A stretch of DNA of 64,000 bases from Bacteriovoracaceae bacterium (GTDB taxonomy: Bacteria; Bdellovibrionota; Bacteriovoracia; Bacteriovoracales; Bacteriovoracaceae). A program made the translations under genes and the position numbers. The stretch lies in NCBI GenBank assembly GCA_021737405.1, contig JAIPEG010000005.1, positions 1 to 64,000 of the forward strand, given 5' to 3'. Of this stretch, positions 1 through 64,000 are shown piece after piece; positions within the stretch are counted from its first letter, which is position 1, and each line of letters opens with the position of its first letter. Under the pieces are notes generated by a model that saw nothing but the letters and a program-made list of their open reading frames with translations, ran no database searches and had not been told where the DNA came from.

Positions 1-1
1 G

Positions 2-100
2 TATATATTTAGACGCTCTTTTTTTAAGCTTATCACTTTTCCATTTATTATACTTATACCTAAAAGTCAGGCAGAAGAAATAGAGAACCTTATGTTTACA
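2..100 (+). CDS. Possible 3' end of a gene entering from the left
   Basis: One plus-strand frame is open from the window edge to a TAA at about 98-100. It encodes about 32 residues with a hydrophobic middle (FPFIILIP) and an acidic end (AEEIENLMFT). A terminator-like hairpin follows directly, which is where one would expect it after the last gene of a transcript. The piece is too short to identify and could be chance. The start lies outside the window. Confidence 0.25.
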
Positions 101-101
101 T

Positions 102-130
102 AAACCACCTGTCTCTAGAGTGGTTTTTAT
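102..130 (+). terminator. Rho-independent terminator-like hairpin
   Basis: AAACCAC and GTGGTTT form a 7-bp stem around an 11-nt loop, followed by a short T-rich tail. It would end a plus-strand transcript coming from the left window edge. Confidence 0.45.
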
Positions 131-164
131 TAAATCACTCTGTTTTCTTGAACGCTGGGATTGT

Positions 165-345
165 TCGAAAAGGAGAGAGCCGAGAAGTGCCGGGGTCATC
201 GAGAGAATGGAATCATCGTATCATTAAGAAGGTAACGGCCACTCGAGTTTAAAGAAGGCCGAAATACTCTAGCCCAACGCCACAACTGATAAGTTAAGTA
301 CATCACTATAGTAGAGATACTTAAGTCAAGTCCCGTCAGCACCAG
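165..345 (+). repeat. Arm A of a long diverged inverted repeat (partner at 3536-3707)
   Basis: This stretch of about 180 nt matches the reverse complement of 3536-3707 along almost its whole length. Shared blocks include ACTCGAGT-type, GATACGATGA, TCTCTCGATG, CTCTACTAT, GTGGCGTT and GACGGG. By eye the identity is about two thirds. No frame stays open in both copies, so it may be an old transposase piece, a structured RNA or a non-coding element end. I do not recognise it. The right partner starts directly after repeat copy 2. Confidence 0.5.
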
Positions 346-501
346 TTGCTAGGAAGTTTACTTCTTCCAATTAGAACCAAAATAACCACATAAATTATTG
401 AAAAGTAGAAAGAAAACTAGTCTGGCACGAAGTAAATATCACAAAAATTTGATAAAGAATATGTGTGAACGGTGAAATAATGCGATCAATTTCTTGTTGA
501 T

Positions 502-522
502 GAGAGCCGAGAAGCGCCGGGG
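502..522 (+). repeat. Second copy of a 21-nt motif also found at 175-195
   Basis: The 21-nt string starting GAGAGCCGAGAAG and ending GCCGGGG occurs at 175-195 (inside inverted-repeat arm A) and again here with one substitution. The rest of 346-544 shows no gene or other structure that I can support. This copy lies about 22 nt left of 130-bp repeat copy 1. Confidence 0.5.
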
Positions 523-544
523 GTAAGGTGAAGATGGATCTAAA

Positions 545-686
545 CGGATAAGAAAAATAAAAGCCCTTTTATAAATAACTCCCCCTATCCCCTAACCTTT
601 ACTATTGGGGGGAATGGGGAAATTTTTGGTTAATTTTTTTAGGAATTGGAAATGAGTTTGGGAATGATTGAGGATGGGTTTATTAA
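545..686 (+). repeat. 130-bp repeat family, copy 1 (diverged, 142 bp)
   Basis: It starts CGGATAAG and ends TTTATTAA like the other copies, but is 12 bp longer in its left half. That half contains CCCCCTATCCCC, which can pair with the downstream GGGGGGAATGGGG. The right half (AGGAAT, then ATGAGTTTGGGAATG and the following codons) is virtually identical to copies 2-5. Its small ORF reads MSLGMIEDGFIKERFCTH and then stops. An IS3 transposase fragment begins at its right edge. Confidence 0.85.
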
Positions 687-800
687 GGAGAGATTTTGTA
701 CACATTAAAGGAAGCGCAGGCTTTGGTCGAGAAGTGGAGAAGAGAGTATAACGAGGTGACGCCTCATAGTTCTGAGCGCCAGCACCGCTGGTAGTATTAC
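687..800 (+). pseudogene. IS3-family transposase, C-terminal remnant
   Basis: The plus frame starting with GGA GAG ATT encodes GEILYTLKEAQALVEKW followed by RREYNEVTPHSS. This is the conserved C-terminal end of IS3-family (IS407-type) OrfB integrases, normally NGEI..SLKEAQ..IEQWRR.YN.VRPHSSLGY. The similarity begins exactly at the right edge of repeat copy 1, so everything upstream, including the DDE residues, is missing. After PHSS the frame is disturbed and ends in stops. It is a dead fragment that marks a sharp recombination junction. Confidence 0.75.
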
Positions 801-906
801 CTAGCCATGAAAAAGAGGTCGTGCTAAGTAAGATAGATTAACTTAGACTAGTTTATGGGGACACCTCACTTTTTCAGCAGACTAATATTACATTAAGGGG
901 ATTATT

Positions 907-1422
907 GTGGAAGATAAGACTGCACTTAAGCTTTTAGAGGAGTTATATCCTCAATTAACTGATGAGCAAAATATACCAGAAGTTTTCAAAACTTTATCAG
1001 AAATCGCAGTACGCTATCATGGTATCAAAACAGCTCAGTCGCTTGCCCTTTTTCTTTCGCCTTTATTGGAATTATATCAAGACAGTCTAGAGGGGGTACT
1101 TGAAGAAAAATCATGGAGACTCCTTCATCTTCTTTTATCTTTAGAAGTACCAGTTGTTAAATGTTTTGAAATTCTTGGACAGGAAGTCCTTTCAAAAGAA
1201 TTTAGTGATTTTTTCTTTAATATTCATGCCAGCATCATTTCAGGTGAAATTGTATCTGAATCCTTTGCCTCAACCTCACTTTTCTCACAGGACTTCCTTG
1301 AGGAACTTAAAGGAAATGAAGCCGAGGGAGATCTACAATCATTTTTTGAAAAAGAAAATGTAGAAAAGTTTAAAAATAACTTTTCATTAAGAAGAATAAT
1401 TAATAAAAAGGACAAAGAGTGA
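907..1422 (+). CDS. Soluble GspF/PilC-like (T2SSF) domain protein
   Basis: 171 aa from a GTG start with AAGGGG 7 nt upstream; no signal peptide or membrane segment. Residues about 75-150 (RLLHLLLSLEVPVVKCFEIL through ISGEIVSESFASTSLFSQDF) line up with the helical cytoplasmic domain of type II secretion and type IV pilus platform proteins: ..TLLSAGVPLLEALEIL, then ..GESLSEAL..GLFP. Known GspF/PilC proteins have two such domains and three membrane helices. This one has a single domain, no membrane anchor, and a helical N-terminal 70 residues I cannot place. No secretion genes are nearby; it sits alone between transposase remnants. The function is unknown, and the family match is by eye. Confidence 0.55.
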   Translation: MEDKTALKLLEELYPQLTDEQNIPEVFKTLSEIAVRYHGIKTAQSLALFLSPLLELYQDSLEGVLEEKSWRLLHLLLSLEVPVVKCFEILGQEVLSKEFSDFFFNIHASIISGEIVSESFASTSLFSQDFLEELKGNEAEGDLQSFFEKENVEKFKNNFSLRRIINKKDKE

Positions 1423-1552
1423 TAACTATTTTGGTTACTATTCAGCGTCTTCAGTTTTAAAAACGTCACTTAGTTTGTCATAATGGTTTTATAGGCTTTA
1501 TCATTCGTTTCATAGGCTCATTACGTTGTTTTCCATTTTTTTTGTGTAAACC

Positions 1553-1936
1553 TTATCTCTTACTTTTTAACCTGTAATAAGTTGATAAAAGTGTATGAGC
1601 AAAGATTATTGTGAGGATAATTGCGGCAATAAAAAAGAAGGGGGCAAGTGACCACAAATGTGCCTTTCCAATTGTACCGTCAATTATAACACTACTTGGA
1701 TATGACAAAGTTATAAAAAATATAAAGAGACTTAAGGGCAGAAACATAAAAACTAAAAGGTAAGATTGAAAATTTTTCGAATCCTTTTCTTTAAAGAAAG
1801 AAATCCTTTGATCACGTCTTAAAAAAATAGTCCTTACTAATTCCTTAATCATGGGATAGGTAGTCCAACTCAAGATTAGACTAAAGAATATGATAATAAT
1901 ATCTCCGAAAGCAAATTCAACCTCAGTAAAGTACAT
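1553..1936 (-). CDS. Small integral membrane protein, unidentified
   Basis: 127 aa with three strongly hydrophobic segments at about residues 10-30, 58-80 and 93-115, separated by a basic, charged stretch (RRDQRISFFKEKDSK). No family is recognised. It ends in basic residues (YRLKSKR). It lies 67 nt downstream of the ankyrin-like gene on the same strand and could be co-transcribed with it. AT-rich codon use is similar to the neighbouring island genes. It is likely a real gene because of its length and clean membrane topology, but no function can be offered. Confidence 0.55.
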   Translation of the reverse strand: MYFTEVEFAFGDIIIIFFSLILSWTTYPMIKELVRTIFLRRDQRISFFKEKDSKNFQSYLLVFMFLPLSLFIFFITLSYPSSVIIDGTIGKAHLWSLAPFFFIAAIILTIIFAHTLLSTYYRLKSKR

Positions 1937-2003
1937 GTTTAAAATCCTTTTTTTCGCTTAAACGCCCGATTCTCTGACAAGTCATTAGACCAATAGCTTA
2001 ACA

Positions 2004-2717
2004 CTATTCTCGCGAACTCACAGGAGACCCGCTTTTAAAAGTGAGCTTTTCCCAAAGACTAAGTTTTGGAACTGGAATAGCATTATGTAGATTAAGTATC
2101 TCAATTCTCTTAGATCGTTGTTTTTTTGATAGCTTAGGATTTTCATAAATCATTCTCTGGGCAGTTTTACCTTTTGGAGTTAAAGCATTCACGTCTCTAG
2201 AGTTTTCTATAATTAATTTAAAAATATCAAGGTTGCTATGTCCATTCATGCATAAGAAATGAATCGGCAAAAGCCCTACATATGAATGATTGATATGAGT
2301 TACTTCGTCAAAACTAGCCCCAAGAGACTTTAATTTTTCAAAATAACCAATAGTGACGCTTTCGCCTTCACTATACAAGAGAGCTAAGTTTAAGTGCCAG
2401 TTGGCCCAGTCTTTTTCAATTTTACTTTTCAATGATAAATTCTTTGGTTTTAATGTATCTATCCATTCTTTGTCTTTAGATAAGGCCCCATAATAGGCAT
2501 TATAGGAAGTTCGAAATCCATGTTTTAATAGAAATTTAACAAATGCGATATCTCCAACGTGGACTGCTACTTCTAAGGCATCTGGGTCATGCACTAGGCT
2601 TGGATTGATTTTAAGTTCTTCCTTTGCTTTTTCAAGTTGAAAATCAAAAATGGATTGAGCAAAGTTTGAGACTACACGCTCTCCACTCCAGCCTTCAGCC
2701 AAGTTTATTAGTCCCAC
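2004..2717 (-). CDS. Ankyrin-repeat-like protein
   Basis: 237 aa, preceded by a good ribosome binding site (AGGAGAG) about 12 nt upstream. It contains degenerate ankyrin units: DALEVAVHVGDIAFVKFLLKHG at about 45-66, a central unit ending YFEKLKSLGASFDEVT, then GLLPIHFLCMNGHSNLDIFKLII followed by DVNALTPKGKTAQRM near the C-terminus. Ankyrin repeats usually mediate protein binding. There is no signal peptide and no catalytic domain is seen. In island context it may be cargo or an immunity-type protein, but nothing nearby proves this. Confidence 0.65.
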   Translation of the reverse strand: MGLINLAEGWSGERVVSNFAQSIFDFQLEKAKEELKINPSLVHDPDALEVAVHVGDIAFVKFLLKHGFRTSYNAYYGALSKDKEWIDTLKPKNLSLKSKIEKDWANWHLNLALLYSEGESVTIGYFEKLKSLGASFDEVTHINHSYVGLLPIHFLCMNGHSNLDIFKLIIENSRDVNALTPKGKTAQRMIYENPKLSKKQRSKRIEILNLHNAIPVPKLSLWEKLTFKSGSPVSSRE

Positions 2718-2889
2718 AGACAGACTCTCCTTTAGAGAAATATAACCTTTTTCAAGAATACTTATTATAGCATTATTTAGGAACGATACATAAGTTTAAG
2801 GTCGTCAGGCTTTTGAAGTGTGCGGGGCTCGGATACCAGCATATTAAACTAGGCCATATTTCTTGATCACGTTAATTCAAAAATAGTTC

Positions 2890-3069
2890 TGCGCGCGCCA
2901 ATTAAGGCAAGAGAAACAGAAGACAACGAAAAAAAGAATTATATTCTACCACGCCGAACTTCTTAAATCAGTTGAGCAAATGAAAGTTCATGGCATTAGT
3001 TCAATCTATTTAGCAATTTCAGAAAATGGAAGAAAGAAACTATCACTAAGAGGTAAATATGATTCATAA
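2890..3069 (+). pseudogene. Unidentified coding remnant
   Basis: A 59-codon open frame without a proper start encodes a basic segment (RQEKQKTTKKRIIF), then YHAELLKSVEQMKVHGISSI and ISENGRKKLSLRGKYDS. The helical, basic character suggests a piece of a DNA-binding or mobile-element protein, but no family is certain. It lies between the ankyrin gene and the IS66 remnant. The rest of 2718-3109 holds no other feature that I can see. Confidence 0.3.
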
Positions 3070-3109
3070 GTAAATCGTCTTTAATCCACGTCTAGACTTT
3101 GTCGGCTTA

Positions 3110-3403
3110 TTATGAATGGGTGTATTGATAAGGAGAATATGGATGTTGAGCCTGGAGAATGTCCCTAACTAGATCCCTTAAATATTCTCTGGGGTTAATT
3201 TTGTTTAATTTGCAACTCTGTACTATTGAAAACATTATTGCTGTTGTTTTTGCCCCTCGCTTAGAATGAGTTCCATACCAAGTTTTCCTGCCAATAACAG
3301 GTGATCTCAACTCTCCTTCTTGCGAGTTACTATCGATAGGAAGCTTCGGATCTTTAGTAAACCGAACTAGATCTTCAAAATTATTTATAAAATAATTACA
3401 AGC
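3110..3403 (-). pseudogene. IS66-family transposase (TnpC), C-terminal remnant
   Basis: The minus frame runs from the edge of repeat copy 2 to a stop at 3110. It encodes NYFINNFEDLVRFTKDPKLP, then IDSNSQEGELRSPVIGRKTW and SKRGAKTTAIMFSIVQSCKL. IS66 TnpC proteins have the same order: ..NRWEALTRFL.D..I.IDNN..ERALRP..IGRKNW....RGAE..A..YSL..TCKLNG. Here the conserved NN is NS. The whole catalytic core is absent, because the fragment begins about 1-2 nt from the left end of repeat copy 2 (3405). Non-functional. Confidence 0.8.
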
Positions 3404-3404
3404 A

Positions 3405-3534
3405 CGGATAAGACAAATGAAGCCCCTTTTCTACCAGTTACAACATCCATTATAGGGGGGAATGGGGAAAGTTTTGGTTAATTTTTTTAGGAATTTGAGA
3501 TGAGTTTGGGAATGATTGAGGATGGGTTTATTAA
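3405..3534 (+). repeat. 130-bp repeat family, copy 2
   Basis: It runs from CGGATAAG to TTTATTAA, 130 bp. It differs from copy 5 at about one position, and both share a few extra bases (AAGCA) to the left. The left half has CCCC...GGGGGGAATGGGG runs that can pair weakly. The right half has AGGAATTTGAG followed by ATG and the 12-codon leader MSLGMIEDGFIK, which here meets TGA at once. Its left edge cuts the IS66 transposase; its right edge adjoins inverted-repeat arm B. Confidence 0.9.
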
Positions 3535-3535
3535 A

Positions 3536-3707
3536 TGACGGGGTCTCACTTTGGCATCTCTACTATCGTGACGTGCTCATATCGTCTGCGTGGCGTTTCC
3601 GCTCGGATCTTTTGGCCTTCGTTTTATCCGAGTAATCGTTACTATCTTGGTGATACGATGAATCCGTTCTCTCGATGGCCCCGATTTTCGTCGACTCTCT
3701 CTATTGA
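3536..3707 (-). repeat. Arm B of a long diverged inverted repeat (partner at 165-345)
   Basis: Read on the minus strand, this segment aligns with 165-345 over about 170 nt, in blocks such as CATCGAGAGAA, TCATCGTATCA, AGTAGAGAT and CCCGTC. It begins one base after repeat copy 2. The two arms enclose about 3.2 kb. In the minus frame about 40 codons stay open, rich in Arg, Ser and Lys, but the other arm has stops in that frame. The nature of the element is unknown. Confidence 0.5.
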
Positions 3708-3810
3708 GCAATAGGTGCTTTTTATTCACGGTCCACTTCAATTATTTTATCATGATTCTATGTTAAAATAGAACAACCAATGAAGATTCGTTTATCTAAA
3801 TTACAATAAC

Positions 3811-3960
3811 TTACTGCAAGGTTTGTAATAATTTTATTTGTGTAAATTGAACGAATAGATATTCCTTTTCTGGGGGAATAGGAGCATTTTCGAGTAGTTT
3901 ACTTTTTGATACTTCATCACCGTGGCCACAGGCAGTACAATGTATTAGCAAAAAAATTGC
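3811..3960 (-). pseudogene. Zinc-ribbon-like coding remnant
   Basis: A minus frame of 49 residues without a start codon begins AIFLLIHCTACGHGDEV and continues KSKLLENAPIPPEKEYLF to a TAA. CTACGHGDE resembles half of a Cys4 zinc ribbon, as found in several transposase families, but the partner cysteine pair is missing. It is bounded upstream by TGA. It is probably debris of a mobile element. Between 3708 and 3810 I see nothing. Confidence 0.3.
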
Positions 3961-4014
3961 TCAGGAAGGTCGATAAGGACAAATAAAAAAAAATGCTAAT
4001 AACATTTATGATAT

Positions 4015-4569
4015 CTAAACAGGCAAAATTGTCTTTATCCATGCTCCTTGGTAGGCGGTGACTGTGGTTAGTCGTATCCATGTTTTATTTGCAACAACTT
4101 CGTGGACCATTTCAATAATATATTTATTTTGATACTTTCTTTTTAAAACACAATGGCGTTCATCAAACCTTTCTTCTAGCTCTGAGGAAATTCGTTCGGA
4201 TATATTTGAGAGGGTATCTCTGGGAATTAGTTGTTTATTTATGGTTAAGACTTGAGCCATGTCACCTCTTCTTATTATGATTTCTCCATTCGAATCGATT
4301 TGGATGCTTTCCCAGTCATCATGTTTCATAAATTGATCAAGGATGCCGAGTTTAAAATAACAAGAATACATAAAGTCTGCTAAGAATTTATTATCGTCGA
4401 TATTGTCTAATTCAGACAAGATAAGATCTATATTTCTCTCCTGATTACTTTGTGCTTCGTCAACTTCTAATTGTGCAATTAGTTTTTCGAAAATACGTAT
4501 CTTTATCTCAGAGAAACGCTCAGGGGTTTCAATCGAGTTTAATCTATTTATAAATTCTTCTAGTTTCAT
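4015..4569 (-). CDS. Hypothetical protein, unidentified
   Basis: 184 aa, acidic and soluble, no signal peptide, no recognised domain. Notable segments are a helical N-terminus (LEEFINRLNSIETPERFSEI) and a C-terminal basic strand-rich part (RKYQNKYIIEMVHEVVANKT, then ending IKTILPV). AAGGTT lies about 6-11 nt upstream of the ATG, a weak ribosome binding site. It stands between a dead fragment and an IS3 transposase remnant and could be intact cargo. Function unknown. Confidence 0.5.
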   Translation of the reverse strand: MKLEEFINRLNSIETPERFSEIKIRIFEKLIAQLEVDEAQSNQERNIDLILSELDNIDDNKFLADFMYSCYFKLGILDQFMKHDDWESIQIDSNGEIIIRRGDMAQVLTINKQLIPRDTLSNISERISSELEERFDERHCVLKRKYQNKYIIEMVHEVVANKTWIRLTTVTAYQGAWIKTILPV

Positions 4570-4665
4570 ACTTTAACCTTCTGGTTATTTACCTAGGATT
4601 AAGTCCTACAGGCTTTTTTTTTAAGGATATTAAAATGATCTTCCCTTAAAAAAACGTACCCACTT

Positions 4666-5175
4666 TTAAGCAACAAGACAGTTAGTCTTTTCAACATGAT
4701 CTACTGGACTCAAATAGCCAAGTGATGAGTGAAGTCCATCTCGATTATACCAGTTTATATATTCAAAAATCATTATTTTTGCCTCGGCAAGATCATTAAA
4801 ACATGTCTTTTCAAGTTCATTTTTAAGTGTGTGAAAAGAACTTTCCACAAAGGTATTGTCGTAGCAGCTCCCTTTCCTAGACATAGACTGAGTTATGCCT
4901 AGTAACGAAATCTTTTTTCTGACGGCCTGAGAGCAATATTGAACACCTTGGTCTGAGTGAAACGTAAGCTCTTTTAAGCTGCCAGGAGTACCTTTCACGG
5001 CATTTAACAGAGAGTTCTTAGTATTATCAGCGTCCATTGAGTCACTAATATCCCAGCCTTTTATCTCACGATTATAGAGATCCATCACGACAACCAAATA
5101 ACAAAAGCCATTTTTAGTCTGAATATAAGTTAAGTCTGATGCCCATACGTCTCCATGTGTTGTTAAGCTATGAAT
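4666..5175 (-). pseudogene. IS3-family transposase (OrfB), 5'-truncated
   Basis: The open minus frame encodes about 169 residues, starting IHSLTTHGDVWASDLTYI and continuing through FCYLVVVMDLYNREIKGW, FHSDQGVQYCS, then MSRKGSCYDNTFVESSFHTL and YINWYNRDGLHSSLGYLSP. This is the DDE catalytic domain of IS3/IS150-type OrfB: first Asp in WASDLTY, second in HSDQGVQY, Glu in the VESSFHTLKNE region. The normal N-terminal 100 or so residues and OrfA are missing; the frame is closed by TAG at 5176-5178. It is a remnant even though the catalytic residues remain. Confidence 0.85.
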
Positions 5176-5223
5176 CTAATTTACAGGAAAATTAATAATT
5201 GAAAATGTGGGGTACCTTGATGA

Positions 5224-5409
5224 TTTACGGAAAAGGTTTCATATACCTACGATAATTGGTTTCTGGATCGTTTAGGCCCTGCGGAGCCTTTTGAAGAGTA
5301 TTGTCGAAGATCTAGAAAGTATGCGATGTACTATATTCTCAAATATTCCAATGGGGATAATTTTCTGTTTGCACCGGTCATGACAACTGAGATTACAGCT
5401 GGCTTATAA
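5224..5409 (+). pseudogene. Unidentified coding remnant
   Basis: A 61-codon plus frame without a start codon encodes VSYTYDNWFLDRLGPAEPFE, EYCRRSRKYAMYYILKYSNG and DNFLFAPVMTTEITAGL, then TAA. The composition is protein-like, with many aromatic residues and no low complexity, so it is probably the tail of a lost gene. No family is recognised. It lies between the truncated IS3 transposase and repeat copy 3. Confidence 0.35.
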
Positions 5410-5477
5410 CAGCACATTTGTAGATTTATAGATCTAATAATAAGTCCCACATTTTTCTTGAAAAATCACAGAACAAA

Positions 5478-5607
5478 CGGATAAGACAAATGACGCCCCT
5501 TTTCTACAAGTTACAAAATCTATTATAGGGGGGAATGGGGAAAGTTTTGGTTAATTTTTTTAGGAATTTGAGATGAGTTTGGGAATGATTGAGGATGGGT
5601 TTATTAA
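5478..5607 (+). repeat. 130-bp repeat family, copy 3
   Basis: It has the same 130-bp unit and ends as copies 2, 4 and 5, with a handful of substitutions in the left half. Its leader ORF starts at 5573 with MSLGMIEDGFIK. Because the next sequence has no early stop, it runs on for 79 codons over an unrelated integrase remnant on the other strand. The left flank is non-coding; the right flank is the decayed integrase. Confidence 0.9.
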
Positions 5608-5623
5608 GCATCTTATTATCATT

Positions 5624-5980
5624 TTATCCATCGAAAAAGTTATTCTTGCGCAATGGGGCGGGTTCATAAATGACAGGTCGTTTCTTAGGCGCTCTAATTC
5701 TTGGCATATCTGTCGTATCGTAGTGATGTCAATCATGAACCCACCTATAGAAAACTCTGACTGCTGTGAGGTGGCGATTGATACTATGAGCGGAGAATTT
5801 CTTTTTAACTAAATCAAGTTGGTAAGCTTTGATCTCAGAAATACACAGCGACTTTCCCTCTCGTCCTTCATAAAAGTCAAAGAACTTTTTTAGTGATCTT
5901 TCATAGCTAGATATGGTTCTTGGAGATAGTGCTCTGAGTTCCATCTCATCTCTAAAACGTTTTTGTTCTTCATTATTCAT
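5624..5980 (-). pseudogene. Tyrosine recombinase (IS91-associated type), N-terminal remnant
   Basis: The minus frame begins MNNEEQKRFRDEMELRALSP and continues RTISSYERSLKKFFDFYEGR, IKAYQLDLVKKKFSAHSINR, HLTAVRVFYRWVHD. This is the SAM-like core-binding domain of tyrosine recombinases, closest in style to the integrases that precede IS91-family transposases (..YAPRTIETYV..F..HFG..P....EVRAYQLHL...). A TGA at 5729-5731 interrupts it. The same frame then continues with MPRIRAPKKRPVIYEP before a final stop near repeat copy 3. The catalytic domain is absent. The ATG has GAGGGA 6 nt upstream, the same leader as the second fragment at 7172. Confidence 0.75.
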
Positions 5981-6084
5981 TTAATCCCTCATTGGATTGT
6001 TTATCGAAGGGAGTAGAATAAATGATAGATTAATTGTTTATTGTAATGGTTAATTAATTGATGAGGGCCATGAGTAAGGCCGAG

Positions 6085-6142
6085 TTAGGCTATAATTAAG
6101 GGCTGCGTTTCTGGTCGCCCCACTTGCAAGGCGGTTAGTCCA
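6085..6142 (+). repeat. Left arm of an inverted repeat around the 6267 gene
   Basis: The block ending AAGGCGGTTAGTCCA (6128-6142) is the exact reverse complement of 7015-7029. Outside that 15-bp core, CGCCCC and AAGGGCT blocks also match in the same order, over roughly 50 bp. The arms enclose about 900 bp with one gene. This looks like cassette or insertion-element ends. The core GTTAG is reminiscent of recombination core sites but does not fit the GTTRRRY consensus there. Confidence 0.55.
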
Positions 6143-6266
6143 TTGCCAAATAATCCGTCTAAAATAAAGGCTATTTTCGAGCGTTATTTCCTCTACTCTG
6201 TGTTTTTTCAATTTTTTAAACTAAATTGAGGGAAGGTCAAACGACTGTTTACGATAATCTTGCTGA

Positions 6267-7070
6267 TTAATTTAGAGGTTTAGTATCCATTTTCGAAAAA
6301 CTTAGCAGTAGCTCTCTAAATGCCTTTAAATTTATAAGCATAAGTGTTTTGTCCTCATTATCACCTGTATTTAAAGCATGATAATCATAAGTTATATCAA
6401 TATTTTTATTATTAGATTTGTATTTTAAATGATGCCATTCTCTCTTATCAGGAGCTCTACTCATTGGACCTGTTCTTCCTGCTTGAGACTTAGTAAGCTG
6501 ATTCTTTGATATGTAACTGCTGATTTTCTCTATTTGTTCCTTAGAAAGAACAACTGAAGGACGGCTTTGTGGAATCTGACTAGTCGGTCTTGAGTATGAT
6601 TTACTATAATGAACACTTTTGCCGTCAAAAATCATTTCATGAGAGCTTCCACTGTCAGATACATTTTCTTCTGAATATTGAACACTATAACTTAACCTAT
6701 CAACGATCATATTCTTATCCTGTTTTTTGTTTTGAGCAAAGCTAGATTGCAAGCTAAGAAAATTAACTATTCCAAATAAAAAGGTAAAAAAATAAATTTG
6801 GTATTTCTCATGAGATGAGCATATTAAATTACGTATCTTCTTTAATTTATAAAGGTAGAATTTTTTTATATTATTCTCAAGCCTAATGGTTGTTTCTCTT
6901 CTTAAGGCCATTTTAATAGTCTTTCCTGTACATTGCATATCCAAGTATAGTTCCATAATTAATAGACATAAAGATTCTAAACGTGTTTTCTCATCTACAG
7001 AATGTGTGTGACAGTGGACTAACCGCCTTGGGGCGGGGCGTATTATGGCGAAAGCCCTTGCTATAACCAA
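6267..7070 (-). CDS. Secreted or membrane-anchored hypothetical protein
   Basis: The frame gives 267 aa from the first ATG, but its first 18 or so codons come from the inverted-repeat arm. A start at Met54 (6911) is more likely. A hydrophobic segment (IYFFTFLFGIVNFLSLQSSF) ends with an Ala-Gln suitable for signal-peptide cleavage. The mature part, about 150 aa, contains DRLSYSVQYSEENVSDSGSS, then a Ser/Pro-rich stretch, and ends with NLKAFRELLLSFSKMDTKPL. No family is recognised. The gene sits between two inverted-repeat arms and two oppositely oriented integrase starts, so it looks like a cargo gene. The true start is uncertain. Confidence 0.5.
   Translation of the reverse strand: MVIARAFAIIRPAPRRLVHCHTHSVDEKTRLESLCLLIMELYLDMQCTGKTIKMALRRETTIRLENNIKKFYLYKLKKIRNLICSSHEKYQIYFFTFLFGIVNFLSLQSSFAQNKKQDKNMIVDRLSYSVQYSEENVSDSGSSHEMIFDGKSVHYSKSYSRPTSQIPQSRPSVVLSKEQIEKISSYISKNQLTKSQAGRTGPMSRAPDKREWHHLKYKSNNKNIDITYDYHALNTGDNEDKTLMLINLKAFRELLLSFSKMDTKPLN
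7015..7063 (-). repeat. Right arm of an inverted repeat around the 6267 gene
   Basis: Partner of 6085-6142. The exact 15-bp core is TGGACTAACCGCCTT at 7015-7029, followed by GGGGCGGGGCG and AAGCCCTTGC. The segment CCGCCTTGGGGCGG can itself form a short GC-rich hairpin. Confidence 0.55.
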
Positions 7071-7171
7071 ATCTGGTCTTATTTAGTGTCTAAAACCTTA
7101 ACCTTTTTCCCTCAAAATGTCCTCATTTTTCTATCTTAACCCCTCCTATTAACAATCCTAGGAGGGATTAA

Positions 7172-7223
7172 ATGAACAAAAGAGAACAGCAAAGATTTAC
7201 TGAAGAAATGGAAGTACGGGCGA
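7172..7223 (+). pseudogene. Tyrosine recombinase, first 17 codons only
   Basis: After an excellent ribosome binding site (GGAGGGA) the ATG opens MNKREQQRFTEEMEVRA. This matches the start of the integrase remnant at 5980 (MNNEEQKRFRDEMELRA) in both protein and leader DNA. The reading ends exactly where repeat copy 4 begins. The two integrase starts point away from each other across the 6267 gene, as if two copies of one element had been broken at this place. Confidence 0.7.
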
Positions 7224-7353
7224 CGGATAAGACAAATGAAGCCCCTTTTCTAACAGTTACAACATCCATTATAGGGGGGAATGGGGAAATTTTTGGTTAA
7301 TTTTTTTAGGAATTTGAGATGAGTTTGGGAATGATTGAGGATGGGTTTATTAA
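7224..7353 (+). repeat. 130-bp repeat family, copy 4
   Basis: 130 bp, nearly identical to copy 5. The left edge truncates the integrase start. The right edge (TTATTAA) supplies, on the minus strand, the TAA stop of the winged-helix gene. Its plus-strand leader reads MSLGMIEDGFIKERYERLQC and continues to 33 codons. Confidence 0.9.
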
Positions 7354-7628
7354 GGAGCGCTATGAGCGGTTGCAATGCCTTTTAAAACCTGCCCCGGCCT
7401 TACTGGAAATAAAAACTTAATCGAGCTAGTAATAACATCAAATAATGAGCTTCTTGCAGGTATTTTTTTTGATGGGTCTATCAATCCAGAATCAGAAAGG
7501 CGGGCCAATGCTTTTGAGACCTCAGACTGGCTTAAGGATAAAGAGCTTGAGATTTCATTCATGTTCCAATCTTTATTTTCTAAAGCAATGATCTTCAATA
7601 ATATAACTATGTCTTGTGCTTTCAACAT
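7350..7628 (-). CDS. Winged-helix transcriptional regulator, 3'-truncated
   Basis: 92 aa. Residues 1-60 form a MarR-like winged helix: LKAQDIVILLKIIALENKDW, NMNEISSSLSLSQSEVSKAL and RLSDSGLID. SQSEVSKALARL is the recognition helix. The rest (FLFPVRPGQVLKGIATAHSAP) is the start of a conserved C-terminal region in this small family, which normally goes on further. Here it stops because repeat copy 4 supplies TAA directly after the final Pro. The DNA-binding part is complete, so the product may still bind DNA. A near-perfect palindrome lies 17 nt upstream of the ATG, a likely self-operator. Confidence 0.6.
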   Translation of the reverse strand: MLKAQDIVILLKIIALENKDWNMNEISSSLSLSQSEVSKALARLSDSGLIDPSKKIPARSSLFDVITSSIKFLFPVRPGQVLKGIATAHSAP

Positions 7629-7644
7629 GGGTCTAGTTTAGCAC

Positions 7645-7681
7645 GAATATTCCATATTCCAAATCGGAATATAGAATATTC
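7645..7681. promoter_or_regulatory. Operator-like palindrome
   Basis: Two 16-nt arms, GAATATTCCATATTCC and GGAATATAGAATATTC, pair with a single mismatch around a 5-nt spacer. Each arm is itself a double GAATAT/ATATTC motif. The position directly upstream of the winged-helix regulator suggests autoregulation. The 215 nt between this site and 7897 hold no gene that I can support. Confidence 0.5.
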
Positions 7682-7896
7682 TCTTAAATTCGGAATCTTA
7701 TCAGCATCAACTCCGCTAACCTTTAGATTAAAAGGCTATATAGAAAGTATAAAAAATGCCAAATCCTTAGAAGTTGATAATCAGAATTACTATCCTGTAA
7801 AACTTAAAAAGATCTCTGTTTTAATAATCCAAGTCACTAGATGACAGAGTGATTCAATAGAAAATCACTCATTAGAAAAGTTTCTTAGATTGAGGT

Positions 7897-8880
7897 CTAG
7901 GGAAGAGTCCACATATAGCCATTTGTTTCTGATATGGAAGACTTGTTTCCAAAGAAAGGTCCGAAATATAATAGTCTATCGTTGTTATCTTTTTGAAAGT
8001 CAATATTCATATATGAAGAACTGTACTCAACATCTCCAACGTTTAGTGTAATAAAACCACCAATTTGAATAAGGTCTTTTATTGAATTTGCTGCATTCAA
8101 TTTTAGTCTTGTCCGTGCATCCGAGTTTCGAATACTTCCCTGATTAAAATTAGAAAAACCACTGATTATAGCATTGTTTGGAATTAATATATTTGCCTGA
8201 TCAACTCTTGATTTATTTATAAAGGCAAAGTTACTTCCTACAAATCCAGAAGCCTCTAAAAGAGTTTTATCACCCCTATCAATTAAGAGAGTATGGACTA
8301 TTGAATTATTAATAATTCCATAATTATAAACAGCAAAGCCATAAACATTAGAAGAGTTATTATCTGCAAATATAGTTGTGCACTCATTGATAATACCTTC
8401 TTCAAGGTTTGTTATAACAAAACCAGCGCTATACGTGGAATCGCTATTCCTATTTTCAATAGATAAATCACTACTCACATGTACGTTAGATATTAAGCCA
8501 TTATTTTCACTTATAAAGGGTGTCTGCTCATAAAATGAAACTTCTTCATTGCTATAATATCGAACACTTAATTTAAGATTTTTTATTGTGCTATCTTTTT
8601 TCAGTCTGCCAATGAGATATAAAGCTCGTTCATCAAAATCAGTAATATCAATACCTAAGTTTAAGTTGTAATTTTGGCCGTCTAAATTGCCACGAAAGGA
8701 AGGGATCTGGACATCTTGAAGTTTTAAGTCATAACAGCTTAGGTCGGAAACAAGCAAAAATTTATCATTAGGATATTTTTTCAATAAGCGAAAATCGTCA
8801 CAGCTTCTTATTGGGTATGTAAAACTAGAAAAAGCGTTTAATGAAAAAATTAACACAAGTAAGCTAAAACATATTTTCAT
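7897..8880 (-). CDS. Secreted protein with GLUG-like beta-helix repeats
   Basis: 327 aa with a clear signal peptide (MKICFSLLVLIFSLNAFSS). The mature part opens with a Cys pair region (SCDDF, DLSCYDL). It then has FRGNLDGQNYNLNL and several repeats of the type GF..xN.G.I.NS: GLISNVHVSS, GFVITNLEEGIINECTT, GFAVYNYGIINNSIV, GFVGSNFAFINKSRV, GFSNFNQGSIRNSDA. Such repeats fold as right-handed beta-helices and occur in surface or adhesive proteins. The ATG follows the TGA of the upstream ORF without a gap, with GGAG as ribosome binding site, so the two are translationally coupled. The ligand or role is unknown. Confidence 0.6.
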   Translation of the reverse strand: MKICFSLLVLIFSLNAFSSFTYPIRSCDDFRLLKKYPNDKFLLVSDLSCYDLKLQDVQIPSFRGNLDGQNYNLNLGIDITDFDERALYLIGRLKKDSTIKNLKLSVRYYSNEEVSFYEQTPFISENNGLISNVHVSSDLSIENRNSDSTYSAGFVITNLEEGIINECTTIFADNNSSNVYGFAVYNYGIINNSIVHTLLIDRGDKTLLEASGFVGSNFAFINKSRVDQANILIPNNAIISGFSNFNQGSIRNSDARTRLKLNAANSIKDLIQIGGFITLNVGDVEYSSSYMNIDFQKDNNDRLLYFGPFFGNKSSISETNGYMWTLP

Positions 8881-9063
8881 TCAGTTCTCCAAAAAAATGG
8901 TAATTTTATCTAATTGTAATAGAAGTTCTTTTTCGTGTATATATGGAACTCGGGTAGCTTGAAGCTTTACTTCAAGCAATAGTTTGGAGTTGAATTTTTC
9001 CAAGATGTTAGTGAACCTGACTAAAACACCTGTATTAAAAAAAGTAACTTTTTGAGAGTCCAT
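8881..9063 (-). CDS. Small protein coupled to the GLUG-like gene
   Basis: 60 aa (MDSQKVTFFNTGVLVRFTNI then EKELLLQLDKITIFLEN), soluble, no known domain. Its TGA abuts the ATG of the secreted repeat protein, and the GGAG used by that gene lies in its last codons. No strong ribosome binding site of its own is seen. It could be a short regulatory ORF or the remnant of a larger gene. Confidence 0.35.
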   Translation of the reverse strand: MDSQKVTFFNTGVLVRFTNILEKFNSKLLLEVKLQATRVPYIHEKELLLQLDKITIFLEN

Positions 9064-9129
9064 TTAACAGGAAATATGTGACAGGCCTTGATCTTATTTC
9101 GGATGGTCGAAAAAATTAAGTCATAAGCA

Positions 9130-9259
9130 CGGATAAGACAAATGAAGCCCCTTTTCTACCAGTTACAACATCCATTATAGGGGGGAATGGGGAAATTTTT
9201 GGTTAATTTTTTTAGGAATTTGAGATGAGTTTGGGAATGATTGAGGATGGGTTTATTAA
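9130..9259 (+). repeat. 130-bp repeat family, copy 5 (possible oriIS end of the IS91 element)
   Basis: 130 bp, differing from copy 2 at about one base. It ends 55 bp from the stop codon of the IS91-family transposase, on the side where IS91 elements carry their replication origin (3' of tnp). The leader ORF reads MSLGMIEDGFIKDRNDGVF and then stops. Confidence 0.85.
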
Positions 9260-9314
9260 AGACCGAAATGATGGGGTTTTTTAGGAATTTGGGCATAGGG
9301 GTTTGTGAGAGAAG

Positions 9315-10772
9315 TTACCAGTTTGTCTCTTGATTGAATTCTGTGTCAAAATTGGCGGCTTCGAAGTCTTGTGGTGGTGCTCTGGCCGTATCGAAGGTTG
9401 GGGAGCTGGTTGAGATTTCTAAGTGGTTTAAGATTTTCTTGGCGACTATTCTATTCTTTATCGTGGCCACGTACTCAAGTGTTTCGCCACAGCGGTGACA
9501 GGCCGTAACATCTTTGAGGAAGACATGTTTTAAAAGTTCGGCCCATGGTGTGCGGTAGGATTTCTTTTTAGGAGCTTGATTCGATTTTTTTGATTTCTTT
9601 GAATTGGCCCAGTCTTTTGCTTTCTTTGTGACACTTTTTCTTTTCTTATTATTTGCGGCAAACACTCCATGGTAGCGAACGAGGTTCATTCTTGGCGGAG
9701 GGATGAGTGCCATGAGACGGGCCGTAAACTGCTCTTTTGTGAAGGATAAGTGGGTGGTTCCAGATTTATAGGGCGTTTTTAATTTTAATAGCACCCTCTC
9801 CTGCCCTACGATTGTGATTCTAGATTTTGCCAGCGGGCCTCGAAGAATGTAGCGGCACATTTTTTCTAATGCACCTCTGGCATGACCTGGTATTCTGGAG
9901 TTCGCATGGAGACTAAAGCCATCTAGATAGGCGCATCTCTTTCCCGAATACTCCTCAAAAGGAGGGTCATAAATCTTTCCAATTTCAACAGGCTTTTTTA
10001 ATTGGCCCTTTTCTTCTCTTACAAAATTAAGAACACTTTGGGCATGTTGGTCACTACTCTTATCATCTGCTGCTTCTTGGAAATCATCATCAAGGAGACC
10101 TTCCTTTTTAAAAATGCGATTGATGAGTGTTTTGCACTTTTTGATGAGATCTCTAACATCATCATCATCTGGTAGGAAGAAATCATCCTCATTATAGACG
10201 CCGTCCATAAATAAGATATGGAAATGGGTATTTAGATTAAGAGCTCCTCCAAAACGTTGGATAACAGAAACCGACCCCTTGACCCCTTTATCTAGTCCAT
10301 AAATGCGCTTTGCTTTCTTCTTATAAAAGGTAGAGATGGCACGGATAATACAGTTTAAAACTTTTGTATTTAGAAGCGGGTTATAGGCCAGGTGATAGCG
10401 GTGTTTATAAGGTAAAGAGAGTACCCATTGACTCACCGACACCGGAGGAATCACCTCATGAAGCAAATGCTTTGCTGTATCCGCCATTTTTCGACCAGTG
10501 CAGCTTGGACAAATAGTTCTGCCCTTGCAACTAAAGGCCACCAACTTGTCACTCTGACAAAGATTACAGCGAAGCCTAACAAAACCTTCTGAGAGAACTC
10601 CACAAGTGAGATATTTTTTTTACTCCCTTTGAACATGAAAGGGAATTGGCTCACCTAAGTGCTCTTTTCTTTGACGAATGTCTTCATAGCTGGATTTGAT
10701 AATTTTATGGAGGTCTGTTTTCGTGGGGTCACGAATATCAGAATGATTTTTGAATAAGTCTAGCGCCTCCAT
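9315..10772 (-). pseudogene. IS91-family rolling-circle transposase with an in-frame stop
   Basis: From ATG at 10772 (MEALDLFKNHSDIRDP) the frame reads ..HLGEPIPFHVQRE, then TAA at 10620-10622, then KKYLTCGVLSEGFVRLRCNL and on to 9315, about 485 codons in total. The family pattern is clear: an N-terminal zinc finger (CGVL..RCNLC..CPSC), SVIQRFGGALNLNTHFHILF (the HxH motif of Y2-type HUH transposases), a central region with LVRYHG, and a C-terminal zinc finger (CHRCGETLEY). Other members have REFxKYLxCG, so one codon has become a stop. Translation from a later start would lose the first zinc-binding part. Probably inactive unless read through. Confidence 0.85.
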
Positions 10773-10865
10773 AAGGAACAGTTTTATGGAAGATAAATGA
10801 ATGGGAATAGCTAAAGCTTAGAACTATTTTTTATTTGAAATCAAATTCATGAGTGTTAGTGAAAC

Positions 10866-12110
10866 CTATAACCCTTTTGAAGAGATCTTGAAGTGGCGTG
10901 AAACTTTTCCAACGGAGAGGGAGGGGTTTTCTATAATATGGGACTCTATCCATTTCTTAGTGAGGCATGAGTATCCACCTATTCCCCAACCACTTCCCCA
11001 GCTATTTACTACCAGGTGACAATATTCGCCTTCTTTTTGATGAAGTTCTTTTGGTAAGGGCACACTGCCAATGGCCAAAACGGTATGAGCATATTGCTTC
11101 TCAATTTTCTTCCCTTTTTTTAGACCCATTGAAATTAGGCCATCATTGATGAGAAACAGGTCATCAACATAAAATCCCATAACCGTAGGTTTACGGTTTT
11201 TCACTTCTTCATATATGTCTTCAACTTTGTTGATGGAAGTATAACTTTTTAAAAAATATTTCCCATTAAAGCAGCTCTCTTTTAAAGGCAAATGAGTGAT
11301 GTTCTCGGGTTTAAATTCATAACTATATGGGCAATGCTTCTCTTCAGTCATAAAGGCAGTTTGTTTTGCAAGGGTCTCTAAACCAATTCTTGCCCAACTG
11401 CCAGCAAGAGTGCATTTACTCTTTTGGCAATCAGTTCGGCTTAAATAAAAGAACAATTGCTCTGATAAATTTAATCTTTTAGGAAAGAGATTAATCTCCA
11501 TTGCCCTCACAGAAGCAAACGCCGCACAAGTTGATCGCTCTCCCTGATGGCGAATAGGGAGGGAGAAAGTTTTTGAAAGAATATTTTGTTTTATAACAGA
11601 AGGAGATGAAGCTCCCAACAAGACCACCTCTTCTGTTGATGATTTTAAGAGCCCAGAACTTTTAGGCGTTTCCTGAGCCTTTTCCTTTTTTAGAGTCTTT
11701 GCTGGGATCAGGTATTTCTTTACTCTCTTAATACTTTTATTAAACTTTTGTTTTTCAGTACTCCACTTTTCTAAGATTTTCTTTTTATCTTTTATCCATT
11801 GCTGTTCTTTTTTCTTATTTTCTTTAAACCAATTATTCGTCTCTTTTACTCTTTCCTTTTGCCAAGACTCCTCTGAAGGTTCATCAAAGGCGCCACCGAA
11901 AGTAGGTTCTACGTTTTCTTTTGGTACAGGAGAAGGTGTTGTATTGTCGGTAACTAATACCTTTCTTTTTTCTTTAGCAACTTCTCCCTTAACAGAGCTG
12001 ACAACAATTTCTTCATAGGTTTCGGGGTCGACTCTCCAATCATCACCAACAATACTCTGTGCGTAATTAGCATTCATCCAAAAAGTGAGTAATAGAATTG
12101 TTTTCTTCAT
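10866..12110 (-). CDS. Secreted papain-like (C1A) cysteine protease
   Basis: 414 aa with a signal peptide (MKKTILLLTFWMNANYAQS), then a Lys/Glu-rich, coiled-coil-prone stretch to about residue 145. The C1A domain follows: LPIRHQGERSTCAAFASV with the catalytic Cys, AHTVLAIGS with the His, VVNSWGSGWGIGGYSCL with the Asn and the usual NSWGxxWG signature. Several further cysteines may form disulfides. The charged segment could be a propeptide or a spacer. The gene marks the border between the repeat-rich island and the core chromosome; 10773-10865 and 12111-12361 hold no gene that I can see. Probable role: extracytoplasmic protein degradation. Confidence 0.8.
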   Translation of the reverse strand: MKKTILLLTFWMNANYAQSIVGDDWRVDPETYEEIVVSSVKGEVAKEKRKVLVTDNTTPSPVPKENVEPTFGGAFDEPSEESWQKERVKETNNWFKENKKKEQQWIKDKKKILEKWSTEKQKFNKSIKRVKKYLIPAKTLKKEKAQETPKSSGLLKSSTEEVVLLGASSPSVIKQNILSKTFSLPIRHQGERSTCAAFASVRAMEINLFPKRLNLSEQLFFYLSRTDCQKSKCTLAGSWARIGLETLAKQTAFMTEEKHCPYSYEFKPENITHLPLKESCFNGKYFLKSYTSINKVEDIYEEVKNRKPTVMGFYVDDLFLINDGLISMGLKKGKKIEKQYAHTVLAIGSVPLPKELHQKEGEYCHLVVNSWGSGWGIGGYSCLTKKWIESHIIENPSLSVGKVSRHFKISSKGL

Positions 12111-12361
12111 AAATAGCTTTTAAAGAGGCTTAGTAAGGTTCTTCAACTATCACAAATATCGAAGTTAGTGCCCAAATTATTTTGCTCTTTTTCCTAGTGA
12201 CCTAACTCTTGGAAAGACTATAAATCACCAAAAAAGCGCAGCGAGTCATGGTGTCGTCTTTCTCAGTACTTAAAGAGCGAATAGCCGCCTTTATCTAGAC
12301 AAAGTCCCTGTGTTTATGATGTTTTAGGGCCTCTTAAATTAAAAAAAGGTACAGTGAAGAT

Positions 12362-13315
12362 ATGAGCAATATTAAGGCCGACCCAAAAGCAAAAAGACCT
12401 GATTGGCTAAAAGTCAGGGCCCCTACGAGCAAGTCGTATCACAATATTAAAGACATGCTCGGTGAGTTAAAGCTCGCGACTGTTTGCCAAGAGGCCATCT
12501 GTCCTAATATTGAAGAATGCTGGGGCGGCGGTACTGCGACCTTTATGCTTATGGGTGACACTTGCACCCGTGCTTGTCGCTTTTGCGCCGTGAAAACCGG
12601 AAACCCTAAAGGTATTCTCGATTTAGAGGAACCTCAAAAAGTTGGTTACGCCATCTCACAGATGAAGCTTGATTATGTGGTGCTTACCAGTGTTGATCGA
12701 GATGATCTTGAAGACCTTGGTGCTGATCACTTTGCAAGAACGATTGAAGTGATCAAAGAAAATAACCCTGACATGGTTGTGGAAGTTTTAACTCCTGACT
12801 TCAATGCCGTGCCTGAACATGTGGCGCGTATTCTTGCCGCAAAACCAGATGTCTTCGCCCATAACATTGAAACGACTGAGGCCTTAACTCCTCAGGTAAG
12901 AGATCGTCGCTCTCAATACAGAAAGTCTTTAAAAACGTTAAGCCTAGCTAAAGAAATTAACCCCAAACAATACACCAAGACTTCTATTATGTTGGGACTT
13001 GGGGAAAGTGATGAAGATATTCTTCAGGCCCTCAAAGATCTCAGAGAAGTAGGCTGTGACGTTGTTACTTTTGGTCAGTACCTGGCCCCAACGAATCGCC
13101 ATAAAAAATATCTTCCAATCCTGGAATATGTTAAGCCAGAAAGATTTGATCACTGGAAAGATGTGGCCGATGAAATGGGCTTTCTTTACTGCGCCTCTGG
13201 TCCTCTCGTCAGAAGTTCTTACCGTGCTGGTGAGTTCTTTATGAAAGGCGTGATTGAGAAACAGCGTAAAGAGGAAATGATGAAAGACACTCGCCCAAGT
13301 TATCCAAGTCTCTAA
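12362..13315 (+). CDS. lipA: Lipoyl synthase
   Basis: 317 aa. Radical-SAM enzyme that inserts two sulfurs into protein-bound octanoyl groups to give lipoate. Both Fe-S clusters are visible: CQEAICPNIEECW (auxiliary cluster) and CTRACRFC (SAM cluster, CxxxCxxC). Also seen are DYVVLTSVDRDDLEDLGADH, PDVFAHNIETT and the C-terminal LVRSSYRAGE. Length is normal. Its TAA overlaps the ATG of lipB by one base, so the two steps of lipoate synthesis are coupled. A TACAGT at 12350-12355 could be a -10 box just ahead of the ATG. Confidence 0.97.
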   Translation: MSNIKADPKAKRPDWLKVRAPTSKSYHNIKDMLGELKLATVCQEAICPNIEECWGGGTATFMLMGDTCTRACRFCAVKTGNPKGILDLEEPQKVGYAISQMKLDYVVLTSVDRDDLEDLGADHFARTIEVIKENNPDMVVEVLTPDFNAVPEHVARILAAKPDVFAHNIETTEALTPQVRDRRSQYRKSLKTLSLAKEINPKQYTKTSIMLGLGESDEDILQALKDLREVGCDVVTFGQYLAPTNRHKKYLPILEYVKPERFDHWKDVADEMGFLYCASGPLVRSSYRAGEFFMKGVIEKQRKEEMMKDTRPSYPSL

Positions 13316-13953
13316 TGCTTGAAATCCATCAATTAGGTCTTATTGATTACTTGGAAGCTTATAACTTTCAAAAGAAGCAAGTAGAGCTTGTTAAAGAAGG
13401 CGAAAAAGAATGCCTCATCGTCTGCTCTCACCCCTCCGTTGTGACTCTTGGAAAGAAATCTAGCCCCGAAGATCTCAAGGGGTGGGAAGGAGCTCTTTAT
13501 GAAATTGAACGCGGCGGTAAGGCGACTTATCACGGTCCAGGGCAAATCGTCATTTACCCGATCATTGATTTAAAAAAACGAGGACAAAATATAGCAGGAT
13601 TTTTAGAAGTCATGGAAAACGCCATGATTACCGTTCTCAATGAACTTGAACTTAAGGCCTCTGGAAATCCTCAGCGTGGAAAACCTGACTATACTGGTGT
13701 TTGGGTGCAGACAAATCCTCCGAAGAAAATTGCCTCGATTGGTGTTGCCGTCAGTCGGTGGATAACCTTTCATGGTCTGGCGTTTAATCTTTTTAAAGAT
13801 GATGCCGCTTTTAAAGGCATTAGCCCTTGTGGCTTCACCACTGAGACCATGACGGATCTAGAAACTCTACTCAATATTAGATTAGAACGATCAGCTATTG
13901 AAAAGAGCTTAATTGATCATCTTCAAAGTGGCTTTTCAAAACTCCTTGTATAA
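13315..13953 (+). CDS. lipB: Octanoyl-ACP:protein N-octanoyltransferase
   Basis: 212 aa. It moves octanoyl groups from ACP to lipoyl domains, supplying LipA. The family signature is seen as RGGKATYHGPGQIVIYPI. The catalytic Lys lies in KIASIGV and the Cys in ISPCGF. Start and stop fit the normal length. It begins inside the lipA stop codon. The next gene (exbB) starts 44 nt on with its own ribosome binding site. Confidence 0.95.
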   Translation: MLEIHQLGLIDYLEAYNFQKKQVELVKEGEKECLIVCSHPSVVTLGKKSSPEDLKGWEGALYEIERGGKATYHGPGQIVIYPIIDLKKRGQNIAGFLEVMENAMITVLNELELKASGNPQRGKPDYTGVWVQTNPPKKIASIGVAVSRWITFHGLAFNLFKDDAAFKGISPCGFTTETMTDLETLLNIRLERSAIEKSLIDHLQSGFSKLLV

Positions 13954-13997
13954 GAGACAATACCCTACGAGATTTAGAGCTGCATAAGAGGAGCAAT

Positions 13998-14516
13998 ATG
14001 AAACTTTACGAATACATCCAACAGGGTGGAACCATTATGTATATCCTGGTTCTTCTTAATATTATTGGTTTTGCTGTCATGATCACTAAATTTTGGCTTT
14101 TCAATAAAGAGAAGGCCAATGCTGGATCTCTTGCTGAAGAAATTGGAAACAGAATAAAAGAGAGAAAAAGCCAACAAGACCTTCAGGCCTTAATTGAAAT
14201 CGCGAAACAAGAAGTGGCTTCTTATATTAACCAAGTAGAAAGAGGGCTTAATACAGTAAAGATCATCGCTAGTATCTCTCCTCTCCTAGGTCTTTTAGGA
14301 ACTGTGATTGGGGTGCTCGTTGCTTTTCAAATTATGTCAAAGCAAGGTCTTAGTGACCCAAGTTATTTTGCTCAAGGTATTTCAATGGCCCTGATCACAA
14401 CGGTTGGAGGCATGATTGTCGCTATTCCTCACTTTGTTGGTCACAGCTACCTTTTAGGAATGCTCGATGCACTTGAATCTAAACTAGAAAAAGAAGTTCT
14501 TACGAGGGTGCTTTAA
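13998..14516 (+). CDS. exbB: ExbB/TolQ/MotA-family proton channel subunit
   Basis: 172 aa with AGGAG upstream of the ATG. Three membrane segments: about 13-33 (IMYILVLLNIIGFAVMITKF), about 90-110 (ISPLLGLLGTVIGVLVAFQI, the conserved GLLGTVxG motif) and about 125-150. It is shorter than E. coli ExbB (about 244 aa) because the cytoplasmic insert is reduced. It works with the ExbD-like protein 3 nt downstream to couple proton flow to an outer-membrane task. No TonB or TolA gene is adjacent, so the energised partner is not known. The family is sure; ExbB versus TolQ is not. Confidence 0.85.
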   Translation: MKLYEYIQQGGTIMYILVLLNIIGFAVMITKFWLFNKEKANAGSLAEEIGNRIKERKSQQDLQALIEIAKQEVASYINQVERGLNTVKIIASISPLLGLLGTVIGVLVAFQIMSKQGLSDPSYFAQGISMALITTVGGMIVAIPHFVGHSYLLGMLDALESKLEKEVLTRVL

Positions 14517-14519
14517 GAT

Positions 14520-14909
14520 ATGAAAAAACGCTCACGTGAAACGGCCATGCCTGACATTACCCCTCTTATTGATGTGGTTTTTCTTCTTCTTATTTTCTTT
14601 ATGGTATCCACCGTATTTAAAAAAGATGAACTAGCACTTCTTTTAAGCCTACCAACGGTAACTGAAGGAGAGGCCTCTTCTCAAGCTCAAAAGACGATTA
14701 TACTAGAGCTCTCCACAACTGAGCTTGCCTACAATGGTAAGAAAGTCACTTTTGAAAATATTGGAACAGACCTTTCAACCGTCACTGATAAGAAGACTCC
14801 AATCGAACTTAGAGTGGATAAAGACGTTAGGTACGAACGAGTCGTTAAGGTCTTAGACGAGCTTAAAAAACAAAAACTCAATAACCTCTCCCTCATTACT
14901 AATAAGTAG
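14520..14909 (+). CDS. exbD: ExbD/TolR-family protein
   Basis: 129 aa. An N-terminal membrane helix with the essential Asp is seen in MPDITPLIDVVFLLLIFFMV (ITPLIDVxFxLLxFFM is the family signature). A periplasmic domain with the EL..DKDVRYERVVKVLDEL end follows. It forms the proton-conducting complex with the preceding gene, from which it is separated by 3 nt. Confidence 0.9.
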   Translation: MKKRSRETAMPDITPLIDVVFLLLIFFMVSTVFKKDELALLLSLPTVTEGEASSQAQKTIILELSTTELAYNGKKVTFENIGTDLSTVTDKKTPIELRVDKDVRYERVVKVLDELKKQKLNNLSLITNK

Positions 14910-14913
14910 CCTT

Positions 14914-15411
14914 ATGATGAAATTAATCCTCTTATTTGCCTTTTCTCTTTCTCTCTCAGCCTCTTACACACCTCTTGATGTGAAGCCAGGTCTTTGGGAA
15001 TACACAACGGACACAAGTGCAATTATGGATCAGACGTTAGCTAATATTCCTGAAGCTCAAAGAGAAATGGTTAAGAAGATGATGGCAAAGTCAGCAGGAG
15101 TTATAATTAAACCCGTCAACGTTTGCCAAACAAAAGAGATGATCAAGGATCCTCAGGGGGCTTTTAAACAACAAATGGCGAATAATCCCAAAATGAAAGA
15201 GTGCAAGTACGACATTCTTAAAAGCTCTAAAACTTACGCGAAAATTAAGTTTAATTGCAAAGATGGTATCAGTGCAGAGGTTGAGGTGAATGTTAAATCA
15301 CCAACTGAACAAATCACAACAGCAAACACAAGCTATCCCACTCCAAATACTGTCATTAAAACTGTTGGCAAGTGGATTAGCAATGACTGCTCTGGTGCCA
15401 CGAGTAATTAA
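14914..15411 (+). CDS. DUF3617 family periplasmic protein
   Basis: 165 aa with a signal peptide (MMKLILLFAFSLSLSAS). The mature part starts LDVKPGLWEYT, the DUF3617 hallmark (..GxWE). It contains VNVCQTKEM, MKECKYDIL, KFNCKDG and a final Cys in NDCSG, so four conserved cysteines may form two disulfides. Role unknown in the family. It follows exbD by 4 nt and may belong to that operon. Its stop overlaps the stop of the convergent glycosyltransferase by 4 nt (TTAA). Confidence 0.75.
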   Translation: MMKLILLFAFSLSLSASYTPLDVKPGLWEYTTDTSAIMDQTLANIPEAQREMVKKMMAKSAGVIIKPVNVCQTKEMIKDPQGAFKQQMANNPKMKECKYDILKSSKTYAKIKFNCKDGISAEVEVNVKSPTEQITTANTSYPTPNTVIKTVGKWISNDCSGATSN

Positions 15412-16544
15412 GGCATAAGCTCTTTATAAACTTCCATCATTCTTTGAGAAGTATTCTTCCAGTGAAATTGTTCGGCAAACTCTCTTCCTTGACGAGTCAT
15501 GATATCTCTTAAGTCATCATCAAAGAGAACTTTTTCTATCTTTGCCACGAGATCTTCTACATCATAGGGATTGCAATACACTGATGTGGGCCCTGCTGAC
15601 TCAGGAAAGCATGAGCCCTCAGAGGTGATCACTGGCACTCCACTAAAGAGAGCTTCAACATTGGGAATCCCCCAGCCTTCAAAGAAAGAAGGGTAAACAA
15701 AGAGATCGGCCATTTGATAAAAGCCTGGCAACTCCTCTCCTTTTACTTCTGAATGAATTGAAACTCTTTCTAAAAGTCCTTGATGGATAATTTCTTTTTC
15801 TACTAGCTTCTTATACTCTTTACCATTACCAACAAGAACAAGGTTATGAGGAATAAGATCCTTGAGACGAGCAAATGCTTTCACGAGAGAGAGAGCATTT
15901 TTCCTCTCTTCTAGTGCACCAACATATAAAATAAAGTGCTCAGGTAACTTAAACTTATTTCTTATTTCTTCTTTTCTCTCGATGCTTAGGCCCGCGTAAA
16001 ATTGAGGATGACAAGATTGATAAACCACCCTTATCTTCTCTGTTGGGCAGCCCAGAAAATGTATAAGATCATTCTTCGTTTGCTCACAAATGGCGACAAC
16101 AATATCTGCGCTCTCAATAGCGTGTTTAAATTTTCTTAAATAGACTTGCCGATCAATCCAGGGAAAATAATCTGGAAAACGCAGAAAAATTAAGTCATGC
16201 ACAGTAACAACAGATTTAATCTTTGATTTTTTTAGTCCTGGAGGGAGCTCATGAGAGAGACCATGATAAATATCCACTCCGTTATTTTGAATGATATTTT
16301 TTAAAAATAATGAGCGCCACGATGAACTAAACGCCTTGGCAATGCCACTCTTAGGTGTCACGACCAAAAGATTAGAAAATCTCTTATTCCACTCTCTCGC
16401 CCGTGGATCATCAAAGGGAGGAGTGAAAAGTACATAATCATTTTCGGGGTAGTGCTTAACTAAACTCTCTACGAGTGTTCGTGAGTAGTTTCCAAGTCCT
16501 CTAAAATTATGAAAAATGCGTTTAGCATCAAAGCCTATTTTCAT
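15408..16544 (-). CDS. GT4-family glycosyltransferase
   Basis: 378 aa, GT-B fold. The N-terminal domain opens MKIGFDAKRIFHNFRGLGNY. The C-terminal domain shows LYVGALEERKNALSLVKAF (donor-binding loop), LVLVGNGKEY and EGWGIPNVEALFSGVPVI followed by E in SEGSCFPE, the EX7E-type motif. This type adds sugars to LPS core, O-antigen or other polysaccharides from nucleotide-sugar donors. Substrates cannot be read from sequence. It is a single gene facing the lip-exb group tail to tail. Confidence 0.85.
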   Translation of the reverse strand: MKIGFDAKRIFHNFRGLGNYSRTLVESLVKHYPENDYVLFTPPFDDPRAREWNKRFSNLLVVTPKSGIAKAFSSSWRSLFLKNIIQNNGVDIYHGLSHELPPGLKKSKIKSVVTVHDLIFLRFPDYFPWIDRQVYLRKFKHAIESADIVVAICEQTKNDLIHFLGCPTEKIRVVYQSCHPQFYAGLSIERKEEIRNKFKLPEHFILYVGALEERKNALSLVKAFARLKDLIPHNLVLVGNGKEYKKLVEKEIIHQGLLERVSIHSEVKGEELPGFYQMADLFVYPSFFEGWGIPNVEALFSGVPVITSEGSCFPESAGPTSVYCNPYDVEDLVAKIEKVLFDDDLRDIMTRQGREFAEQFHWKNTSQRMMEVYKELMP

Positions 16545-16608
16545 ATATAGAGTGTAAAGGAATCGTTCACAAATGGTCTAGAGGATATCTGACCTAAATG
16601 CTCCCTAT

Positions 16609-18177
16609 TTAGATAGGGAGAATGATTTTTTGCTTTGGAAATATTGTTCTCCCCTTAAGGGAATTGGCCTCAACAATTGTATTTACGCTAATACCAAACT
16701 TTCTCGCTATCTGATAAAGATTATCACCGCGGCGTACAACGTAAATTCTCTTTCCTGAGCTTTTAAGGCGTAAGCGCTGACCTATTCTTATCTTACTTGT
16801 TCTAAGCCCATTGATGTCTTTTAGCTCACTTACTGTGAGATTAAATTTTGAGGCAATCGTTGAAAGATTATCCCCTCGCTGCACGCGATAAGTAGTGATC
16901 TCTTCAGTTCCTCGAACTTTTAACTTCTGACCAACAAAGATCCTGTTACGAGTTAAACGATTGTCTCTCTTAATCTTACGAATGGTGGTGTTATACTTTC
17001 TCGCAATCTTATAGAGACTCTCCCCTCTTTGCACACGGTGTATTTTTTCCTGAGTGGCCACTCTGCGATGGGCCTTACTCTTTGGTAAGGCTTCAATCTT
17101 TTTTGCGGCCAATTTAGCAATATTAGTGGGAAGAAAAAGACTATGACCTCGACGACGCTTACTGACGTAGTCATAGCGAATATCGGGATTTAAATCTTTT
17201 AAAAGAGTTGTTGAAACCTTTAACGACTTTGCTAAACCCTTAAGAGAGACACCTCTTTCAATTTCAACTTCAGTTGCCTCTTGATAGACTTTTGCCGTTT
17301 CCGTTTCTTTTAAGTGATCATATTTTTTAAGCACTAATTCTTTCGCTGCGGCCACTTTTGGAATGTAAAAAATCGTTTCTTTAGGTAGAAGCTTTTTAGA
17401 AACAAGTTCTTTATAGTCTCGAGTGTTTCCTTTTCTAATGGCATTTATAATACGGTATTCACCTGCATTATAAGCACAAAGGGCAAGTTCCCAACTTCCA
17501 AAAATATTATAAAGATCCTTAAAATAGTTTGCAGCTGCTCTCGTTGATTTAAAAATATTTCGTCTCTCATCTAGCTCCGAGTCTACGATAAGATTGTATC
17601 TCTTAGCCGTCCCCTTAATGAATTGCCAAGGCCCAACCGCAGAAGCATGAGAGCGAATGTGGGTGTTATAACCAGACTCGATGAGGCCCACATAGAAAAG
17701 ATCTTTGGGAAGACCTTCCTCTTCAAAAATTCTCTCTACTACTTTTTTAAATTTCAAACCGTTTTTAACGTGCCTTTTAAATCTCGCTTCTTCTCTATTC
17801 GTAAAATAATTAAGCCAGAATTTATAATGCTTTTCTTTGTAATCTAAAACAAAAGGCGCTTCACTTTCGGCTACTGTACTAACAGGATCTTCTTTTTGAA
17901 GATCTTCTTTAGCATACGTTTTTAGAATTTCCTCTTCAGCTTGAACAAGCTCTTTGTCGGGTACACTTTTGTTAACAATCGCTTCTTCTTTCGAAGGATT
18001 TACGTTTACTAATTTATCTTTTTCATAAATCTCTTCGATTTCAGCAATATTTTCTAATTCAATTTCTTTATCTGTCGTCTGTTTAACCGGAGGGTTTTGA
18101 GAACTCAATGGTCTAATGGAAGCACAAGAGGAAATAATGAGAGATAAAACGATATAAGAGGCCAGCATCCGTGCCAT
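16609..18177 (-). CDS. mltD: MltD-like lytic murein transglycosylase with three LysM domains
   Basis: 522 aa lipoprotein: signal with lipobox ISSC at about residue 18. An acidic linker to about 110 follows, then an SLT (goose-lysozyme-like) domain at about 145-270. Its catalytic Glu lies in LFYVGLIESGYN, with SAVGPWQFIKGTAKRYNL and ALCAYNAGEYRI following. A degenerate LysM-like part (about 325-370) and three clear LysM repeats (each beginning YxVxRGDxLxxIA) follow. It cleaves glycan strands to 1,6-anhydromuropeptides at the inner face of the outer membrane. The ribosome binding site AAGGAGAA lies next to a 7-bp hairpin (18191-18209) that might affect initiation. Confidence 0.9.
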   Translation of the reverse strand: MARMLASYIVLSLIISSCASIRPLSSQNPPVKQTTDKEIELENIAEIEEIYEKDKLVNVNPSKEEAIVNKSVPDKELVQAEEEILKTYAKEDLQKEDPVSTVAESEAPFVLDYKEKHYKFWLNYFTNREEARFKRHVKNGLKFKKVVERIFEEEGLPKDLFYVGLIESGYNTHIRSHASAVGPWQFIKGTAKRYNLIVDSELDERRNIFKSTRAAANYFKDLYNIFGSWELALCAYNAGEYRIINAIRKGNTRDYKELVSKKLLPKETIFYIPKVAAAKELVLKKYDHLKETETAKVYQEATEVEIERGVSLKGLAKSLKVSTTLLKDLNPDIRYDYVSKRRRGHSLFLPTNIAKLAAKKIEALPKSKAHRRVATQEKIHRVQRGESLYKIARKYNTTIRKIKRDNRLTRNRIFVGQKLKVRGTEEITTYRVQRGDNLSTIASKFNLTVSELKDINGLRTSKIRIGQRLRLKSSGKRIYVVRRGDNLYQIARKFGISVNTIVEANSLKGRTIFPKQKIILPI

Positions 18178-18261
18178 AGAAATTCTCCTTATAAGACTTC
18201 ATGTCTTATTTCCTTTATTTTAAAGGAAGGCATAGTTTGGAACAAGTAAATGAAAATTAAA

Positions 18262-18996
18262 TTAACGCCCTAACTTAAGACCGAGTGAAACACCAAGGTT
18301 TCCTCCAATCTTCATTTTTGTCCCAGGAACTCTTTCAACAACAATTTCAGTATAAATAACAAAAGTTCTCTGGGTTTTAAGAATATCGCGCCAATTAACG
18401 TCCTGAACCTTCAACTCAAGCTCGCGCCCTAAGCCCCCAAGGCTTTCTCTATCAATCTCTTTGTCATAGCTAGCGATAAGTACACCTTGGCCTTGGCGAT
18501 CGGTTTGGCCATCAGAGGGAAGCGTAAAATCGATAAAAACTCTGAGCTCTTTAATGAAGTCAAAATTGGCAAATTCCCAATCAATAGCTTCTACAACCTT
18601 TAAACTAATATTTTTAATATCAAGCTTGCTAATAATACTCCAATCATCGATTTGATCGAGCTCAGGAGCAAAGTAAATCACAGGATCAATCACTATCCTC
18701 TGGCCATCTTCCTCACCTAGAACAACATTAGCGAACACTCCAGCAAGCTCTTGAAACAGCGGTCCTAGTACATCAACCTCACCAAAGTCTTCACCGAAGT
18801 CTTCAACATCTACTGGGTCAATGGGAATACTCACTTGAAGAGGCTTCTCACTTAGCTGACTATCAATAGATTCAGGGGCCCAAGCAGGCTCAATGCTCTC
18901 CTTGGCACTACAGCCTAAAAGACAGCTGAGAACTATCAAGATAGCTGCAATGTTGGTCCCTAAATGGATTTCAATTCTATGTTTTGAGATAAACAA
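18262..18996 (-). CDS. Lipoprotein, unidentified
   Basis: 244 aa. The hydrophobic segment with lipobox LLGC (residues about 26-29) is followed by a Pro/Ser/Glu linker and an acidic patch (DVEDFGEDFGEVDVLGP). The rest looks like one beta-rich domain: VYFAPELDQIDDWSIISKLD, FANFDFIKELRVFIDFTLPS, and a C-terminus of TKMKIGGNLGVSLGLKLGR. No family is recognised. It is 84 nt upstream of mltD in the same direction and could be co-transcribed. It is probably attached to the outer membrane. Confidence 0.6.
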   Translation of the reverse strand: MFISKHRIEIHLGTNIAAILIVLSCLLGCSAKESIEPAWAPESIDSQLSEKPLQVSIPIDPVDVEDFGEDFGEVDVLGPLFQELAGVFANVVLGEEDGQRIVIDPVIYFAPELDQIDDWSIISKLDIKNISLKVVEAIDWEFANFDFIKELRVFIDFTLPSDGQTDRQGQGVLIASYDKEIDRESLGGLGRELELKVQDVNWRDILKTQRTFVIYTEIVVERVPGTKMKIGGNLGVSLGLKLGR

Positions 18997-19118
18997 TCCT
19001 GTCTTTTTTTATTGCGCAGAGCGTTCTAACAGTTCTTAGGGGCCTTGCCTAGATTGCCTGAAAGTATTACCCACCTAAATATAGCTAAGTTATTGAAACT
19101 ACAATTATCAAGAAGACC

Positions 19119-20453
19119 GTGAAAAAGGTTCTCAATTCTACTTCTCTAGTGGCGCCGCGCGTCATAATCACATATATTTCCTCCATGATTCAAAAGAGTG
19201 TGAAGAAAACCCAAATTTCCTGGTTAAAGGGCATCGTTAAGACGGTCGTTTTCTTATGCTTTAGTGGGGAAAGTTTCTCTGCCTACTATGACACCCTACC
19301 TCGCGGCGTCCGCATGCTCGCCCTTAAGCAAGTACAAACGTCTACGATTGAATCTGCCTTTGATCGCCAACAACAAGAACAAAGTTATTTCTTTCGTCTT
19401 AACCTAGATGCTTCATCGATTGAAAATGTTGATGAAACTCTCAAGGCCGCCTTTCAAGAGGTTAAAGCAATTTCTCCTCTTGCTTATGAGCAACTAACCT
19501 TTGGTGAATACCAAGCAAGAGGCTCGGCCGACGTAAAAGTAGATGGAGCAGGTCTGGCCTTTGGTCTTTCTAATAGGCTTACCATTTATGGAACATTTCC
19601 TTGGTATGATGCTCGTGTAAATTTAGACATAAGAAGAACGCGCGAGAATAACTATCAAGATGTCGCAAATACTCTAAAAGAAAATGGTGAAGGAGCTGCT
19701 GCAAATATTTTATCCCAAGTAACTCCTGGTCTTCCTGACATAAATGGCGGCGTCGTGCAGTCAGTTGTTGTTAATTACCTAAACTATCAGCCTCTTGGAA
19801 ACTGGCAAGCAGAGGGCATGGGAGATATGGAGCTAGGGGCGATCTATCGTCTAACAGATTGGGATAATGCGGGTCTGGCCCTTACTGGTGGGGTTATCCT
19901 TCCAACGGGCCGAGAAGATGATCCCGATATTTTACAAGACTTTGCCTTTGGAGATGGTCAGACCGATGTTTTTTTGGAGTTTGGAGGAGGCATTAACATT
20001 CCTAATAGCCGCTGGAGTTTTGAGAGCTTTCTTCGTTATACCTATCAATTCTCTCACGACAGAATCATGCGTGTACCAGAATCATCTGACTATCCATATG
20101 GCTCTGAAAATGGTCTCTTTAGAGAAAAACTAGGAAATATGATCGATGTTACCACCAATGTAAATTTCCAATTAAAACGCTGGATCGGTTTTAGTTGGGG
20201 GTATTTATATAACTATATTGGCATTGCAAATTATGATTCTCAATTTGGTGTAGCAAACGACATTCACGCTCTGTACACAGAGAGAAGTCAAAAAACATTT
20301 AGAGCTGGTCTCCACTTATCAACGGTACCACTTTATAAATCAGGAGACTTCTTTCTTCCCTTTAATTGTAATATTACAGCACAGCAAATTGTTGATGGGA
20401 TGAACACGCCTAAATACGCGCGCTATGATGTTGAGTTTCGATTCTATTTCTAA
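19119..20453 (+). CDS. Outer-membrane beta-barrel-like protein
   Basis: 444 aa from GTG at 19119. The ribosome binding site is weak, and Met22 is an alternative start closer to the signal segment (GIVKTVVFLCFSGESFSA). The mature protein has amphipathic strands typical of barrels: GLAFGLSNRLTIYGTFPWYD, GDMELGAIYRLTDWDNAGLA, LTGGVILPTG, FLEFGGGINIPNSRWSFESF, WIGFSWGYLYNYIG. It ends in YDVEFRFYF, a C-terminal aromatic typical of outer-membrane proteins. Possibly a transporter or porin-like protein (DUF3187-like in style). Tail-to-tail 4-nt overlap with the epimerase gene. Confidence 0.7.
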   Translation: MKKVLNSTSLVAPRVIITYISSMIQKSVKKTQISWLKGIVKTVVFLCFSGESFSAYYDTLPRGVRMLALKQVQTSTIESAFDRQQQEQSYFFRLNLDASSIENVDETLKAAFQEVKAISPLAYEQLTFGEYQARGSADVKVDGAGLAFGLSNRLTIYGTFPWYDARVNLDIRRTRENNYQDVANTLKENGEGAAANILSQVTPGLPDINGGVVQSVVVNYLNYQPLGNWQAEGMGDMELGAIYRLTDWDNAGLALTGGVILPTGREDDPDILQDFAFGDGQTDVFLEFGGGINIPNSRWSFESFLRYTYQFSHDRIMRVPESSDYPYGSENGLFREKLGNMIDVTTNVNFQLKRWIGFSWGYLYNYIGIANYDSQFGVANDIHALYTERSQKTFRAGLHLSTVPLYKSGDFFLPFNCNITAQQIVDGMNTPKYARYDVEFRFYF

Positions 20454-21448
20454 TGAGAATAGGAAAAGAAGAGTTTGCCATTTTCTTCATAAGCCAATTT
20501 AAAAGGCTCTTCTTCCAAATGCAAGAAACCATCTAGATCTAAGAAATCGACGCCATTAGCGATATGCATAGCACTTGTAATACCAAGAGAAGTTTCAATC
20601 ATACAGCCAAGCATTGTCTTTAGGCCCAAAAGCCGGGCCTCTCTTAACTGGTTTAGTGCTTTTATATAACCACCAGCTTTTTGTAATTTTACATTTACCC
20701 CGTGAAAGGCACGTTGAAAATCATCTACGACAGTGCCGTCTTGAAGGGATTCATCAGCAATAAGAAGAAAGGGTGACCTCTCTCTTAATTTTACGCACTC
20801 ATCAAAATCAAGATGAGACAAAGGTTGTTCAAGTAGTTCAATATTCATATCTTTTAAATGACCACAAAATTCTAGAACTTCATTTGAATTTTTAAAGCCT
20901 TCGTTTCCATCAATTCTTAAGGCACCTTTATAAAGTTCTCCAACTTTTCGAACAAGGGCCACATCATCTGCTCCAATCACTTTAATTTTGATCGAAGGAA
21001 ATCTCATAAGGTGATGCTTTTCAAAGAAACCTTCAACCTCATCAACATTCATATGGGGAATAGAATAACTTGTAGATAAATTATTAACTTCCCTAACCCC
21101 AAGAACACGTTGGGGTTGATCTTCCATTAAATTGGCCAAGAAATGAATATAAGAAGACTCTAGAGCGAAACGAAGATTACTTGGAATGGGCTCTTTATGA
21201 AGTTCCTCTAACATATTTTCAAGGCCATTTATATCCCTTGGAACTCGCGCCTGAAATGCTTCAAAAGCGTCTTCGACATCGCTTACTGTTACATCACCGT
21301 GAGTAATAAAAGCGACCTCTCCTCTTCCCTCAATCTGATCTTCACGAAAGGTAACAACCATATTGGTTTTTTCCTTCATAGAGCCTCTGGCAATTTTCCA
21401 GTTGACCTTTAAAGGCAGGTTTATTTTTTCAATTGTCCAATTACCCAT
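20450..21448 (-). CDS. Dipeptide epimerase (L-Ala-D/L-Glu epimerase type)
   Basis: 332 aa, enolase superfamily, muconate-lactonizing subgroup. Metal and catalytic residues are in place: KIKV (KxK motif, about 165), RIDGNEGF (Asp), ELLEQPL (Glu), LIADESLQD (Asp) and VKLQKAGG (Lys). Dipeptide epimerases of this type invert the second residue of L-Ala-D-Glu from murein peptides, which allows recycling. The presence of MltD and an L,D-transpeptidase in the window fits cell-wall turnover. Exact dipeptide specificity is not visible. Confidence 0.8.
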   Translation of the reverse strand: MGNWTIEKINLPLKVNWKIARGSMKEKTNMVVTFREDQIEGRGEVAFITHGDVTVSDVEDAFEAFQARVPRDINGLENMLEELHKEPIPSNLRFALESSYIHFLANLMEDQPQRVLGVREVNNLSTSYSIPHMNVDEVEGFFEKHHLMRFPSIKIKVIGADDVALVRKVGELYKGALRIDGNEGFKNSNEVLEFCGHLKDMNIELLEQPLSHLDFDECVKLRERSPFLLIADESLQDGTVVDDFQRAFHGVNVKLQKAGGYIKALNQLREARLLGLKTMLGCMIETSLGITSAMHIANGVDFLDLDGFLHLEEEPFKLAYEENGKLFFSYSH

Positions 21449-21536
21449 TATTTTCCTAAAACAATTAATGTCGTCTATTCCAATTTATGTCGTCTTAATT
21501 TACTCTAAGATCATACCATTGAACCTTAGGTAACGA

Positions 21537-22598
21537 ATGCTTAAAATTAACGTCATCATTAAAATCCTATCCATTTGTGTACTCGCCTATGTTGTCTCAA
21601 AATTAATCGCCCCCTTTATTGCCCAAGCACTCTCTGGTTTCCTTTATGGAAATAAGAAAAAAAAGAACAGCGATATAAACTTTGATCATATGATTGAACA
21701 AAAAAAGTCCATGTTAAGAACAGATGGTCATGGTCCAAAGGGAGAGGCCTTGGCACCACAGAGTTCTAGGAAAAATAGAACCGAAGAGGCGTTACACCTT
21801 GAATATACCGAGATTAGTTCTATAAAAAACAGGGACCAACTTCAAGATAAGCGCTTGCAAGAGCTTAAGACCTTTATGGCGATGATCGACTCGCTCCAGT
21901 GGGGAGCAGGACCAGAACTTAAAGAAATTGCAAATAAGTTGGGTCAGTCTATAGGACAAAGAATTGAAGAGGCTCAAATTAATCAAGACTTTAATACCTT
22001 AATTAAAAGAGAGGCCTTCCTAACGGCGAGAGGCAACTTGCAAACACTCTCTTCTATTCGAGAGATCATTGAATGTTTTACTTTTACCAAGCTATTTTTA
22101 GAGAGCAGCGCCTTGAGAGAACTTCAGGCAAAGAGGTGGATGATGTCACCCCTTTGCTTGGTTAAGGGGATCGTCATGGTATTTGATAAGAAAACGGGAA
22201 AGGTAAAACTTAGGGAACTTGTCCAAAATCGAAGTCCTACTCTTCCGTCAAGTGAGCCGCAAAACATATTAGGTTTATTGAAAAGACCAGATGGAGTATT
22301 GAGAAAGAAGTTAGAATTATTAACTGAAATTAAAGAAGAGGCCGAACTCTTTCATACGCTCTCCCCCATGCCACCCTTAAAGGGAAAAAACGACAAAGAA
22401 GGTGCTTTTAAATCCCTTGGGCTGGAATCTAGTGCGACGCTAGATCAAATAAAAAAACAGTACAAAAAGCTCGCCCGCCTTAAGCATCCAGACCGCCTAA
22501 AGGGAAAAGGTATCCCAGAAGAGTTTGAGTCTATTGCTACGGAAAATTTTACTCAAATAAAAGACGCTTATGATATATTGATAAAAGAATCTAAGTAA
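21537..22598 (+). CDS. Membrane-anchored protein with C-terminal J domain
   Basis: 353 aa. An N-terminal membrane helix (residues about 5-30) is followed by a charged linker, a helical middle domain resembling TerB-like regions in size only, and a DnaJ domain at about 290-353. The J domain reads AFKSLGLESSATLDQIKKQY, then KHPDRLKGKG with the HPD tripeptide, and ends IKDAYDILIK. It should recruit DnaK to the inner membrane face. DjlA has a similar layout (anchor, middle, C-terminal J). It lies 16 nt upstream of the deaminase-like gene, probably in one operon. Confidence 0.75.
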   Translation: MLKINVIIKILSICVLAYVVSKLIAPFIAQALSGFLYGNKKKKNSDINFDHMIEQKKSMLRTDGHGPKGEALAPQSSRKNRTEEALHLEYTEISSIKNRDQLQDKRLQELKTFMAMIDSLQWGAGPELKEIANKLGQSIGQRIEEAQINQDFNTLIKREAFLTARGNLQTLSSIREIIECFTFTKLFLESSALRELQAKRWMMSPLCLVKGIVMVFDKKTGKVKLRELVQNRSPTLPSSEPQNILGLLKRPDGVLRKKLELLTEIKEEAELFHTLSPMPPLKGKNDKEGAFKSLGLESSATLDQIKKQYKKLARLKHPDRLKGKGIPEEFESIATENFTQIKDAYDILIKESK

Positions 22599-22614
22599 AA
22601 GTGTAGGAAGGATC

Positions 22615-24252
22615 ATGCCTCAAAAGCAGCAGTTAATTGACGAACTTACTCATGAACTCATCAATATTATAAGTGAGACAAATGGAATTAACCTTGATGA
22701 CACCCTAGAGTTGTTGGCATACTCACCAAATATTCGAAAAATTCCCGCTATTCATAAGCAGATTCAAGAGTTTAAAAGACTGCTCTGGGGATTTCATCAA
22801 GATGAAGTAGATATTGAAACACTTCTAGGTCACCCCGTAAGTGATGCCTTCTTCAATTTCTTTAACCTGTTTCCGCTAAAATATCGTGAAGAGCATATCC
22901 ATTTGACGGGCTCTTTAACGGCAGAGTTTATTTATCCTCGACTACTTAAATTAATTACAGGGCCACATAAAGAAATCTATAAAAAGAAAATTATAGAAGT
23001 CTATGGTGAAGAGTCCTGGCCGATTAATTCTATTGAAGATGTGGACAAATTAATCCGCCTTCAGGATGGTGAGCAGTTTATGACTTACCTTCGAATTTTG
23101 TATCTTCCAAAACTTGTCCTCGTTGATCGAGAGGCCCACGAAGAAGCTGCCTTTCATATGGCGGAAGAACTCTATGAGAAATACAACGTCGGGCACATCC
23201 GTTTAAAGTTCACTTTAAATCGAACGACAAGTAATACATCGGAACAGATTCCTGGTAGTGAAAACATTACTGAAGAGGATGTCGTTTTTGGTCTGTATAA
23301 CGGATTTAAGAAGTTTCAAAAAATACATCCAGAGTTTGACTTCGTTCTTTCTCCAAGTTTTAGAAAAGAAGCAGATTTCTATGATCAAGAGAACTTTGAA
23401 AGCAAACAAGAACACTTCCTTGATCAAGTTAAAAAACTTCTAAAGATAGTAGAAGACAATCCTGAATTAGCGCCCTATCTCGTTGAAGTTGATACCGTCG
23501 GAGATGAAAAAGAGCTCTATCGCAAGAAACACTTTAAGGAGATGAAGGCCGGTTTACGTCGACTTCAATACAATGGTTTTCGTATTCGTTCTCACCATGG
23601 TGAAACTTGGAAGACTTTAAGAAAAGGTGTTCAATCTGTAGATAACTCAATGAACATTTGGCATATCGATACATTAGAGCATGGGCTAAGTCTTGGGATT
23701 AATCCGAACTATTACTTTCACCGCTTATTCCAAAGAGTGATGGATTATAATCGCCAAGGGCAATCACTAGATCCAGCAAGCATTGAATTTAGAGAGCTTA
23801 TGGATATGGAATGGCTTGAACCTGAAGTTAGGGATAAGCTCATTGCAGGAGTTAAGCTTAACGATCCAGAAGAAATTACTTTTATTAAAACTAAGTTTCA
23901 CACAGCAAGAGAGATAGAAACTTATCAACATGACATCTTAAATCGGATGATCAATAAGGCCGTAAGCCTTGTCGCCCTTCCAACCAGTAACATTAAACTT
24001 ACCAATTCTTTTCCAGATGTTAAGGATCACCCCTTTTCATGGTGGGAAAAAAAAGGAGTTAAGTTAGGAGTGGGGACTGATAACTATGTCACACTTTCAA
24101 CAAACTTCATTCGAGAAATGTTAATCTTACTCTTTTCAGATCCAGAGCATTTAAAAATCACTAAACTTTTAATGGTGGTAACTGGTGAATCGAGAAGACC
24201 TTATATCAGTCACCTCCTGTGGAAGATTCGTAAAAAGTTTAACGCTTCTTAG
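22615..24252 (+). CDS. Adenosine/AMP deaminase-family metallohydrolase
   Basis: 545 aa with a strong ribosome binding site (AGGAAGG). Metal ligands and active-site motifs of the family: EEHIHLTGSL (HxH), RIRSHHGETW (His and Glu), HIDTLEHGLSLG (His) and GVKLGVGTDNYVTLS (Asp). LPTSNIKLTN precedes the last motif as in adenosine deaminases. The protein is about 200 residues longer than typical Add, with an N-terminal helical region and insertions (about 150-260), so the substrate may not be adenosine. Co-directional with the J-domain gene. The stop overlaps the GT9 gene stop by 4 nt. Confidence 0.8.
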   Translation: MPQKQQLIDELTHELINIISETNGINLDDTLELLAYSPNIRKIPAIHKQIQEFKRLLWGFHQDEVDIETLLGHPVSDAFFNFFNLFPLKYREEHIHLTGSLTAEFIYPRLLKLITGPHKEIYKKKIIEVYGEESWPINSIEDVDKLIRLQDGEQFMTYLRILYLPKLVLVDREAHEEAAFHMAEELYEKYNVGHIRLKFTLNRTTSNTSEQIPGSENITEEDVVFGLYNGFKKFQKIHPEFDFVLSPSFRKEADFYDQENFESKQEHFLDQVKKLLKIVEDNPELAPYLVEVDTVGDEKELYRKKHFKEMKAGLRRLQYNGFRIRSHHGETWKTLRKGVQSVDNSMNIWHIDTLEHGLSLGINPNYYFHRLFQRVMDYNRQGQSLDPASIEFRELMDMEWLEPEVRDKLIAGVKLNDPEEITFIKTKFHTAREIETYQHDILNRMINKAVSLVALPTSNIKLTNSFPDVKDHPFSWWEKKGVKLGVGTDNYVTLSTNFIREMLILLFSDPEHLKITKLLMVVTGESRRPYISHLLWKIRKKFNAS

Positions 24253-25241
24253 GAAGACTCTTTTTTAATAAATCCTTTCACTTCGTTGGCCACTCTCTCC
24301 GGAGTGATCTCTACCATACATTCTTGATAAACTTCCCTTTCGCAATTACCACGACCATCTTTTGTGCATGGTCTACAAGGGAGGTCGACTTCAAGAACTT
24401 TCAAAGACCCAAGAGTCGGATAACCAAAGGCCGTAGGCCCTATTAAACTTAAACCTCTGACTCCAGCAAGATCGGCCACTTGTTGAAGACCAGTGTCTGC
24501 CGTAATCAAAAAGCGAGCATGGGCCGCATGAATGCAACTATCGGCCAATGAGTATTGACCGGCCCAATTCACAACTCTACTTGGGGCCACATTTGCAATT
24601 TCTTCACAAAAATCATCACTCGGTCCGCCGAGAAGAATAAAGGATTCTTCCGGTAAAAGTTCAATTAATTTTTTCCAATGTCTAACAGGCCAACTTTTCA
24701 TAGGCCAGGCCGTGGCCGGTGCTAAGACAATACTCTTCTTTAATATTTTCCACTCTTCCTCTCTTGGACTTTCGGGCCAGGCGATTGTCTTTAAAGAACC
24801 TTTTAAAGAAAGATTCTCTTTAAGAGGCAACCAATAAGACTCCATCGCTTTGAAAGGCTTTGGAAACTTGTTGATACCAAACTTAAAGAGCAAGAGCCGC
24901 TTGATGCGACTCTTAGATCTTACGATGAGTTGGGACCTATTTAAAAAGCAGATAATCAAACGTACGATAAAACTTCTAACATTATTGTGAGCATCATAGA
25001 TGACGTCATATTGTTCTTTTCTAAGATTAAGACTTAATTTTATGAGCCCTACCAATCCAACAGAGCGCTCAAAGCTTAGGCATTTATTTAAATTGGGATC
25101 CTTTGCTAATGCACCAACTAAATCAGACCTTACCAACCAGTCACAGGAGTAGCCTTCCTCTTTCAAAGGGGCCAAAACACAACGGCCGTGAATAATGTCA
25201 CCAAAACTAGAAAAACGAATGATTAATAACTTTTTAGGCAT
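24249..25241 (-). CDS. GT9 (heptosyltransferase-like) glycosyltransferase
   Basis: 330 aa. N-terminus LLIIRFSSFGDIIHGRCVLA is the GT9 opening (..RxSxxGDxIxxxP). The donor-side domain has VLAPATAWPMKSWPVRHWKK and then LITADTGLQQVADLAGVRGL followed by IGPTAFG, the family signature. Near the end a Cys cluster (CRPCTKDGRGNCEREVYQEC) is common in GT9 proteins. It likely adds heptose to the LPS inner core; which position cannot be told. Confidence 0.85.
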   Translation of the reverse strand: MPKKLLIIRFSSFGDIIHGRCVLAPLKEEGYSCDWLVRSDLVGALAKDPNLNKCLSFERSVGLVGLIKLSLNLRKEQYDVIYDAHNNVRSFIVRLIICFLNRSQLIVRSKSRIKRLLLFKFGINKFPKPFKAMESYWLPLKENLSLKGSLKTIAWPESPREEEWKILKKSIVLAPATAWPMKSWPVRHWKKLIELLPEESFILLGGPSDDFCEEIANVAPSRVVNWAGQYSLADSCIHAAHARFLITADTGLQQVADLAGVRGLSLIGPTAFGYPTLGSLKVLEVDLPCRPCTKDGRGNCEREVYQECMVEITPERVANEVKGFIKKESS

Positions 25242-25330
25242 AGCTAAAATATAACCTGATTAGTTGTGAGTGTCTTTTTTTGAAGGAGTATTTTAAATAT
25301 AATCAATGCGGCGCACACAAGGCTTTTCCC

Positions 25331-25358
25331 TTGTCTCCCCTTAGCACTCAGCTACAAT
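25331..25358 (+). promoter_or_regulatory. Putative sigma-70-type promoter, possibly leaderless start of pilT
   Basis: TTGTCT (25331-25336), a 16-nt spacer and TACAAT (25353-25358). The pilT ATG is at 25367, only 8 nt after the -10 box. No Shine-Dalgarno sequence is visible, so the transcript may start at or next to the ATG. Confidence 0.4.
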
Positions 25359-25366
25359 AGAAGTTC

Positions 25367-26455
25367 ATGAGCTTTACAAAACAAAACCTCGTTAGTCTTA
25401 TTAAGGTCGCTGTTGATCACGGTGCCAGTGATGTTCACATTAGAACAGGTGAACAACCTTGTCTGAGAATTCGAGGAGAGCTTGTTCCTATCCAAACAAA
25501 AGAATTTAGTGCAGAAGACGTGACTGAGATTGCTAAGATTGTGCTTCAAAAGAAAGAGCTGATTGAGAAGATCACGCGACTTAAAGAATATGATGGTGGT
25601 TTTGCAATCCAAGGTCTGTGTCGTATTCGTTACAATTTCTTTCGCTATGATCGCAAGATTGGCCTCATCATGAGGATCGTAAATGCAAAAGTTCCTTCCC
25701 TAAAAGATTTGGGGCTACCAAGTGTTCTTGCAAAAATTTCAGATCAAAGAAGAGGGCTTATCCTAGTAACGGGACCCACGGGTTCAGGGAAATCAACAAC
25801 TCTAGCGGCCATGATTGATCATATAAATGAGACTCGAAGTTGTCATGTGATCACGGTTGAAGATCCCGTTGAATATTTACACCCTCAAAAGAAGGCCCGT
25901 ATTACCCAAAGGGAAGTAGGTAAAGATACGGCCGACTTCAATATTGCCCTAAGAGGAGCTTTGAGACAGGACCCTGATGTTATCCTTATTGGAGAGATGA
26001 GGGATCCAGAGACTATTCAGATTGCCCTGAAAGCAGCTGAAACAGGTCACATTGTTTTTTCAACTGTCCACACGACAAATGCCCTTGCAACAATGGGGAG
26101 AATCATCTCGATGTTTCCACCAGAGGAACAAAAAGATGTAAGAGAGAGGCTCTCAGTTAACCTTCACGCTGTTGTTTCTCAAAGGATGTTAAAGAGGGCC
26201 GATGGAAAGGGTGTCGTTATTGCCCAAGAAATTATGGTCACTACTCCCGGTATTCGCGAGTGTATTGAAGGAGATGAGCCACTAGAGAGAATTGTGGATA
26301 TTATTGAAGAAGGTTATGGACCAGGTGGAAATGGCTCTCAGTCTTTTGATCAGCATATCATGTGGCTATTTGAGAATCGAATCATCGACAAAGCAACTGC
26401 CCTAAGCGCTGTTAGTTCTCAATCAGATTTTATTCAAAAACTTGATTTTAGCTAA
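25367..26455 (+). CDS. pilT: PilT-like twitching-motility ATPase
   Basis: 362 aa, a typical PilT length. It powers retraction of type IV pili. N-terminal domain to about 100, including GASDVHIRTGEQPCLRI. Walker A GPTGSGKSTT is at about 138, the Asp box is VITVEDPVEY, Walker B VILIGEMRDPET, and the His box HIVFSTVHTTNALA. The AIRNLIRE-type retraction motif is not obvious; the C-terminal part reads RECIEGDEPLERIVDIIEEG. It could therefore be PilU, but size and motif spacing favour PilT. No other pilus gene is nearby. Confidence 0.88.
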   Translation: MSFTKQNLVSLIKVAVDHGASDVHIRTGEQPCLRIRGELVPIQTKEFSAEDVTEIAKIVLQKKELIEKITRLKEYDGGFAIQGLCRIRYNFFRYDRKIGLIMRIVNAKVPSLKDLGLPSVLAKISDQRRGLILVTGPTGSGKSTTLAAMIDHINETRSCHVITVEDPVEYLHPQKKARITQREVGKDTADFNIALRGALRQDPDVILIGEMRDPETIQIALKAAETGHIVFSTVHTTNALATMGRIISMFPPEEQKDVRERLSVNLHAVVSQRMLKRADGKGVVIAQEIMVTTPGIRECIEGDEPLERIVDIIEEGYGPGGNGSQSFDQHIMWLFENRIIDKATALSAVSSQSDFIQKLDFS

Positions 26456-26457
26456 AT

Positions 26458-27150
26458 TTATTCGTCAATATTAAGCGCTGTTCCTAAAATCAAATCGTGA
26501 AGGCAAGGAGAACTTTTCACTCCCATTAACAGACCGATAACAGAGATCATACTTATTGGCTTAACTATAAACTCTCTTAGAAGTATAGTTAATGTACCAG
26601 GCTCCTCTCCCATCTCTTTACTGCCTATCGTGATTTTCATAATAGACTTTCCAGGAGTCCTACCAAAACTTAAAGTCGGTAAGAAAAGAAGAAGAAAGAA
26701 ACCAATAAAAACAAAAGCACCGATAAGGCAGTTGTCTAGAAGTTGGGGGTCTAAGGTTTGATTAATGCCTTTTTCAGCTAAAAACTTTATGTAGTGATAG
26801 TGTAAAACTGGCTTTAAATAAAACCCTAAAAAGCCCAAGCCACCTAAAACGCCATAATCTATGACAGTTGCTATGATACGATTCGCAAACGTTGGAGGCG
26901 TTAACTTAGCATACTTCTCTAAAGCAGCGTCCCTCTTCGCGACGGCCGTGCGAGATATGGCCTTTCTCTTAACCTGATCGACTTCTAAGACATTCGTTTT
27001 CTTCGTTTTCTTAATCTCCCGTGGAGGTATTGATCCCGCTCCCCCCGAAGCTTTTTGAGGCTTACGTTTGACCTGAACTTGCTCTAAGTGCTCATCACTG
27101 ACCTTAAAATTCCAGTCATCATCGCCACTTTTCTTCTTAGATTCAGTCAT
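26458..27150 (-). CDS. RDD-family membrane protein with a disordered N-terminus
   Basis: 230 aa. The first 80 or so residues are charged and Lys-rich (KRKPQKASGGAGSIPPREIK). The RDD domain starts FANRIIATVIDYGVLGGLGF, where the Arg and the membrane Asp of the family are visible, and has three membrane helices (about 98-115, 145-165, 198-215). A basic loop FGRTPGKSIMKITIG lies between the last two and is typical of RDD proteins. Function in the family is mostly unknown (some are ion transporters). It ends 2 nt from pilT and lies 9 nt after the small coiled-coil gene. Confidence 0.75.
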   Translation of the reverse strand: MTESKKKSGDDDWNFKVSDEHLEQVQVKRKPQKASGGAGSIPPREIKKTKKTNVLEVDQVKRKAISRTAVAKRDAALEKYAKLTPPTFANRIIATVIDYGVLGGLGFLGFYLKPVLHYHYIKFLAEKGINQTLDPQLLDNCLIGAFVFIGFFLLLFLPTLSFGRTPGKSIMKITIGSKEMGEEPGTLTILLREFIVKPISMISVIGLLMGVKSSPCLHDLILGTALNIDE

Positions 27151-27159
27151 GCTCCATCC

Positions 27160-27393
27160 TTAGAGACTATTTACTTTGTTTAAAACGTTATCGACTTTAA
27201 TCTTTGCTTTATCGCATTCACTTTTCCACTCTTCGTGACTCAAACTATCATCTTGATTTAGTAAAAGTCTTCCAAGCTCCCGAGTCGCATCGCTAAATTC
27301 TTTTAAAAGCTCCACCGCCAAGGCTTCATCTTCAATCTCTTCTAATTTGGTTAAAACTCTTTCAACCTCAGTATTATCGATTAAATCTTTCAA
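27160..27393 (-). CDS. Small coiled-coil protein, unidentified
   Basis: 77 aa, acidic and helical: VERVLTKLEEIEDEALAVEL, FSDATRELGRLLL, CDKAKIKVDNVLNKV. The size and amphipathic helices recall exonuclease VII small subunits, but the conserved XseB pattern is not matched and no xseA is nearby. It lies 2 nt downstream of prc and 9 nt upstream of the RDD gene, so the three seem to form one operon. Confidence 0.5.
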   Translation of the reverse strand: MKDLIDNTEVERVLTKLEEIEDEALAVELLKEFSDATRELGRLLLNQDDSLSHEEWKSECDKAKIKVDNVLNKVNSL

Positions 27394-27395
27394 AT

Positions 27396-29612
27396 TTACT
27401 CCACCATGCTAAGTTTCTTACCCTTAGTCTGTCTTACGATATCGTCCATAATAAAAAGAGTCTCCTCTATCATAGGATCCATCGTCAAAGACTTTACCCA
27501 ATCTTGTTTTCTTTGTTCAAAGTCTTTTTTCCAACGTTCCTTATCTGCTTCACGAACATTCTCGTGGGCCATTAAGCTCTCTTCAAAGTTTGAGACGAGA
27601 ATACTTTTATTCTCTTCTTCAATCTTGAACGTTTCAGTAATCTTCTTATTGGTCTCGTCTTCTTTTAAGAGTTTTGAAAGATTAAGACTGACCTCTGTGT
27701 CATCTTTTCTCTTCTTTAAATAATCAATACTTTTAACAATTTTATTAAAACGATCATTTTTGTTCACACGAGTCTGACTTCTCTTCGTCAAAATGGGAAG
27801 CTCGTAGCTAAAGTTCTTCCATGAATTAAAATCTAGGGCATCAACGGTATCCCAAGGAATAGCATAATCTAGATCTTGTTCACGATTTTCAGCGTAGCCC
27901 ATTGGATCAGGTAAGATTATGTCTGGTGTCACACCTTTAAATTGAGTTGAAACTCCAGTGATACGGTAAAACTTTTGAACCGTCATTTTCATGGCACCAA
28001 GTGGTTTATTCAAGAAGTTCATCATAGGGCTTTGGCTAAGATCAAGAATCGCCTGCACGGTTCCTTTTCCGTGAGTAAATTCTCCCCCCACAATCACAGC
28101 ACGTTTATAGTCCTGCATGGCCCCCGCTAAAATTTCAGAAGCCGAAGCACTGAATCTATTTACCATAACGATAAGCGGACCATCATAAGTGATGTCTTCA
28201 TTAGTATCCGTAAGAACATCAATCTCACCATTATGACTGCGAATTTGAACAATAGGACCTGATTTTATAAAAAGACCAGACATCTCTTGAGCGTCTTGAA
28301 GAGCGCCACCCCCATTATTTCTAAGGTCTAAAATCATCCCCGAGATATTTTGTTTTTTAAGCCTCTTAAGCTCCATCAAGACATCTTGAGTACAACTGCG
28401 CTCTACATTATTAAAATCTCTATAGAACTTTGGAACGTGAATATAGCCGATACGACCACCCAAATCCTTGTGTTTTAGGATTGAACCTTTGGCATAACTC
28501 GCTTCAATTTGCACAACATCACGAATAATCGGAATAACCTTTCGAGATCCATCGGCCTTCTTAACAGTAAGTCTAACTTCAGTTCCTTTTTTACCACGTA
28601 TATAGCGGACAGCATCGTCCACTCTCATATTCACAAGATCAACGGGCTCTCCTTCGGCTTCAGAAGCAAAGAGAATAATGTCATCAACTTCTAAACCTTT
28701 ATGCCGCCAAGGGGCTCCTCCTGGGACAATTCTAACAACTTTTATATAAGGACCATCTTCTTGAAGAACAGCACCAATCCCTTCTAGTTGACCAGAGATA
28801 TCGATATCAAAGTCTTCCTTTCTTTTAGGTGGGAAATAAACAGTATGCGGGTCATATACTCCTGCAACAGCATTAAAGAATTTTTCGAGATGATCCATTC
28901 GACGATCTTTTTTAAGTCTTGTAAAAAATCTTTCGTATTTCTCATTAACTGATGTGTGAGCTTTTTTTCTAAGCTCTTTATCAGAGACAATTTTTTTCTC
29001 TTTCTTACTTTTCTCTTTCTTGTCTTTTGCCTTTTTGATTTCTTCTTTTAAATCCTTCTGTGCCTCTAAAGATGAAATGTATTTATTTAAAACAGCCTGC
29101 TTGTAAACCTTTCTCCAATGATCTTCTAGCTCTTTAGAATTTTTAAAGAAGCTTCTTTTCTCAGGATCAAGCTCTAGTTTCTCATCTTGTTCAAAGTCAA
29201 AGTCCTTTTTAAAAACTTTCTTTCTATATGAATCAAGTTCATCAATACGTTTGTTATAGATGACAATCGTTTCGTTTAAGAGTGTATGTTCACCAGAGAT
29301 CATCTGGTCATCAAGTTGATAGCGAAACTTCTTCAATTTTTTAATATCTGAAGAAAGAAAGAACTGATGACCGAAATCGAATCTTTTTATGAATTCGTCA
29401 AAAGCTTTTTCAGACAAACTGTCGTCTAATTTCTTCTTTGTGTAATGAAACCTTTTTAAACGGGCCCTAATCAGATTACCGATGAGCCTCTCAACACTCT
29501 TATCAACTTTCTCCTCAGTAACGGCAGCCGTTGACATATTTTTATCCGCTATCGCCGAGGATAGGGTTAAAAATTGAGATAACACTAAAAAGGACAGAAA
29601 CAAATTTCTCAT
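27396..29612 (-). CDS. prc: C-terminal processing (tail-specific) periplasmic protease
   Basis: 738 aa from ATG at 29612, chosen because GGAG lies 5 nt upstream and a signal peptide follows at once (MRNLFLSFLVLSQFLTLSSA). An upstream ATG at 29633 lacks these. N-terminal helical domain to about 230, PDZ at about 245-330 (ISGQLEGIGAVLQEDG, GLEVDDIILFASEAEGEPVD), then the S41 core: GMILDLRNNGGGALQDAQ, MVNRFSASASEILAGAM with the catalytic Ser, and GGEFTHGKGTVQ with the Lys. The C-terminal DUF3340-type region is present. It trims or degrades periplasmic proteins and, in relatives, murein hydrolases; MltD is encoded nearby. Confidence 0.93.
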   Translation of the reverse strand: MRNLFLSFLVLSQFLTLSSAIADKNMSTAAVTEEKVDKSVERLIGNLIRARLKRFHYTKKKLDDSLSEKAFDEFIKRFDFGHQFFLSSDIKKLKKFRYQLDDQMISGEHTLLNETIVIYNKRIDELDSYRKKVFKKDFDFEQDEKLELDPEKRSFFKNSKELEDHWRKVYKQAVLNKYISSLEAQKDLKEEIKKAKDKKEKSKKEKKIVSDKELRKKAHTSVNEKYERFFTRLKKDRRMDHLEKFFNAVAGVYDPHTVYFPPKRKEDFDIDISGQLEGIGAVLQEDGPYIKVVRIVPGGAPWRHKGLEVDDIILFASEAEGEPVDLVNMRVDDAVRYIRGKKGTEVRLTVKKADGSRKVIPIIRDVVQIEASYAKGSILKHKDLGGRIGYIHVPKFYRDFNNVERSCTQDVLMELKRLKKQNISGMILDLRNNGGGALQDAQEMSGLFIKSGPIVQIRSHNGEIDVLTDTNEDITYDGPLIVMVNRFSASASEILAGAMQDYKRAVIVGGEFTHGKGTVQAILDLSQSPMMNFLNKPLGAMKMTVQKFYRITGVSTQFKGVTPDIILPDPMGYAENREQDLDYAIPWDTVDALDFNSWKNFSYELPILTKRSQTRVNKNDRFNKIVKSIDYLKKRKDDTEVSLNLSKLLKEDETNKKITETFKIEEENKSILVSNFEESLMAHENVREADKERWKKDFEQRKQDWVKSLTMDPMIEETLFIMDDIVRQTKGKKLSMVE

Positions 29613-29971
29613 TAATACTCCGTTAAAACCCAAGCTTGGAAAAACCTAAAGCCCATCTTTGGGATAAATCCAATATGACTAAGAGATTTCCCACTACACC
29701 ATAATAGGGTATGGCGAATTCTCCTAAAAGGGTGAAATATCGCCCTAGTCAAAATTGCGACGCCCTCTTTTTCGATTATATCAAAAAGGGTGCTCTAGTA
29801 GTTCAATTTATTTTCATTCTTAACCAGACTTTTACATTCACAAGACCCAAAGCCTATCAATGACGAGGAGGGCAAAGGGCATTGCGCTATAAACCGAATA
29901 ATTTTCTCATTGTCAGAAAGAGCAACTCTTCTAAAATAAGGACCTAACATCATTATCTGAGGAATTTAGGC
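29613..29971. other. Divergent intergenic region between prc and the tricorn gene
   Basis: 359 nt without a gene. It contains the 10-bp palindrome CCAAGCTTGG (about 29632-29641). It also has an imperfect hairpin, CCCTCTTTTT paired with AAAAAGGG (29763-29790). Promoters for both flanking genes must lie here, but I cannot assign boxes with confidence. No tRNA or riboswitch is recognised. Confidence 0.5.
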
Positions 29972-32900
29972 ATGAAAAGCATCAACACAGCTTATTTAAA
30001 AAGTCCTACCATTAAAGGCGACCATATCGTTTTTGTCACCGATGATGATCTATGGTCAGTGAGTCGTTTCGGAGGTCGCGCCATTAGACTCACCAATTCT
30101 CATGGCATGTGTTTCGAGCCCCATATTTCTCCAGATGGAACGAGAATCGCCTACCTCTCTAATGCCAATGGACAATTTGATATTTACCTTATCCCAATTG
30201 AAGGTGGAATTCCTGAGCGCTTAACTTATAAAGGAGTTAATGCCTTAACTGGTTGGAAAAATAACTCTACCCTCTCCTTTGCAAGTAATAGCGATACTTT
30301 TAGTCCTAGAGTGACCTTTCTCTATGAGAAACATGTTGATACTCGAAAAGAGACCCCCGTTAACTTGGGTCACGCAAAGTGCCTAATCCATGATGGAAAA
30401 AAACGAATTTTAGGTAGAAATATCGGAGACCCCGCAAGATGGAAGCGCTATCGCGGAGGCACGGCCGGAACACTTTGGATTGATGAGCAAGGACAGGATA
30501 ATTTTAAAAAATTACTTCCTAAAATAAAGTCTAACCTCTCTGCCCCTAAGTGGATTAATCAGCGAGTCTTCTTTATTTCTGATCATGAAGGCATTGGAAA
30601 TATCTATTCTGTCGCTACAAATGGTCGTGGAATGAAAAGACACACCCATTGTGAAGATTATTATGTGCGCTCGTTTGATCACGACAATGGTCTTATCTGC
30701 TACCAATCAGGGGCCGAACTTTTTCTCCTTGAATTAAAGTCTGGTATTTCAACACTTGTTGAAATCAATGTGCCCTCAAGTTTTAATCAATCCACAACGA
30801 GAATCGAACACGCCGAAGAGTTCCTCCAAGAATTTACGCTTAGTGAAGATGCTAATGAAATCGCTATTATCACCCGTGGCCAAATCTACCACCGCTCTCC
30901 TTGGGGTGGTGCTCCTCTTAGAAAGGGAAAAGAAGACTTGCGTTATAAATTACCTCTTTTCCTAAAGGCCAAAAAAGGTAAGAAAGACTTGAAGTACCTC
31001 TTCGCTGTCGAACTTAATGAAGAGAATGAGGAGACAACAAAGATTTTCGAATTAAAAGAGGGCCTGCAGGATAATGATGGAAAAACACTGGCACAAAAAA
31101 ATGACTGGGGTAAAATTCTCGAAGTAAAAGACAATGCCGATCATGGTATTTTGGCCATTAGTAATAATCGTAATGATCTTTTTCTCTTAGAGTATCCAAG
31201 TGGAAGGGTTGAGAAAATCCAAAGTAATAAATTTGGATTTTACGAAAAGTTTAATTGGTCTCCTTGTGGTCGCTACCTGGCATTCTCTCAATATGAAAGC
31301 AGGGACAATCCAAGTCTCTATCTTTATGATTTAAAAACGAAGAAATCTCAAAAGCTTCTTGAAAGTGTCCTATATGATTTTAGCCCCGCCTTTTCTCCAG
31401 ACGGTAAGTACCTTTACTTCTTAGGTATAAGAAATTTTCACCCCATATATAGTGAAACTCATTTTGAAATCAGTTTTCCTTTAGCAGTTAAACCATTTGC
31501 TCTGTGCCTGACAAAAGATTGCCCTTCTCCTCTTGATCTTCACTTAGACTTCGAGCAGGATGCGCAAGACATGGAGGAAGAGGATAAGAAACGAAAATCT
31601 TCTAAGGTAAAAGAAGAGACCATCGAGGAGACGAAGATCGACTTTGATGATATCGAACAAAGAGTTATCGCTCTCCCCGTTCCTCTTGGAGGTTACCGCG
31701 AACTCAACTGCATTCAGGATAAAGTCTTTTTACTAAAGCATGTTCTCTCCGGTGATGATGGTGACCCAACCCAACAGAGAATGCCTTCCCCAAAAACTTC
31801 ACTGTACACTTATTGCTTTAAAGAGAGAAAATTAGAGCTCTTTCATAAAGCTTGTGAAAGCTTTGAATTAAGTCGAGATACCGGTCATATCCTCCTCGAT
31901 ACAGAAGAAGGTGTGCGCTTAGTTGCAACGGACGCAAAACCAAGTGAAGGGGACGAAGCAAATCGAAAGGATGGCTTTCTCCAATTTGAAAATATTAAGC
32001 TCTCACTTAATCCCAAAAAAGAATGGCGCCAGATGTATCAGGAAGCATGGATTCTTCAACGAGAGCATTTTTGGTCGGCCGATATGAATAAGGTTAACTG
32101 GCAAAAGGTTTATAAAGACTACTTACCTCTTCTCGATAAGGTTCATACAAGATCAGAGTTCAGTGATCTAATGTGGGAGATGCAAGGAGAGCTTGGAACT
32201 AGCCACTGTTACGAGTTTGGTGGGGATTACTTTAGAAGACCATTTTCTTTTCAAAATGGTCACCTTGGAGCAACCCTTGATTGGAATTCTTCTCACAAAT
32301 CTTTTGTTATCAAAGATTTAGTCAAAGGAGACTCTTGGATAATACCTTCCTCCTCTCCTCTTACGGCACCTGGAGTAAGCTTGAAAGCAGGAGACCACCT
32401 TGTAGGAATCGATGGTAGGAGCTTTACAAAAGCGGAAGACTTAGCAGAGGCCCTTGAAGGACGTTCTTCTGTAAAAGTAAATCTTCTCATCAAAAGAAAG
32501 GGTTCTTCAAAAATAGAAAATGTTTCTATTAACCCATCTCGAAGCAACCACCTGGCCAGATATAGGGACTGGGTAAATGCTAATAAAGAAGAGGTTCATA
32601 AACTCTCAAAAGGAAAAGTGGGTTACGTTCATATCCCAGATATGGGTCTACATGGATTCTCTGAGTTTTACCGCAACTTCTTAAAAGAGCATAAAAAAGA
32701 AGGTCTTGTTGTTGATGTACGCTACAACGGCGGAGGCCATATAAGTCAGCACATACTAAAGATTCTTGCCCAGAAGCTTGTGGGCTTTGATAAAACCCGC
32801 CATATGGACATTGAGCCCTATCCGACATTTGCCGTAAATGGACCAATTGTTGCTTTAACAAATGAGCATGCTGGTTCTGATGGAGATATTTTTTCTCACA

Positions 32901-33238
32901 GTTTTAAACTCATGAATATTGGAACTCTTGTTGGCACTCGTACTTGGGGAGGGGTTGTTGGTATTTGGCCCCGTCATCCTCTCAATGATGGAACTATCAC
33001 GAGTCAACCAGAGTTTAGTTTTTGGTTTAAAGATGTTGGTTATAACGTGGAAAACTATGGGACAGACCCTGATATTGAAGTTGAACGTTTACCAAAAGAT
33101 TGGAAAATGAATAAAGATAATCAACTTGAAGTTGCGGTCAAAGAGGTCTTAAAACAACGTGTAAAAAATCCACCTTTAAAACCCAACCTCAATCAAAATA
33201 GACCAAACTTAAAAGCACCAAGGCTGCCAAAAGTTTAA
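29972..33238 (+). CDS. Tricorn protease homolog
   Basis: 1088 aa, no signal peptide, cytoplasmic. N-terminal beta-propellers start with TAYLKSPTIKGDHIVFVTDD and include GTRIAYLSNANGQFDIYLIP and FSPDGKYLYFLG blocks. A charged linker lies at about 530-565 (EEEDKKRKSSKVKEE). The helical bundle follows (WILQREHFWSADMNKVNWQK), then a PDZ domain at about 770-850, and the S41-type core with VVDVRYNGGGHIS and the nucleophile in NEHAGSDGDIFSH. Tricorn proteins degrade oligopeptides released by larger proteases. The length fits the family (about 1070 aa). Transcribed away from prc, it gives two unrelated-compartment S41 proteases back to back. Confidence 0.92.
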   Translation: MKSINTAYLKSPTIKGDHIVFVTDDDLWSVSRFGGRAIRLTNSHGMCFEPHISPDGTRIAYLSNANGQFDIYLIPIEGGIPERLTYKGVNALTGWKNNSTLSFASNSDTFSPRVTFLYEKHVDTRKETPVNLGHAKCLIHDGKKRILGRNIGDPARWKRYRGGTAGTLWIDEQGQDNFKKLLPKIKSNLSAPKWINQRVFFISDHEGIGNIYSVATNGRGMKRHTHCEDYYVRSFDHDNGLICYQSGAELFLLELKSGISTLVEINVPSSFNQSTTRIEHAEEFLQEFTLSEDANEIAIITRGQIYHRSPWGGAPLRKGKEDLRYKLPLFLKAKKGKKDLKYLFAVELNEENEETTKIFELKEGLQDNDGKTLAQKNDWGKILEVKDNADHGILAISNNRNDLFLLEYPSGRVEKIQSNKFGFYEKFNWSPCGRYLAFSQYESRDNPSLYLYDLKTKKSQKLLESVLYDFSPAFSPDGKYLYFLGIRNFHPIYSETHFEISFPLAVKPFALCLTKDCPSPLDLHLDFEQDAQDMEEEDKKRKSSKVKEETIEETKIDFDDIEQRVIALPVPLGGYRELNCIQDKVFLLKHVLSGDDGDPTQQRMPSPKTSLYTYCFKERKLELFHKACESFELSRDTGHILLDTEEGVRLVATDAKPSEGDEANRKDGFLQFENIKLSLNPKKEWRQMYQEAWILQREHFWSADMNKVNWQKVYKDYLPLLDKVHTRSEFSDLMWEMQGELGTSHCYEFGGDYFRRPFSFQNGHLGATLDWNSSHKSFVIKDLVKGDSWIIPSSSPLTAPGVSLKAGDHLVGIDGRSFTKAEDLAEALEGRSSVKVNLLIKRKGSSKIENVSINPSRSNHLARYRDWVNANKEEVHKLSKGKVGYVHIPDMGLHGFSEFYRNFLKEHKKEGLVVDVRYNGGGHISQHILKILAQKLVGFDKTRHMDIEPYPTFAVNGPIVALTNEHAGSDGDIFSHSFKLMNIGTLVGTRTWGGVVGIWPRHPLNDGTITSQPEFSFWFKDVGYNVENYGTDPDIEVERLPKDWKMNKDNQLEVAVKEVLKQRVKNPPLKPNLNQNRPNLKAPRLPKV

Positions 33239-33244
33239 AAGTGA

Positions 33245-33288
33245 CTTATGGGTGATGACTTTTCTTCTTCACCCATAAGGTTTTTTTT
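33245..33288 (+). terminator. Terminator of the tricorn gene, inside a coding region
   Basis: CTTATGGGTG (33245-33254) pairs perfectly with CACCCATAAG (33270-33279) around a 15-nt loop and is followed by G and eight T. It lies within the last 12 or so codons of the convergent thioesterase gene, which encode the KKKSHHP tail. Confidence 0.75.
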
Positions 33289-33713
33289 ACCGAGGCAATA
33301 ATTTTCCCGTCACTATCGACTATATCGACTGTTAGAACAGGTTCAACCTTTTTTTTGAGCTTCACCTCTTCTTTTATTTCATTGACCACTTCATCGGTGA
33401 TTTCAAATGTCGCCGTCACTTTACCAGTCCCAGGCCTAATAAATTGAATCTCTGCGGACTTATCCCAAACGATATAATCTTTTCCTAACCTTTTCATTAG
33501 AATGAGCATGAAGAAGGGATCAACCATTGAGTACAGGCTTCCCCCGAAGTGTACTCCCACATAATTTTTATTAAAAATATTAAGAGGCATAGTCACTGTG
33601 AAGATCATTTTCTCTTCATCTGTGAGTTTGACTTTAACACCCGCCCCCAAATAAGGTGGGTAAATGTTCATGATTCTAGCGATATTTTTTAGGGATAGCT
33701 TTTGATAGATCAT
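33246..33713 (-). CDS. DUF4442-type hotdog thioesterase-like protein
   Basis: 155 aa, hot-dog fold features: KMIFTVTMP-like strand, NKNYVGVHFGGSLYSMVDPF (central helix), DYIVWDKSAEIQFIRPGTGK, and ending in a basic LWVKKKSHHP. The DUF4442 family resembles acyl-CoA thioesterases; the substrate is unknown. Its ATG overlaps the TGA of the DUF952 gene (ATGA), so the two are co-translated. Its last codons form the terminator hairpin of the tricorn gene on the other strand. Confidence 0.75.
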   Translation of the reverse strand: MIYQKLSLKNIARIMNIYPPYLGAGVKVKLTDEEKMIFTVTMPLNIFNKNYVGVHFGGSLYSMVDPFFMLILMKRLGKDYIVWDKSAEIQFIRPGTGKVTATFEITDEVVNEIKEEVKLKKKVEPVLTVDIVDSDGKIIASVKKTLWVKKKSHHP

Positions 33714-34069
33714 TCATCTAAGAGGTTTGAAGGAAGTTTAAATGAACCCGATTCATTACAGGGAAATTCAAATACCTTTTCAACAGCATCCAGATTAAGG
33801 TCGCCATAAATATGAGGAAAAATGAGTCCCGACATAGGAGCCTCTAAAGGTGGCTCGTCTTTAATTTCAGCTGAAACTTTAGGTCTATAAATTCTTAGTA
33901 AAAGAAGATCTCCCCGAGATCTGTAAAGTGAATTTGCCACATCAATAATTTGATCTGTGTTGCTGCAATGGATGAAGCCCTCAATATTAAGACTAACGGG
34001 CGAGTAGATGCCGTGCTTTTGGGCCGAAAGCCAATCTTCTTTTGGGATAATGTGAAATATATTAGCCAT
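33710..34069 (-). CDS. DUF952 family protein
   Basis: 119 aa, soluble. It opens MANIFHIIPKEDWLSAQKHG, and GFIHCSNTDQIIDVANSLY follows, with LPHIYGDL-like FPHIYGDLNLDAVEKVFEF near the end. These (W.., GFIHCS, RxPHIYG) are the DUF952 hallmarks. The fold is related to ADP-ribosyl-transferase-like domains in some predictions, but no activity is established. Operon with the following thioesterase-like gene. Confidence 0.8.
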   Translation of the reverse strand: MANIFHIIPKEDWLSAQKHGIYSPVSLNIEGFIHCSNTDQIIDVANSLYRSRGDLLLLRIYRPKVSAEIKDEPPLEAPMSGLIFPHIYGDLNLDAVEKVFEFPCNESGSFKLPSNLLDE

Positions 34070-34100
34070 AACTCATCATAATTAAAAAAGGCCAAAAGAC

Positions 34101-34123
34101 AAAGGGAGGCAATGCCTCCCTTT
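34101..34123. terminator. Strong hairpin, likely bidirectional terminator
   Basis: AAAGGGAGGC and GCCTCCCTTT pair perfectly over 10 bp around the loop AAT. The A and T ends can serve as short U tracts in either direction. It lies between the DUF952 gene and the acnA region. Confidence 0.6.
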
Positions 34124-34189
34124 GACTATAATTGTTTCTCACTCTCCTCTCACAAATCTCATGAGAAACAAACTCTCTCTCCAAAAAGC

Positions 34190-34285
34190 TTAAGTAAAAC
34201 ACTCTCCAACTAATAAGATAAACATCAATGTTAAAAACATGCAGAAGAATATCGAAATCACATACGTCGGCGTTTGTCTTTCCAT
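34190..34285 (-). CDS. Possible 31-aa single-span membrane peptide
   Basis: From ATG at 34285 the frame reads MERQTPTYVISIFFCMFLTL then MFILLVGECFT and stops. One hydrophobic span covers most of it. The ribosome binding site is weak (GAGATAA about 10 nt upstream). It lies downstream of the acnA terminator. It could be a small membrane protein or chance. Confidence 0.25.
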   Translation of the reverse strand: MERQTPTYVISIFFCMFLTLMFILLVGECFT

Positions 34286-34445
34286 GCAGAAGTTATCTCT
34301 ATTCCGATGAGAAAAGACTAGAGTGCGCTTAATTATCTGCGCCATGTGGAGCACCAGGCACAGAATACCCATGTAAAATGCTCCATGTGGTCGATTTTCA
34401 AGTCTTTAAGACATCAATTTAGCAAGCGAAAGGCCTTTTTAACCA

Positions 34446-34475
34446 AAAAAAGGCCCACAATCAGTGGGCCCTTCT
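34446..34475 (-). terminator. Terminator of acnA
   Basis: On the minus strand GGCCCAC-loop-GTGGGCC (stem 34452-34470, loop of 5 nt) is followed by seven T. It lies 22 nt after the acnA stop. Confidence 0.8.
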
Positions 34476-34496
34476 TTAAAAGAATGATGTTTATTA

Positions 34497-37160
34497 TTAG
34501 TCTTTAAGCTTTCTAATTGTGTACTGAAGAATACCACCATTTTTGAAATAGTTGAGTTCATCTTCTGTATCTAATCGTGATTTTAAAGTAACTTTCTTCG
34601 TGTCACCATTTGGATACTCAATAGTCATTTCAAAATCTTGGCGTGGAGTTAGTTTTCCTCCAACGGCAATAATTGAAATTTCCTCATTCCCCGTTAAGTT
34701 ATAAGTCTTACGAGTTTCGCCATCTTTAAATTGAAGAGGAAGAACACCCATTCCAATAAGATTTGAGCGGTGAATTCTCTCAAAAGACTCAACCACAACA
34801 GCTTTAACGCCTTGTAGGAATGTTCCTTTTGCGGCCCAGTCACGACTAGAGCCTGTTCCGTATTCCTTACCACCAACAACGACAAGCTCTCGCCCTTCGC
34901 TCACATATTTCATGGCGGCATCATAGATGGCCATTTGTTTACCTGATTCAATGTGCTTCGTATAACCACCTTCAACACCAGGGACCATTTCGTTCTTAAT
35001 ACGGATATTGGCAAAAGTTCCACGCATCATTACTTCATGGTTACCACGACGTGAGCCGTAAGAGTTCCAATCTGCTCTATCAACACCATTGGCCGTTAAA
35101 TACTCGGCAGCTGGAGAACCTTTTGAAATATTACCAGCAGGAGAAATATGATCTGTTGTGACAGAGTCCCCTAGTAGGGCCAATACGCGGGCTTTTTTAA
35201 CTTCAAATGTTTCTTTCACGCCATCTTTCATTTGATCAAAAAATGGAGGATTTTGAATATAAGTTGAAGAATTATCCCAAGCGTACATCTCACCTGTTGG
35301 AGCATTTACTTTTGCCCAGTTCTCATCACCCTCAAATACATTAGAGTAACGCTTCATATACATTTCTCTAGAGATATGTTTAAGAACAAGATTGTCAATT
35401 TCCGTTTTTGTTGGCCAAATATCTTTTAGGAAAACATCTTTTCCATTTTTATCCTGTCCAATGACCTCTTTGCTTACGTCCATCAGCATGTTACCTGCTA
35501 ATGCGTAAACAACAACAAGTGGAGGAGAGGCCAAGTAGTTTGCCTTAACATCTGGACTAATTCTTCCCTCAAAGTTTCTATTACCTGAGAGAACAGCCGT
35601 CGCGAGGATATCATTTTCATTAATAGACTTACTAATTGGAGCTGGAAGAGGTCCAGTGTTACCAATACAAGTCGTACATCCGTAACCGACAAGGTTAAAG
35701 CCAAGATCGTCTAAATGGGTTTGAAGTCCCGACTCAACAAGATAATCCGTCACAACCTTAGATCCTGGAGCAAGAGAAGTTTTCACCCAAGGCTTAACTT
35801 TCATACCAAGAGCATTTGCTTTTTGAGCAACAAGGCCTGCTGCGATAAGAACTGATGGATTTGAAGTATTCGTACATGAAGTAATCGCGGCAACAACAAC
35901 ATTACCGTTTTTCATTTTGTAAGACTCACCTTCAACATTAAATTCTTTTGTTGCAAAGTCTGCTGAGTATTTAAAGATATCTTGTGCCGCTTTTTCAAAA
36001 GCTGCTGAAGAATTTCTTAATTGTATTTTATCTTGCGGTCTCTTTGGTCCAGAAATACAAGGTTCAACCTCATCCATGTTTAACTCAACCACAGAGGTAA
36101 ACTCAGGTTCTGAATCATCACCCCAAAGCCCTTGCTCTTTTGCATAGGCTTCTACTAAGCGAACCGTTTGTTCGTCACGTCCTGAGAATGTTAAGTAATC
36201 AATTGTCTTTTCATCGATTGGAAAGAAGCCACAAGTCGCGCCATACTCTGGAGCCATGTTGGCGAGAGTTGCTCGATCTGCAAGAGAGAGGGCCTTCATA
36301 CCAGGACCATAAAATTCAACGAATTTACCCACAACTCCATGAGCTCTTAATTTCTCAACAACATTGAGAACAAGGTCAGTTGCCGTAACACCTTCTCGCA
36401 TACTACCTGTTAAGCGAAAGCCCACAACTTCAGGAATAAGCATCGTCACAGGCTGACCAAGCATGGCCGCTTCTGCTTCAATACCACCAACACCCCAACC
36501 AAGAACGGAGAGACCATTGATCATTGTTGTGTGAGAATCTGTTCCCACACATGTATCAGGGTAAGCTTGAGTTTCGCCGGCTTCGTCTTTTGTCCAAACA
36601 ACGTCGGCAAGATATTCAAGATTCACTTGGTGAATAATACCGGTCCCTGGAGGAACGACTCTAAAGTTTTTAAAGGCTTTTTGACCCCATTTAAGAAATT
36701 TATAGCGCTCAATATTTCTCTCATATTCAATATCAACATTTTGTTGAAAAGCCGCTTTTGTACCAAAGTGCTCTACTTGAATAGAGTGATCGATGACGAG
36801 GTCAACTGGAACAAGAGGGTTAATGGCCTTTGGGTCACCACCAAGATCTTTCATCGATTCACGCATGGCCGCGAGATCAACCACCGCAGGAACACCTGTA
36901 AAGTCTTGCATCACAACTCTCGCCGGATGGTAGGCAATCTCACGCGATGATTTCTTTTCCTTAAGCCAATCGTTTACAGCAACTGCATCTTCCCAAACAA
37001 CTGAGCTGCCATTTTCATGACGAAGGAGGTTCTCAAGAAGAACTTTTAAGGAGCGTGGCAATTTGTCGATGTCCTTAAGACCAGAATTTTTGGCCTCTTT
37101 CAAACTCCAGTAGCTGTAGGTCTTTCCTGCTACTTCAAGGGTTTTCTTAACCTTGCTCAT
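34497..37160 (-). CDS. acnA: Aconitate hydratase A
   Basis: 887 aa, TCA-cycle enzyme converting citrate to isocitrate through its 4Fe-4S cluster. Cluster cysteines are seen in ITSCTNTSNPSV and GYGCTTCIGNTGPL. Other signatures are CVGTDSHTTMINGLSVLGWG and, in the swivel domain, LGDSVTTDHISPAGNI and KEYGTGSSRDWAAKG. The ribosome binding site is GGAG. It is a monocistronic unit with its own terminator. The length is that of bacterial AcnA/IRP1-type proteins. Confidence 0.97.
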   Translation of the reverse strand: MSKVKKTLEVAGKTYSYWSLKEAKNSGLKDIDKLPRSLKVLLENLLRHENGSSVVWEDAVAVNDWLKEKKSSREIAYHPARVVMQDFTGVPAVVDLAAMRESMKDLGGDPKAINPLVPVDLVIDHSIQVEHFGTKAAFQQNVDIEYERNIERYKFLKWGQKAFKNFRVVPPGTGIIHQVNLEYLADVVWTKDEAGETQAYPDTCVGTDSHTTMINGLSVLGWGVGGIEAEAAMLGQPVTMLIPEVVGFRLTGSMREGVTATDLVLNVVEKLRAHGVVGKFVEFYGPGMKALSLADRATLANMAPEYGATCGFFPIDEKTIDYLTFSGRDEQTVRLVEAYAKEQGLWGDDSEPEFTSVVELNMDEVEPCISGPKRPQDKIQLRNSSAAFEKAAQDIFKYSADFATKEFNVEGESYKMKNGNVVVAAITSCTNTSNPSVLIAAGLVAQKANALGMKVKPWVKTSLAPGSKVVTDYLVESGLQTHLDDLGFNLVGYGCTTCIGNTGPLPAPISKSINENDILATAVLSGNRNFEGRISPDVKANYLASPPLVVVYALAGNMLMDVSKEVIGQDKNGKDVFLKDIWPTKTEIDNLVLKHISREMYMKRYSNVFEGDENWAKVNAPTGEMYAWDNSSTYIQNPPFFDQMKDGVKETFEVKKARVLALLGDSVTTDHISPAGNISKGSPAAEYLTANGVDRADWNSYGSRRGNHEVMMRGTFANIRIKNEMVPGVEGGYTKHIESGKQMAIYDAAMKYVSEGRELVVVGGKEYGTGSSRDWAAKGTFLQGVKAVVVESFERIHRSNLIGMGVLPLQFKDGETRKTYNLTGNEEISIIAVGGKLTPRQDFEMTIEYPNGDTKKVTLKSRLDTEDELNYFKNGGILQYTIRKLKD

Positions 37161-37296
37161 AATTAACGCTCCTCAATAAATTAAATCATATTTTATGGCC
37201 GAGTTTACCTAATTTATTGGAATCCGTCATGAGTTTAGAGGTAGGCAAAAAGATTTTAAGGAAAATTTTAAAGAATTATTTTGAAACAGTTGGTCA

Positions 37297-37980
37297 TTAT
37301 TTTTTATCACCCATAAGAGTCCAACGACCGCCACCAAGGGATTTAATAATAAGTCCGTAAGGCCCAAGCTTGCGACGCAAATTGTAGAGGTGTACATCTA
37401 GTGTCTTTGGGTGAACAGAGGTATCCCCCCAAACTTTATCTAAGATGAGGTCCCTATCCACAACTCTATCTTTTTGAGTATTAAAAAGAGAAAGAAGACG
37501 CTTTTGCTTGCCTGTTAGCCCCTCAATGACAACACCATCAATTGAGACATTTGGTTTCACGGGTTTTACAAAAGACTGATTATTCTTAAGGATCGTTTCT
37601 ATTTTTACCAGAAGTTCATTTCTCTTAAATGGCTTTGTTATGTAATCGTTCGCCCCTTCTTTGAAGCAGATCCTTAGTGATTCAATGTCATCATCTGAAG
37701 AGACAACGATAAAGGGCACCTCATCGCCAAGGCCCGGATGAAAGTCTGAGGTCAAAAAACTAAGAAAATTACCATCATTAAGCATTAGGTCGGCGATAAT
37801 GATAGAGGGCCTTATACCATTCGATTTAGTCATCACTTCACTGTAGCGATCCTTAAACTTTTTGATATTTTCAAAGTAAATTGTCTTAAAGTCATTCTTT
37901 AACATTTGCTCATAGACAAACTGACACCCCTCGTCGTCTTCTAAAATCCAAATTAAGGGCTCATTTCTTATACTTTCCAT
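37297..37980 (-). CDS. OmpR-type response regulator
   Basis: 227 aa. The receiver domain (about 10-125) has EDDEG at the N-terminus, the phospho-acceptor Asp in IIIADLMLNDG, VVSSDD for the Thr/Ser position, and KPFKR with the conserved Lys. The C-terminal winged helix (about 145-225) includes KQKRLLSLFNTQKDRVVDRD and VHPKTLDVHLYNLRRKLGPYG, then GGRWTL. It binds DNA after phosphorylation. The upstream partner gene, 23 nt away in the same operon, encodes a ChpT-like histidine protein without an ATP site, so phosphate may come from another kinase. Confidence 0.9.
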   Translation of the reverse strand: MESIRNEPLIWILEDDEGCQFVYEQMLKNDFKTIYFENIKKFKDRYSEVMTKSNGIRPSIIIADLMLNDGNFLSFLTSDFHPGLGDEVPFIVVSSDDDIESLRICFKEGANDYITKPFKRNELLVKIETILKNNQSFVKPVKPNVSIDGVVIEGLTGKQKRLLSLFNTQKDRVVDRDLILDKVWGDTSVHPKTLDVHLYNLRRKLGPYGLIIKSLGGGRWTLMGDKK

Positions 37981-38003
37981 ACTTCTAGGACTTTTTATTT
38001 TTG

Positions 38004-38708
38004 TTAATGCTCAAGAGGAATAAGCAGGCTCAATGTATTTCCTCTGTCGTTTTTCGTAAATTCTATAAAACGTGGATCTTCTTGTAACTTCTCTCTTATT
38101 AAGGTCACTCCTAAAAACTGTCTGAGCTTTCCCTTTTCTGCCATTGAACTCTCTATCTTCTCTCTTAACCAAGACTGCTCAAAAGCCTTTCCCTGAGTCT
38201 CAAGAATTAACCGAGCAAATCGACTATTTTCAGACTTCACATGGAGTTCAAAATTTAAATTGAATCTCTTATCTTCATCAGCCGCTTTTATCTCATCCAT
38301 AAAAAATGAATAGAAAGTAAAAATCATTTGTAGGAGCTTTCTCCCACTATCTTTTACTTTTACATCATTCAATTTACTTGAAGTTAAAATCGCCTGCTCG
38401 AGCACAACAAAGTAATGATTCTTTATAAGTTCAATGGCACCTTCGTAAATCTCCCCCAAAGGGAATGAATCATGATCATTTATAGAAACCTTTAATCCAC
38501 GACGAAAAGAGTCTACGAGTTTTGAAATATAATGAGTTGAATCACTCATTCTCTTTAAGTACTCTCGCCCATCCTGGTTGATATGCTCTTCAAGTTCTTC
38601 AAGGCAAAATTGAAGGACATGAAGTTGAGCACAAAGATCGTGGGCCACAACCGAGGAAGTGTCTGAAAGCTCCCTAAAGGGAGAGATTTCTTTATTTTCT
38701 TGATTCAA
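38004..38708 (-). CDS. ChpT-like histidine phosphotransferase or degenerate kinase
   Basis: 234 aa from a TTG start, soluble. Residues 15-75 form a DHp-type helical hairpin with a conserved His: SSVVAHDLCAQLHVLQFCL, then YLKRMSDSTHYISKLVDSF. The second half has the size of an ATPase domain, but the N box (LLQMIFTFYSFFMDEIKA) has no Asn and no DxGxG is seen (ARLILETQGKAF instead). ChpT-type phosphotransferases of other bacteria show this layout of about 230 aa: kinase-like dimer, working His, dead ATP site. I infer a relay role to the adjacent OmpR-type regulator. Confidence 0.65.
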   Translation of the reverse strand: MNQENKEISPFRELSDTSSVVAHDLCAQLHVLQFCLEELEEHINQDGREYLKRMSDSTHYISKLVDSFRRGLKVSINDHDSFPLGEIYEGAIELIKNHYFVVLEQAILTSSKLNDVKVKDSGRKLLQMIFTFYSFFMDEIKAADEDKRFNLNFELHVKSENSRFARLILETQGKAFEQSWLREKIESSMAEKGKLRQFLGVTLIREKLQEDPRFIEFTKNDRGNTLSLLIPLEH

Positions 38709-38849
38709 ACTAAATTCCGCATATTGTTAAATAATGTCTGTTTATTCTCGTAGATTTGTTAAGACTATACAAGAGGGAAGTTTTTTTTATATCTAAGTAA
38801 GAATGAAGGGGTAATTCCTTGAAAATATGGTCATAAGCAAAACCTTTTG

Positions 38850-38863
38850 CTATGCATGCATAG
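38850..38863. promoter_or_regulatory. Perfect 14-bp palindrome abutting cmoA
   Basis: CTATGCATGCATAG ends one base before the cmoA ATG at 38864, in the place of a ribosome binding site. No Shine-Dalgarno sequence is visible. It could be an operator or part of a leaderless promoter. Confidence 0.4.
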
Positions 38864-39607
38864 ATGAAAAAGGAAAAAATTATCAAACGTGATGAAATTT
38901 TTAATTCTCCACAGGAGAATATTGAGCCCTTTAAGTTTAATAAAGATGTGGCCCAAGTCTTTGATGACATGGTCGCAAGGTCCATTCCTTTTTATGAAGA
39001 AATTCACCGGCTCATTCTAGATCTTACAACCCGCTTTTATAAAGGCCGTGGTGAAGTCATTGATCTAGGCTGCTCCACTGGAACGACGATCAACCTTTTG
39101 GAAAAGCATTTCTCAACTCTAGGAAGACCAATCAAATTCGTAGGCGTTGATACGTCAAAGCCCATGTTACTTGAAGCGAAAACAAAGTGCTCTCAAGTGA
39201 GAGAAGTTAAGTTCTTAAACGAAGATATGACTCAAGTCGATTTCTCCAATGCTGAAGTCGTTATACTCAATTATACTCTTCAGTTTCTCAAGGTTGATCA
39301 AAGAATCGATCTTTTAAAAAAAATCTATCAAGGCCTACCAAGTGGAGGCTGTCTTATTCTAAGTGAAAAAATCAAATCTCCTCAACCCAAGATGGAGAGC
39401 TGCATTACCGACCTCTATTATGATTTCAAAAGAAGAAATGGTTACAGCGAATTAGAGATTTCTCAAAAACGCGAAGCTCTCGAAAATGTTCTCGTCCCCC
39501 TCTCCCCTAAAGAGCAAATAACCATGCTCAGTGAGGCGGGCTTTGAAGACTCAGAAATGCTCTTTAGATGGTATAACTTCGCTAGTTATCTTGGAGTAAA
39601 AGCTTGA
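38864..39607 (+). CDS. cmoA: Carboxy-S-adenosyl-L-methionine synthase
   Basis: 247 aa. It makes carboxy-SAM from SAM and prephenate for the cmo5U34 modification of wobble uridine in tRNA. Seen: FNSP-type start (IFNSPQENIEPFKFNKDVAQ), VIDLGCSTGTTINLLEKHF (SAM-binding motif I), VGVDTSKPMLLEA, VILNYTLQFL, LILSEKIKSP. Length and motifs match CmoA. Its TGA overlaps the TTG start of cmoB (TTGA). Confidence 0.93.
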   Translation: MKKEKIIKRDEIFNSPQENIEPFKFNKDVAQVFDDMVARSIPFYEEIHRLILDLTTRFYKGRGEVIDLGCSTGTTINLLEKHFSTLGRPIKFVGVDTSKPMLLEAKTKCSQVREVKFLNEDMTQVDFSNAEVVILNYTLQFLKVDQRIDLLKKIYQGLPSGGCLILSEKIKSPQPKMESCITDLYYDFKRRNGYSELEISQKREALENVLVPLSPKEQITMLSEAGFEDSEMLFRWYNFASYLGVKA

Positions 39608-40569
39608 AGCGAGACTTAAGTTACCTCTCCCCCTTTAAAAAAAATCTTCAATGGTCACAGCTTTGTGAGCTAAAAGACGAAAGGGAGGCTTGGTGGGAGC
39701 GTGAAAGTTCTAAGAAATGGCTTATTGAAAAGTACCCATCCCTTGAAATTTCCGAGAGGGACTTTTCAAGTTCTTGGATTACCATAAAAGGCGAAAACCC
39801 TCCTGAAAAGGTCGCTCAGTTAGAAGAATTAGCAAAAGGTCTAACTCCTTGGAAAAAAGGGCCCTTTAATCTCTTTGATATCGAAATCGATGCTGAGTGG
39901 CGCTCTGATCATAAATGGGAGCGTCTTCTTCCCGCCCTTGATTCACTTAAAGATAAAGTTGTTTGTGATGTTGGCTGCAATAATGGCTACTTCATGTTTC
40001 GTATGGCCCATCATGAGCCGCGTCTCGTGCTTGGAATTGATCCCGTCCTCCACATGCAAGCTCAATTTGATCTGGTTCAAAATTATGCCACTGCCCCTGG
40101 TCTTCAATTTGAACTCTTTGGCGTCGAGCATCTTCCTCTTTTTAAAGATGTTTTTGATGCTATCTTTCATATGGGAATCATTTACCACCACCGTCATCCT
40201 ATTCAACAGTTAACTGATATCCGTGAGTCCTTAAAACCAGGTGGAGTCGTCTATTTAGAGACGATAGGCATTCCAGGTGAAGATTCAGTCGCTCTTTTTC
40301 CTGAAGATCGCTATGGAAGGATGGGAAATTGTTGGTTTGTTCCAACGATGAGTTGTTTTATCAACTGGGCAAAGAGAGCAAAATTAATTGATGTAGAAGT
40401 GATTGCCAACACACCTTTAACAGAAGATGAGCAAAGGCTAACCCCTTGGTGCCCGCCTCCTTTTCAAAGCCTCAAAGCGAGTCTTGATGAAGAAAATCCT
40501 GAATTAACGATAGAAGGCTATCCTGCTCCTCGACGCTTTTTAATTAAGGCCTATAAGAAGAAATCCTAG
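39604..40569 (+). CDS. cmoB: tRNA U34 carboxymethyltransferase
   Basis: 321 aa from a TTG start that overlaps the cmoA stop by 4 nt. It transfers the carboxymethyl group of carboxy-SAM to 5-hydroxyuridine 34. Motifs: GPFNLFDIEIDAEWRSDHKW, VVCDVGCNNGYFMFRMAHH, VLGIDPVLHMQAQFDLVQNY, IFHMGIIYHHRHP, VPTMSCFINWAKRAKL and ending EGYPAPRRFLIKAYK. All are typical of CmoB. Operon cmoA-cmoB-DUF454. Confidence 0.95.
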   Translation: MKRDLSYLSPFKKNLQWSQLCELKDEREAWWERESSKKWLIEKYPSLEISERDFSSSWITIKGENPPEKVAQLEELAKGLTPWKKGPFNLFDIEIDAEWRSDHKWERLLPALDSLKDKVVCDVGCNNGYFMFRMAHHEPRLVLGIDPVLHMQAQFDLVQNYATAPGLQFELFGVEHLPLFKDVFDAIFHMGIIYHHRHPIQQLTDIRESLKPGGVVYLETIGIPGEDSVALFPEDRYGRMGNCWFVPTMSCFINWAKRAKLIDVEVIANTPLTEDEQRLTPWCPPPFQSLKASLDEENPELTIEGYPAPRRFLIKAYKKKS

Positions 40570-40959
40570 ATGGTCTCCGGTATAAAAAGAATCATATTTC
40601 TCATATTAGGATGGTTGAGTTTAGTTCTCGGGATCATTGGTATATTTTTACCCATCCTACCGACGACCCCTTTTGCTCTTCTTGCGGCCTACTTTTTTTC
40701 AAAGAGTTCTAAGAAACTCCACCTTTGGCTACTTAAGCAAAAACATCTGGGTCCCATCATTAGCAATTGGGAAAACCATGGTGTCATTCGTCTGCGCGCA
40801 AAGATTCTCGCGACAGTAACAATGGTCCTTCTCTTCTCTTATACCCTAATTTTTGTTCTTGTTTCTGTATGGATTAAGGTCACAGTAGCAACGATTGGCA
40901 TTAGTGTGCTGATTTTTATTTGGACAAGACCTTCAGAAATTTCAATTAATGCCCAATAA
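40570..40959 (+). CDS. DUF454 (YbaN) family membrane protein
   Basis: 129 aa; its ATG follows the cmoB stop without a gap (TAGATG). The family signature is LGIIGIFLPILPTTPFALLA and the next residues AYFFSKSSKKLHLWLL. Three hydrophobic segments (about 10-50 as a hairpin, 80-115). Also LGPIISNWENHGVI, as in YbaN. Function unknown. The coupling to cmoB suggests co-expression only. Confidence 0.85.
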   Translation: MVSGIKRIIFLILGWLSLVLGIIGIFLPILPTTPFALLAAYFFSKSSKKLHLWLLKQKHLGPIISNWENHGVIRLRAKILATVTMVLLFSYTLIFVLVSVWIKVTVATIGISVLIFIWTRPSEISINAQ

Positions 40960-40996
40960 GGTACTTCCCCTCTTCTATTCGTGGTAGGCTTGGGCC

Positions 40997-42133
40997 ATGG
41001 AAAAAACATCTGTCCATGATTCAATCAAGAGTTTAGACCGTGACCAATGGAATGCTCTTAATCATGAAGATAATCCATTTATTTCATATGAGTTCTTCCT
41101 CTGCCTTGAGGAAGGCCAATGCGTAAAAGAGAAAAGTGGCTGGCATCCGCTTTTCTTTAGTGCCAAAAAGAAGGGAATTCTCTCTAGTGCAATTATCATT
41201 TATCTAAAGACAGACAGCTATGGCGAGTTCATCTTTGATTGGGATTGGGCACGGGCCTATCAAGAGCACGGACTTCGCTACTATCCTAAGATGACTGCTG
41301 CGATTCCTTTTAGTCCCATTACGGCGCCAAAGTTTATAGGAGATCATCAACAGATCGAAAAAGAGCTCCTTCCCGCACTTTGGAGCTTTTATCAAAATAA
41401 CGACGTCTCCGGTTTACACTTTTTATTCACCGATGTTGAGGAAGGCAAACTACTCAAAGAGCAAGGACTGCTTGAAAGAGATTCCTTTCAGTATCATTGG
41501 CAACGAAATCAATGTTTAGATTTTAATGATTTTTTAGGGACGCTTAAGAAGAATCGTAGGAAATCGATAAAGCGCGAGAGAAGAGAAATTAAAGAGACAG
41601 AAGAATTAGAGATACTGCAAATTCATGGATCAGAGATCACTTCAGATTTAGCCTCCTTTTTCTATGAATGTTACCTTACGACTATTGATAAAAAATGGTC
41701 ACAGGCTTACTTAACAGAGTCTTTTTTTCAAAATTTATTCCTAAAGCTTCCACAGTCAACAATACTTGTCTTGGCCAAACAAGCCGGCGAACCCATAGCA
41801 TGTGCTCTATATTTGAAATCAAAAACAACATTATTTGGTCGTTATTGGGGAGCTAAAAAAGAATTACCCTTTCTTCACTTTGAACTTTGCCTCTATCAAG
41901 GTATAGAACTGGCCTTAAAGCACAACTTAGGTCGCTTCGAGGCTGGTGCCCAGGGCGAGCATAAGAGGATCAGAGGATTTAGGCCTGTTCTCACCAAAAG
42001 TTGGCATCACCTTAAACATCCACAATTCTTTGCTGCCATTGACGATTTTCTAACAAGAGAGAAATTAGGCATTGAACAACTCTTAAAAGATTTTGACGAA
42101 GAGTGTCCCATCAAAAAGTCACCTAAGAGTTAA
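40997..42133 (+). CDS. FemAB/GNAT-like peptidogalycan acyltransferase-type protein (DUF482)
   Basis: 378 aa, soluble. The first half has HEDNPFISYEFFLCLEEGQC, WDWARAYQEHGLRYYPKMTA and AIPFSPITAPKF. The second half has FSGTLKKNRRKSIKRERRE-like FLGTLKKNRRKSIKRERREI, then ACALYLKSKTTLFGRYWGAK, FHFELCLYQGIELAL-like text and FEAGAQGEHKRIRGFRPVLT. These are the fixed points of the DUF482 family, with two fused GNAT folds, often annotated as peptidogalycan biosynthesis proteins. Substrate not established. It overlaps the convergent peptidase gene by 11 nt. Confidence 0.8.
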   Translation: MEKTSVHDSIKSLDRDQWNALNHEDNPFISYEFFLCLEEGQCVKEKSGWHPLFFSAKKKGILSSAIIIYLKTDSYGEFIFDWDWARAYQEHGLRYYPKMTAAIPFSPITAPKFIGDHQQIEKELLPALWSFYQNNDVSGLHFLFTDVEEGKLLKEQGLLERDSFQYHWQRNQCLDFNDFLGTLKKNRRKSIKRERREIKETEELEILQIHGSEITSDLASFFYECYLTTIDKKWSQAYLTESFFQNLFLKLPQSTILVLAKQAGEPIACALYLKSKTTLFGRYWGAKKELPFLHFELCLYQGIELALKHNLGRFEAGAQGEHKRIRGFRPVLTKSWHHLKHPQFFAAIDDFLTREKLGIEQLLKDFDEECPIKKSPKS

Positions 42134-42788
42134 TTAACGTCTTTAAACCTTGATGAAAACACCAGGCCTTCCCTATAAATTGCAAAGCTCTGGGGGTTTT
42201 TATAATACCTGCACCATCAGGAAGGGCATAAATGGGGTTTTTTGTTATAAGGGATTGTTTTCTTAATTCCCTGTCGTAACGAACTGAATTTTTGTAATGA
42301 GGAAAGAATTCAAACTTTACTAAATTCATGGCCTTAAAATTTGTTAGGTCTTCTTCATTGTCATCCTTATCAAAGTCAGGATAACCGGCAGTATTAATAT
42401 TTGGGGTCATCAAAATCCCCCCTGCACTAAGTCCAGATAATAGGCCGCCTTCGAGTGCATATTCTCTTAAAAAAGAAAGATAACCTCTTTTTCTTAATGT
42501 GTTTAAAAAGTAATAGGTGTTTCCGCCACCAAGATGAATAAGATCACTTTGAAAGACTTCTTTTAAAAGTACATTATCTTGAGGTACATCAATTGGAAAA
42601 TAGAGAAAACGACTTATACCAAATCGCTGATAGTGTCTGACGAAATCACGAAATTCGTAGTCTCCATCATAAGAGCTGCAAGGTATAAAGACTAAGGTTG
42701 GGTTATTATTTTCTAGTAGCGAGAGGCACTCTTCATCGAGTTCAATGTTTTCTTCCTCGCTGCCGCCACTATAAAAGACAAGATTCAC
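42123..42788 (-). CDS. Peptidase E (S51)-like protein
   Basis: 221 aa when started at GTG 42788. I prefer this start because the GTG overlaps the TGA of the upstream gene (GTGA), AGAGAGG lies just upstream, and the protein then begins MNLVFYSGGSEEENIELD as S51 proteins do. An ATG at 42851 would overlap the upstream gene by 67 nt. Active-site region: SDLIHLGGGNTYYFLNTLRK and GLSAGGILMTPNI with the nucleophile Ser. Family members hydrolyse Asp-containing dipeptides or process cyanophycin. Specificity is unknown here. Confidence 0.8.
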   Translation of the reverse strand: MNLVFYSGGSEEENIELDEECLSLLENNNPTLVFIPCSSYDGDYEFRDFVRHYQRFGISRFLYFPIDVPQDNVLLKEVFQSDLIHLGGGNTYYFLNTLRKRGYLSFLREYALEGGLLSGLSAGGILMTPNINTAGYPDFDKDDNEEDLTNFKAMNLVKFEFFPHYKNSVRYDRELRKQSLITKNPIYALPDGAGIIKTPRALQFIGKAWCFHQGLKTLINS

Positions 42789-44641
42789 AGACCCTCTCTG
42801 TAGTCCCTTACCACCTGCAAGAAGCCCCTCATTAATTGTGATTTTTGCCACTGATTCTTTTCAAGACTCTTATCCGTATCAGGATCCAAGTTTTGATACT
42901 CTGAAAAGTTCTCGAGAAGACTATAGAGTTTGTCTGGAGAGAGATTATCGATTTTCTCCATCATCATATCAGTTATTGTAGTGATCGAATCACCCGTAAC
43001 TCTATCGTACTTATTAATGATAGATGAGCGCATTGTGAGATTTAACAAAACATTATTTTGAGTGATTTTCTGAAGTGAGCTGGCTGTTTTAACCAATTGC
43101 CAGTAAAGGTCTTGAAAACTGTCGATCTTTTTCTTGCGGTAGGTTGAGAGGAGTAAGTCTTCTTCAGTGGCATAACTAGATTTCAAAATCTCTAAAAATT
43201 CTTTTCGTTTTATTGATTCACCTCTACTTAAATAAAGCTGAGGAAGCTCGCGCAAAATATCGCGCATACAAAAGATAGCATCCCAATTAATGCCATCACT
43301 TACCTTCTTAGGTCCCTTTACTGACTTTGCTCTTTCAAAGTAGGAGAAGGATTTAGAGAACTCTTGAACGAGGTCACAATTTCTTTCAAGGATTTGATCC
43401 CTCACTTCCTTTTTAAAGCCAATCTTATAGAGAAGATTCTTAAGTTTAGCTGTTTCAAATACCTTTTCAAAGTTTTCACTCCACGGTTCTTGAGCAAAAT
43501 CTTTTAGGGAGCGCCTTTCACCTGTTTTTAAATAATCTACAATTTGAGCAAAGTTTTGAACGGTATATTTCGCCTTATTCTTTTGCTCTATTATGGACGT
43601 AGAAAAGCGATCTTGATCATCAAAGCGATATTCACTGTGAAAAAGTCCAAATTGACGAACAGAACCATAATCAATGATTCCACCATCCATGAGAACATTA
43701 TCCCCATCCCAATCGAGCCAACAAAAGATATATTCATCTTCAAACTTCGCTGCCGTCTTTGCAAAAACCTCAGTCTGCTTTTCAAGAAAAAAGTCATATC
43801 GTGCATGAGCGTTCTCTGGCATATCCGTCCATACACCATTCTTAATTTGGCGATCAATATAGTAATTAACAACTTTTTCTAGTGCATCAAAGTTTGACTG
43901 CTTTAAATGATTGAACATATGACTTGGTCTCAGAAGATTATCATGGACCCTGATTGTAATCGCATAGCCATCTGGAAATTTTAAAACCCCTAGCACTCTC
44001 TCCGTTGTCACTTGATTTTTGTGAAGTATTTCAGAGAAGAACATTGTGGCAAGTCCTTCATCAAGCTCAGCGTAACCGCATCCATATGAAATTGAGGGGT
44101 CACCCGTTTGAAAATATTTTTTCTGGATATGAGTAGCTGGACTTAGGCAGGTTGCACCTGTTCCACAACTAGATATATCCCAAATACCATTTTTTGTTTC
44201 AAGACAACCATTCCAGATACTTCTTCCATCTCCAGAGGTTTTCCCCTGCTTATTTGGGTGTTGGAGTTGGAGATAGCGCGTGGCCATATAGAAGTTTGGC
44301 TTTATATCTTTTTCTGGATATTTAATTTTATTGATCTGGTCATATTCATTAATAATAACAATGGCAAAAGTATCGACGATGGCCTTTTCAAGATCCTTAG
44401 TCATCTTGTCTGGATGGCCCTTTGGTATTAGACCCATCGCTCGTGCCAATTCAAAGTTAAACACAACGACTTTTCCACCGTGGCGTACCCTAGCTCTATA
44501 GGCCACAAAGGAGTCTTTTGTTTCTCTTTGAAAGGGATGCTTTCCATTAATTTTTTTGAATTTAGAATACGTCCTTGCCGTTGGCTTAAACCCGGCTTCT
44601 TCGCTCCAACTTCTTAATGAATTTTTCTTTAATCTCGTCAT
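42785..44641 (-). CDS. SelO-like (UPF0061-type) pseudokinase, divergent
   Basis: 618 aa. Several stretches follow the SelO order: LARAMGLIPKG-like FELARAMGLIPKGHPDKM, TSGDGRSIWNGCLETKNGIW (SelO has GDGRA..LGE), DISSCGTGATCLSPAT in place of KGSGPTPYSR, LDEGLATMFFSEILHKNQV, TTERVLGVLKFPDGYAITIR, and DWDGDNVLMDGGIIDYGSV, matching the DNxS/T..IDYGPFGF region. SelO proteins transfer AMP from ATP to protein Ser/Thr/Tyr. The replaced KGxG-type loop means activity is not certain. The C-terminal 220 aa are helical and unrecognised. It is coupled to the peptidase E gene and divergent from SrkA, another kinase-fold protein. Confidence 0.6.
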   Translation of the reverse strand: MTRLKKNSLRSWSEEAGFKPTARTYSKFKKINGKHPFQRETKDSFVAYRARVRHGGKVVVFNFELARAMGLIPKGHPDKMTKDLEKAIVDTFAIVIINEYDQINKIKYPEKDIKPNFYMATRYLQLQHPNKQGKTSGDGRSIWNGCLETKNGIWDISSCGTGATCLSPATHIQKKYFQTGDPSISYGCGYAELDEGLATMFFSEILHKNQVTTERVLGVLKFPDGYAITIRVHDNLLRPSHMFNHLKQSNFDALEKVVNYYIDRQIKNGVWTDMPENAHARYDFFLEKQTEVFAKTAAKFEDEYIFCWLDWDGDNVLMDGGIIDYGSVRQFGLFHSEYRFDDQDRFSTSIIEQKNKAKYTVQNFAQIVDYLKTGERRSLKDFAQEPWSENFEKVFETAKLKNLLYKIGFKKEVRDQILERNCDLVQEFSKSFSYFERAKSVKGPKKVSDGINWDAIFCMRDILRELPQLYLSRGESIKRKEFLEILKSSYATEEDLLLSTYRKKKIDSFQDLYWQLVKTASSLQKITQNNVLLNLTMRSSIINKYDRVTGDSITTITDMMMEKIDNLSPDKLYSLLENFSEYQNLDPDTDKSLEKNQWQKSQLMRGFLQVVRDYREGL

Positions 44642-44768
44642 AATCTGATATTCATTATAACATCCTCAAATCCTGTGGGAATGAAGACTTATAGCGGCAA
44701 CATTTTTCAAATAAGTCCCTGCTCAATTTCGTATTAAATAAAAAGTTTATTAATTTTAAGGACTTGGA

Positions 44769-45812
44769 ATGAGCAACAATAAAAGTAAAGTATGGGGAAG
44801 CGGAAAGACCGAGTTTTTCTATCAACTTAATCCAGACGTTATTCTCGATCATATCGATAAGCTAGGCCTTAAAACAACAGGGCGCTGCCTAGCTCTTAAC
44901 TCATTAGAGAACCGAGTATACGAAATTGAAATTGAAAATGATGATGCAAAAACGGCAAGTGAACGTTTTGTTATCGCAAAGTTCTATAGACCAGGAAGGT
45001 GGACTCGTGAGCAGATTCTTGAAGAGCACGAATTTATTTTCGATCTTATAGAAGCCGAGATTCCCGTGATTGCTCCCCTAAAGTTTGATGGTGTCTCACT
45101 TTTTGAAACTGATGATAATAAGTTATTTTACTGTCTCTTTCCTAAGCGTGGTGGTCGAAACCCAGATGAACTTAATGACTCTATGGCGAGAGATCTAGGA
45201 CGCCTTCTAGGAAGAATGCATCTTATTGGAAGAAAGAAACCCTTTAAGCATAGGCTGTCATTAACTCCAGAAACTTATGGAGACGCAAATCTTGAGTCTC
45301 TTCTTTCCATGAGTGTTATTCCGGAAGCCTTTAAAAGTGGTTACGAAACGTTGGCCCATCAGTTTGTAGATCTTATTAAGCCTCACTTTGAAAAAGTTCC
45401 CTTACAAAGAGTTCATGGTGATTGCCACTGGGGAAACATTCTTCATACAGAAATGGATGGCTTCTTTTTTATAGATTTTGATGATGTCGTCTCTGGCCCA
45501 GTTGCACAGGACCTATGGCTCATTATTCCTGGCCGAGACCAAGAAGCTCTGCGACTAAGGGAACTCTTTCTTGAGTCTTATGGACTATGGAGTGATTTTC
45601 CTCGCAATCAACTAAAACTCATTGAAGCCTTAAGAGGTCTTCGCTATCTTCACTTTGATCATTGGATTGCTAAGAGATGGGAAGACCCATCATTTCCACA
45701 GGCCTTTCCCCACTTTAATACTGAAAGATATTGGGGTGAGAGGATCAATGATCTGCGTGAGCAAATCTCCCTCTGCGAAAGCCTAAACCACACCTATTAT
45801 GACTATGAGTAA
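44769..45812 (+). CDS. srkA: Stress response kinase A (YihE/SrkA family)
   Basis: 347 aa with AAGGA upstream. APH-type kinase fold: LNSLENRVYEIEIENDDAKT, VIAKFYRPGRWTREQILEEH (family signature), CLFPKRGGRNPDELNDS, catalytic loop VHGDCHWGNILHTE, and metal-binding FFIDFDDVVSGPVAQDLWL. E. coli SrkA phosphorylates Ser/Thr and counters stress-induced death. Length and motifs match. It is divergent from the SelO-like gene, with 127 nt between. Confidence 0.92.
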   Translation: MSNNKSKVWGSGKTEFFYQLNPDVILDHIDKLGLKTTGRCLALNSLENRVYEIEIENDDAKTASERFVIAKFYRPGRWTREQILEEHEFIFDLIEAEIPVIAPLKFDGVSLFETDDNKLFYCLFPKRGGRNPDELNDSMARDLGRLLGRMHLIGRKKPFKHRLSLTPETYGDANLESLLSMSVIPEAFKSGYETLAHQFVDLIKPHFEKVPLQRVHGDCHWGNILHTEMDGFFFIDFDDVVSGPVAQDLWLIIPGRDQEALRLRELFLESYGLWSDFPRNQLKLIEALRGLRYLHFDHWIAKRWEDPSFPQAFPHFNTERYWGERINDLREQISLCESLNHTYYDYE

Positions 45813-45816
45813 GACC

Positions 45817-47037
45817 TTAAAGTAGTGGTGCTAAATCAGAAATATCAACAGCTCTCTCTTGTGAGTCAATATCGACCACATAGAGAAGTCCTTTTAGCAT
45901 GGTCTCATTTTCATAACTTACTCTAAGACCTGCCGCCTGCATCATTTCATTAAGAAGATCTTGTTGATCACGATACTTAACACCATCATAAGAATTCTCT
46001 CGGGAAGCGATACAGCCAGATGTTGGGTAAAAGGGATACCAAGAAGAAGCAGGATCAGTATTAATCATGCCGGTTCCATGAATTCTTAAGAGGCTTCGGC
46101 CAACGTCACGAGCAACTGTTCCTTCACGCCACCAGCTCAAACCTTGAGTGAGCTTAGGCATTAAAGAAAGTAGATCTGCTTCATTTCTGCTCGAATTAAT
46201 AAAGTTTAAAATTAAACGGCGGTACTTACCAAAGACCAATCTGCGGTTTGCTTCTGGCATGACAGAATCAATCGTATAAATCCCTTGTGGAGTATCTCCA
46301 TTGACCTGATGGGAGGGAAGGCCATGACGAGAAAGACCAAGTTTTGGCTGGTGCCAAAATTCACCAGAACTATTTTTGACCCATTTCCCTTTAGAGTCTT
46401 TCATCATAAGAAGACAAGGGTGTTCTCGGTTATGGCGACAAAACATAAATAAGCGCACTTTATCTTTATAAGATCTTAATGAACGACGTAACTTAGGATC
46501 AAAAGTTAGAAGTTCTTTCACTTGATCAGTGCTCCACTCATCTTTTGCCAAAGCTTTTTGAAAATCACTTTTTATGGTTTTAAAGTTAGAAATTCTCTCT
46601 TCATTAATAAGAGCCATATCTTCAGCCGAAAGGAACTTTGAATAATTTTCCTTTAAAGATAGATAACTTAAAACATCTGATCGCTTCCACTTTGATTCAT
46701 TCCAATCTGCAATCTCATTTTTAAAAGAGTCGGAACCTAATTTATTTTTCAAGACTTGGATCTTTAATTTATTAGGCACTGTGAAATTTTGAGTATTAAG
46801 ACCCTGAAGTGTTAAGCTTGCCTCAGCTAAATCCTCTGGAGAACCTAAATCAAAAACTTTATCCCAAAGGACTGTTACCTGAGCTTCCTCTCTCAAAACA
46901 TCCTCTCCTGAATTCCAATTAAAAAAGCCCTTAGAGTTTTCGATGTATTCATTTATTAAATTCTCAAGTCTTTGCTCATCTTTTGCAAACGTCTGGAACT
47001 GACCAATTAGTACTACCAATAATAACCAATTTTTCAT
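45817..47037 (-). CDS. Secreted YkuD-type L,D-transpeptidase-like protein
   Basis: 406 aa with a signal peptide (MKNWLLLVVLIGQFQTFA) and GGGAGGG upstream. A helical N-terminal domain to about 180, then a YkuD-like region: LSRHGLPSHQVNGDTPQGIY, SLLRIHGTGMI with the conserved His, and YPTSGCIASREN with the Ser and catalytic Cys (SxGC). The usual SHGC is TSGC here. Such enzymes make 3-3 cross-links in murein or attach lipoproteins to it. Family likely, reaction not certain. It sits 4 nt from the convergent srkA stop. Confidence 0.75.
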   Translation of the reverse strand: MKNWLLLVVLIGQFQTFAKDEQRLENLINEYIENSKGFFNWNSGEDVLREEAQVTVLWDKVFDLGSPEDLAEASLTLQGLNTQNFTVPNKLKIQVLKNKLGSDSFKNEIADWNESKWKRSDVLSYLSLKENYSKFLSAEDMALINEERISNFKTIKSDFQKALAKDEWSTDQVKELLTFDPKLRRSLRSYKDKVRLFMFCRHNREHPCLLMMKDSKGKWVKNSSGEFWHQPKLGLSRHGLPSHQVNGDTPQGIYTIDSVMPEANRRLVFGKYRRLILNFINSSRNEADLLSLMPKLTQGLSWWREGTVARDVGRSLLRIHGTGMINTDPASSWYPFYPTSGCIASRENSYDGVKYRDQQDLLNEMMQAAGLRVSYENETMLKGLLYVVDIDSQERAVDISDLAPLL

Positions 47038-47208
47038 CTACTAACCCTCCCTAAGGGCGATGTTAACGCAGTCTTGAAGATGCAATCTAGCTTCTTCAAG
47101 GGAATCTTTGCACGCTGAATAGCATCATCTTTCACAGATTTCTAACTTATTTCTGAAAATGACTCATTGTTTAATTTTATGGAAAGATAAAGAAATAACA
47201 AAGAAGGG

Positions 47209-47237
47209 AAAAAAAAGACCTGGATTTTACCCAGGTC
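47209..47237 (-). terminator. Terminator of slyD
   Basis: On the minus strand GACCTGG/CCAGGTC (7-bp stem, 7-nt loop, 47217-47237) is followed by a run of eight T. It starts 15 nt after the slyD stop. The 47040-47205 region beyond it shows nothing that I can name. Confidence 0.8.
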
Positions 47238-47251
47238 CATCAAAAGGCTTC

Positions 47252-47734
47252 TTAATGATCGTGGCCACCGGCCCCATGGACATGTCCATGATCTAATTCT
47301 TCTTGGGTTGCTTCCCGAATTTCTTCAACAGAAACATCAAAGTTTAGGTTAACTCCTGCCAAAGGATGATTACCATCAATTTTAACTTCATCGTCCGTTA
47401 CTTTAGTAACAGTGACAACCAGTACACCCTGCTCGGTTTCAACCTGAAATTGCATTCCAATTTGAATAGTTTCAGTGTCGTCAAATTGGGTTTTTGGAAC
47501 CATTTGAGTAAGTCCCTCATCTCTTTCGCCATAGCCATCTTCTGGCTTTACTGAGACGTTCAACTTATCTCCTTTCACTTTTCCTTCTAGTGCCTTTTCA
47601 AGACCTGGAATTAACATACCAATTCCATGAATAAACACTAGGGGTTGAGCATTTTCTGATGAATCAAGTATGTTTCCATCATCGTCAGTTAGCTTATAGT
47701 GAATACTGACAACTTTTTTTTCTTCTACTTGCAT
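47252..47734 (-). CDS. slyD: SlyD-type FKBP peptidyl-prolyl isomerase
   Basis: 160 aa with AGGAA upstream. FKBP domain: VVSIHYKLTDDDGNILDSSE, FIHGIGMLIPGLEKALEGKV, then the IF (insert-in-flap) domain KLNVSVKPEDGYGERDEGLT and HPLAGVNLNFDVSVEEIREA. The His-rich tail (HGHVHGAGGHDH) should bind Ni or Zn. Chaperone and prolyl isomerase in the cytoplasm; in other bacteria it helps nickel enzyme maturation. No such enzyme is encoded nearby. Confidence 0.93.
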   Translation of the reverse strand: MQVEEKKVVSIHYKLTDDDGNILDSSENAQPLVFIHGIGMLIPGLEKALEGKVKGDKLNVSVKPEDGYGERDEGLTQMVPKTQFDDTETIQIGMQFQVETEQGVLVVTVTKVTDDEVKIDGNHPLAGVNLNFDVSVEEIREATQEELDHGHVHGAGGHDH

Positions 47735-47754
47735 AAAAATTCCTTAGTTATTTA

Positions 47755-48411
47755 TTAGAGCTCCAGGTAAGCATTCTGAAACAATTTATACTCATTTTGA
47801 TTGAGAGGATCCTTACCCTCTAGATAAAGCCTAAGATATGGTATTGAGTCATTACCCCAAAAAATTTCTTGTCCCTCTCCATTATCAACTAAAAACGTCG
47901 GAAGTCCAAAAATTCCTGACTGAATGGCCTCGGAGGTATTGCTCTTGAGCATCTGACGCAAATCTCTATCACCGACCCTATCGAGCCACTTTGAACCTGG
48001 AAAACCGGCCTCATTGAGAATACTTTCAATGGTCTCTGCATTTCCTAAATCAAGTCCATGCTCCCAAGCACCGCGATAAAAAGTATCAATTACTTTTAAC
48101 TGATCTAATCCACTGCATTCAACTAAAGAAATTCTCAAGGCGTAAAGAGAATTAAAAGGTAGAGATGCTGGTGCTCTAAAAGGTATGTCATGAAGCGTTG
48201 TAAAGCGTAGGCAATCTTTCATCAAGAAATTACGTTTGCTAGGTATCTCAGCAGGTCCCTTTGTTTCATTGGCCTTAATTATTGGGGCCAAAGTAACGGG
48301 CTTTAGGGCCAGTTTCCCAATTTCTCGTAACTCTTCATGATTTTCTCGCAACCAACACCATGCCAGGTATGAATAGGGAGAGAGGAAATCAAAATAAAAT
48401 GTGGTTACCAT
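47755..48411 (-). CDS. DsbA-like 2-hydroxychromene-2-carboxylate isomerase family (GST kappa)
   Basis: 218 aa. N-terminus TTFYFDFLSPYSYLAWCWL is the family signature (DFxSPYSYLA), with Ser in place of the redox CxxC of DsbA. Also GPAEIPSKRNFLMKDCLRF and SGIFGLPTFLVDNGEGQEIF followed by WGNDSIPYL, typical of the glutathione-binding C-terminal part. Known members isomerise a naphthalene catabolite or conjugate glutathione. No degradation pathway is seen here, so the role is open. Operon order puts slyD 20 nt downstream. Confidence 0.85.
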   Translation of the reverse strand: MVTTFYFDFLSPYSYLAWCWLRENHEELREIGKLALKPVTLAPIIKANETKGPAEIPSKRNFLMKDCLRFTTLHDIPFRAPASLPFNSLYALRISLVECSGLDQLKVIDTFYRGAWEHGLDLGNAETIESILNEAGFPGSKWLDRVGDRDLRQMLKSNTSEAIQSGIFGLPTFLVDNGEGQEIFWGNDSIPYLRLYLEGKDPLNQNEYKLFQNAYLEL

Positions 48412-48563
48412 AAATGCTCTCTAACGTGACTTTTGATTAAAGAAACCATTTTTAAGAGAAGAAATAAAGAAATCTTTACTAAAAATGAGTCTTTTTTAAA
48501 CTTTCCCCCCTAGTAACCATTGGTTATTCCGTTAAAATATCTAAATACTGAAAAGGTAATCAT

Positions 48564-49502
48564 ATGGATTTCGTTCCCCTTAGAATAACGACCGTAAAAG
48601 CAGAGAAGTCACTGACTTTTGATCTTTATATCTTCTTTAAAGATCAATATCTTTGTTACTCCTCTAAGGGCAATATTCTTAGTGAAGAAAAACTTGAAAA
48701 ACTTATAAAGCAAGATGTTGCAGATTTCTTCATTCCTTTCGATCAAGTTGATAATGTCACCATTTTTTTAGACAAGGCCCTTAAAGAAGCCACCTATGCT
48801 GAGGGTTTAGGCACTGAAGAACGTTTAGATGTTGTTGAAGGTGTTGCCGCCACTTCAATTGAGCATATGTCCGAAAATCCTAACGAAGCTAATTTCAACA
48901 TGACAAAAAATGCAGCAACGGGGCTTCGGGAAGTGATAAGAAGAAATCCTCATGCCTTAAAAAGACTCTTTGGTAAAAAGGGCCATGAAAGTGATTTAAT
49001 TATTAAGCACTCCTTAAATGTTTGCGCCTTGGCGACTCGATTGGCAGAGCACTTAAAACTACCTGAAGACGAAATTGAGGATCTTGCAACAGCGGCTCTC
49101 ATTCATGATATTGGAATAACAAAACTTTCCATTGAAGATGTGCCTCTTTTTGAAAAAGATAAAGATGATTTTTCTCCGGATGAGAGACTTCGCTACGGCC
49201 AACACACAAATAGTTCGGCAAAAATTCTTTCTGAAAAGCCCTTTATTAGTAAGAGAGTGGAAAATCTTATTCTTAATCATGAAGAAGATTTAAGAGGCAC
49301 TGGTCCCCAAAAATTAACTAAACTTACTCCTAGCGAAGAGTGTCTAAGCCTATGTAATGCTTTTGATAAGAGACTCATCTCTACCAATCAGAAGCCTTCA
49401 GAAATTTATAAATCTTTTCAAGTTGATTATATTGGTCGTTATAACCTTGAACTTATCCAAAGGTTTGAACTTGTTTTAAAAGAAGAAGGATTATTAGAAT
49501 GA
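48564..49502 (+). CDS. HD-GYP-like signalling protein with altered GYP region
   Basis: 312 aa. The N-terminal 130 residues resemble the small domain found ahead of HD-GYP modules (VPLRITTVKAEKSLTFDLYI). HD domain at about 150-270: HSLNVCALATRLAEHL, LATAALIHDIGITKLSIEDV (HDIG), GQHTNSSAKILSE, LILNHEEDLRGTGPQKLTKL. In true c-di-GMP phosphodiesterases the last motif is HHExxDGxGYP; here the first His is Asn and GYP is GPQ. Metal binding through HD is kept. Its last ATGA is shared with the lipoprotein start. Confidence 0.75.
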   Translation: MDFVPLRITTVKAEKSLTFDLYIFFKDQYLCYSSKGNILSEEKLEKLIKQDVADFFIPFDQVDNVTIFLDKALKEATYAEGLGTEERLDVVEGVAATSIEHMSENPNEANFNMTKNAATGLREVIRRNPHALKRLFGKKGHESDLIIKHSLNVCALATRLAEHLKLPEDEIEDLATAALIHDIGITKLSIEDVPLFEKDKDDFSPDERLRYGQHTNSSAKILSEKPFISKRVENLILNHEEDLRGTGPQKLTKLTPSEECLSLCNAFDKRLISTNQKPSEIYKSFQVDYIGRYNLELIQRFELVLKEEGLLE

Positions 49503-49807
49503 AAAAGATACTGATTCTGATGCTCCCCTTTTTACTTTTAGCCTGCATGTCTGATAATGAGAAAGAGCTCATTAAAGATTGTGACGGTCTTGCCATGCTC
49601 TACTATAGAGGCTTACCTAAGCCATCTAAGCTTTACAAAAGTCATTGCCAAGAAAAAGAGAGCTCACTTGAGTACAACCCTGGAAAATGTAAACTTGCCA
49701 TGGGCGATTTAATGCTCAACGGAAGTGAAGTCCGTATAAAGAAAATGTTCGGTCAACGAATCATGGAATGCTTTAATAAAGTAGACCTCGACAGATTTAT
49801 AAAATAA
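49499..49807 (+). CDS. Small lipoprotein, unidentified
   Basis: 102 aa; its ATG overlaps the TGA of the HD-GYP-like gene. Signal with lipobox LLLAC (residues about 12-16). The mature part has four further cysteines (DCDGLAM, SHCQEKE, GKCKLAM, MECFNK), so disulfides are likely in the periplasm. No family is recognised. The tail overlaps the end of rapA by 11 nt on the other strand. Confidence 0.6.
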   Translation: MKKILILMLPFLLLACMSDNEKELIKDCDGLAMLYYRGLPKPSKLYKSHCQEKESSLEYNPGKCKLAMGDLMLNGSEVRIKKMFGQRIMECFNKVDLDRFIK

Positions 49808-52529
49808 GGCGAATTCCCTCTAATCTTAGACGTGCTTGCTTTGAACTATCAAGCATTGCTTTCTTTAGAGCACGCATAAGGTCCACCTCATCTGGTGAAA
49901 TTGCAGGGTTTATTTTACTTAGGGCCTCTAGCCTATCAATCTCTTCTTCCATATGATCAAGCATTTTTAGTCTTTGTTGTTCCAAAAGTGTTTCAGCCTG
50001 CTCCCATGCGCAAACCTCACTTCTCTTTATTAAATCTTTAATAAGATTTTTTGGAACTTTTATCGCCTTCTCTAAAGTACTCTTTTCAGCTTGAACCAAC
50101 TTACTATCGAGGGTTTCTTTATCCCATTTATCAGCAAAGTCCTCGCCTTCTTTATCGACCAACGTCCGAATAAGAGTGGGTGGAAAAAATCTCTTTGTAT
50201 CCAAAAAGTCAGGTGCCGGACAATCTGTAACAAAGTAGACCTCGACAAAGGACTTCTTGCCTCCGCCGCCCTTTCTCATGGCAACAGTCATATTTCCATA
50301 GCTCTCACTTAAGATAAGATTAGAGATTTCTCTAACCATAGGATGATCCCACGTTAGGAATTGATAATCTTCTCTATCTAAGGCCTCTCTTCTATCAAAA
50401 GTTATCGTTTGTCCTTCGGCCTGCAAGTGAGGGAAGTAAGGAATAAACATATTGTCATTAGGTTTTATGTAAGTCGCGACTTCATTAATTTCCTCAACAT
50501 CAACGCCAAAGCAATCAAAGCAGTCTTCCATAAAGTTTTTCAAGAGATTTTGGCTTTCACTTTCTCTAATCATTCGAATAATTTGATGTCCTACTTCTGG
50601 ATCAAATGAATTCATTTCGATGAGTTGATCACGACTTTCTTCTAATTGTTTCTCAAGTGCTAATCGATAATCTTCTACCCTCTTAATGAGCTCATCACTT
50701 AAATCGGCAGCTCCCTCAAGAATGCGATGAATCTCTTCAGAAAAGTGCACGAAAACAGGAGTCCCGACTGAGCTAAAGCGCCTAAAGCTATCTAGTCCTC
50801 GGTCATAAATATTAAAGAGAAGTTCTTCCCATGATTTTTCGACATAAGGCACATGGATATGAATATCAGCTTTTTGGCCAATACGATCAAGACGACCAAT
50901 TCTTTGCTCAAGAAGATCTGGTTTCTTAGGTAAATCAAATAAGACTAAATTTTGAGCAAATTCAAAATTTCTGCCCTCTGAGCCGATTTCGGTACATAAG
51001 AGAATTTGTGCTCCTTGCTCATCAGAGAAGTACGCGGCTTGCCGATCTCGCGCCATCAAGGAAAGCCCTGAATGAAAAAGAGCCGTTTTAATTTGAGAAT
51101 CATGCTCCTTTATAAACTTTTCTAAGGCCATAATAAGTGCCTTACTGTGACAAATCAGTAAAACCTTATTCTCAGTACCTTTAAGAAAATTCAATAACCA
51201 CATGGCCTTCTCTTCAAAGCCCAATACGTCACCAGTTGTTTGAGAACATTTTATCGCAAGTGGATGAAGTATCCTCTTTGGGAAGAAGTCATATTCTTTC
51301 CTCATTGCCTGGCGAGTATTTCGAAAAAAGACTCGACCTGTACCATGCCTATCAATAAGCTCTCGAATAATTTTTGTCTTATCCTCAGTGCTTAAGTTTC
51401 CTTTATAGACATCGTCAAAAGAGCTTTGAGACAACCATCCTTTAAGATCAAATAGATTCGTTTCTGATAAATTATCTTGTAATAGATTTTTAACGGCCAA
51501 GGCCACTTTTTCATAACCAGCAACCTCTTCTTTAAAACTTTCAAAGTCATTATACCGGTCAGGATCAAGAAGTCGCAGGCGATCAAAATGACCTTCCATC
51601 CCTAACTGCTCAGGCGTCGCCGTTAAAAGTAAAACAGAGGCAATACGAGAAGTGAGATCTTCAAGCAGAGAGTATTCAAATGAACCCTCTTCCTTTTTGT
51701 ACTGATGGGCTTCATCGATGACGACAACATCAAAATCTGCCTGACTCAACATATCTTGAGCAAGCTTTGAGCCTTTAATTAAACCAAGTGAAACGATAAC
51801 TCTTTCATTAGCTAAGAAAGGATTTTCTCCTGGCTCTGGAGGAGTCTCCTGATTTATGGCCGCAAAGCCTAATTGAAATTTACGGTGCATTTCAAAAAAC
51901 CATTGATACACAAGAGAGTCAGGTACGACGACAAGAACCCTTTGCGCCCTCGCACTAATAACCAACTGATGAATGATCAAACCAGCTTCAATCGTTTTAC
52001 CAAGTCCCACCTCATCGGCCAATAAAATACGAGGAGCGTGTCTCTTTAAAACTTGAGAGGCAATATAAAATTGATGAGGAATGAGGCTTATGCGCCCCCC
52101 TAATAATCCCTTTACCGGCGAAGTTTCCCAGTTCTTTTGGTATTCCAACGTTCTTAAGCGCAGCTGAAAAAACTTTTCTGTATCGATCTGACCATTGAAA
52201 AGCTTTTCTTCTGGTCTATTAAAGGCCAAATGGTCGTCTAGATCGCGCTCATGTAAATTTTGACCAGCTCCGTGATAAATAAAGTAACCATCGTCTTCAG
52301 AAACTTCTTCAACTTCTAAGGCAGAACCTTCCCTAGATTTAACAGTATCACCGCTCTCAAAACGAACCCTTTTTAAAGGTGCAGTCTTTACGCCATAAAC
52401 TCTTTCGGTTTCACTAGCACCAAAGAATACTTTTACTTGTTTATCAGCAACTTCAGCAATAATTCCAAGACCAAGTTCAGGTTCGGTCTCACTCATATAT
52501 CGCTGACCAGGTCTTAAACCTAATCTCAT
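49797..52529 (-). CDS. rapA: RNA polymerase-associated Swi2/Snf2 ATPase
   Basis: 910 aa; GGAAAG upstream. RapA recycles RNA polymerase stuck after termination. N-terminal Tudor-like part (LRPGQRYMSETEPELGLGII), helicase lobe 1 with LLADEVGLGKTIEAGLII (Walker A), VVIDEAHQYK (DEAH box) and LLTATPEQLGMEGHFDRLRL; lobe 2 with LLCTEIGSEGRNFEFAQNLV and RIGRLDRIGQ. The C-terminal RapA-specific domain follows. E. coli RapA has 968 aa. A small membrane-protein gene lies upstream, 27 nt away. Confidence 0.94.
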   Translation of the reverse strand: MRLGLRPGQRYMSETEPELGLGIIAEVADKQVKVFFGASETERVYGVKTAPLKRVRFESGDTVKSREGSALEVEEVSEDDGYFIYHGAGQNLHERDLDDHLAFNRPEEKLFNGQIDTEKFFQLRLRTLEYQKNWETSPVKGLLGGRISLIPHQFYIASQVLKRHAPRILLADEVGLGKTIEAGLIIHQLVISARAQRVLVVVPDSLVYQWFFEMHRKFQLGFAAINQETPPEPGENPFLANERVIVSLGLIKGSKLAQDMLSQADFDVVVIDEAHQYKKEEGSFEYSLLEDLTSRIASVLLLTATPEQLGMEGHFDRLRLLDPDRYNDFESFKEEVAGYEKVALAVKNLLQDNLSETNLFDLKGWLSQSSFDDVYKGNLSTEDKTKIIRELIDRHGTGRVFFRNTRQAMRKEYDFFPKRILHPLAIKCSQTTGDVLGFEEKAMWLLNFLKGTENKVLLICHSKALIMALEKFIKEHDSQIKTALFHSGLSLMARDRQAAYFSDEQGAQILLCTEIGSEGRNFEFAQNLVLFDLPKKPDLLEQRIGRLDRIGQKADIHIHVPYVEKSWEELLFNIYDRGLDSFRRFSSVGTPVFVHFSEEIHRILEGAADLSDELIKRVEDYRLALEKQLEESRDQLIEMNSFDPEVGHQIIRMIRESESQNLLKNFMEDCFDCFGVDVEEINEVATYIKPNDNMFIPYFPHLQAEGQTITFDRREALDREDYQFLTWDHPMVREISNLILSESYGNMTVAMRKGGGGKKSFVEVYFVTDCPAPDFLDTKRFFPPTLIRTLVDKEGEDFADKWDKETLDSKLVQAEKSTLEKAIKVPKNLIKDLIKRSEVCAWEQAETLLEQQRLKMLDHMEEEIDRLEALSKINPAISPDEVDLMRALKKAMLDSSKQARLRLEGIRLIL

Positions 52530-52556
52530 AATTTCTTTCCGGAAAGGTAGTTGTTT

Positions 52557-52748
52557 CTAGGTACTCATTACAATAATAAAAACAGCTCCGGCCAGTGCCA
52601 CGCCAAAAAATACCATTAGCTGAAGCCGGCCACTACTTTTTTGAGTTTCCGTGACCCCTTGGTCTCTTCTTTGCTGCTCTAATAACTTTTGTTTTTTAAG
52701 CTTCTCAACACGTTTTTTAATTTTTTTCTGTTTGCGATCCATAGTCAC
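52557..52748 (-). CDS. Small C-tail-anchored membrane protein
   Basis: 63 aa. A very basic first half (DRKQKKIKKRVEKLKKQKLL) is followed by a single membrane span (LMVFFGVALAGAVFIIVMS). GGAG about 10 nt upstream of the ATG supports translation. It is upstream of rapA in the same direction. No family is recognised. A basic cytoplasmic part could contact nucleic acid or polymerase; that is speculation. Confidence 0.5.
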   Translation of the reverse strand: MTMDRKQKKIKKRVEKLKKQKLLEQQRRDQGVTETQKSSGRLQLMVFFGVALAGAVFIIVMST

Positions 52749-52908
52749 GGGATTACTCCAAGCCTAGGGGTTTACGAGGTGTCTATCTTATTAGAAAATT
52801 TTAACAATATTTAATCAAAGAGAATAGGGCTCGGCTTTTTCTGCTGTACTAAAGATTTAAATAACCATGCGCATTAACTACAAAATTGATTGGCAGGCGC
52901 TAGGAACC

Positions 52909-53517
52909 ATGTCTGGCTCAAAAAAGCTAAGCACCAAAAAGCAGCTTATCCTGGAGTCCGCCCTTAAAATCATCACCCAAAAGGGACTTCAGAACCTCAG
53001 CGTCACAGAAGTAGGACGCAACACAGAGCTTTCAAAGCCTCTTGTTCTCTATCATTACGAGACAAAGGAGCGAATACTAGAAGATATTTGTTTTTTTACC
53101 TTTAAAATGGGGGAATATTTCGTAGGCTCGGCCTCTATGGAAGAAGATAGCTTTGAGGTTAAGCTCAGAAATATGGTCCGCGCCTATTTTCGCTGGTACC
53201 TATTCAATGACGAAATTTCTGAAATCATCACTTTAATGCCCCACTTTAGAGAAAAGTCCTTACTTTTAAAGAAATATTATGAAGAGTCAGAAATTTTTCT
53301 AAATAGAGAGTGGGAGAGAATTTTTCTAGAGAGTTTACGCTTTCGTTCCTTGGAAGAATTAAAGATAAGTGTATTTGGAGTGCGCTCTCTCTTAAATGGC
53401 GCACTAAGTGCAATTATTACTTCCCCTGAGAGAGCTAAATATCAAGAACAAGCGCTTCGTTTAAAATTTAACCTTGAAACTAATTTAAAGGTAGAGTTAC
53501 CCTCGTTCGATTTCTAA
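52909..53517 (+). CDS. TetR-family transcriptional regulator
   Basis: 202 aa when started at ATG 52909, which has TAGGA 4 nt upstream. An ATG at 52867 lacks a ribosome binding site and would only add 14 residues. TetR HTH at about 8-55: KKQLILESALKIITQKGLQN, LSVTEVGRNTELSKPLVLYH, YETKERILEDI. The ligand domain is helical and has no recognised relatives. It lies 9 nt upstream of the YeeZ-like gene, probably in one operon. Confidence 0.85.
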   Translation: MSGSKKLSTKKQLILESALKIITQKGLQNLSVTEVGRNTELSKPLVLYHYETKERILEDICFFTFKMGEYFVGSASMEEDSFEVKLRNMVRAYFRWYLFNDEISEIITLMPHFREKSLLLKKYYEESEIFLNREWERIFLESLRFRSLEELKISVFGVRSLLNGALSAIITSPERAKYQEQALRLKFNLETNLKVELPSFDF

Positions 53518-53526
53518 GGAAGTATT

Positions 53527-54282
53527 TTGAAAAAAACTGTTGGAATATTGGGAAATGGCTGGCTTGGAAAGGCGCTCAAAGATTATTGGTTAAAAAAATT
53601 TCCAGATCTTCTTATTTACTCTTTTAATAGAAGCCCACAAATTGGAGCCATCACCTATAACCTCGGCAGTCAAACAACAACTCCTGGTGAACTCGATGAT
53701 TGCCAAGTCCAATATATTCTAATTCCACCAGGAAAAGACGGTGACCTCTATATAAATTCACTCTATCGATTAACGAAGGTATTTGATTCATCAAAGCAAA
53801 TCATCTTTATGAGTACGACTTCTGTCTTTGCTGCTGATCAGGGCCATTGCAATGAAGATACGACTCCTTTGCCACAAGAAAGTCGGGCAAAATTACTATT
53901 AAAGGCTGAACAAATCATTCTTACTAATTTTCCAAAATCTACTATTATTCGCTCTGGTGGCCAAATTGGTCCCGACCGCTACCCTGTGCGATCGATGGTA
54001 AAAAGAGAATCCCTACCCAATGGAAATGTACGGGCCAATATCATTCATCAAGAGGATCTTGTTAAGATTCTCTCCCTTCCTTTAATTATGGAAGTGCCTA
54101 GGATTATTCATGCCGTATCACCATTTCATCCCTTAAAAAGTGATTTTTATTCACAGCAGGCGAAGTCTTTAGGAATAGAGATCGGCTTATTCCCAGAGGG
54201 AGTCGAAAAAGAGAAAGTTATTGATTCTCAATTTCTAAAGAGTATCGACTATCAATTTGAGAGAAAGAATTGTGAGGTTTAA
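53527..54282 (+). CDS. NAD(P)-binding SDR-type protein (YeeZ-like)
   Basis: 251 aa from a TTG start with AAGGAAG upstream. Rossmann motif VGILGNGWLGKALKDYWL, then FMSTTSVFAADQGHCNEDTT (Ser/Thr catalytic strand), RAKLLLKAEQII, and RSGGQIGPDRYPVRSM. This pattern (GNGWLG, STTSVY, EDT) fits the YeeZ group of extended SDRs, whose substrates are not known. Stop overlaps the sensor gene stop by 4 nt. Confidence 0.75.
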   Translation: MKKTVGILGNGWLGKALKDYWLKKFPDLLIYSFNRSPQIGAITYNLGSQTTTPGELDDCQVQYILIPPGKDGDLYINSLYRLTKVFDSSKQIIFMSTTSVFAADQGHCNEDTTPLPQESRAKLLLKAEQIILTNFPKSTIIRSGGQIGPDRYPVRSMVKRESLPNGNVRANIIHQEDLVKILSLPLIMEVPRIIHAVSPFHPLKSDFYSQQAKSLGIEIGLFPEGVEKEKVIDSQFLKSIDYQFERKNCEV

Positions 54283-56795
54283 GCGGCGTTATTTTTCTCA
54301 TCGGGTAAGAATTCTTGTAAAGCACGGCTAAAAGAACTTAGGTCATAAGAAAGTGCTTCAATCTCATCTTCTAATTTATCAAATTTAAGATAATGACTAA
54401 ATTTTTGTATTCTTATAATTCGCTCAATTGAATTAAAGAAAGGGAAATGAGAAAGTACGCCATATAAGTCAGTTGATATATTCACAAGCTCCTCAGAGTT
54501 TTTCATCCGCAGATAGTAAATCATATCGGCCAAGGCAACAGGGTAATAATCAATAAAGTCTTTAATCGTCGTTTCGATAATATCCCAGTCGCCTCCGAAG
54601 TGTGACCAGATATCAGATGCCGACAAGGTGAAGTTTGGTCCCTTCTCATCATTTAAAACTTGCGACCCTTTTTTCATATCCTCTTGGCTCAATCCAACGG
54701 CTCGCTCAACATAACACTGGAACCCAACTATACTAGTGAGTTCCGTCTTTTCGAAAAATATCTCACCTTGTAAAATCTCAATTATATTAAAAAAGTTGGC
54801 AAGAGAAAGAGGCTTTCTCACTTGAGAATCTAGTCGGTCTTTTTGGGTAACGATGAGTTTCTTCCACTCATCACCAGGCCAAGTGTGATTAGAGTGTTTC
54901 AAGGAAAAATTAACCTTACCATGTCTTCCTCCAATAAAATTGGTCTCAACGATAAGTTCAATATTTTCTTCACACCCTACTTTTAGTGCTCCCTCAACTA
55001 AGGCCATAAGAGCCAGCCTTAACTTACTACTATCTAGCCAAAAGAAGCTTTCCGCATCCTTATTGTAGGTAAGTTGAAAACTATTATTTGTTTCAACAGC
55101 AATGCTCTTCCAACGCCTTTCAAGACTTTTCATGAGTTCATGAAGATTTGTAAGCACAATATTGGCGCCTTCATCCATACTTTGATTTAAGTTATCATCC
55201 CAAAGTCCATTGATTTCATCTTGAATTAATTTTACTTTCTCAAAGTGTCCGATATCAGTTTTTTCGTGAACAATAACTTCTTCTTTAACAATATCTGATA
55301 AGTCCTGAAGGATGATTCCCATTTTGGTAACATATTCTAATTTTAAGCGTCTCGCATGCAAGGCCCTACGGTTAGCATCAACAAGACGCCTTTCATATTC
55401 AATCTTCTGACTATCATCTGTAATAACCATTAAGTGAAGATCGATTTCCGGAAATGGTATGCTCATAAATGTGGAGTTTCCAACCATATCCTGGCCATGA
55501 TTGGTTTGAAATGACCAGTCTCCAGTTATGACTTTCCCAACTTTCAAATCATTAACTGTATTTCTTAGCTTTTCGAGAGAAGAATTTCCATCCATTTGAT
55601 AGAGTGGAAATAAAATAGCAGGGTGAAGTTTATCTAATTGACCCATCTCTGTTAAACCAAAAAAACGAATCGCCGCTTGATTCAGAGATCGTATTTCTCC
55701 CTCTCCAAAAATCAAACATGGTGTTTTTATGGATTCAAAAAGCAATTCAAAACGCTGTTCAGCAAGCTTTTGATAGGTTATATCTCTTACAGTTCCGCTT
55801 ATAAAGATTTCTTTCCCGACTTCTCTTCGACGTGCATAGTAATGTAGCCAATAATTCTTCTTATTTTTAGTTTGAAGACTAATTTCAATATCGAGTATAT
55901 CACCCTTGCTAGCACACCTATCGACGGCCTTCATAAAGTGTTCTTGAAAGCCTTCAGAAAAGAGTGAGACTTCATCATAAAGAAAAAAGGATTCGCTCTC
56001 TTCTCTAATTTCAAAAATTCCTGATAAATGATTAGACCTCTTTGTCTCTTTTGTTTGGTAATTAACTTCCCATGAAAAAGTATTCCCTCTAATTTCACTC
56101 TCTCTCAATATTTCCTGAAGTCTTCCCTTTTCCACTTCTAATTCTAGATAGCTTTTCTTCCATGGACGATAGATTGAGAAATAAACAGCTCCTAAAATAG
56201 CGACAAACATAAAACTCACGACAGAGAGGATAATGTTCTTTACCAAATTTAAATATTCTCTATTTTTCTTCAAGGCCTTAATAATTGGCCTTAATCGATC
56301 TAATGTTTTAATTGAATGAGCTTCATGTGCAGAAAAAACGGGTCCTAATTCATCCCAACTTTTATTATCAAAATGCCCTGTAATCGTTTTATTAATTTTT
56401 AACAAATGGTTGAGGTTCTCATCTAAAAGCCATTCATTTGAAAAAAATAACGTCGACACCTTAAGACTTCCGAGAAAACCAGCAGATTCATTGCTCCATA
56501 AATGAGAGGCACTCTCTTTTAGTCTAAGATGCCTTTTCTTTAGATCAGCTTTAAACATCTGATGATTTACTTTTCTTTTACGAGCAATGTTTCCTGAATA
56601 TTTTTGGAGATAAAATAGTTCTGACGAAATTTGATTCTTTATTTCTGTTAGATCAATTAATGCATCAGCATTAAGTTTCGTCTCCATTTCGGTTTTAATG
56701 AGAGCATATAGGCCAAGAGAGCCTACGATAATGAAGCCAAGACTCATAAATAGAAAAGAAGACCGCTTAAAGCCTTTGGTGATTTTTATTCCCAT
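54279..56795 (-). CDS. Membrane sensor with PAS domains and degenerate kinase/Hpt modules
   Basis: 838 aa. Two membrane helices (about 15-35 and 180-205) flank a helical sensor domain. PAS domains lie at about 235-330 and 340-460 (EIFISGTVRDITYQKLAEQR, FELLFESIKTPCLIFGEGEI). The region of the kinase core has RRALHARRLKLEYVTKMGII without a DHp His, and LRLALMALVEGALKVGCEEN where the N-box Asn should be. The C-terminal 110 residues look like an Hpt domain, but STDLYGVLSHF stands where AHxLKG is expected, with no His. So it may sense or scaffold without phosphotransfer. Domain calls after residue 470 are by eye. Confidence 0.6.
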   Translation of the reverse strand: MGIKITKGFKRSSFLFMSLGFIIVGSLGLYALIKTEMETKLNADALIDLTEIKNQISSELFYLQKYSGNIARKRKVNHQMFKADLKKRHLRLKESASHLWSNESAGFLGSLKVSTLFFSNEWLLDENLNHLLKINKTITGHFDNKSWDELGPVFSAHEAHSIKTLDRLRPIIKALKKNREYLNLVKNIILSVVSFMFVAILGAVYFSIYRPWKKSYLELEVEKGRLQEILRESEIRGNTFSWEVNYQTKETKRSNHLSGIFEIREESESFFLYDEVSLFSEGFQEHFMKAVDRCASKGDILDIEISLQTKNKKNYWLHYYARRREVGKEIFISGTVRDITYQKLAEQRFELLFESIKTPCLIFGEGEIRSLNQAAIRFFGLTEMGQLDKLHPAILFPLYQMDGNSSLEKLRNTVNDLKVGKVITGDWSFQTNHGQDMVGNSTFMSIPFPEIDLHLMVITDDSQKIEYERRLVDANRRALHARRLKLEYVTKMGIILQDLSDIVKEEVIVHEKTDIGHFEKVKLIQDEINGLWDDNLNQSMDEGANIVLTNLHELMKSLERRWKSIAVETNNSFQLTYNKDAESFFWLDSSKLRLALMALVEGALKVGCEENIELIVETNFIGGRHGKVNFSLKHSNHTWPGDEWKKLIVTQKDRLDSQVRKPLSLANFFNIIEILQGEIFFEKTELTSIVGFQCYVERAVGLSQEDMKKGSQVLNDEKGPNFTLSASDIWSHFGGDWDIIETTIKDFIDYYPVALADMIYYLRMKNSEELVNISTDLYGVLSHFPFFNSIERIIRIQKFSHYLKFDKLEDEIEALSYDLSSFSRALQEFLPDEKNNAA

Positions 56796-56868
56796 CTATT
56801 ACCTATCGGTAAAAAGCTTTAAACGCTTAAGCCTGGGAATTGATGAATAAGTCATTTAAATCAAGTAC

Positions 56869-58137
56869 TTAGCCTTTAATTCTTTCAGCTCCACCCATAT
56901 AAGGCCTTAAGGCTGTTGGGATCGTAACACTACCGTCTTCATTTTGGTGGTTCTCAAGAATACTGACTAAAATTCTCGGTGTAGCAATCGCCGTATTATT
57001 AAGGGTATGAACAAATTGAACCTGACCTTCTCCATCACGATAACGGGTGTTCGTACGACGAGCTTGCCAGTCGTGAAGTGCTGAACATGAGTGAGTTTCT
57101 CGATATTTTTCTTCACTTGGAACCCAGCATTCAACGTCAAACATTTTCACTTTTCCTGTGCCCATATCTCCTGTGCAGCATTCGACAACACGATAAGGAA
57201 GTTCTAAATCCTTAACAATTTCTAATGATGTATCAAGTAAGGCCTTATGCCACTTCTGGCTTTCCTCAGGATCATTCTTACAAATCACAAATTGCTCAAC
57301 CTTCATAAATTGGTGAACGCGAATAAGTCCTCTCACATCTCTTCCGTAACTACCTGCTTCCCTTCGAAAACAAGGACTATAACCGGCATATAAAATAGGT
57401 AGCTCACTCTCTTTTAAAATTTCTCCAGCGTGAAGACTATTTAATTGAACTTCAGCTGTACCTGATAAATAGAGGTCATCTTCAGGAAGATGGTAGACTT
57501 GATCACGCCCCTCAGGAAAGTGCCCTGTGCCTATTAAAGCATGCTCTCTGGCCATGGCGGGGGTAGATATAAGATTAAAGCCCTTTGCCTTAAGTTTCTC
57601 AAGTGCAAAGCGATGGGCGGCCATCTCGAGAAGGACCATATCGTTTTTTAAACTATAGGAGCGACTGCCGCAGACATTTCCAATCTTTTCAAAATCAGCC
57701 CAATTATTTAAATCTAAAATTTCAACATGATCTCTTGGTGTAAATGAAAAAGTAGGAAGAGTCCCTCCCTTTTCAACTTCAACGTTATCATTTTCATCTT
57801 TTCCAATTGGCGCATCTTTTGCGGGTATATTAGGTACACGATAGAGAAGCTGAAGAAGCTGCTCTTCCATCTCACTAACGAGTGGTTTAAGTTCATCAAG
57901 CTCTTTGCCGATCGTTCTTCCCTCTTCAATTAAGGCCGGTCTTTCTTCAGCTGTTGCCTTAGGGATTTTCTTTGAATGAGAATTTCTCTTTTCTTGAAGA
58001 TCTTGTTGCTTTCTTTTTTGCTCCAAAAGTAATTGATCGATCTTTAGGATTTCATCCACAGATACCTTTAGATTTTTAAGCTCAACGGCTTTTTTAACAA
58101 TGTCAGAATTCTCACGAATGAACTTAATATCAAGCAT
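56869..58137 (-). CDS. serS: Seryl-tRNA synthetase
   Basis: 422 aa. N-terminal coiled-coil arm for tRNA (about 30-100). Class II catalytic core: motif 2 in YSPCFRREAGSYGRDVRGLI, tRNA/adenylate region CTGDMGTGKVKMFDVECWVP, HSCSALHDWQARRTN, motif 3 in NNTAIATPRILVSILENHQN. Normal length. It charges tRNA-Ser and, if present, tRNA-Sec. Divergent from the CheY-like gene. Confidence 0.97.
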   Translation of the reverse strand: MLDIKFIRENSDIVKKAVELKNLKVSVDEILKIDQLLLEQKRKQQDLQEKRNSHSKKIPKATAEERPALIEEGRTIGKELDELKPLVSEMEEQLLQLLYRVPNIPAKDAPIGKDENDNVEVEKGGTLPTFSFTPRDHVEILDLNNWADFEKIGNVCGSRSYSLKNDMVLLEMAAHRFALEKLKAKGFNLISTPAMAREHALIGTGHFPEGRDQVYHLPEDDLYLSGTAEVQLNSLHAGEILKESELPILYAGYSPCFRREAGSYGRDVRGLIRVHQFMKVEQFVICKNDPEESQKWHKALLDTSLEIVKDLELPYRVVECCTGDMGTGKVKMFDVECWVPSEEKYRETHSCSALHDWQARRTNTRYRDGEGQVQFVHTLNNTAIATPRILVSILENHQNEDGSVTIPTALRPYMGGAERIKG

Positions 58138-58267
58138 ATAATTAACCTTTTAGAGTGAAGACAAAATTTATGATATTTTGAAGGTTTTGCCAAAGCCCTC
58201 TTTAAAAGAATATAAACATTTAAATGAATTCTCCATGCAACCAGGAGCGTCATTTGGAGTCAACAAA

Positions 58268-58630
58268 GTGCACAATATTCTTGTAATCGATGATGAGAGT
58301 ATCACTCTTAAGATGTCAAAAGAAGGTCTAGAAAGACTTGGTTACAATGTGGCCATATTTTCTCGCCCTGATAAGGCGTTGGATTATTTTTCAAAATCTC
58401 ATAATGACCTTGATCTCGTCATTACTGACAAAAGTATGCCTAAAATGAATGGAGTCGAGCTTGTTAAGCAAATGAGAGAAATAGATGACTCGATCCCGAT
58501 TTTTATTCTCACAGGATTTGCTTCAAATGAGGATGATTTGTCTTTACGAAAGGCTGGGGTTACGGACATTCTCTACAAACCTCTCTCAATAAGAGAGATT
58601 TCTTCAAAAATAAAAGAGATTTTAGATTAA
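58268..58630 (+). CDS. CheY-like single-domain response regulator
   Basis: 120 aa from GTG 58268, chosen because GGAG lies 8 nt upstream and the protein then starts at the usual place (MHNILVIDDESITLKMS). Earlier in-frame starts at 58178 (TTG) and 58235 (ATG) lack a ribosome binding site. Receiver features: IDDE, phospho-Asp in LVITDKSMPKMNG, Thr in IFILTGFAS, Lys in YKPLS. No output domain, so it acts by protein contact. It might pair with the degenerate sensor at 54279-56795. Confidence 0.85.
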   Translation: MHNILVIDDESITLKMSKEGLERLGYNVAIFSRPDKALDYFSKSHNDLDLVITDKSMPKMNGVELVKQMREIDDSIPIFILTGFASNEDDLSLRKAGVTDILYKPLSIREISSKIKEILD

Positions 58631-59304
58631 ATCTTGTTAAAATTTTCGCAAACTACCTCTACGATTTTTTTGCTCTTCTTTCCTTTTATCCGTTGAGTGG
58701 TATTAACAAGAACCTTTTTGAGTTTAATTTTCTTAGGATTAAATTGAGAAAACTGCACTTCTAGCTGATAGTCTCTTTGTTCGTCTTTGCTAAAAAAGGA
58801 ACTCTTTTCTGAATCATATACTTCTTTATGGCGAAAGATCAGATGAAGCTCACCAAAATCTGTGCGAATGGCCTTAATCTGCCCTGCCTCCTTTGCATTG
58901 TCGAGTTCAATTCGCTTAATACTTTTAAAGTCAAAACTTTTAGAAAAATCGAGAGTTTTAAAATTAGAAACGTAAGCAGAGTGACCATATAAAACAGAAT
59001 CAAAAGAGATGACCTTGTTCTTATCTACACCTGAGAAGCTCACCATAAAGCGCTCATAAGCGTAATCCTTTTCAGTCTTAGGGTGTTGCCCAATTCCTTT
59101 TTCATACAGAAAGTTACAGCCCTGTAGGCGGTAACGCTTTAGTTGGTCTTTTTCTTTTAGCCCATAGTAAAAGCCCACGAAACTCTTAGCTTCTCTCTCG
59201 ATTCTAACGTAGTCCCCTGATAAGTCTTCAGTGGTGACCTGAGAAAAATTCGATAAAGAAAAGATGAGTACAGATATAAAAAGGCTTACTCTAATAGATG
59301 ACAT
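58627..59304 (-). CDS. Secreted protein, unidentified
   Basis: 225 aa with a signal peptide (IRVSLFISVLIFSLSNFSQV) and GGGAG upstream. The mature part is beta-rich: DLSGDYVRIEREAKSFVGFY, FMVSFSGVDKNKVISFDSVL, KAIRTDFGELHLIFRHKEVY, and ends in a Lys-rich part with one Cys pair (GCNF, VVCENF). No family is recognised. It lies 48 nt downstream of the next secreted gene, so the two may form an operon. Probable periplasmic protein. Confidence 0.6.
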   Translation of the reverse strand: MSSIRVSLFISVLIFSLSNFSQVTTEDLSGDYVRIEREAKSFVGFYYGLKEKDQLKRYRLQGCNFLYEKGIGQHPKTEKDYAYERFMVSFSGVDKNKVISFDSVLYGHSAYVSNFKTLDFSKSFDFKSIKRIELDNAKEAGQIKAIRTDFGELHLIFRHKEVYDSEKSSFFSKDEQRDYQLEVQFSQFNPKKIKLKKVLVNTTQRIKGKKSKKIVEVVCENFNKI

Positions 59305-59352
59305 AATGTTCTCCCGATTAGACTATTGTAACCAATAGTCCGACAAAAAACA

Positions 59353-60345
59353 TTATTTTAGAGCACTTAAGATTTCTGAACGAGTTGGTATCTTGTATTG
59401 AGTGATACCATCTTGATCTTCTTTGGACTTATAGTCGACCTTAAGCTGATGACCCTTGTCGTAACTGACCTTAACCTTGCCCAATAAGGAGTTTGCTTTG
59501 TCACAACGAACTGTTAGAGAGCGACCAAAGCCATTTCCCTTAAGAATGAAACGGATAAAATTTTTGTCTTTAATAGGGTCCCAATCATGCTTTTCTCTGT
59601 GTGTCTTAGAGAACTGTACTTTACCAAGCATACCCTTAATAGGATCTTCTACTTTCTTTGGACAGTCTTTAAAGGTTACAAGCTCTCCCAAATCAACTTC
59701 TAAGTTCATAAGACCATCGACGATATCACTCTCAACCGTCTCACTCAGTGAAGACTTTGGAAAAACTTCCTCTTGGATTTTTGCCATCATGGAGAGAGTC
59801 TCCTGAAACTCTTCATTTGCTAGCCACTCTTTGTACTTCTCATTTCGTAGCAACTCTAGCCCTTCTTTAAGGTCAGGATCCTCTTGCTGATCGATCTGAT
59901 TTTTCCATTCAAATAATTTGCCTTCAAGTTCACGAATCTTTAAATACATTGGAGAGGCCTTGCTCACCCACAATCGCATAGACTCAATTTTCTTCTTACT
60001 TATGTTATTAAGGAGACGAGAGCCATACTCTAAATACAATTCACCAAATGAGCTCTCCTCATCTTCTATCAATTCTTTTTGAGCTATTTCTAAAATCTCT
60101 TCTGCAGCGACACGGGCAAGATCTTCTAGACGAACGACACGAGAAAGTCTCTCCTCTTCATGATTATCCCAATCAGACTTTAGCGTTGCCACATCATCCA
60201 TGCGAGGAGCAAAACAAGGCTTCCCCTCAGAACAACTCAAAACACCGCCTTTCATAAAGTATGAGTGTGGCCAAGGACCAAAATTGGCTTGTCCTGCTAG
60301 TGACATTAGGGCCGTTAATGAAAAGAATAGATTTTTCAAGGTCAT
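59353..60345 (-). CDS. Secreted protein, unidentified
   Basis: 330 aa with a signal peptide (MTLKNLFFSLTALMSLAGQA). A short Cys-containing segment (GGVLSCSEGKPCFAPRMDDV) is followed by a long acidic helical region (EEERLSRVVRLEDLARVAAE to about residue 210) and a C-terminal basic part with two Cys (FKDCPKKVED, TVRCDKANSL). No family is recognised. Co-directional with the 225-aa secreted gene. Confidence 0.6.
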   Translation of the reverse strand: MTLKNLFFSLTALMSLAGQANFGPWPHSYFMKGGVLSCSEGKPCFAPRMDDVATLKSDWDNHEEERLSRVVRLEDLARVAAEEILEIAQKELIEDEESSFGELYLEYGSRLLNNISKKKIESMRLWVSKASPMYLKIRELEGKLFEWKNQIDQQEDPDLKEGLELLRNEKYKEWLANEEFQETLSMMAKIQEEVFPKSSLSETVESDIVDGLMNLEVDLGELVTFKDCPKKVEDPIKGMLGKVQFSKTHREKHDWDPIKDKNFIRFILKGNGFGRSLTVRCDKANSLLGKVKVSYDKGHQLKVDYKSKEDQDGITQYKIPTRSEILSALK

Positions 60346-60433
60346 TTTAGGGTCTCAGTGGATAAAAGTTCCTAACGCGTAGCAATAATACCAAAGAATA
60401 GGCCCTCCAGGGGGCCCTCGTGAAAAAACTATA

Positions 60434-60463
60434 GTGACCTTAACCCTTTGAATTCACTATAAT
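60434..60463 (+). promoter_or_regulatory. Promoter for a probably leaderless DUF309 mRNA
   Basis: GTGACC (60434-60439), an 18-nt spacer, and a perfect TATAAT (60458-60463). The ATG lies at 60470, 7 nt after the -10 box, where transcription would start. No ribosome binding site precedes it. Confidence 0.5.
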
Positions 60464-60469
60464 AAATTT

Positions 60470-60952
60470 ATGGATAATAAAACACCAAGATACCTGCCCC
60501 AATGGGAGTTACCTCCTTACGCTTTTATTCCAGGAAAGCATCCTCACCCTGAGAAGAAGGGCGGCCATATGGAAAATACTGAGGTTTCAGTCGAACCTCT
60601 AGATCCTACGAGCCCTCTAGAAAACAAGGCCTTCTTATATGGGTTGGATCTCTTTAACAACGGCTATTACTGGGAGTCACATGTTTGGTGGGAGGCCCTT
60701 TGGAATAAAGCCGGCCGAAAAGGCGAGCTGGCCGATTTTCTTAAGGCCCTCATAAAGCTTGCCGCTGGTGGTGTAAAAATAAATCTAGATCAAAAACCCG
60801 TAAGCCAAGGTCATATCGATAGGGCGCTTGAGTTATTGATTCCTCTTGAGGAGGAAATCTTCTGTGGAATCAATATAAAAGATCTCATAAGAGACTGTAG
60901 AGGTTTAGGCTCTTCTCTTCCCTTTAAAGAGCTCAAGCTCAAAATAAATTAG
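60470..60952 (+). CDS. DUF309 family protein
   Basis: 160 aa. Residues about 55-125 carry the DUF309 core: FLYGLDLFNNGYYWESHVWW, EALWNKAGRKGELADFLKAL, IKLAAGGVKI. The conserved His and Trp/Glu (ESHVWWEALW) line a pocket in known structures. Function unknown in the family. The N-terminal 50 residues (YLPQWELPPYAFIPGKHPHP) are Pro-rich and not part of the core. The promoter arrangement suggests a leaderless message. Confidence 0.8.
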   Translation: MDNKTPRYLPQWELPPYAFIPGKHPHPEKKGGHMENTEVSVEPLDPTSPLENKAFLYGLDLFNNGYYWESHVWWEALWNKAGRKGELADFLKALIKLAAGGVKINLDQKPVSQGHIDRALELLIPLEEEIFCGINIKDLIRDCRGLGSSLPFKELKLKIN

Positions 60953-61455
60953 AGAACGCTACAGACTTCTTCTAGAGATCGGGCAAAATTATTTCGAAGA
61001 TCAAGTGCATCTTCATAATTAATATCCACACTTAGATAATTTCTCTTTTCCTTATTTTCAAAATCTGGAAAGTCCCAATGAACTTCTGCAAATATTTGAA
61101 AATCTCCTCCACCCTGAGCATTAACACTCTTAACTTTTACACCAATGCGATAACGAAAACTTGGTCTATCTTTTTTTGAGAACGATTTTGCTAAATCAAT
61201 AATGCCTGCTCGTGTTTTAGGATTGTCGGTTTTAAGCCCATTTGCCAATTTCTCTTCCACTGACTCTATGAGAAGAGTTTTATCATCAGACCAAATTGGT
61301 GATAGTTCACCAGTGGTATCACTTTCTATATAGCGGTAACTAAAATTCTTAAGCGTAAAAATGAAGAACCCTGTAAGTTCCTCTAGGCCATTCATTGCCT
61401 GGAGAACCCTGATCTTTAGCTCTTCCTCTAGACGCTCTTTATCCTCAACACTCAT
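60949..61455 (-). CDS. Hypothetical protein, unidentified
   Basis: 168 aa, soluble and acidic, GGGAG upstream. Helical start (VEDKERLEEELKIRVLQAMN), middle FTLKNFSYRYIESDTTGELS, then strand-rich SFRYRIGVKVKSVNAQGGGD and QIFAEVHWDFPDFENKEKRN, and an end with NNFARSLEEVCSVL. No family is recognised. Stop overlaps the DUF309 stop by 4 nt. The 277 nt between this gene and 61733 hold a small hairpin (TTTAGCT/AGCTAAA, 61627-61648) and possible promoter boxes for the next gene. Confidence 0.6.
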   Translation of the reverse strand: MSVEDKERLEEELKIRVLQAMNGLEELTGFFIFTLKNFSYRYIESDTTGELSPIWSDDKTLLIESVEEKLANGLKTDNPKTRAGIIDLAKSFSKKDRPSFRYRIGVKVKSVNAQGGGDFQIFAEVHWDFPDFENKEKRNYLSVDINYEDALDLRNNFARSLEEVCSVL

Positions 61456-61732
61456 TTATTTCTCCCCACTTGAAACCTCTGCTACCTTCCCTAAATTACT
61501 ATTCTTTGGCAATGAAGCATTAGCCACAAACTCTTGCCATTATCCTCAGCAGAATCTTGCTAAAGGGAATGTCTTTACAATCTATAAGCAATTAAAATTA
61601 CTATCATCTTAAGGTGACTTTAATAATTTAGCTCTTTTCTTAGCTAAATGATTAAGTCTGACCTAAATTGTCCGATAAAGTATCAAATGTAGTTAATAAT
61701 AATTGTGGGCTTTAGTGGAGGATGATGTGCTT

Positions 61733-62419
61733 ATGAAGTTTCTAATATTCACACTCCTTTTTCTTGGAATTAATATAACAGTCTTTGCTACTCATGCGTG
61801 CAATCAACTAGAAAGAGACTTCTACGCTAAATGCAATAAACATGACTCTGCTTGTACTGACTTGAGACTTTGCCAAGAGCTCCGCCAAGATTGCCCCCAG
61901 CCAATCAACAGTTATGCCACATGTGAAGTATTTAGAGAGTGCGTGGCCGAAAAATTTCCGAATGGGACAAAATTTAATAGCTGTATCTACAAGTGGAACA
62001 CTACTCCAAATGCGCCTGGAATATGCGCTAATGATAATCGCTTCCTAGACACTATTGCTTCCACTTGTCCTGGCTATAAAGTTTATTTCAATGACCAATT
62101 TAGTGATACTAACTTCAATTGTAACGGCCATAAAGGACGCTACTGGAGCCTCCAAGCAGAGTGTAAGGTAGCCCGTGATGCCTATGAAAAATCCATTCAA
62201 GAAAAGCATTGTGAATTTACCAGCAATTTACCACAAGTTTCAAGATGTGAGGCTGCCTTTAACTCAGTAAACCTAATGGAAAGTGCCGAAGCCCAATCAA
62301 ATGAAGTTGTTAATCTTCCAAGAGATTCATATGGTCTTTACGACAACCTTCTAGAGACCCAAGGACAATTTTATACTGAAACTGGCCCAGACTCACCTCC
62401 GCAAGCCGCACAAAAATAG
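61733..62419 (+). CDS. Secreted cysteine-rich protein
   Basis: 228 aa from ATG 61733, preceded by GGAGG; a signal peptide follows (MKFLIFTLLFLGINITVFAT). The mature part has 14 cysteines, mostly in the first 170 residues (HACNQL, AKCNKHDSACTDLRLCQEL, QDCPQP, ATCEVFRECV, NSCIY, GICAN, STCPG, NCNG, AECK, KHCEF, SRCEA). This suggests seven disulfides in the periplasm or outside the cell. No family is recognised. The tail is polar and acidic (ETGPDSPPQAAQK). It ends 11 nt from leuS, which is convergent. Confidence 0.65.
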   Translation: MKFLIFTLLFLGINITVFATHACNQLERDFYAKCNKHDSACTDLRLCQELRQDCPQPINSYATCEVFRECVAEKFPNGTKFNSCIYKWNTTPNAPGICANDNRFLDTIASTCPGYKVYFNDQFSDTNFNCNGHKGRYWSLQAECKVARDAYEKSIQEKHCEFTSNLPQVSRCEAAFNSVNLMESAEAQSNEVVNLPRDSYGLYDNLLETQGQFYTETGPDSPPQAAQK

Positions 62420-62430
62420 CTAGCGCTCTT

Positions 62431-64000
62431 TTACCCTACAACGATATTAACAATCTTCTTAGGGACAATAATGATTTTCTTGATCGTTTTTCCTTCTAAC
62501 CATTTTTGAGAGTCTTCATTTTCTAAAACGGCCTTTTCAATCTCTTCCTTTCCAAGATCTATGGGAAGGTCTAACAGAAAGCGCATTTTACCATTAAACG
62601 ATATGGGATAAGTAAAAGTACTCTCTATTAAATATTTCTCTTCTGTTTGAGGCCATGGTGCTTTAGAAACAGAGTCAGAGTTCCCTAGAAGTGACCACAA
62701 CTCTTCAGCCGTATGAGGGGCAAAAGGAGAAAGGGCTATGACAAGAGGGCCTAAGACTTCTGCTTTATTGCATTTTAACTTACTCAACTCATTCACAGCG
62801 ATCATGAAAGCCGATACCGAAGTGTTGAAGGCAAAGTTCTCCATATCTTCGCTAACTTTTTTCAAACATGTATGAAGAACCTTAAGCTCTTCTGGCTTTG
62901 CTGATTCATCTGATAGTTGAAGGGAGTCACCTTCGTGAAAAAGATTCCAAAGTTTAACAAGAAAACGATAAACTCCCTCTATTCCGTTTGTATTCCATGG
63001 CTTTGATTGCTCAAGAGGGCCTAGAAACATTTCATAAAGCCTAAGAGTATCAGATCCATATTTTTCAGCAATAATATCGGGGTTTACAACGTTGTACTTT
63101 GATTTACTCATTTTCTCGATGGCCCAGCCGCATTTATAAACCTCAAGATCTCCTTCTTTTTCAAGAACAAACTCTACGTCTTTAAATTCTGGTCGCCATG
63201 ACTTAAAGGCTTCGATATCTAAAATATCATTACTCACGATATTTACATCAACGTGAATCTCTTGAGTTTCATAATTATCTTTTAGGCCGAGAGAGACAAA
63301 TTTCTTTTGATCATTTTTCAAGCGATAGACAAAGTTAGAACGCCCTTGAATCATGCCTTGATTGACCATTTTCTTAAAAGGCTCATCCTCACAGATGACT
63401 CCAAGGTCATATAAAAACTTATTCCAAAAACGTGAGTAAATAAGGTGCCCTGTCGCATGCTCTGGACCTCCGACGTAGAGGTCTACATTTTTCCAATAAG
63501 AGTTGGCCTCAATAGATACTAACTGATCCTCATTGTGAGGATCCATATAACGGAGGAAGTAAGCACTTGAACCTGCAAAGCCTGGCATCGTAGAGAGTTC
63601 ATAAGGATGACCTTCTTTTGTTTGCCAATTTTTCGCTCGGCCAAGAGGAGGCTCGCCCTCTTCAGTTGGAAGATAGGCATCAACTTCAGGTAACTCTAAG
63701 GGAAGCTTGGAGAGCTCAAGCATTTGCGGTTTGCCTTCTTTGTAATAAACAGGGAAAGGTTCACCCCAATAGCGTTGACGAGAAAAGATAGCATCTCGCA
63801 GACGATAATTAATCTTCTTTGAACCAAGGCCCCGTTTTTCGACCTCATCATTCATTTTAGCGATGGCCTCTTTGACGGTGAGACCGTTAATAATATCAGA
63901 ATTTATGCATATACCATTTTTTGCATCATAGGATTCGTCTTGAACATTTGCCGTGCCCTCGCCTTCAATGACAGGAATAATGGGAAGATCGAAATTTTTA
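62431..64000 (-). CDS. leuS: Leucyl-tRNA synthetase, C-terminal part (cut by the window end)
   Basis: About 523 codons lie in the window; the 5' part is outside. Reading from the edge: [20 protein letters not shown] (end of the editing domain), [77 protein letters not shown] with the KMSKS loop, then the anticodon-binding helices and [13 protein letters not shown] near the end. The extra insert after the KMSKS-preceding region ([20 protein letters not shown]) is the leucine-specific part. Charges tRNA-Leu. Confidence 0.96.

Follow-up and report, generated by a model that had tools for sequence, protein, structure and literature searches.

Repeat copies in the first 9.3 kb and their surroundings

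The window, a stretch of 64,000 nucleotides from a Bacteriovoracaceae bacterium (GCA_021737405.1, contig JAIPEG010000005.1, positions 1 to 64,000), opens with an array of genes and gene fragments punctuated by a short repeat (Table 1). The initial annotation had placed five same-strand copies here, copies 2-5 of exactly 130 bp and copy 1 of 142 bp with a diverged left half, and all of this was confirmed. The in-register start-to-start distances are 2848, 2073, 1746, and 1906. Copies 2 and 5 are nearly the same, as had also been claimed (99.3% identity over 136 aligned bases), and the other pairs compared share 98.5% (2-4), 96.9% (2-3), 96.2% (3-5), and 95.5% (3-4). The left part of copy 1 carries a 12-nt insertion as well as substitutions and is 77-84% identical to copies 2-5, whereas its last 75 nt are 96-97% identical to them; a chimeric origin for this copy was unsupported by comparison of the copies. 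A search of the same genome with copy 5 returned the copies at E-values of 1.3e-61 to 6.3e-34, thus their likeness is not due to chance.

Table 1. Repeat copies and neighbouring features in the window.
Feature	Position	Strand	Remarks
Repeat copy 1	545..686	+	142 bp, long left-part type
IS3 transposase C-terminal fragment	687..791	+	35 aa, E 0.0023; starts at right end of copy 1
IS66 transposase C-terminal fragment	3113..3403	-	E 1.5e-24; begins at profile position 306; ends at left end of copy 2
Repeat copy 2	3405..3534	+	130 bp
Gene	4015..4569	-	Within segment 3939-4635, 97.4% identical in G002, where the repeat follows directly
Stretch with IS3 transposase fragment	4636..5460		In this genome, between segment 3939-4635 and copy 3
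Repeat copy 3	5478..5607	+	130 bp
Tyrosine recombinase, N-terminal part	5729..5980	-	Decays toward copy 3
17 codons resembling the 5980 recombinase start	7172..7222	+	Ends at copy 4; by sequence likeness
Repeat copy 4	7224..7353	+	130 bp
Repeat copy 5	9130..9259	+	130 bp
Probable partial repeat copy, weak	9265..9309 (about)	+	Between copy 5 and transposase stop codon
ISCR/IS91-like (Y2) transposase gene	9315..10772	-	An in-frame stop separates the first 50 codons from the remainder; ORF listed as 9315-10544
Island border gene, lipA side	10866..12110	-	Without a match in NCBIfam; G002 has an 88% identical protein at this position
lipA-like core gene	12362..13315	+	Locus anchor in seven genomes

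The probable partial copy beyond copy 5 has a local score of 42, reached by none of 2000 single-base shuffles, and when 37 loci were searched for a 15-base word from it, with one mismatch allowed, 14 of the 15 places matched fell inside repeats; its profile E-value is only 3.3. The stretches between copies are unlike each other, except for a second dispersed repeat (X) and two short recombinase-like pieces. A member of repeat X is interrupted by the left end of copy 1, with the homology stopping within one base of the element, and a truncated X repeat is touched by the right end of copy 2. Abutting the right end of copy 4 is an ORF that extends into the repeat and gives weak HTH matches. In G002, a Bacteriovoracaceae MAG of the same genus that also bears the repeat, a partial copy abuts an IS256 transposase fragment. 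Transposase fragments are the neighbours of copies 1 and 2 and of this partial copy, and recombinase pieces those of copies 3 and 4. In no case did the missing half of a gene broken at a repeat turn up on the opposite side of that copy.

Extent and character of the repeat family

The window's first 9.3 kb (contig C7) and contig C8, which probably adjoins it (the contig order C6, C8, C7 is inferred), together hold 15 copies; one partial copy lies elsewhere in this genome, which is about 84% complete. Fourteen of the 15 share one orientation (p 0.001 if copies are independent). The bias is weak in G002 (9 of 12, p 0.15), where eight contigs were scanned with a profile and the remaining contigs by BLAST alone. 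Near-confinement to one region of its own genome and an orientation bias are both atypical for a mobile repeat. BLAST found the repeat in two of the 59 genomes searched, both of them assembled only as drafts, in 56 and about 210 contigs, and the copies in G002 are spread over several contigs, in some cases next to genes of chromosomal appearance on visual inspection.

The repeat is non-coding, under 200 bp, and multicopy, with two defined ends, CGGATAAG and TTTATTAA, that reappear amid unrelated sequence in two genomes and are still recognisable in diverged copies. The initial annotation had suggested a defined element or a recombination site. The first part stands, given two sharp ends in unrelated contexts and non-homologous flanks; as for the second, exchange of island DNA is well supported, and site-specific recombination at the repeat is conjectural. 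The accompanying statement that the repeat is of no described type holds for everything searched: Rfam gave no credible family match, and no described type was recognised in phage, plasmid, or viral-contig searches, in species genomes (by one exact pattern only), or in the 59 genomes by BLAST. Literature searches turned up no description of it.

No terminal inverted repeats are evident when the left 20 nt of copy 5 are compared by eye with the reverse complement of its right 20 nt. Target site duplications are likewise absent from 14 copies (mean 2.0 nt, vs. 2.15 for re-paired flanks). Folding the unit as RNA or DNA, as the initial annotation proposed, gave no signal in single copies (the z-score never fell below -1.2 when three copies were examined in six folds) or in a consensus across copies. 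A coding repeat was rejected: MSLGMIEDGFIK can be read from the right part of many copies, yet third codon positions are not more variable than the others, and codon periodicity was not detected. Att-like half-copies split at one internal point were rejected as well, as several “left-only” copies retain right-end remnants and the breakpoints scatter.

A hypervariable island shared with a related genome

The island in which the repeats sit measures at least about 55 kb and lies beside a gene that we take to be lipA-like from its sequence. At the same place G002 has an island with the same repeats and mostly different genes, and in three other genomes the island border genes are adjacent. Five island pieces shared with G002 are 97.4, 96.6, 93.8, 93.3, and 87.0% identical, as found by a similarity search, which favours alike pieces. 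The flanking core is 76.7% (18.0 kb) and 78.3% (3.8 kb) identical, and three further loci are 73.2, 73.2, and 68.2% identical; overall, the measured core identity between these genomes ranges over 68-85%. In each genome, one shared piece begins within the right half of a repeat. A second piece leads straight into a repeat in G002, and in the window does so only after an interposed stretch. It is strongly suggested that the two lineages exchanged island pieces and, because the shared pieces exceed the core in identity, they probably did so after splitting. A shared IS3 pair within the island is only 66% identical. No clean pair of filled and empty sites was found; for the G002 copy on contig C172, no more than 238 of the 2961 query bases found a match in this genome, at 68%.

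We tentatively favour, at close to an even chance, the reading that the repeat is a short, non-coding, non-autonomous MITE-like mobile element of unusual type, whose copies were later shuffled by homologous recombination. The unit would have entered the hypervariable chromosomal island many times, its copies first spreading by means of a transposase. Lying mostly in one orientation, the copies could afterwards have served as patches for homologous recombination that brought the left flank of one insertion together with the right flank of another, and the DNA between them could then be lost, gained, or exchanged. Several observations count against this reading: the lack of evident terminal inverted repeats and of target duplications, the lack of a clean filled and empty pair, the near-confinement and orientation bias, and high identity outside the island. 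Both genomes share a recombinase gene, located on other contigs, at 93.1% identity, and near the lipA side of the island identity to G002 reaches 85-86%. Nor was any copy found to be a chimera indicating recombination within the repeat.

A different source of such an array would be an ISCR/IS91-like (HUH) rolling-circle element, of which the repeats would be end or origin pieces; one-ended transposition would then build up unrelated segments behind same-orientation repeats. We consider this unlikely, though it accounts for several features. The ISCR-type transposase gene scores 249 bits to ISCR clade Ia and 87 bits to IS91, both below the model cut-offs. Its stop codon lies 55 bp from copy 5, with the probable partial copy in the gap, and the orientation bias in this genome fits one-ended transposition. 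IS91-like elements are not known to make target duplications, and none were seen here. ISCR elements are also thought able to transpose adjacent genes (PMC13393415). On the other hand, a Y2_Tnp match occurs in one of seven genomes of the genus and in none of the other six, G002 included. The partial copy's profile E-value slightly lowered our estimate of this reading. Upstream of the transposase gene nothing is repeat-like (the score was reached by 198 of 1000 shuffles), and the stretch around the top-listed plasmid relative has no convincing repeat match (best E 0.8). IS91 elements target GTTC or CTTG next to the origin end, yet just 3 of the 14 copies have one of these words 2-3 bases away from their left end. 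The repeat is also without a fold, unlike ISCR ends, which are described as forming secondary structures (PMC13393415). As an autonomous partner with the same ends, this single candidate gene adjoins one copy, with at most one end matched.

Distinctly unlikely, in our estimate, is a gene-capture array that works without IntI or attC, in which a rolling-circle (ISCR-like) transposase or an as yet unrecognised recombinase would use the 130-bp site to join units of one to few genes, mostly one way, at a fixed locus, with the units traded between Bacteriovoracaceae species. A tyrosine recombinase near the C172 copy was rejected as a partner: matches to it occur in 127 of 129 family genomes (paralogs included, E <= 0.001), a spread unlike that of the repeats. 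The repeat likeness of its upstream region was matched by 13 to 290 of 300 shuffles across 20 comparisons. The C172 recombinase gene is unusually alike in both repeat-bearing genomes (93.1%).

Selection might instead maintain the repeat as a functional RNA or regulatory sequence, and four C8 copies do lie about 80-150 bp upstream of same-direction genes. We regard this as improbable, given that no Rfam family, fold, consensus fold, or codon periodicity emerged and that convergent, tandem, and divergent gene contexts all occur. A chromosomal integron or CALIN, with the repeats as attC sites, was rejected as very improbable. Mostly uniform orientation, a length of about 130 bp, often one to few genes between sites, and toxin-antitoxin-like genes among the island cargo would suit it. 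Integron attC sites carry the boxes R'' (RYYYAAC) and R' (GTTRRRY), yet this pair occurs in none of 14 two-ended copies on either strand. All seven matches to the integron integrase model in this genome, about 84% complete, fall below the cut-off, gene orientation in the array is mixed (15 + and 21 - of 36 ORFs), and one segment holds a 7-kb gene. Equally improbable is tandem or segmental duplication limited to the locus, the history with homologous flanks against which the initial annotation had set its proposal: copies 2-5 are neighbouring and nearly identical, but the stretches between them are unrelated and further copies lie on several G002 contigs. An IS200/IS605 derivative was rejected, as the Y1 transposase was not found in this genome (about 84% complete); G002 has one.

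Relation to known systems

In size, non-coding nature, and copy number the repeat resembles ERIC/RU-1 (127 bp), Correia elements, and RUP. It differs from them in its lack of evident inverted repeats and target duplications, its near-confinement within its own genome, and its orientation bias. Terminal inverted repeats and target duplications characterise the majority of small mobile repeats described from bacteria, and RUP has been reported to insert into IS elements belonging to several families (PMC2229807). If the repeat is not a mobilising site, it would be a mobile repeat without these usual features and a marker of recombination in the group.

Chromosomal integrons (superintegrons) and CALINs share with this array the varied small gene units and the mostly same-orientation repeats of ~130 bp, whereas R-boxes, an integrase above the cut-off, and uniform gene orientation are absent here. 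Were the repeat a mobilising site, the array would constitute a cassette system distinct from integrons. The likeness to ISCR/IS91-like elements consists of the gene beside copy 5 and the lack of target duplications; the differences are that a search found no such gene in G002, the upstream end is unrecognised, target words are rare, and no fold appears.

Flexible genomic islands, as described in PMC4033161, are exchanged by homologous recombination, the same locus having different content that is traded between lineages. The present island is alike in locus and exchange: it is hypervariable, and its pieces look exchanged between relatives despite a core identity of 68-85%. Here, a short repeat family runs throughout the island.

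The 130-bp repeat and its flanks

The 130-bp repeat family is a defined element, as the initial annotation had supposed from its five copies in the window, and is probably mobile. All five were confirmed at the positions it gave. Copies 2-5 each span 130 bp with few substitutions (pairwise identity 95.5-99.3%), copies 2 and 5 being the most alike; the left part of copy 1 diverges, with 12 additional bases and a larger number of substitutions. The two ends are still recognisable in diverged copies. Homologous flanks, named there as grounds against a mobile or recombinogenic unit, are absent: the stretches between copies show no relation to one another except for two short recombinase-like pieces and a further dispersed repeat family of the island, X (~200 bp). 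The unit has no codon periodicity, no fold beyond chance (a check proposed in the same annotation) and no evident terminal inverted repeats, and an Rfam search returned no credible family for it or for X. Target duplication is absent (mean 2.0 nt over 14 copies, versus 2.15 for re-paired flanks). A dedicated recombination system acting at the repeat is possible.

Several copies adjoin broken genes. An IS66 transposase, from position 306 (E 1.5e-24), meets the left end of copy 2; 35 aa from the end of an IS3 transposase (E 0.0023) abut the right end of copy 1; copy 3 sits at the point where a recombinase gene decays; copy 4 has 17 recombinase-start-like codons on one side and, on the other, an ORF whose HTH matches are weak; and a partial copy in G002, a MAG of the same genus, lies at a broken IS256 gene. 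Across none of these copies (1-4 and the G002 partial copy) was the other half of the broken gene seen. The missing far halves fit a swapping of flanks between copies, but also other rearrangement. At copy 1, homology to the X repeat of G002 ends within one base of the element.

BLAST gave 15 matches in the own genome (five in C7, the contig of the window, nine in C8 and one, weak and partial, in C26, the sole match beyond C7 and C8). Searching C7 and C8 with the profile added one more, making 15 copies in these two contigs, a count that leaves out a weak plus-strand C8 match (E 0.017/0.086) and a probable partial copy at 9265-9309. Fourteen of the 15 are in plus and one in minus orientation (binomial p 0.001 if independent). 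As for the search of related genomes proposed in the initial annotation, two of the 59 genomes searched by BLAST had matches, namely the own genome and G002. Scanned with an exact pattern, the species-genome collection yielded 17 loci, three with a strong profile match, all from the isolate CPBay_Spr15L08_3 MAG, taken as G002; the other 14 had a profile E no better than 0.012 or gave no profile match. No match was found in the phage and plasmid records searched; viral contigs yielded a single stretch with a 25-nt match (E 0.01) and, with a second pattern, none.

The island beside the lipA-like gene

The repeat family occurs throughout a hypervariable island, pieces of which look horizontally exchanged. 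In G002, the contig richest in copies (C202) carries the lipA-like gene and its neighbour as in the window, then copies. Nine of 12 are oriented as in the window relative to that gene (two weak matches with E over 0.01 left out; p 0.15), so the orientation bias in C202 is weak. The second border was traced through a hydrolase gene found ahead of the lipA-like gene in relatives; the own genome has it on C6 and G002 on C30, where a repeat lies ~1.5 kb past the lipoprotein gene next to the hydrolase gene. That lipoprotein gene adjoins the lipA-like gene in G004, G005 and G001 (gaps of ~70, 130 and 400 bp), and other ORFs separate the two in G006; the contig of a further relative, G003, was too short to judge. 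If the contigs do belong together, and gaps aside, the minimum span of the island is thus ~55 kb for the own genome and 65 kb for G002. C8 (37.4 kb) probably adjoins the window directly on the left, because matches to the C8 right end (96.6%) and to window 424-543 (93.3%) stand on G002 contig C117 in the same order and direction. Further G002 copies lie on contigs of unplaced position, some adjoining genes that look chromosomal by eye. A weak match resembling the right end (E 0.04-0.08) lies in opposite orientation directly past the stop codon of the G002 border gene.

C8 and window 1-10800 contain 36 ORFs of 90 aa or more; seven of these have a protein match (E ≤ 1e-4) among ORFs of the G002 contigs compared, one of them in C202. 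Comparison of C7 1-12000 and C8 with the G002 contigs then compared gave nine shared DNA matches, repeats excluded. Core DNA beside the island is 76.7% identical over 18.0 kb and 78.3% over 3.8 kb, three further core loci are at 73.2, 73.2 and 68.2%, and identity climbs to 85-86% in the 4 kb nearest the island's lipA side. Judged by their higher identity (87.0-97.4%), five island pieces look to have been exchanged after the two lineages split. In both genomes the 833-bp piece starts within a repeat, in its right half. In G002 a repeat directly follows the 698-bp piece; in the window an IS3-fragment stretch separates that piece from copy 3. High identity extends beyond the island, given a recombinase gene on C55 and C172 that exceeds the 68-85% of measured core loci; in G002 it lies ~1.4 kb from a repeat.

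Cargo includes toxin-antitoxin-like genes, among them a RelE/ParE type whose neighbour matched no family, a Doc type and a DUF6036 nucleotidyltransferase. A protein of 2332 aa, encoded between two repeats, carries a Peptidase_S74 domain (C-terminal chaperone of endosialidase).

Features of the repeat family, the island and related loci (identities are own genome versus G002)
Feature	Sequence	Position	Length	Identity
Repeat copy 1	window	545-686 (+)		
Repeat copy 2	window	3405-3534 (+)		
Repeat copy 3	window	5478-5607 (+)		
Repeat copy 4	window	7224-7353 (+)		
Repeat copy 5	window	9130-9259 (+)		
Weak partial match	C26 (L015)	200095-200128	34 bp BLAST, 62 bp profile	
Right-end-like weak match	L031 (G002)	17949-17985		
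X repeat	window	157-372, 480-542, 3536-3721 (-)		
X repeat	C8	31960-32179		
X repeat	G002 C117	12191-12300		
IS3-fragment stretch	window	4636-5460		
Transposase gene, ISCR/IS91-like	window	9315-10772 (-)		
Shared border gene	window	10866-12110 (-)		88.9%
Shared island piece			698 bp	97.4%
Shared island piece			178 bp	96.6%
Shared island piece			833 bp	93.8%
Shared island piece			120 bp	93.3%
Shared island piece			1195 bp	87.0%
Shared IS3 transposase pair			498 bp	66%
Two shared scraps			59 bp, 39 bp	81%, 92%
Recombinase gene	C55 (L137); G002 C172 (L037)	1-1010; 6969-7978		93.1%
RelE/ParE type	L017	16021-16644		
Doc type	L035	5014-5394		
DUF6036 nucleotidyltransferase	L016	14469-14921		
Peptidase_S74 protein	L016	5647-12645 (-)		
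Palindrome	G002 C172 (L037)	8071-8100		
Palindrome	G001 C100 (L138)	3894-3923		
Palindrome	L139	16210		
Palindrome	L142	10387		
Palindrome	L143	3773		

Candidate enzymes

One possible partner of the repeat is the ISCR/IS91-like transposase gene, a Bdellovibrionota chromosomal gene interrupted by an in-frame stop. It scores higher with ISCR clade Ia (249 bits) than with IS91 (87 bits), both below the model cut-offs. Among the plasmid matches listed, the top one comes from a plasmid of Bdellovibrio (38.8% identity). Between the stop codon of the window gene and copy 5 are 55 bp, which probably contain the partial copy: the local score was reached by none of 2000 single-base shuffles, and of the 15 places in 37 loci where a 15-base word from it turns up (with up to one mismatch), 14 are within repeats, although the profile E is just 3.3. 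Against a link, G002 has repeats but no Y2 transposase match, nothing resembling the repeat lies upstream of the gene, and IS91-type target words are rare at repeat ends. Every other candidate machinery fell, leaving this gene alone.

In G001, G002, G004 and G005 a tyrosine recombinase gene, the one compared above between C55 and C172, is preceded at ~92-93 bp by a near-perfect 30-bp palindrome; a variant lies farther upstream in G003. The arrangement resembles a dif-type site next to a lone Xer-like recombinase; similarity between the genomes begins at the palindrome and vanishes beyond it.
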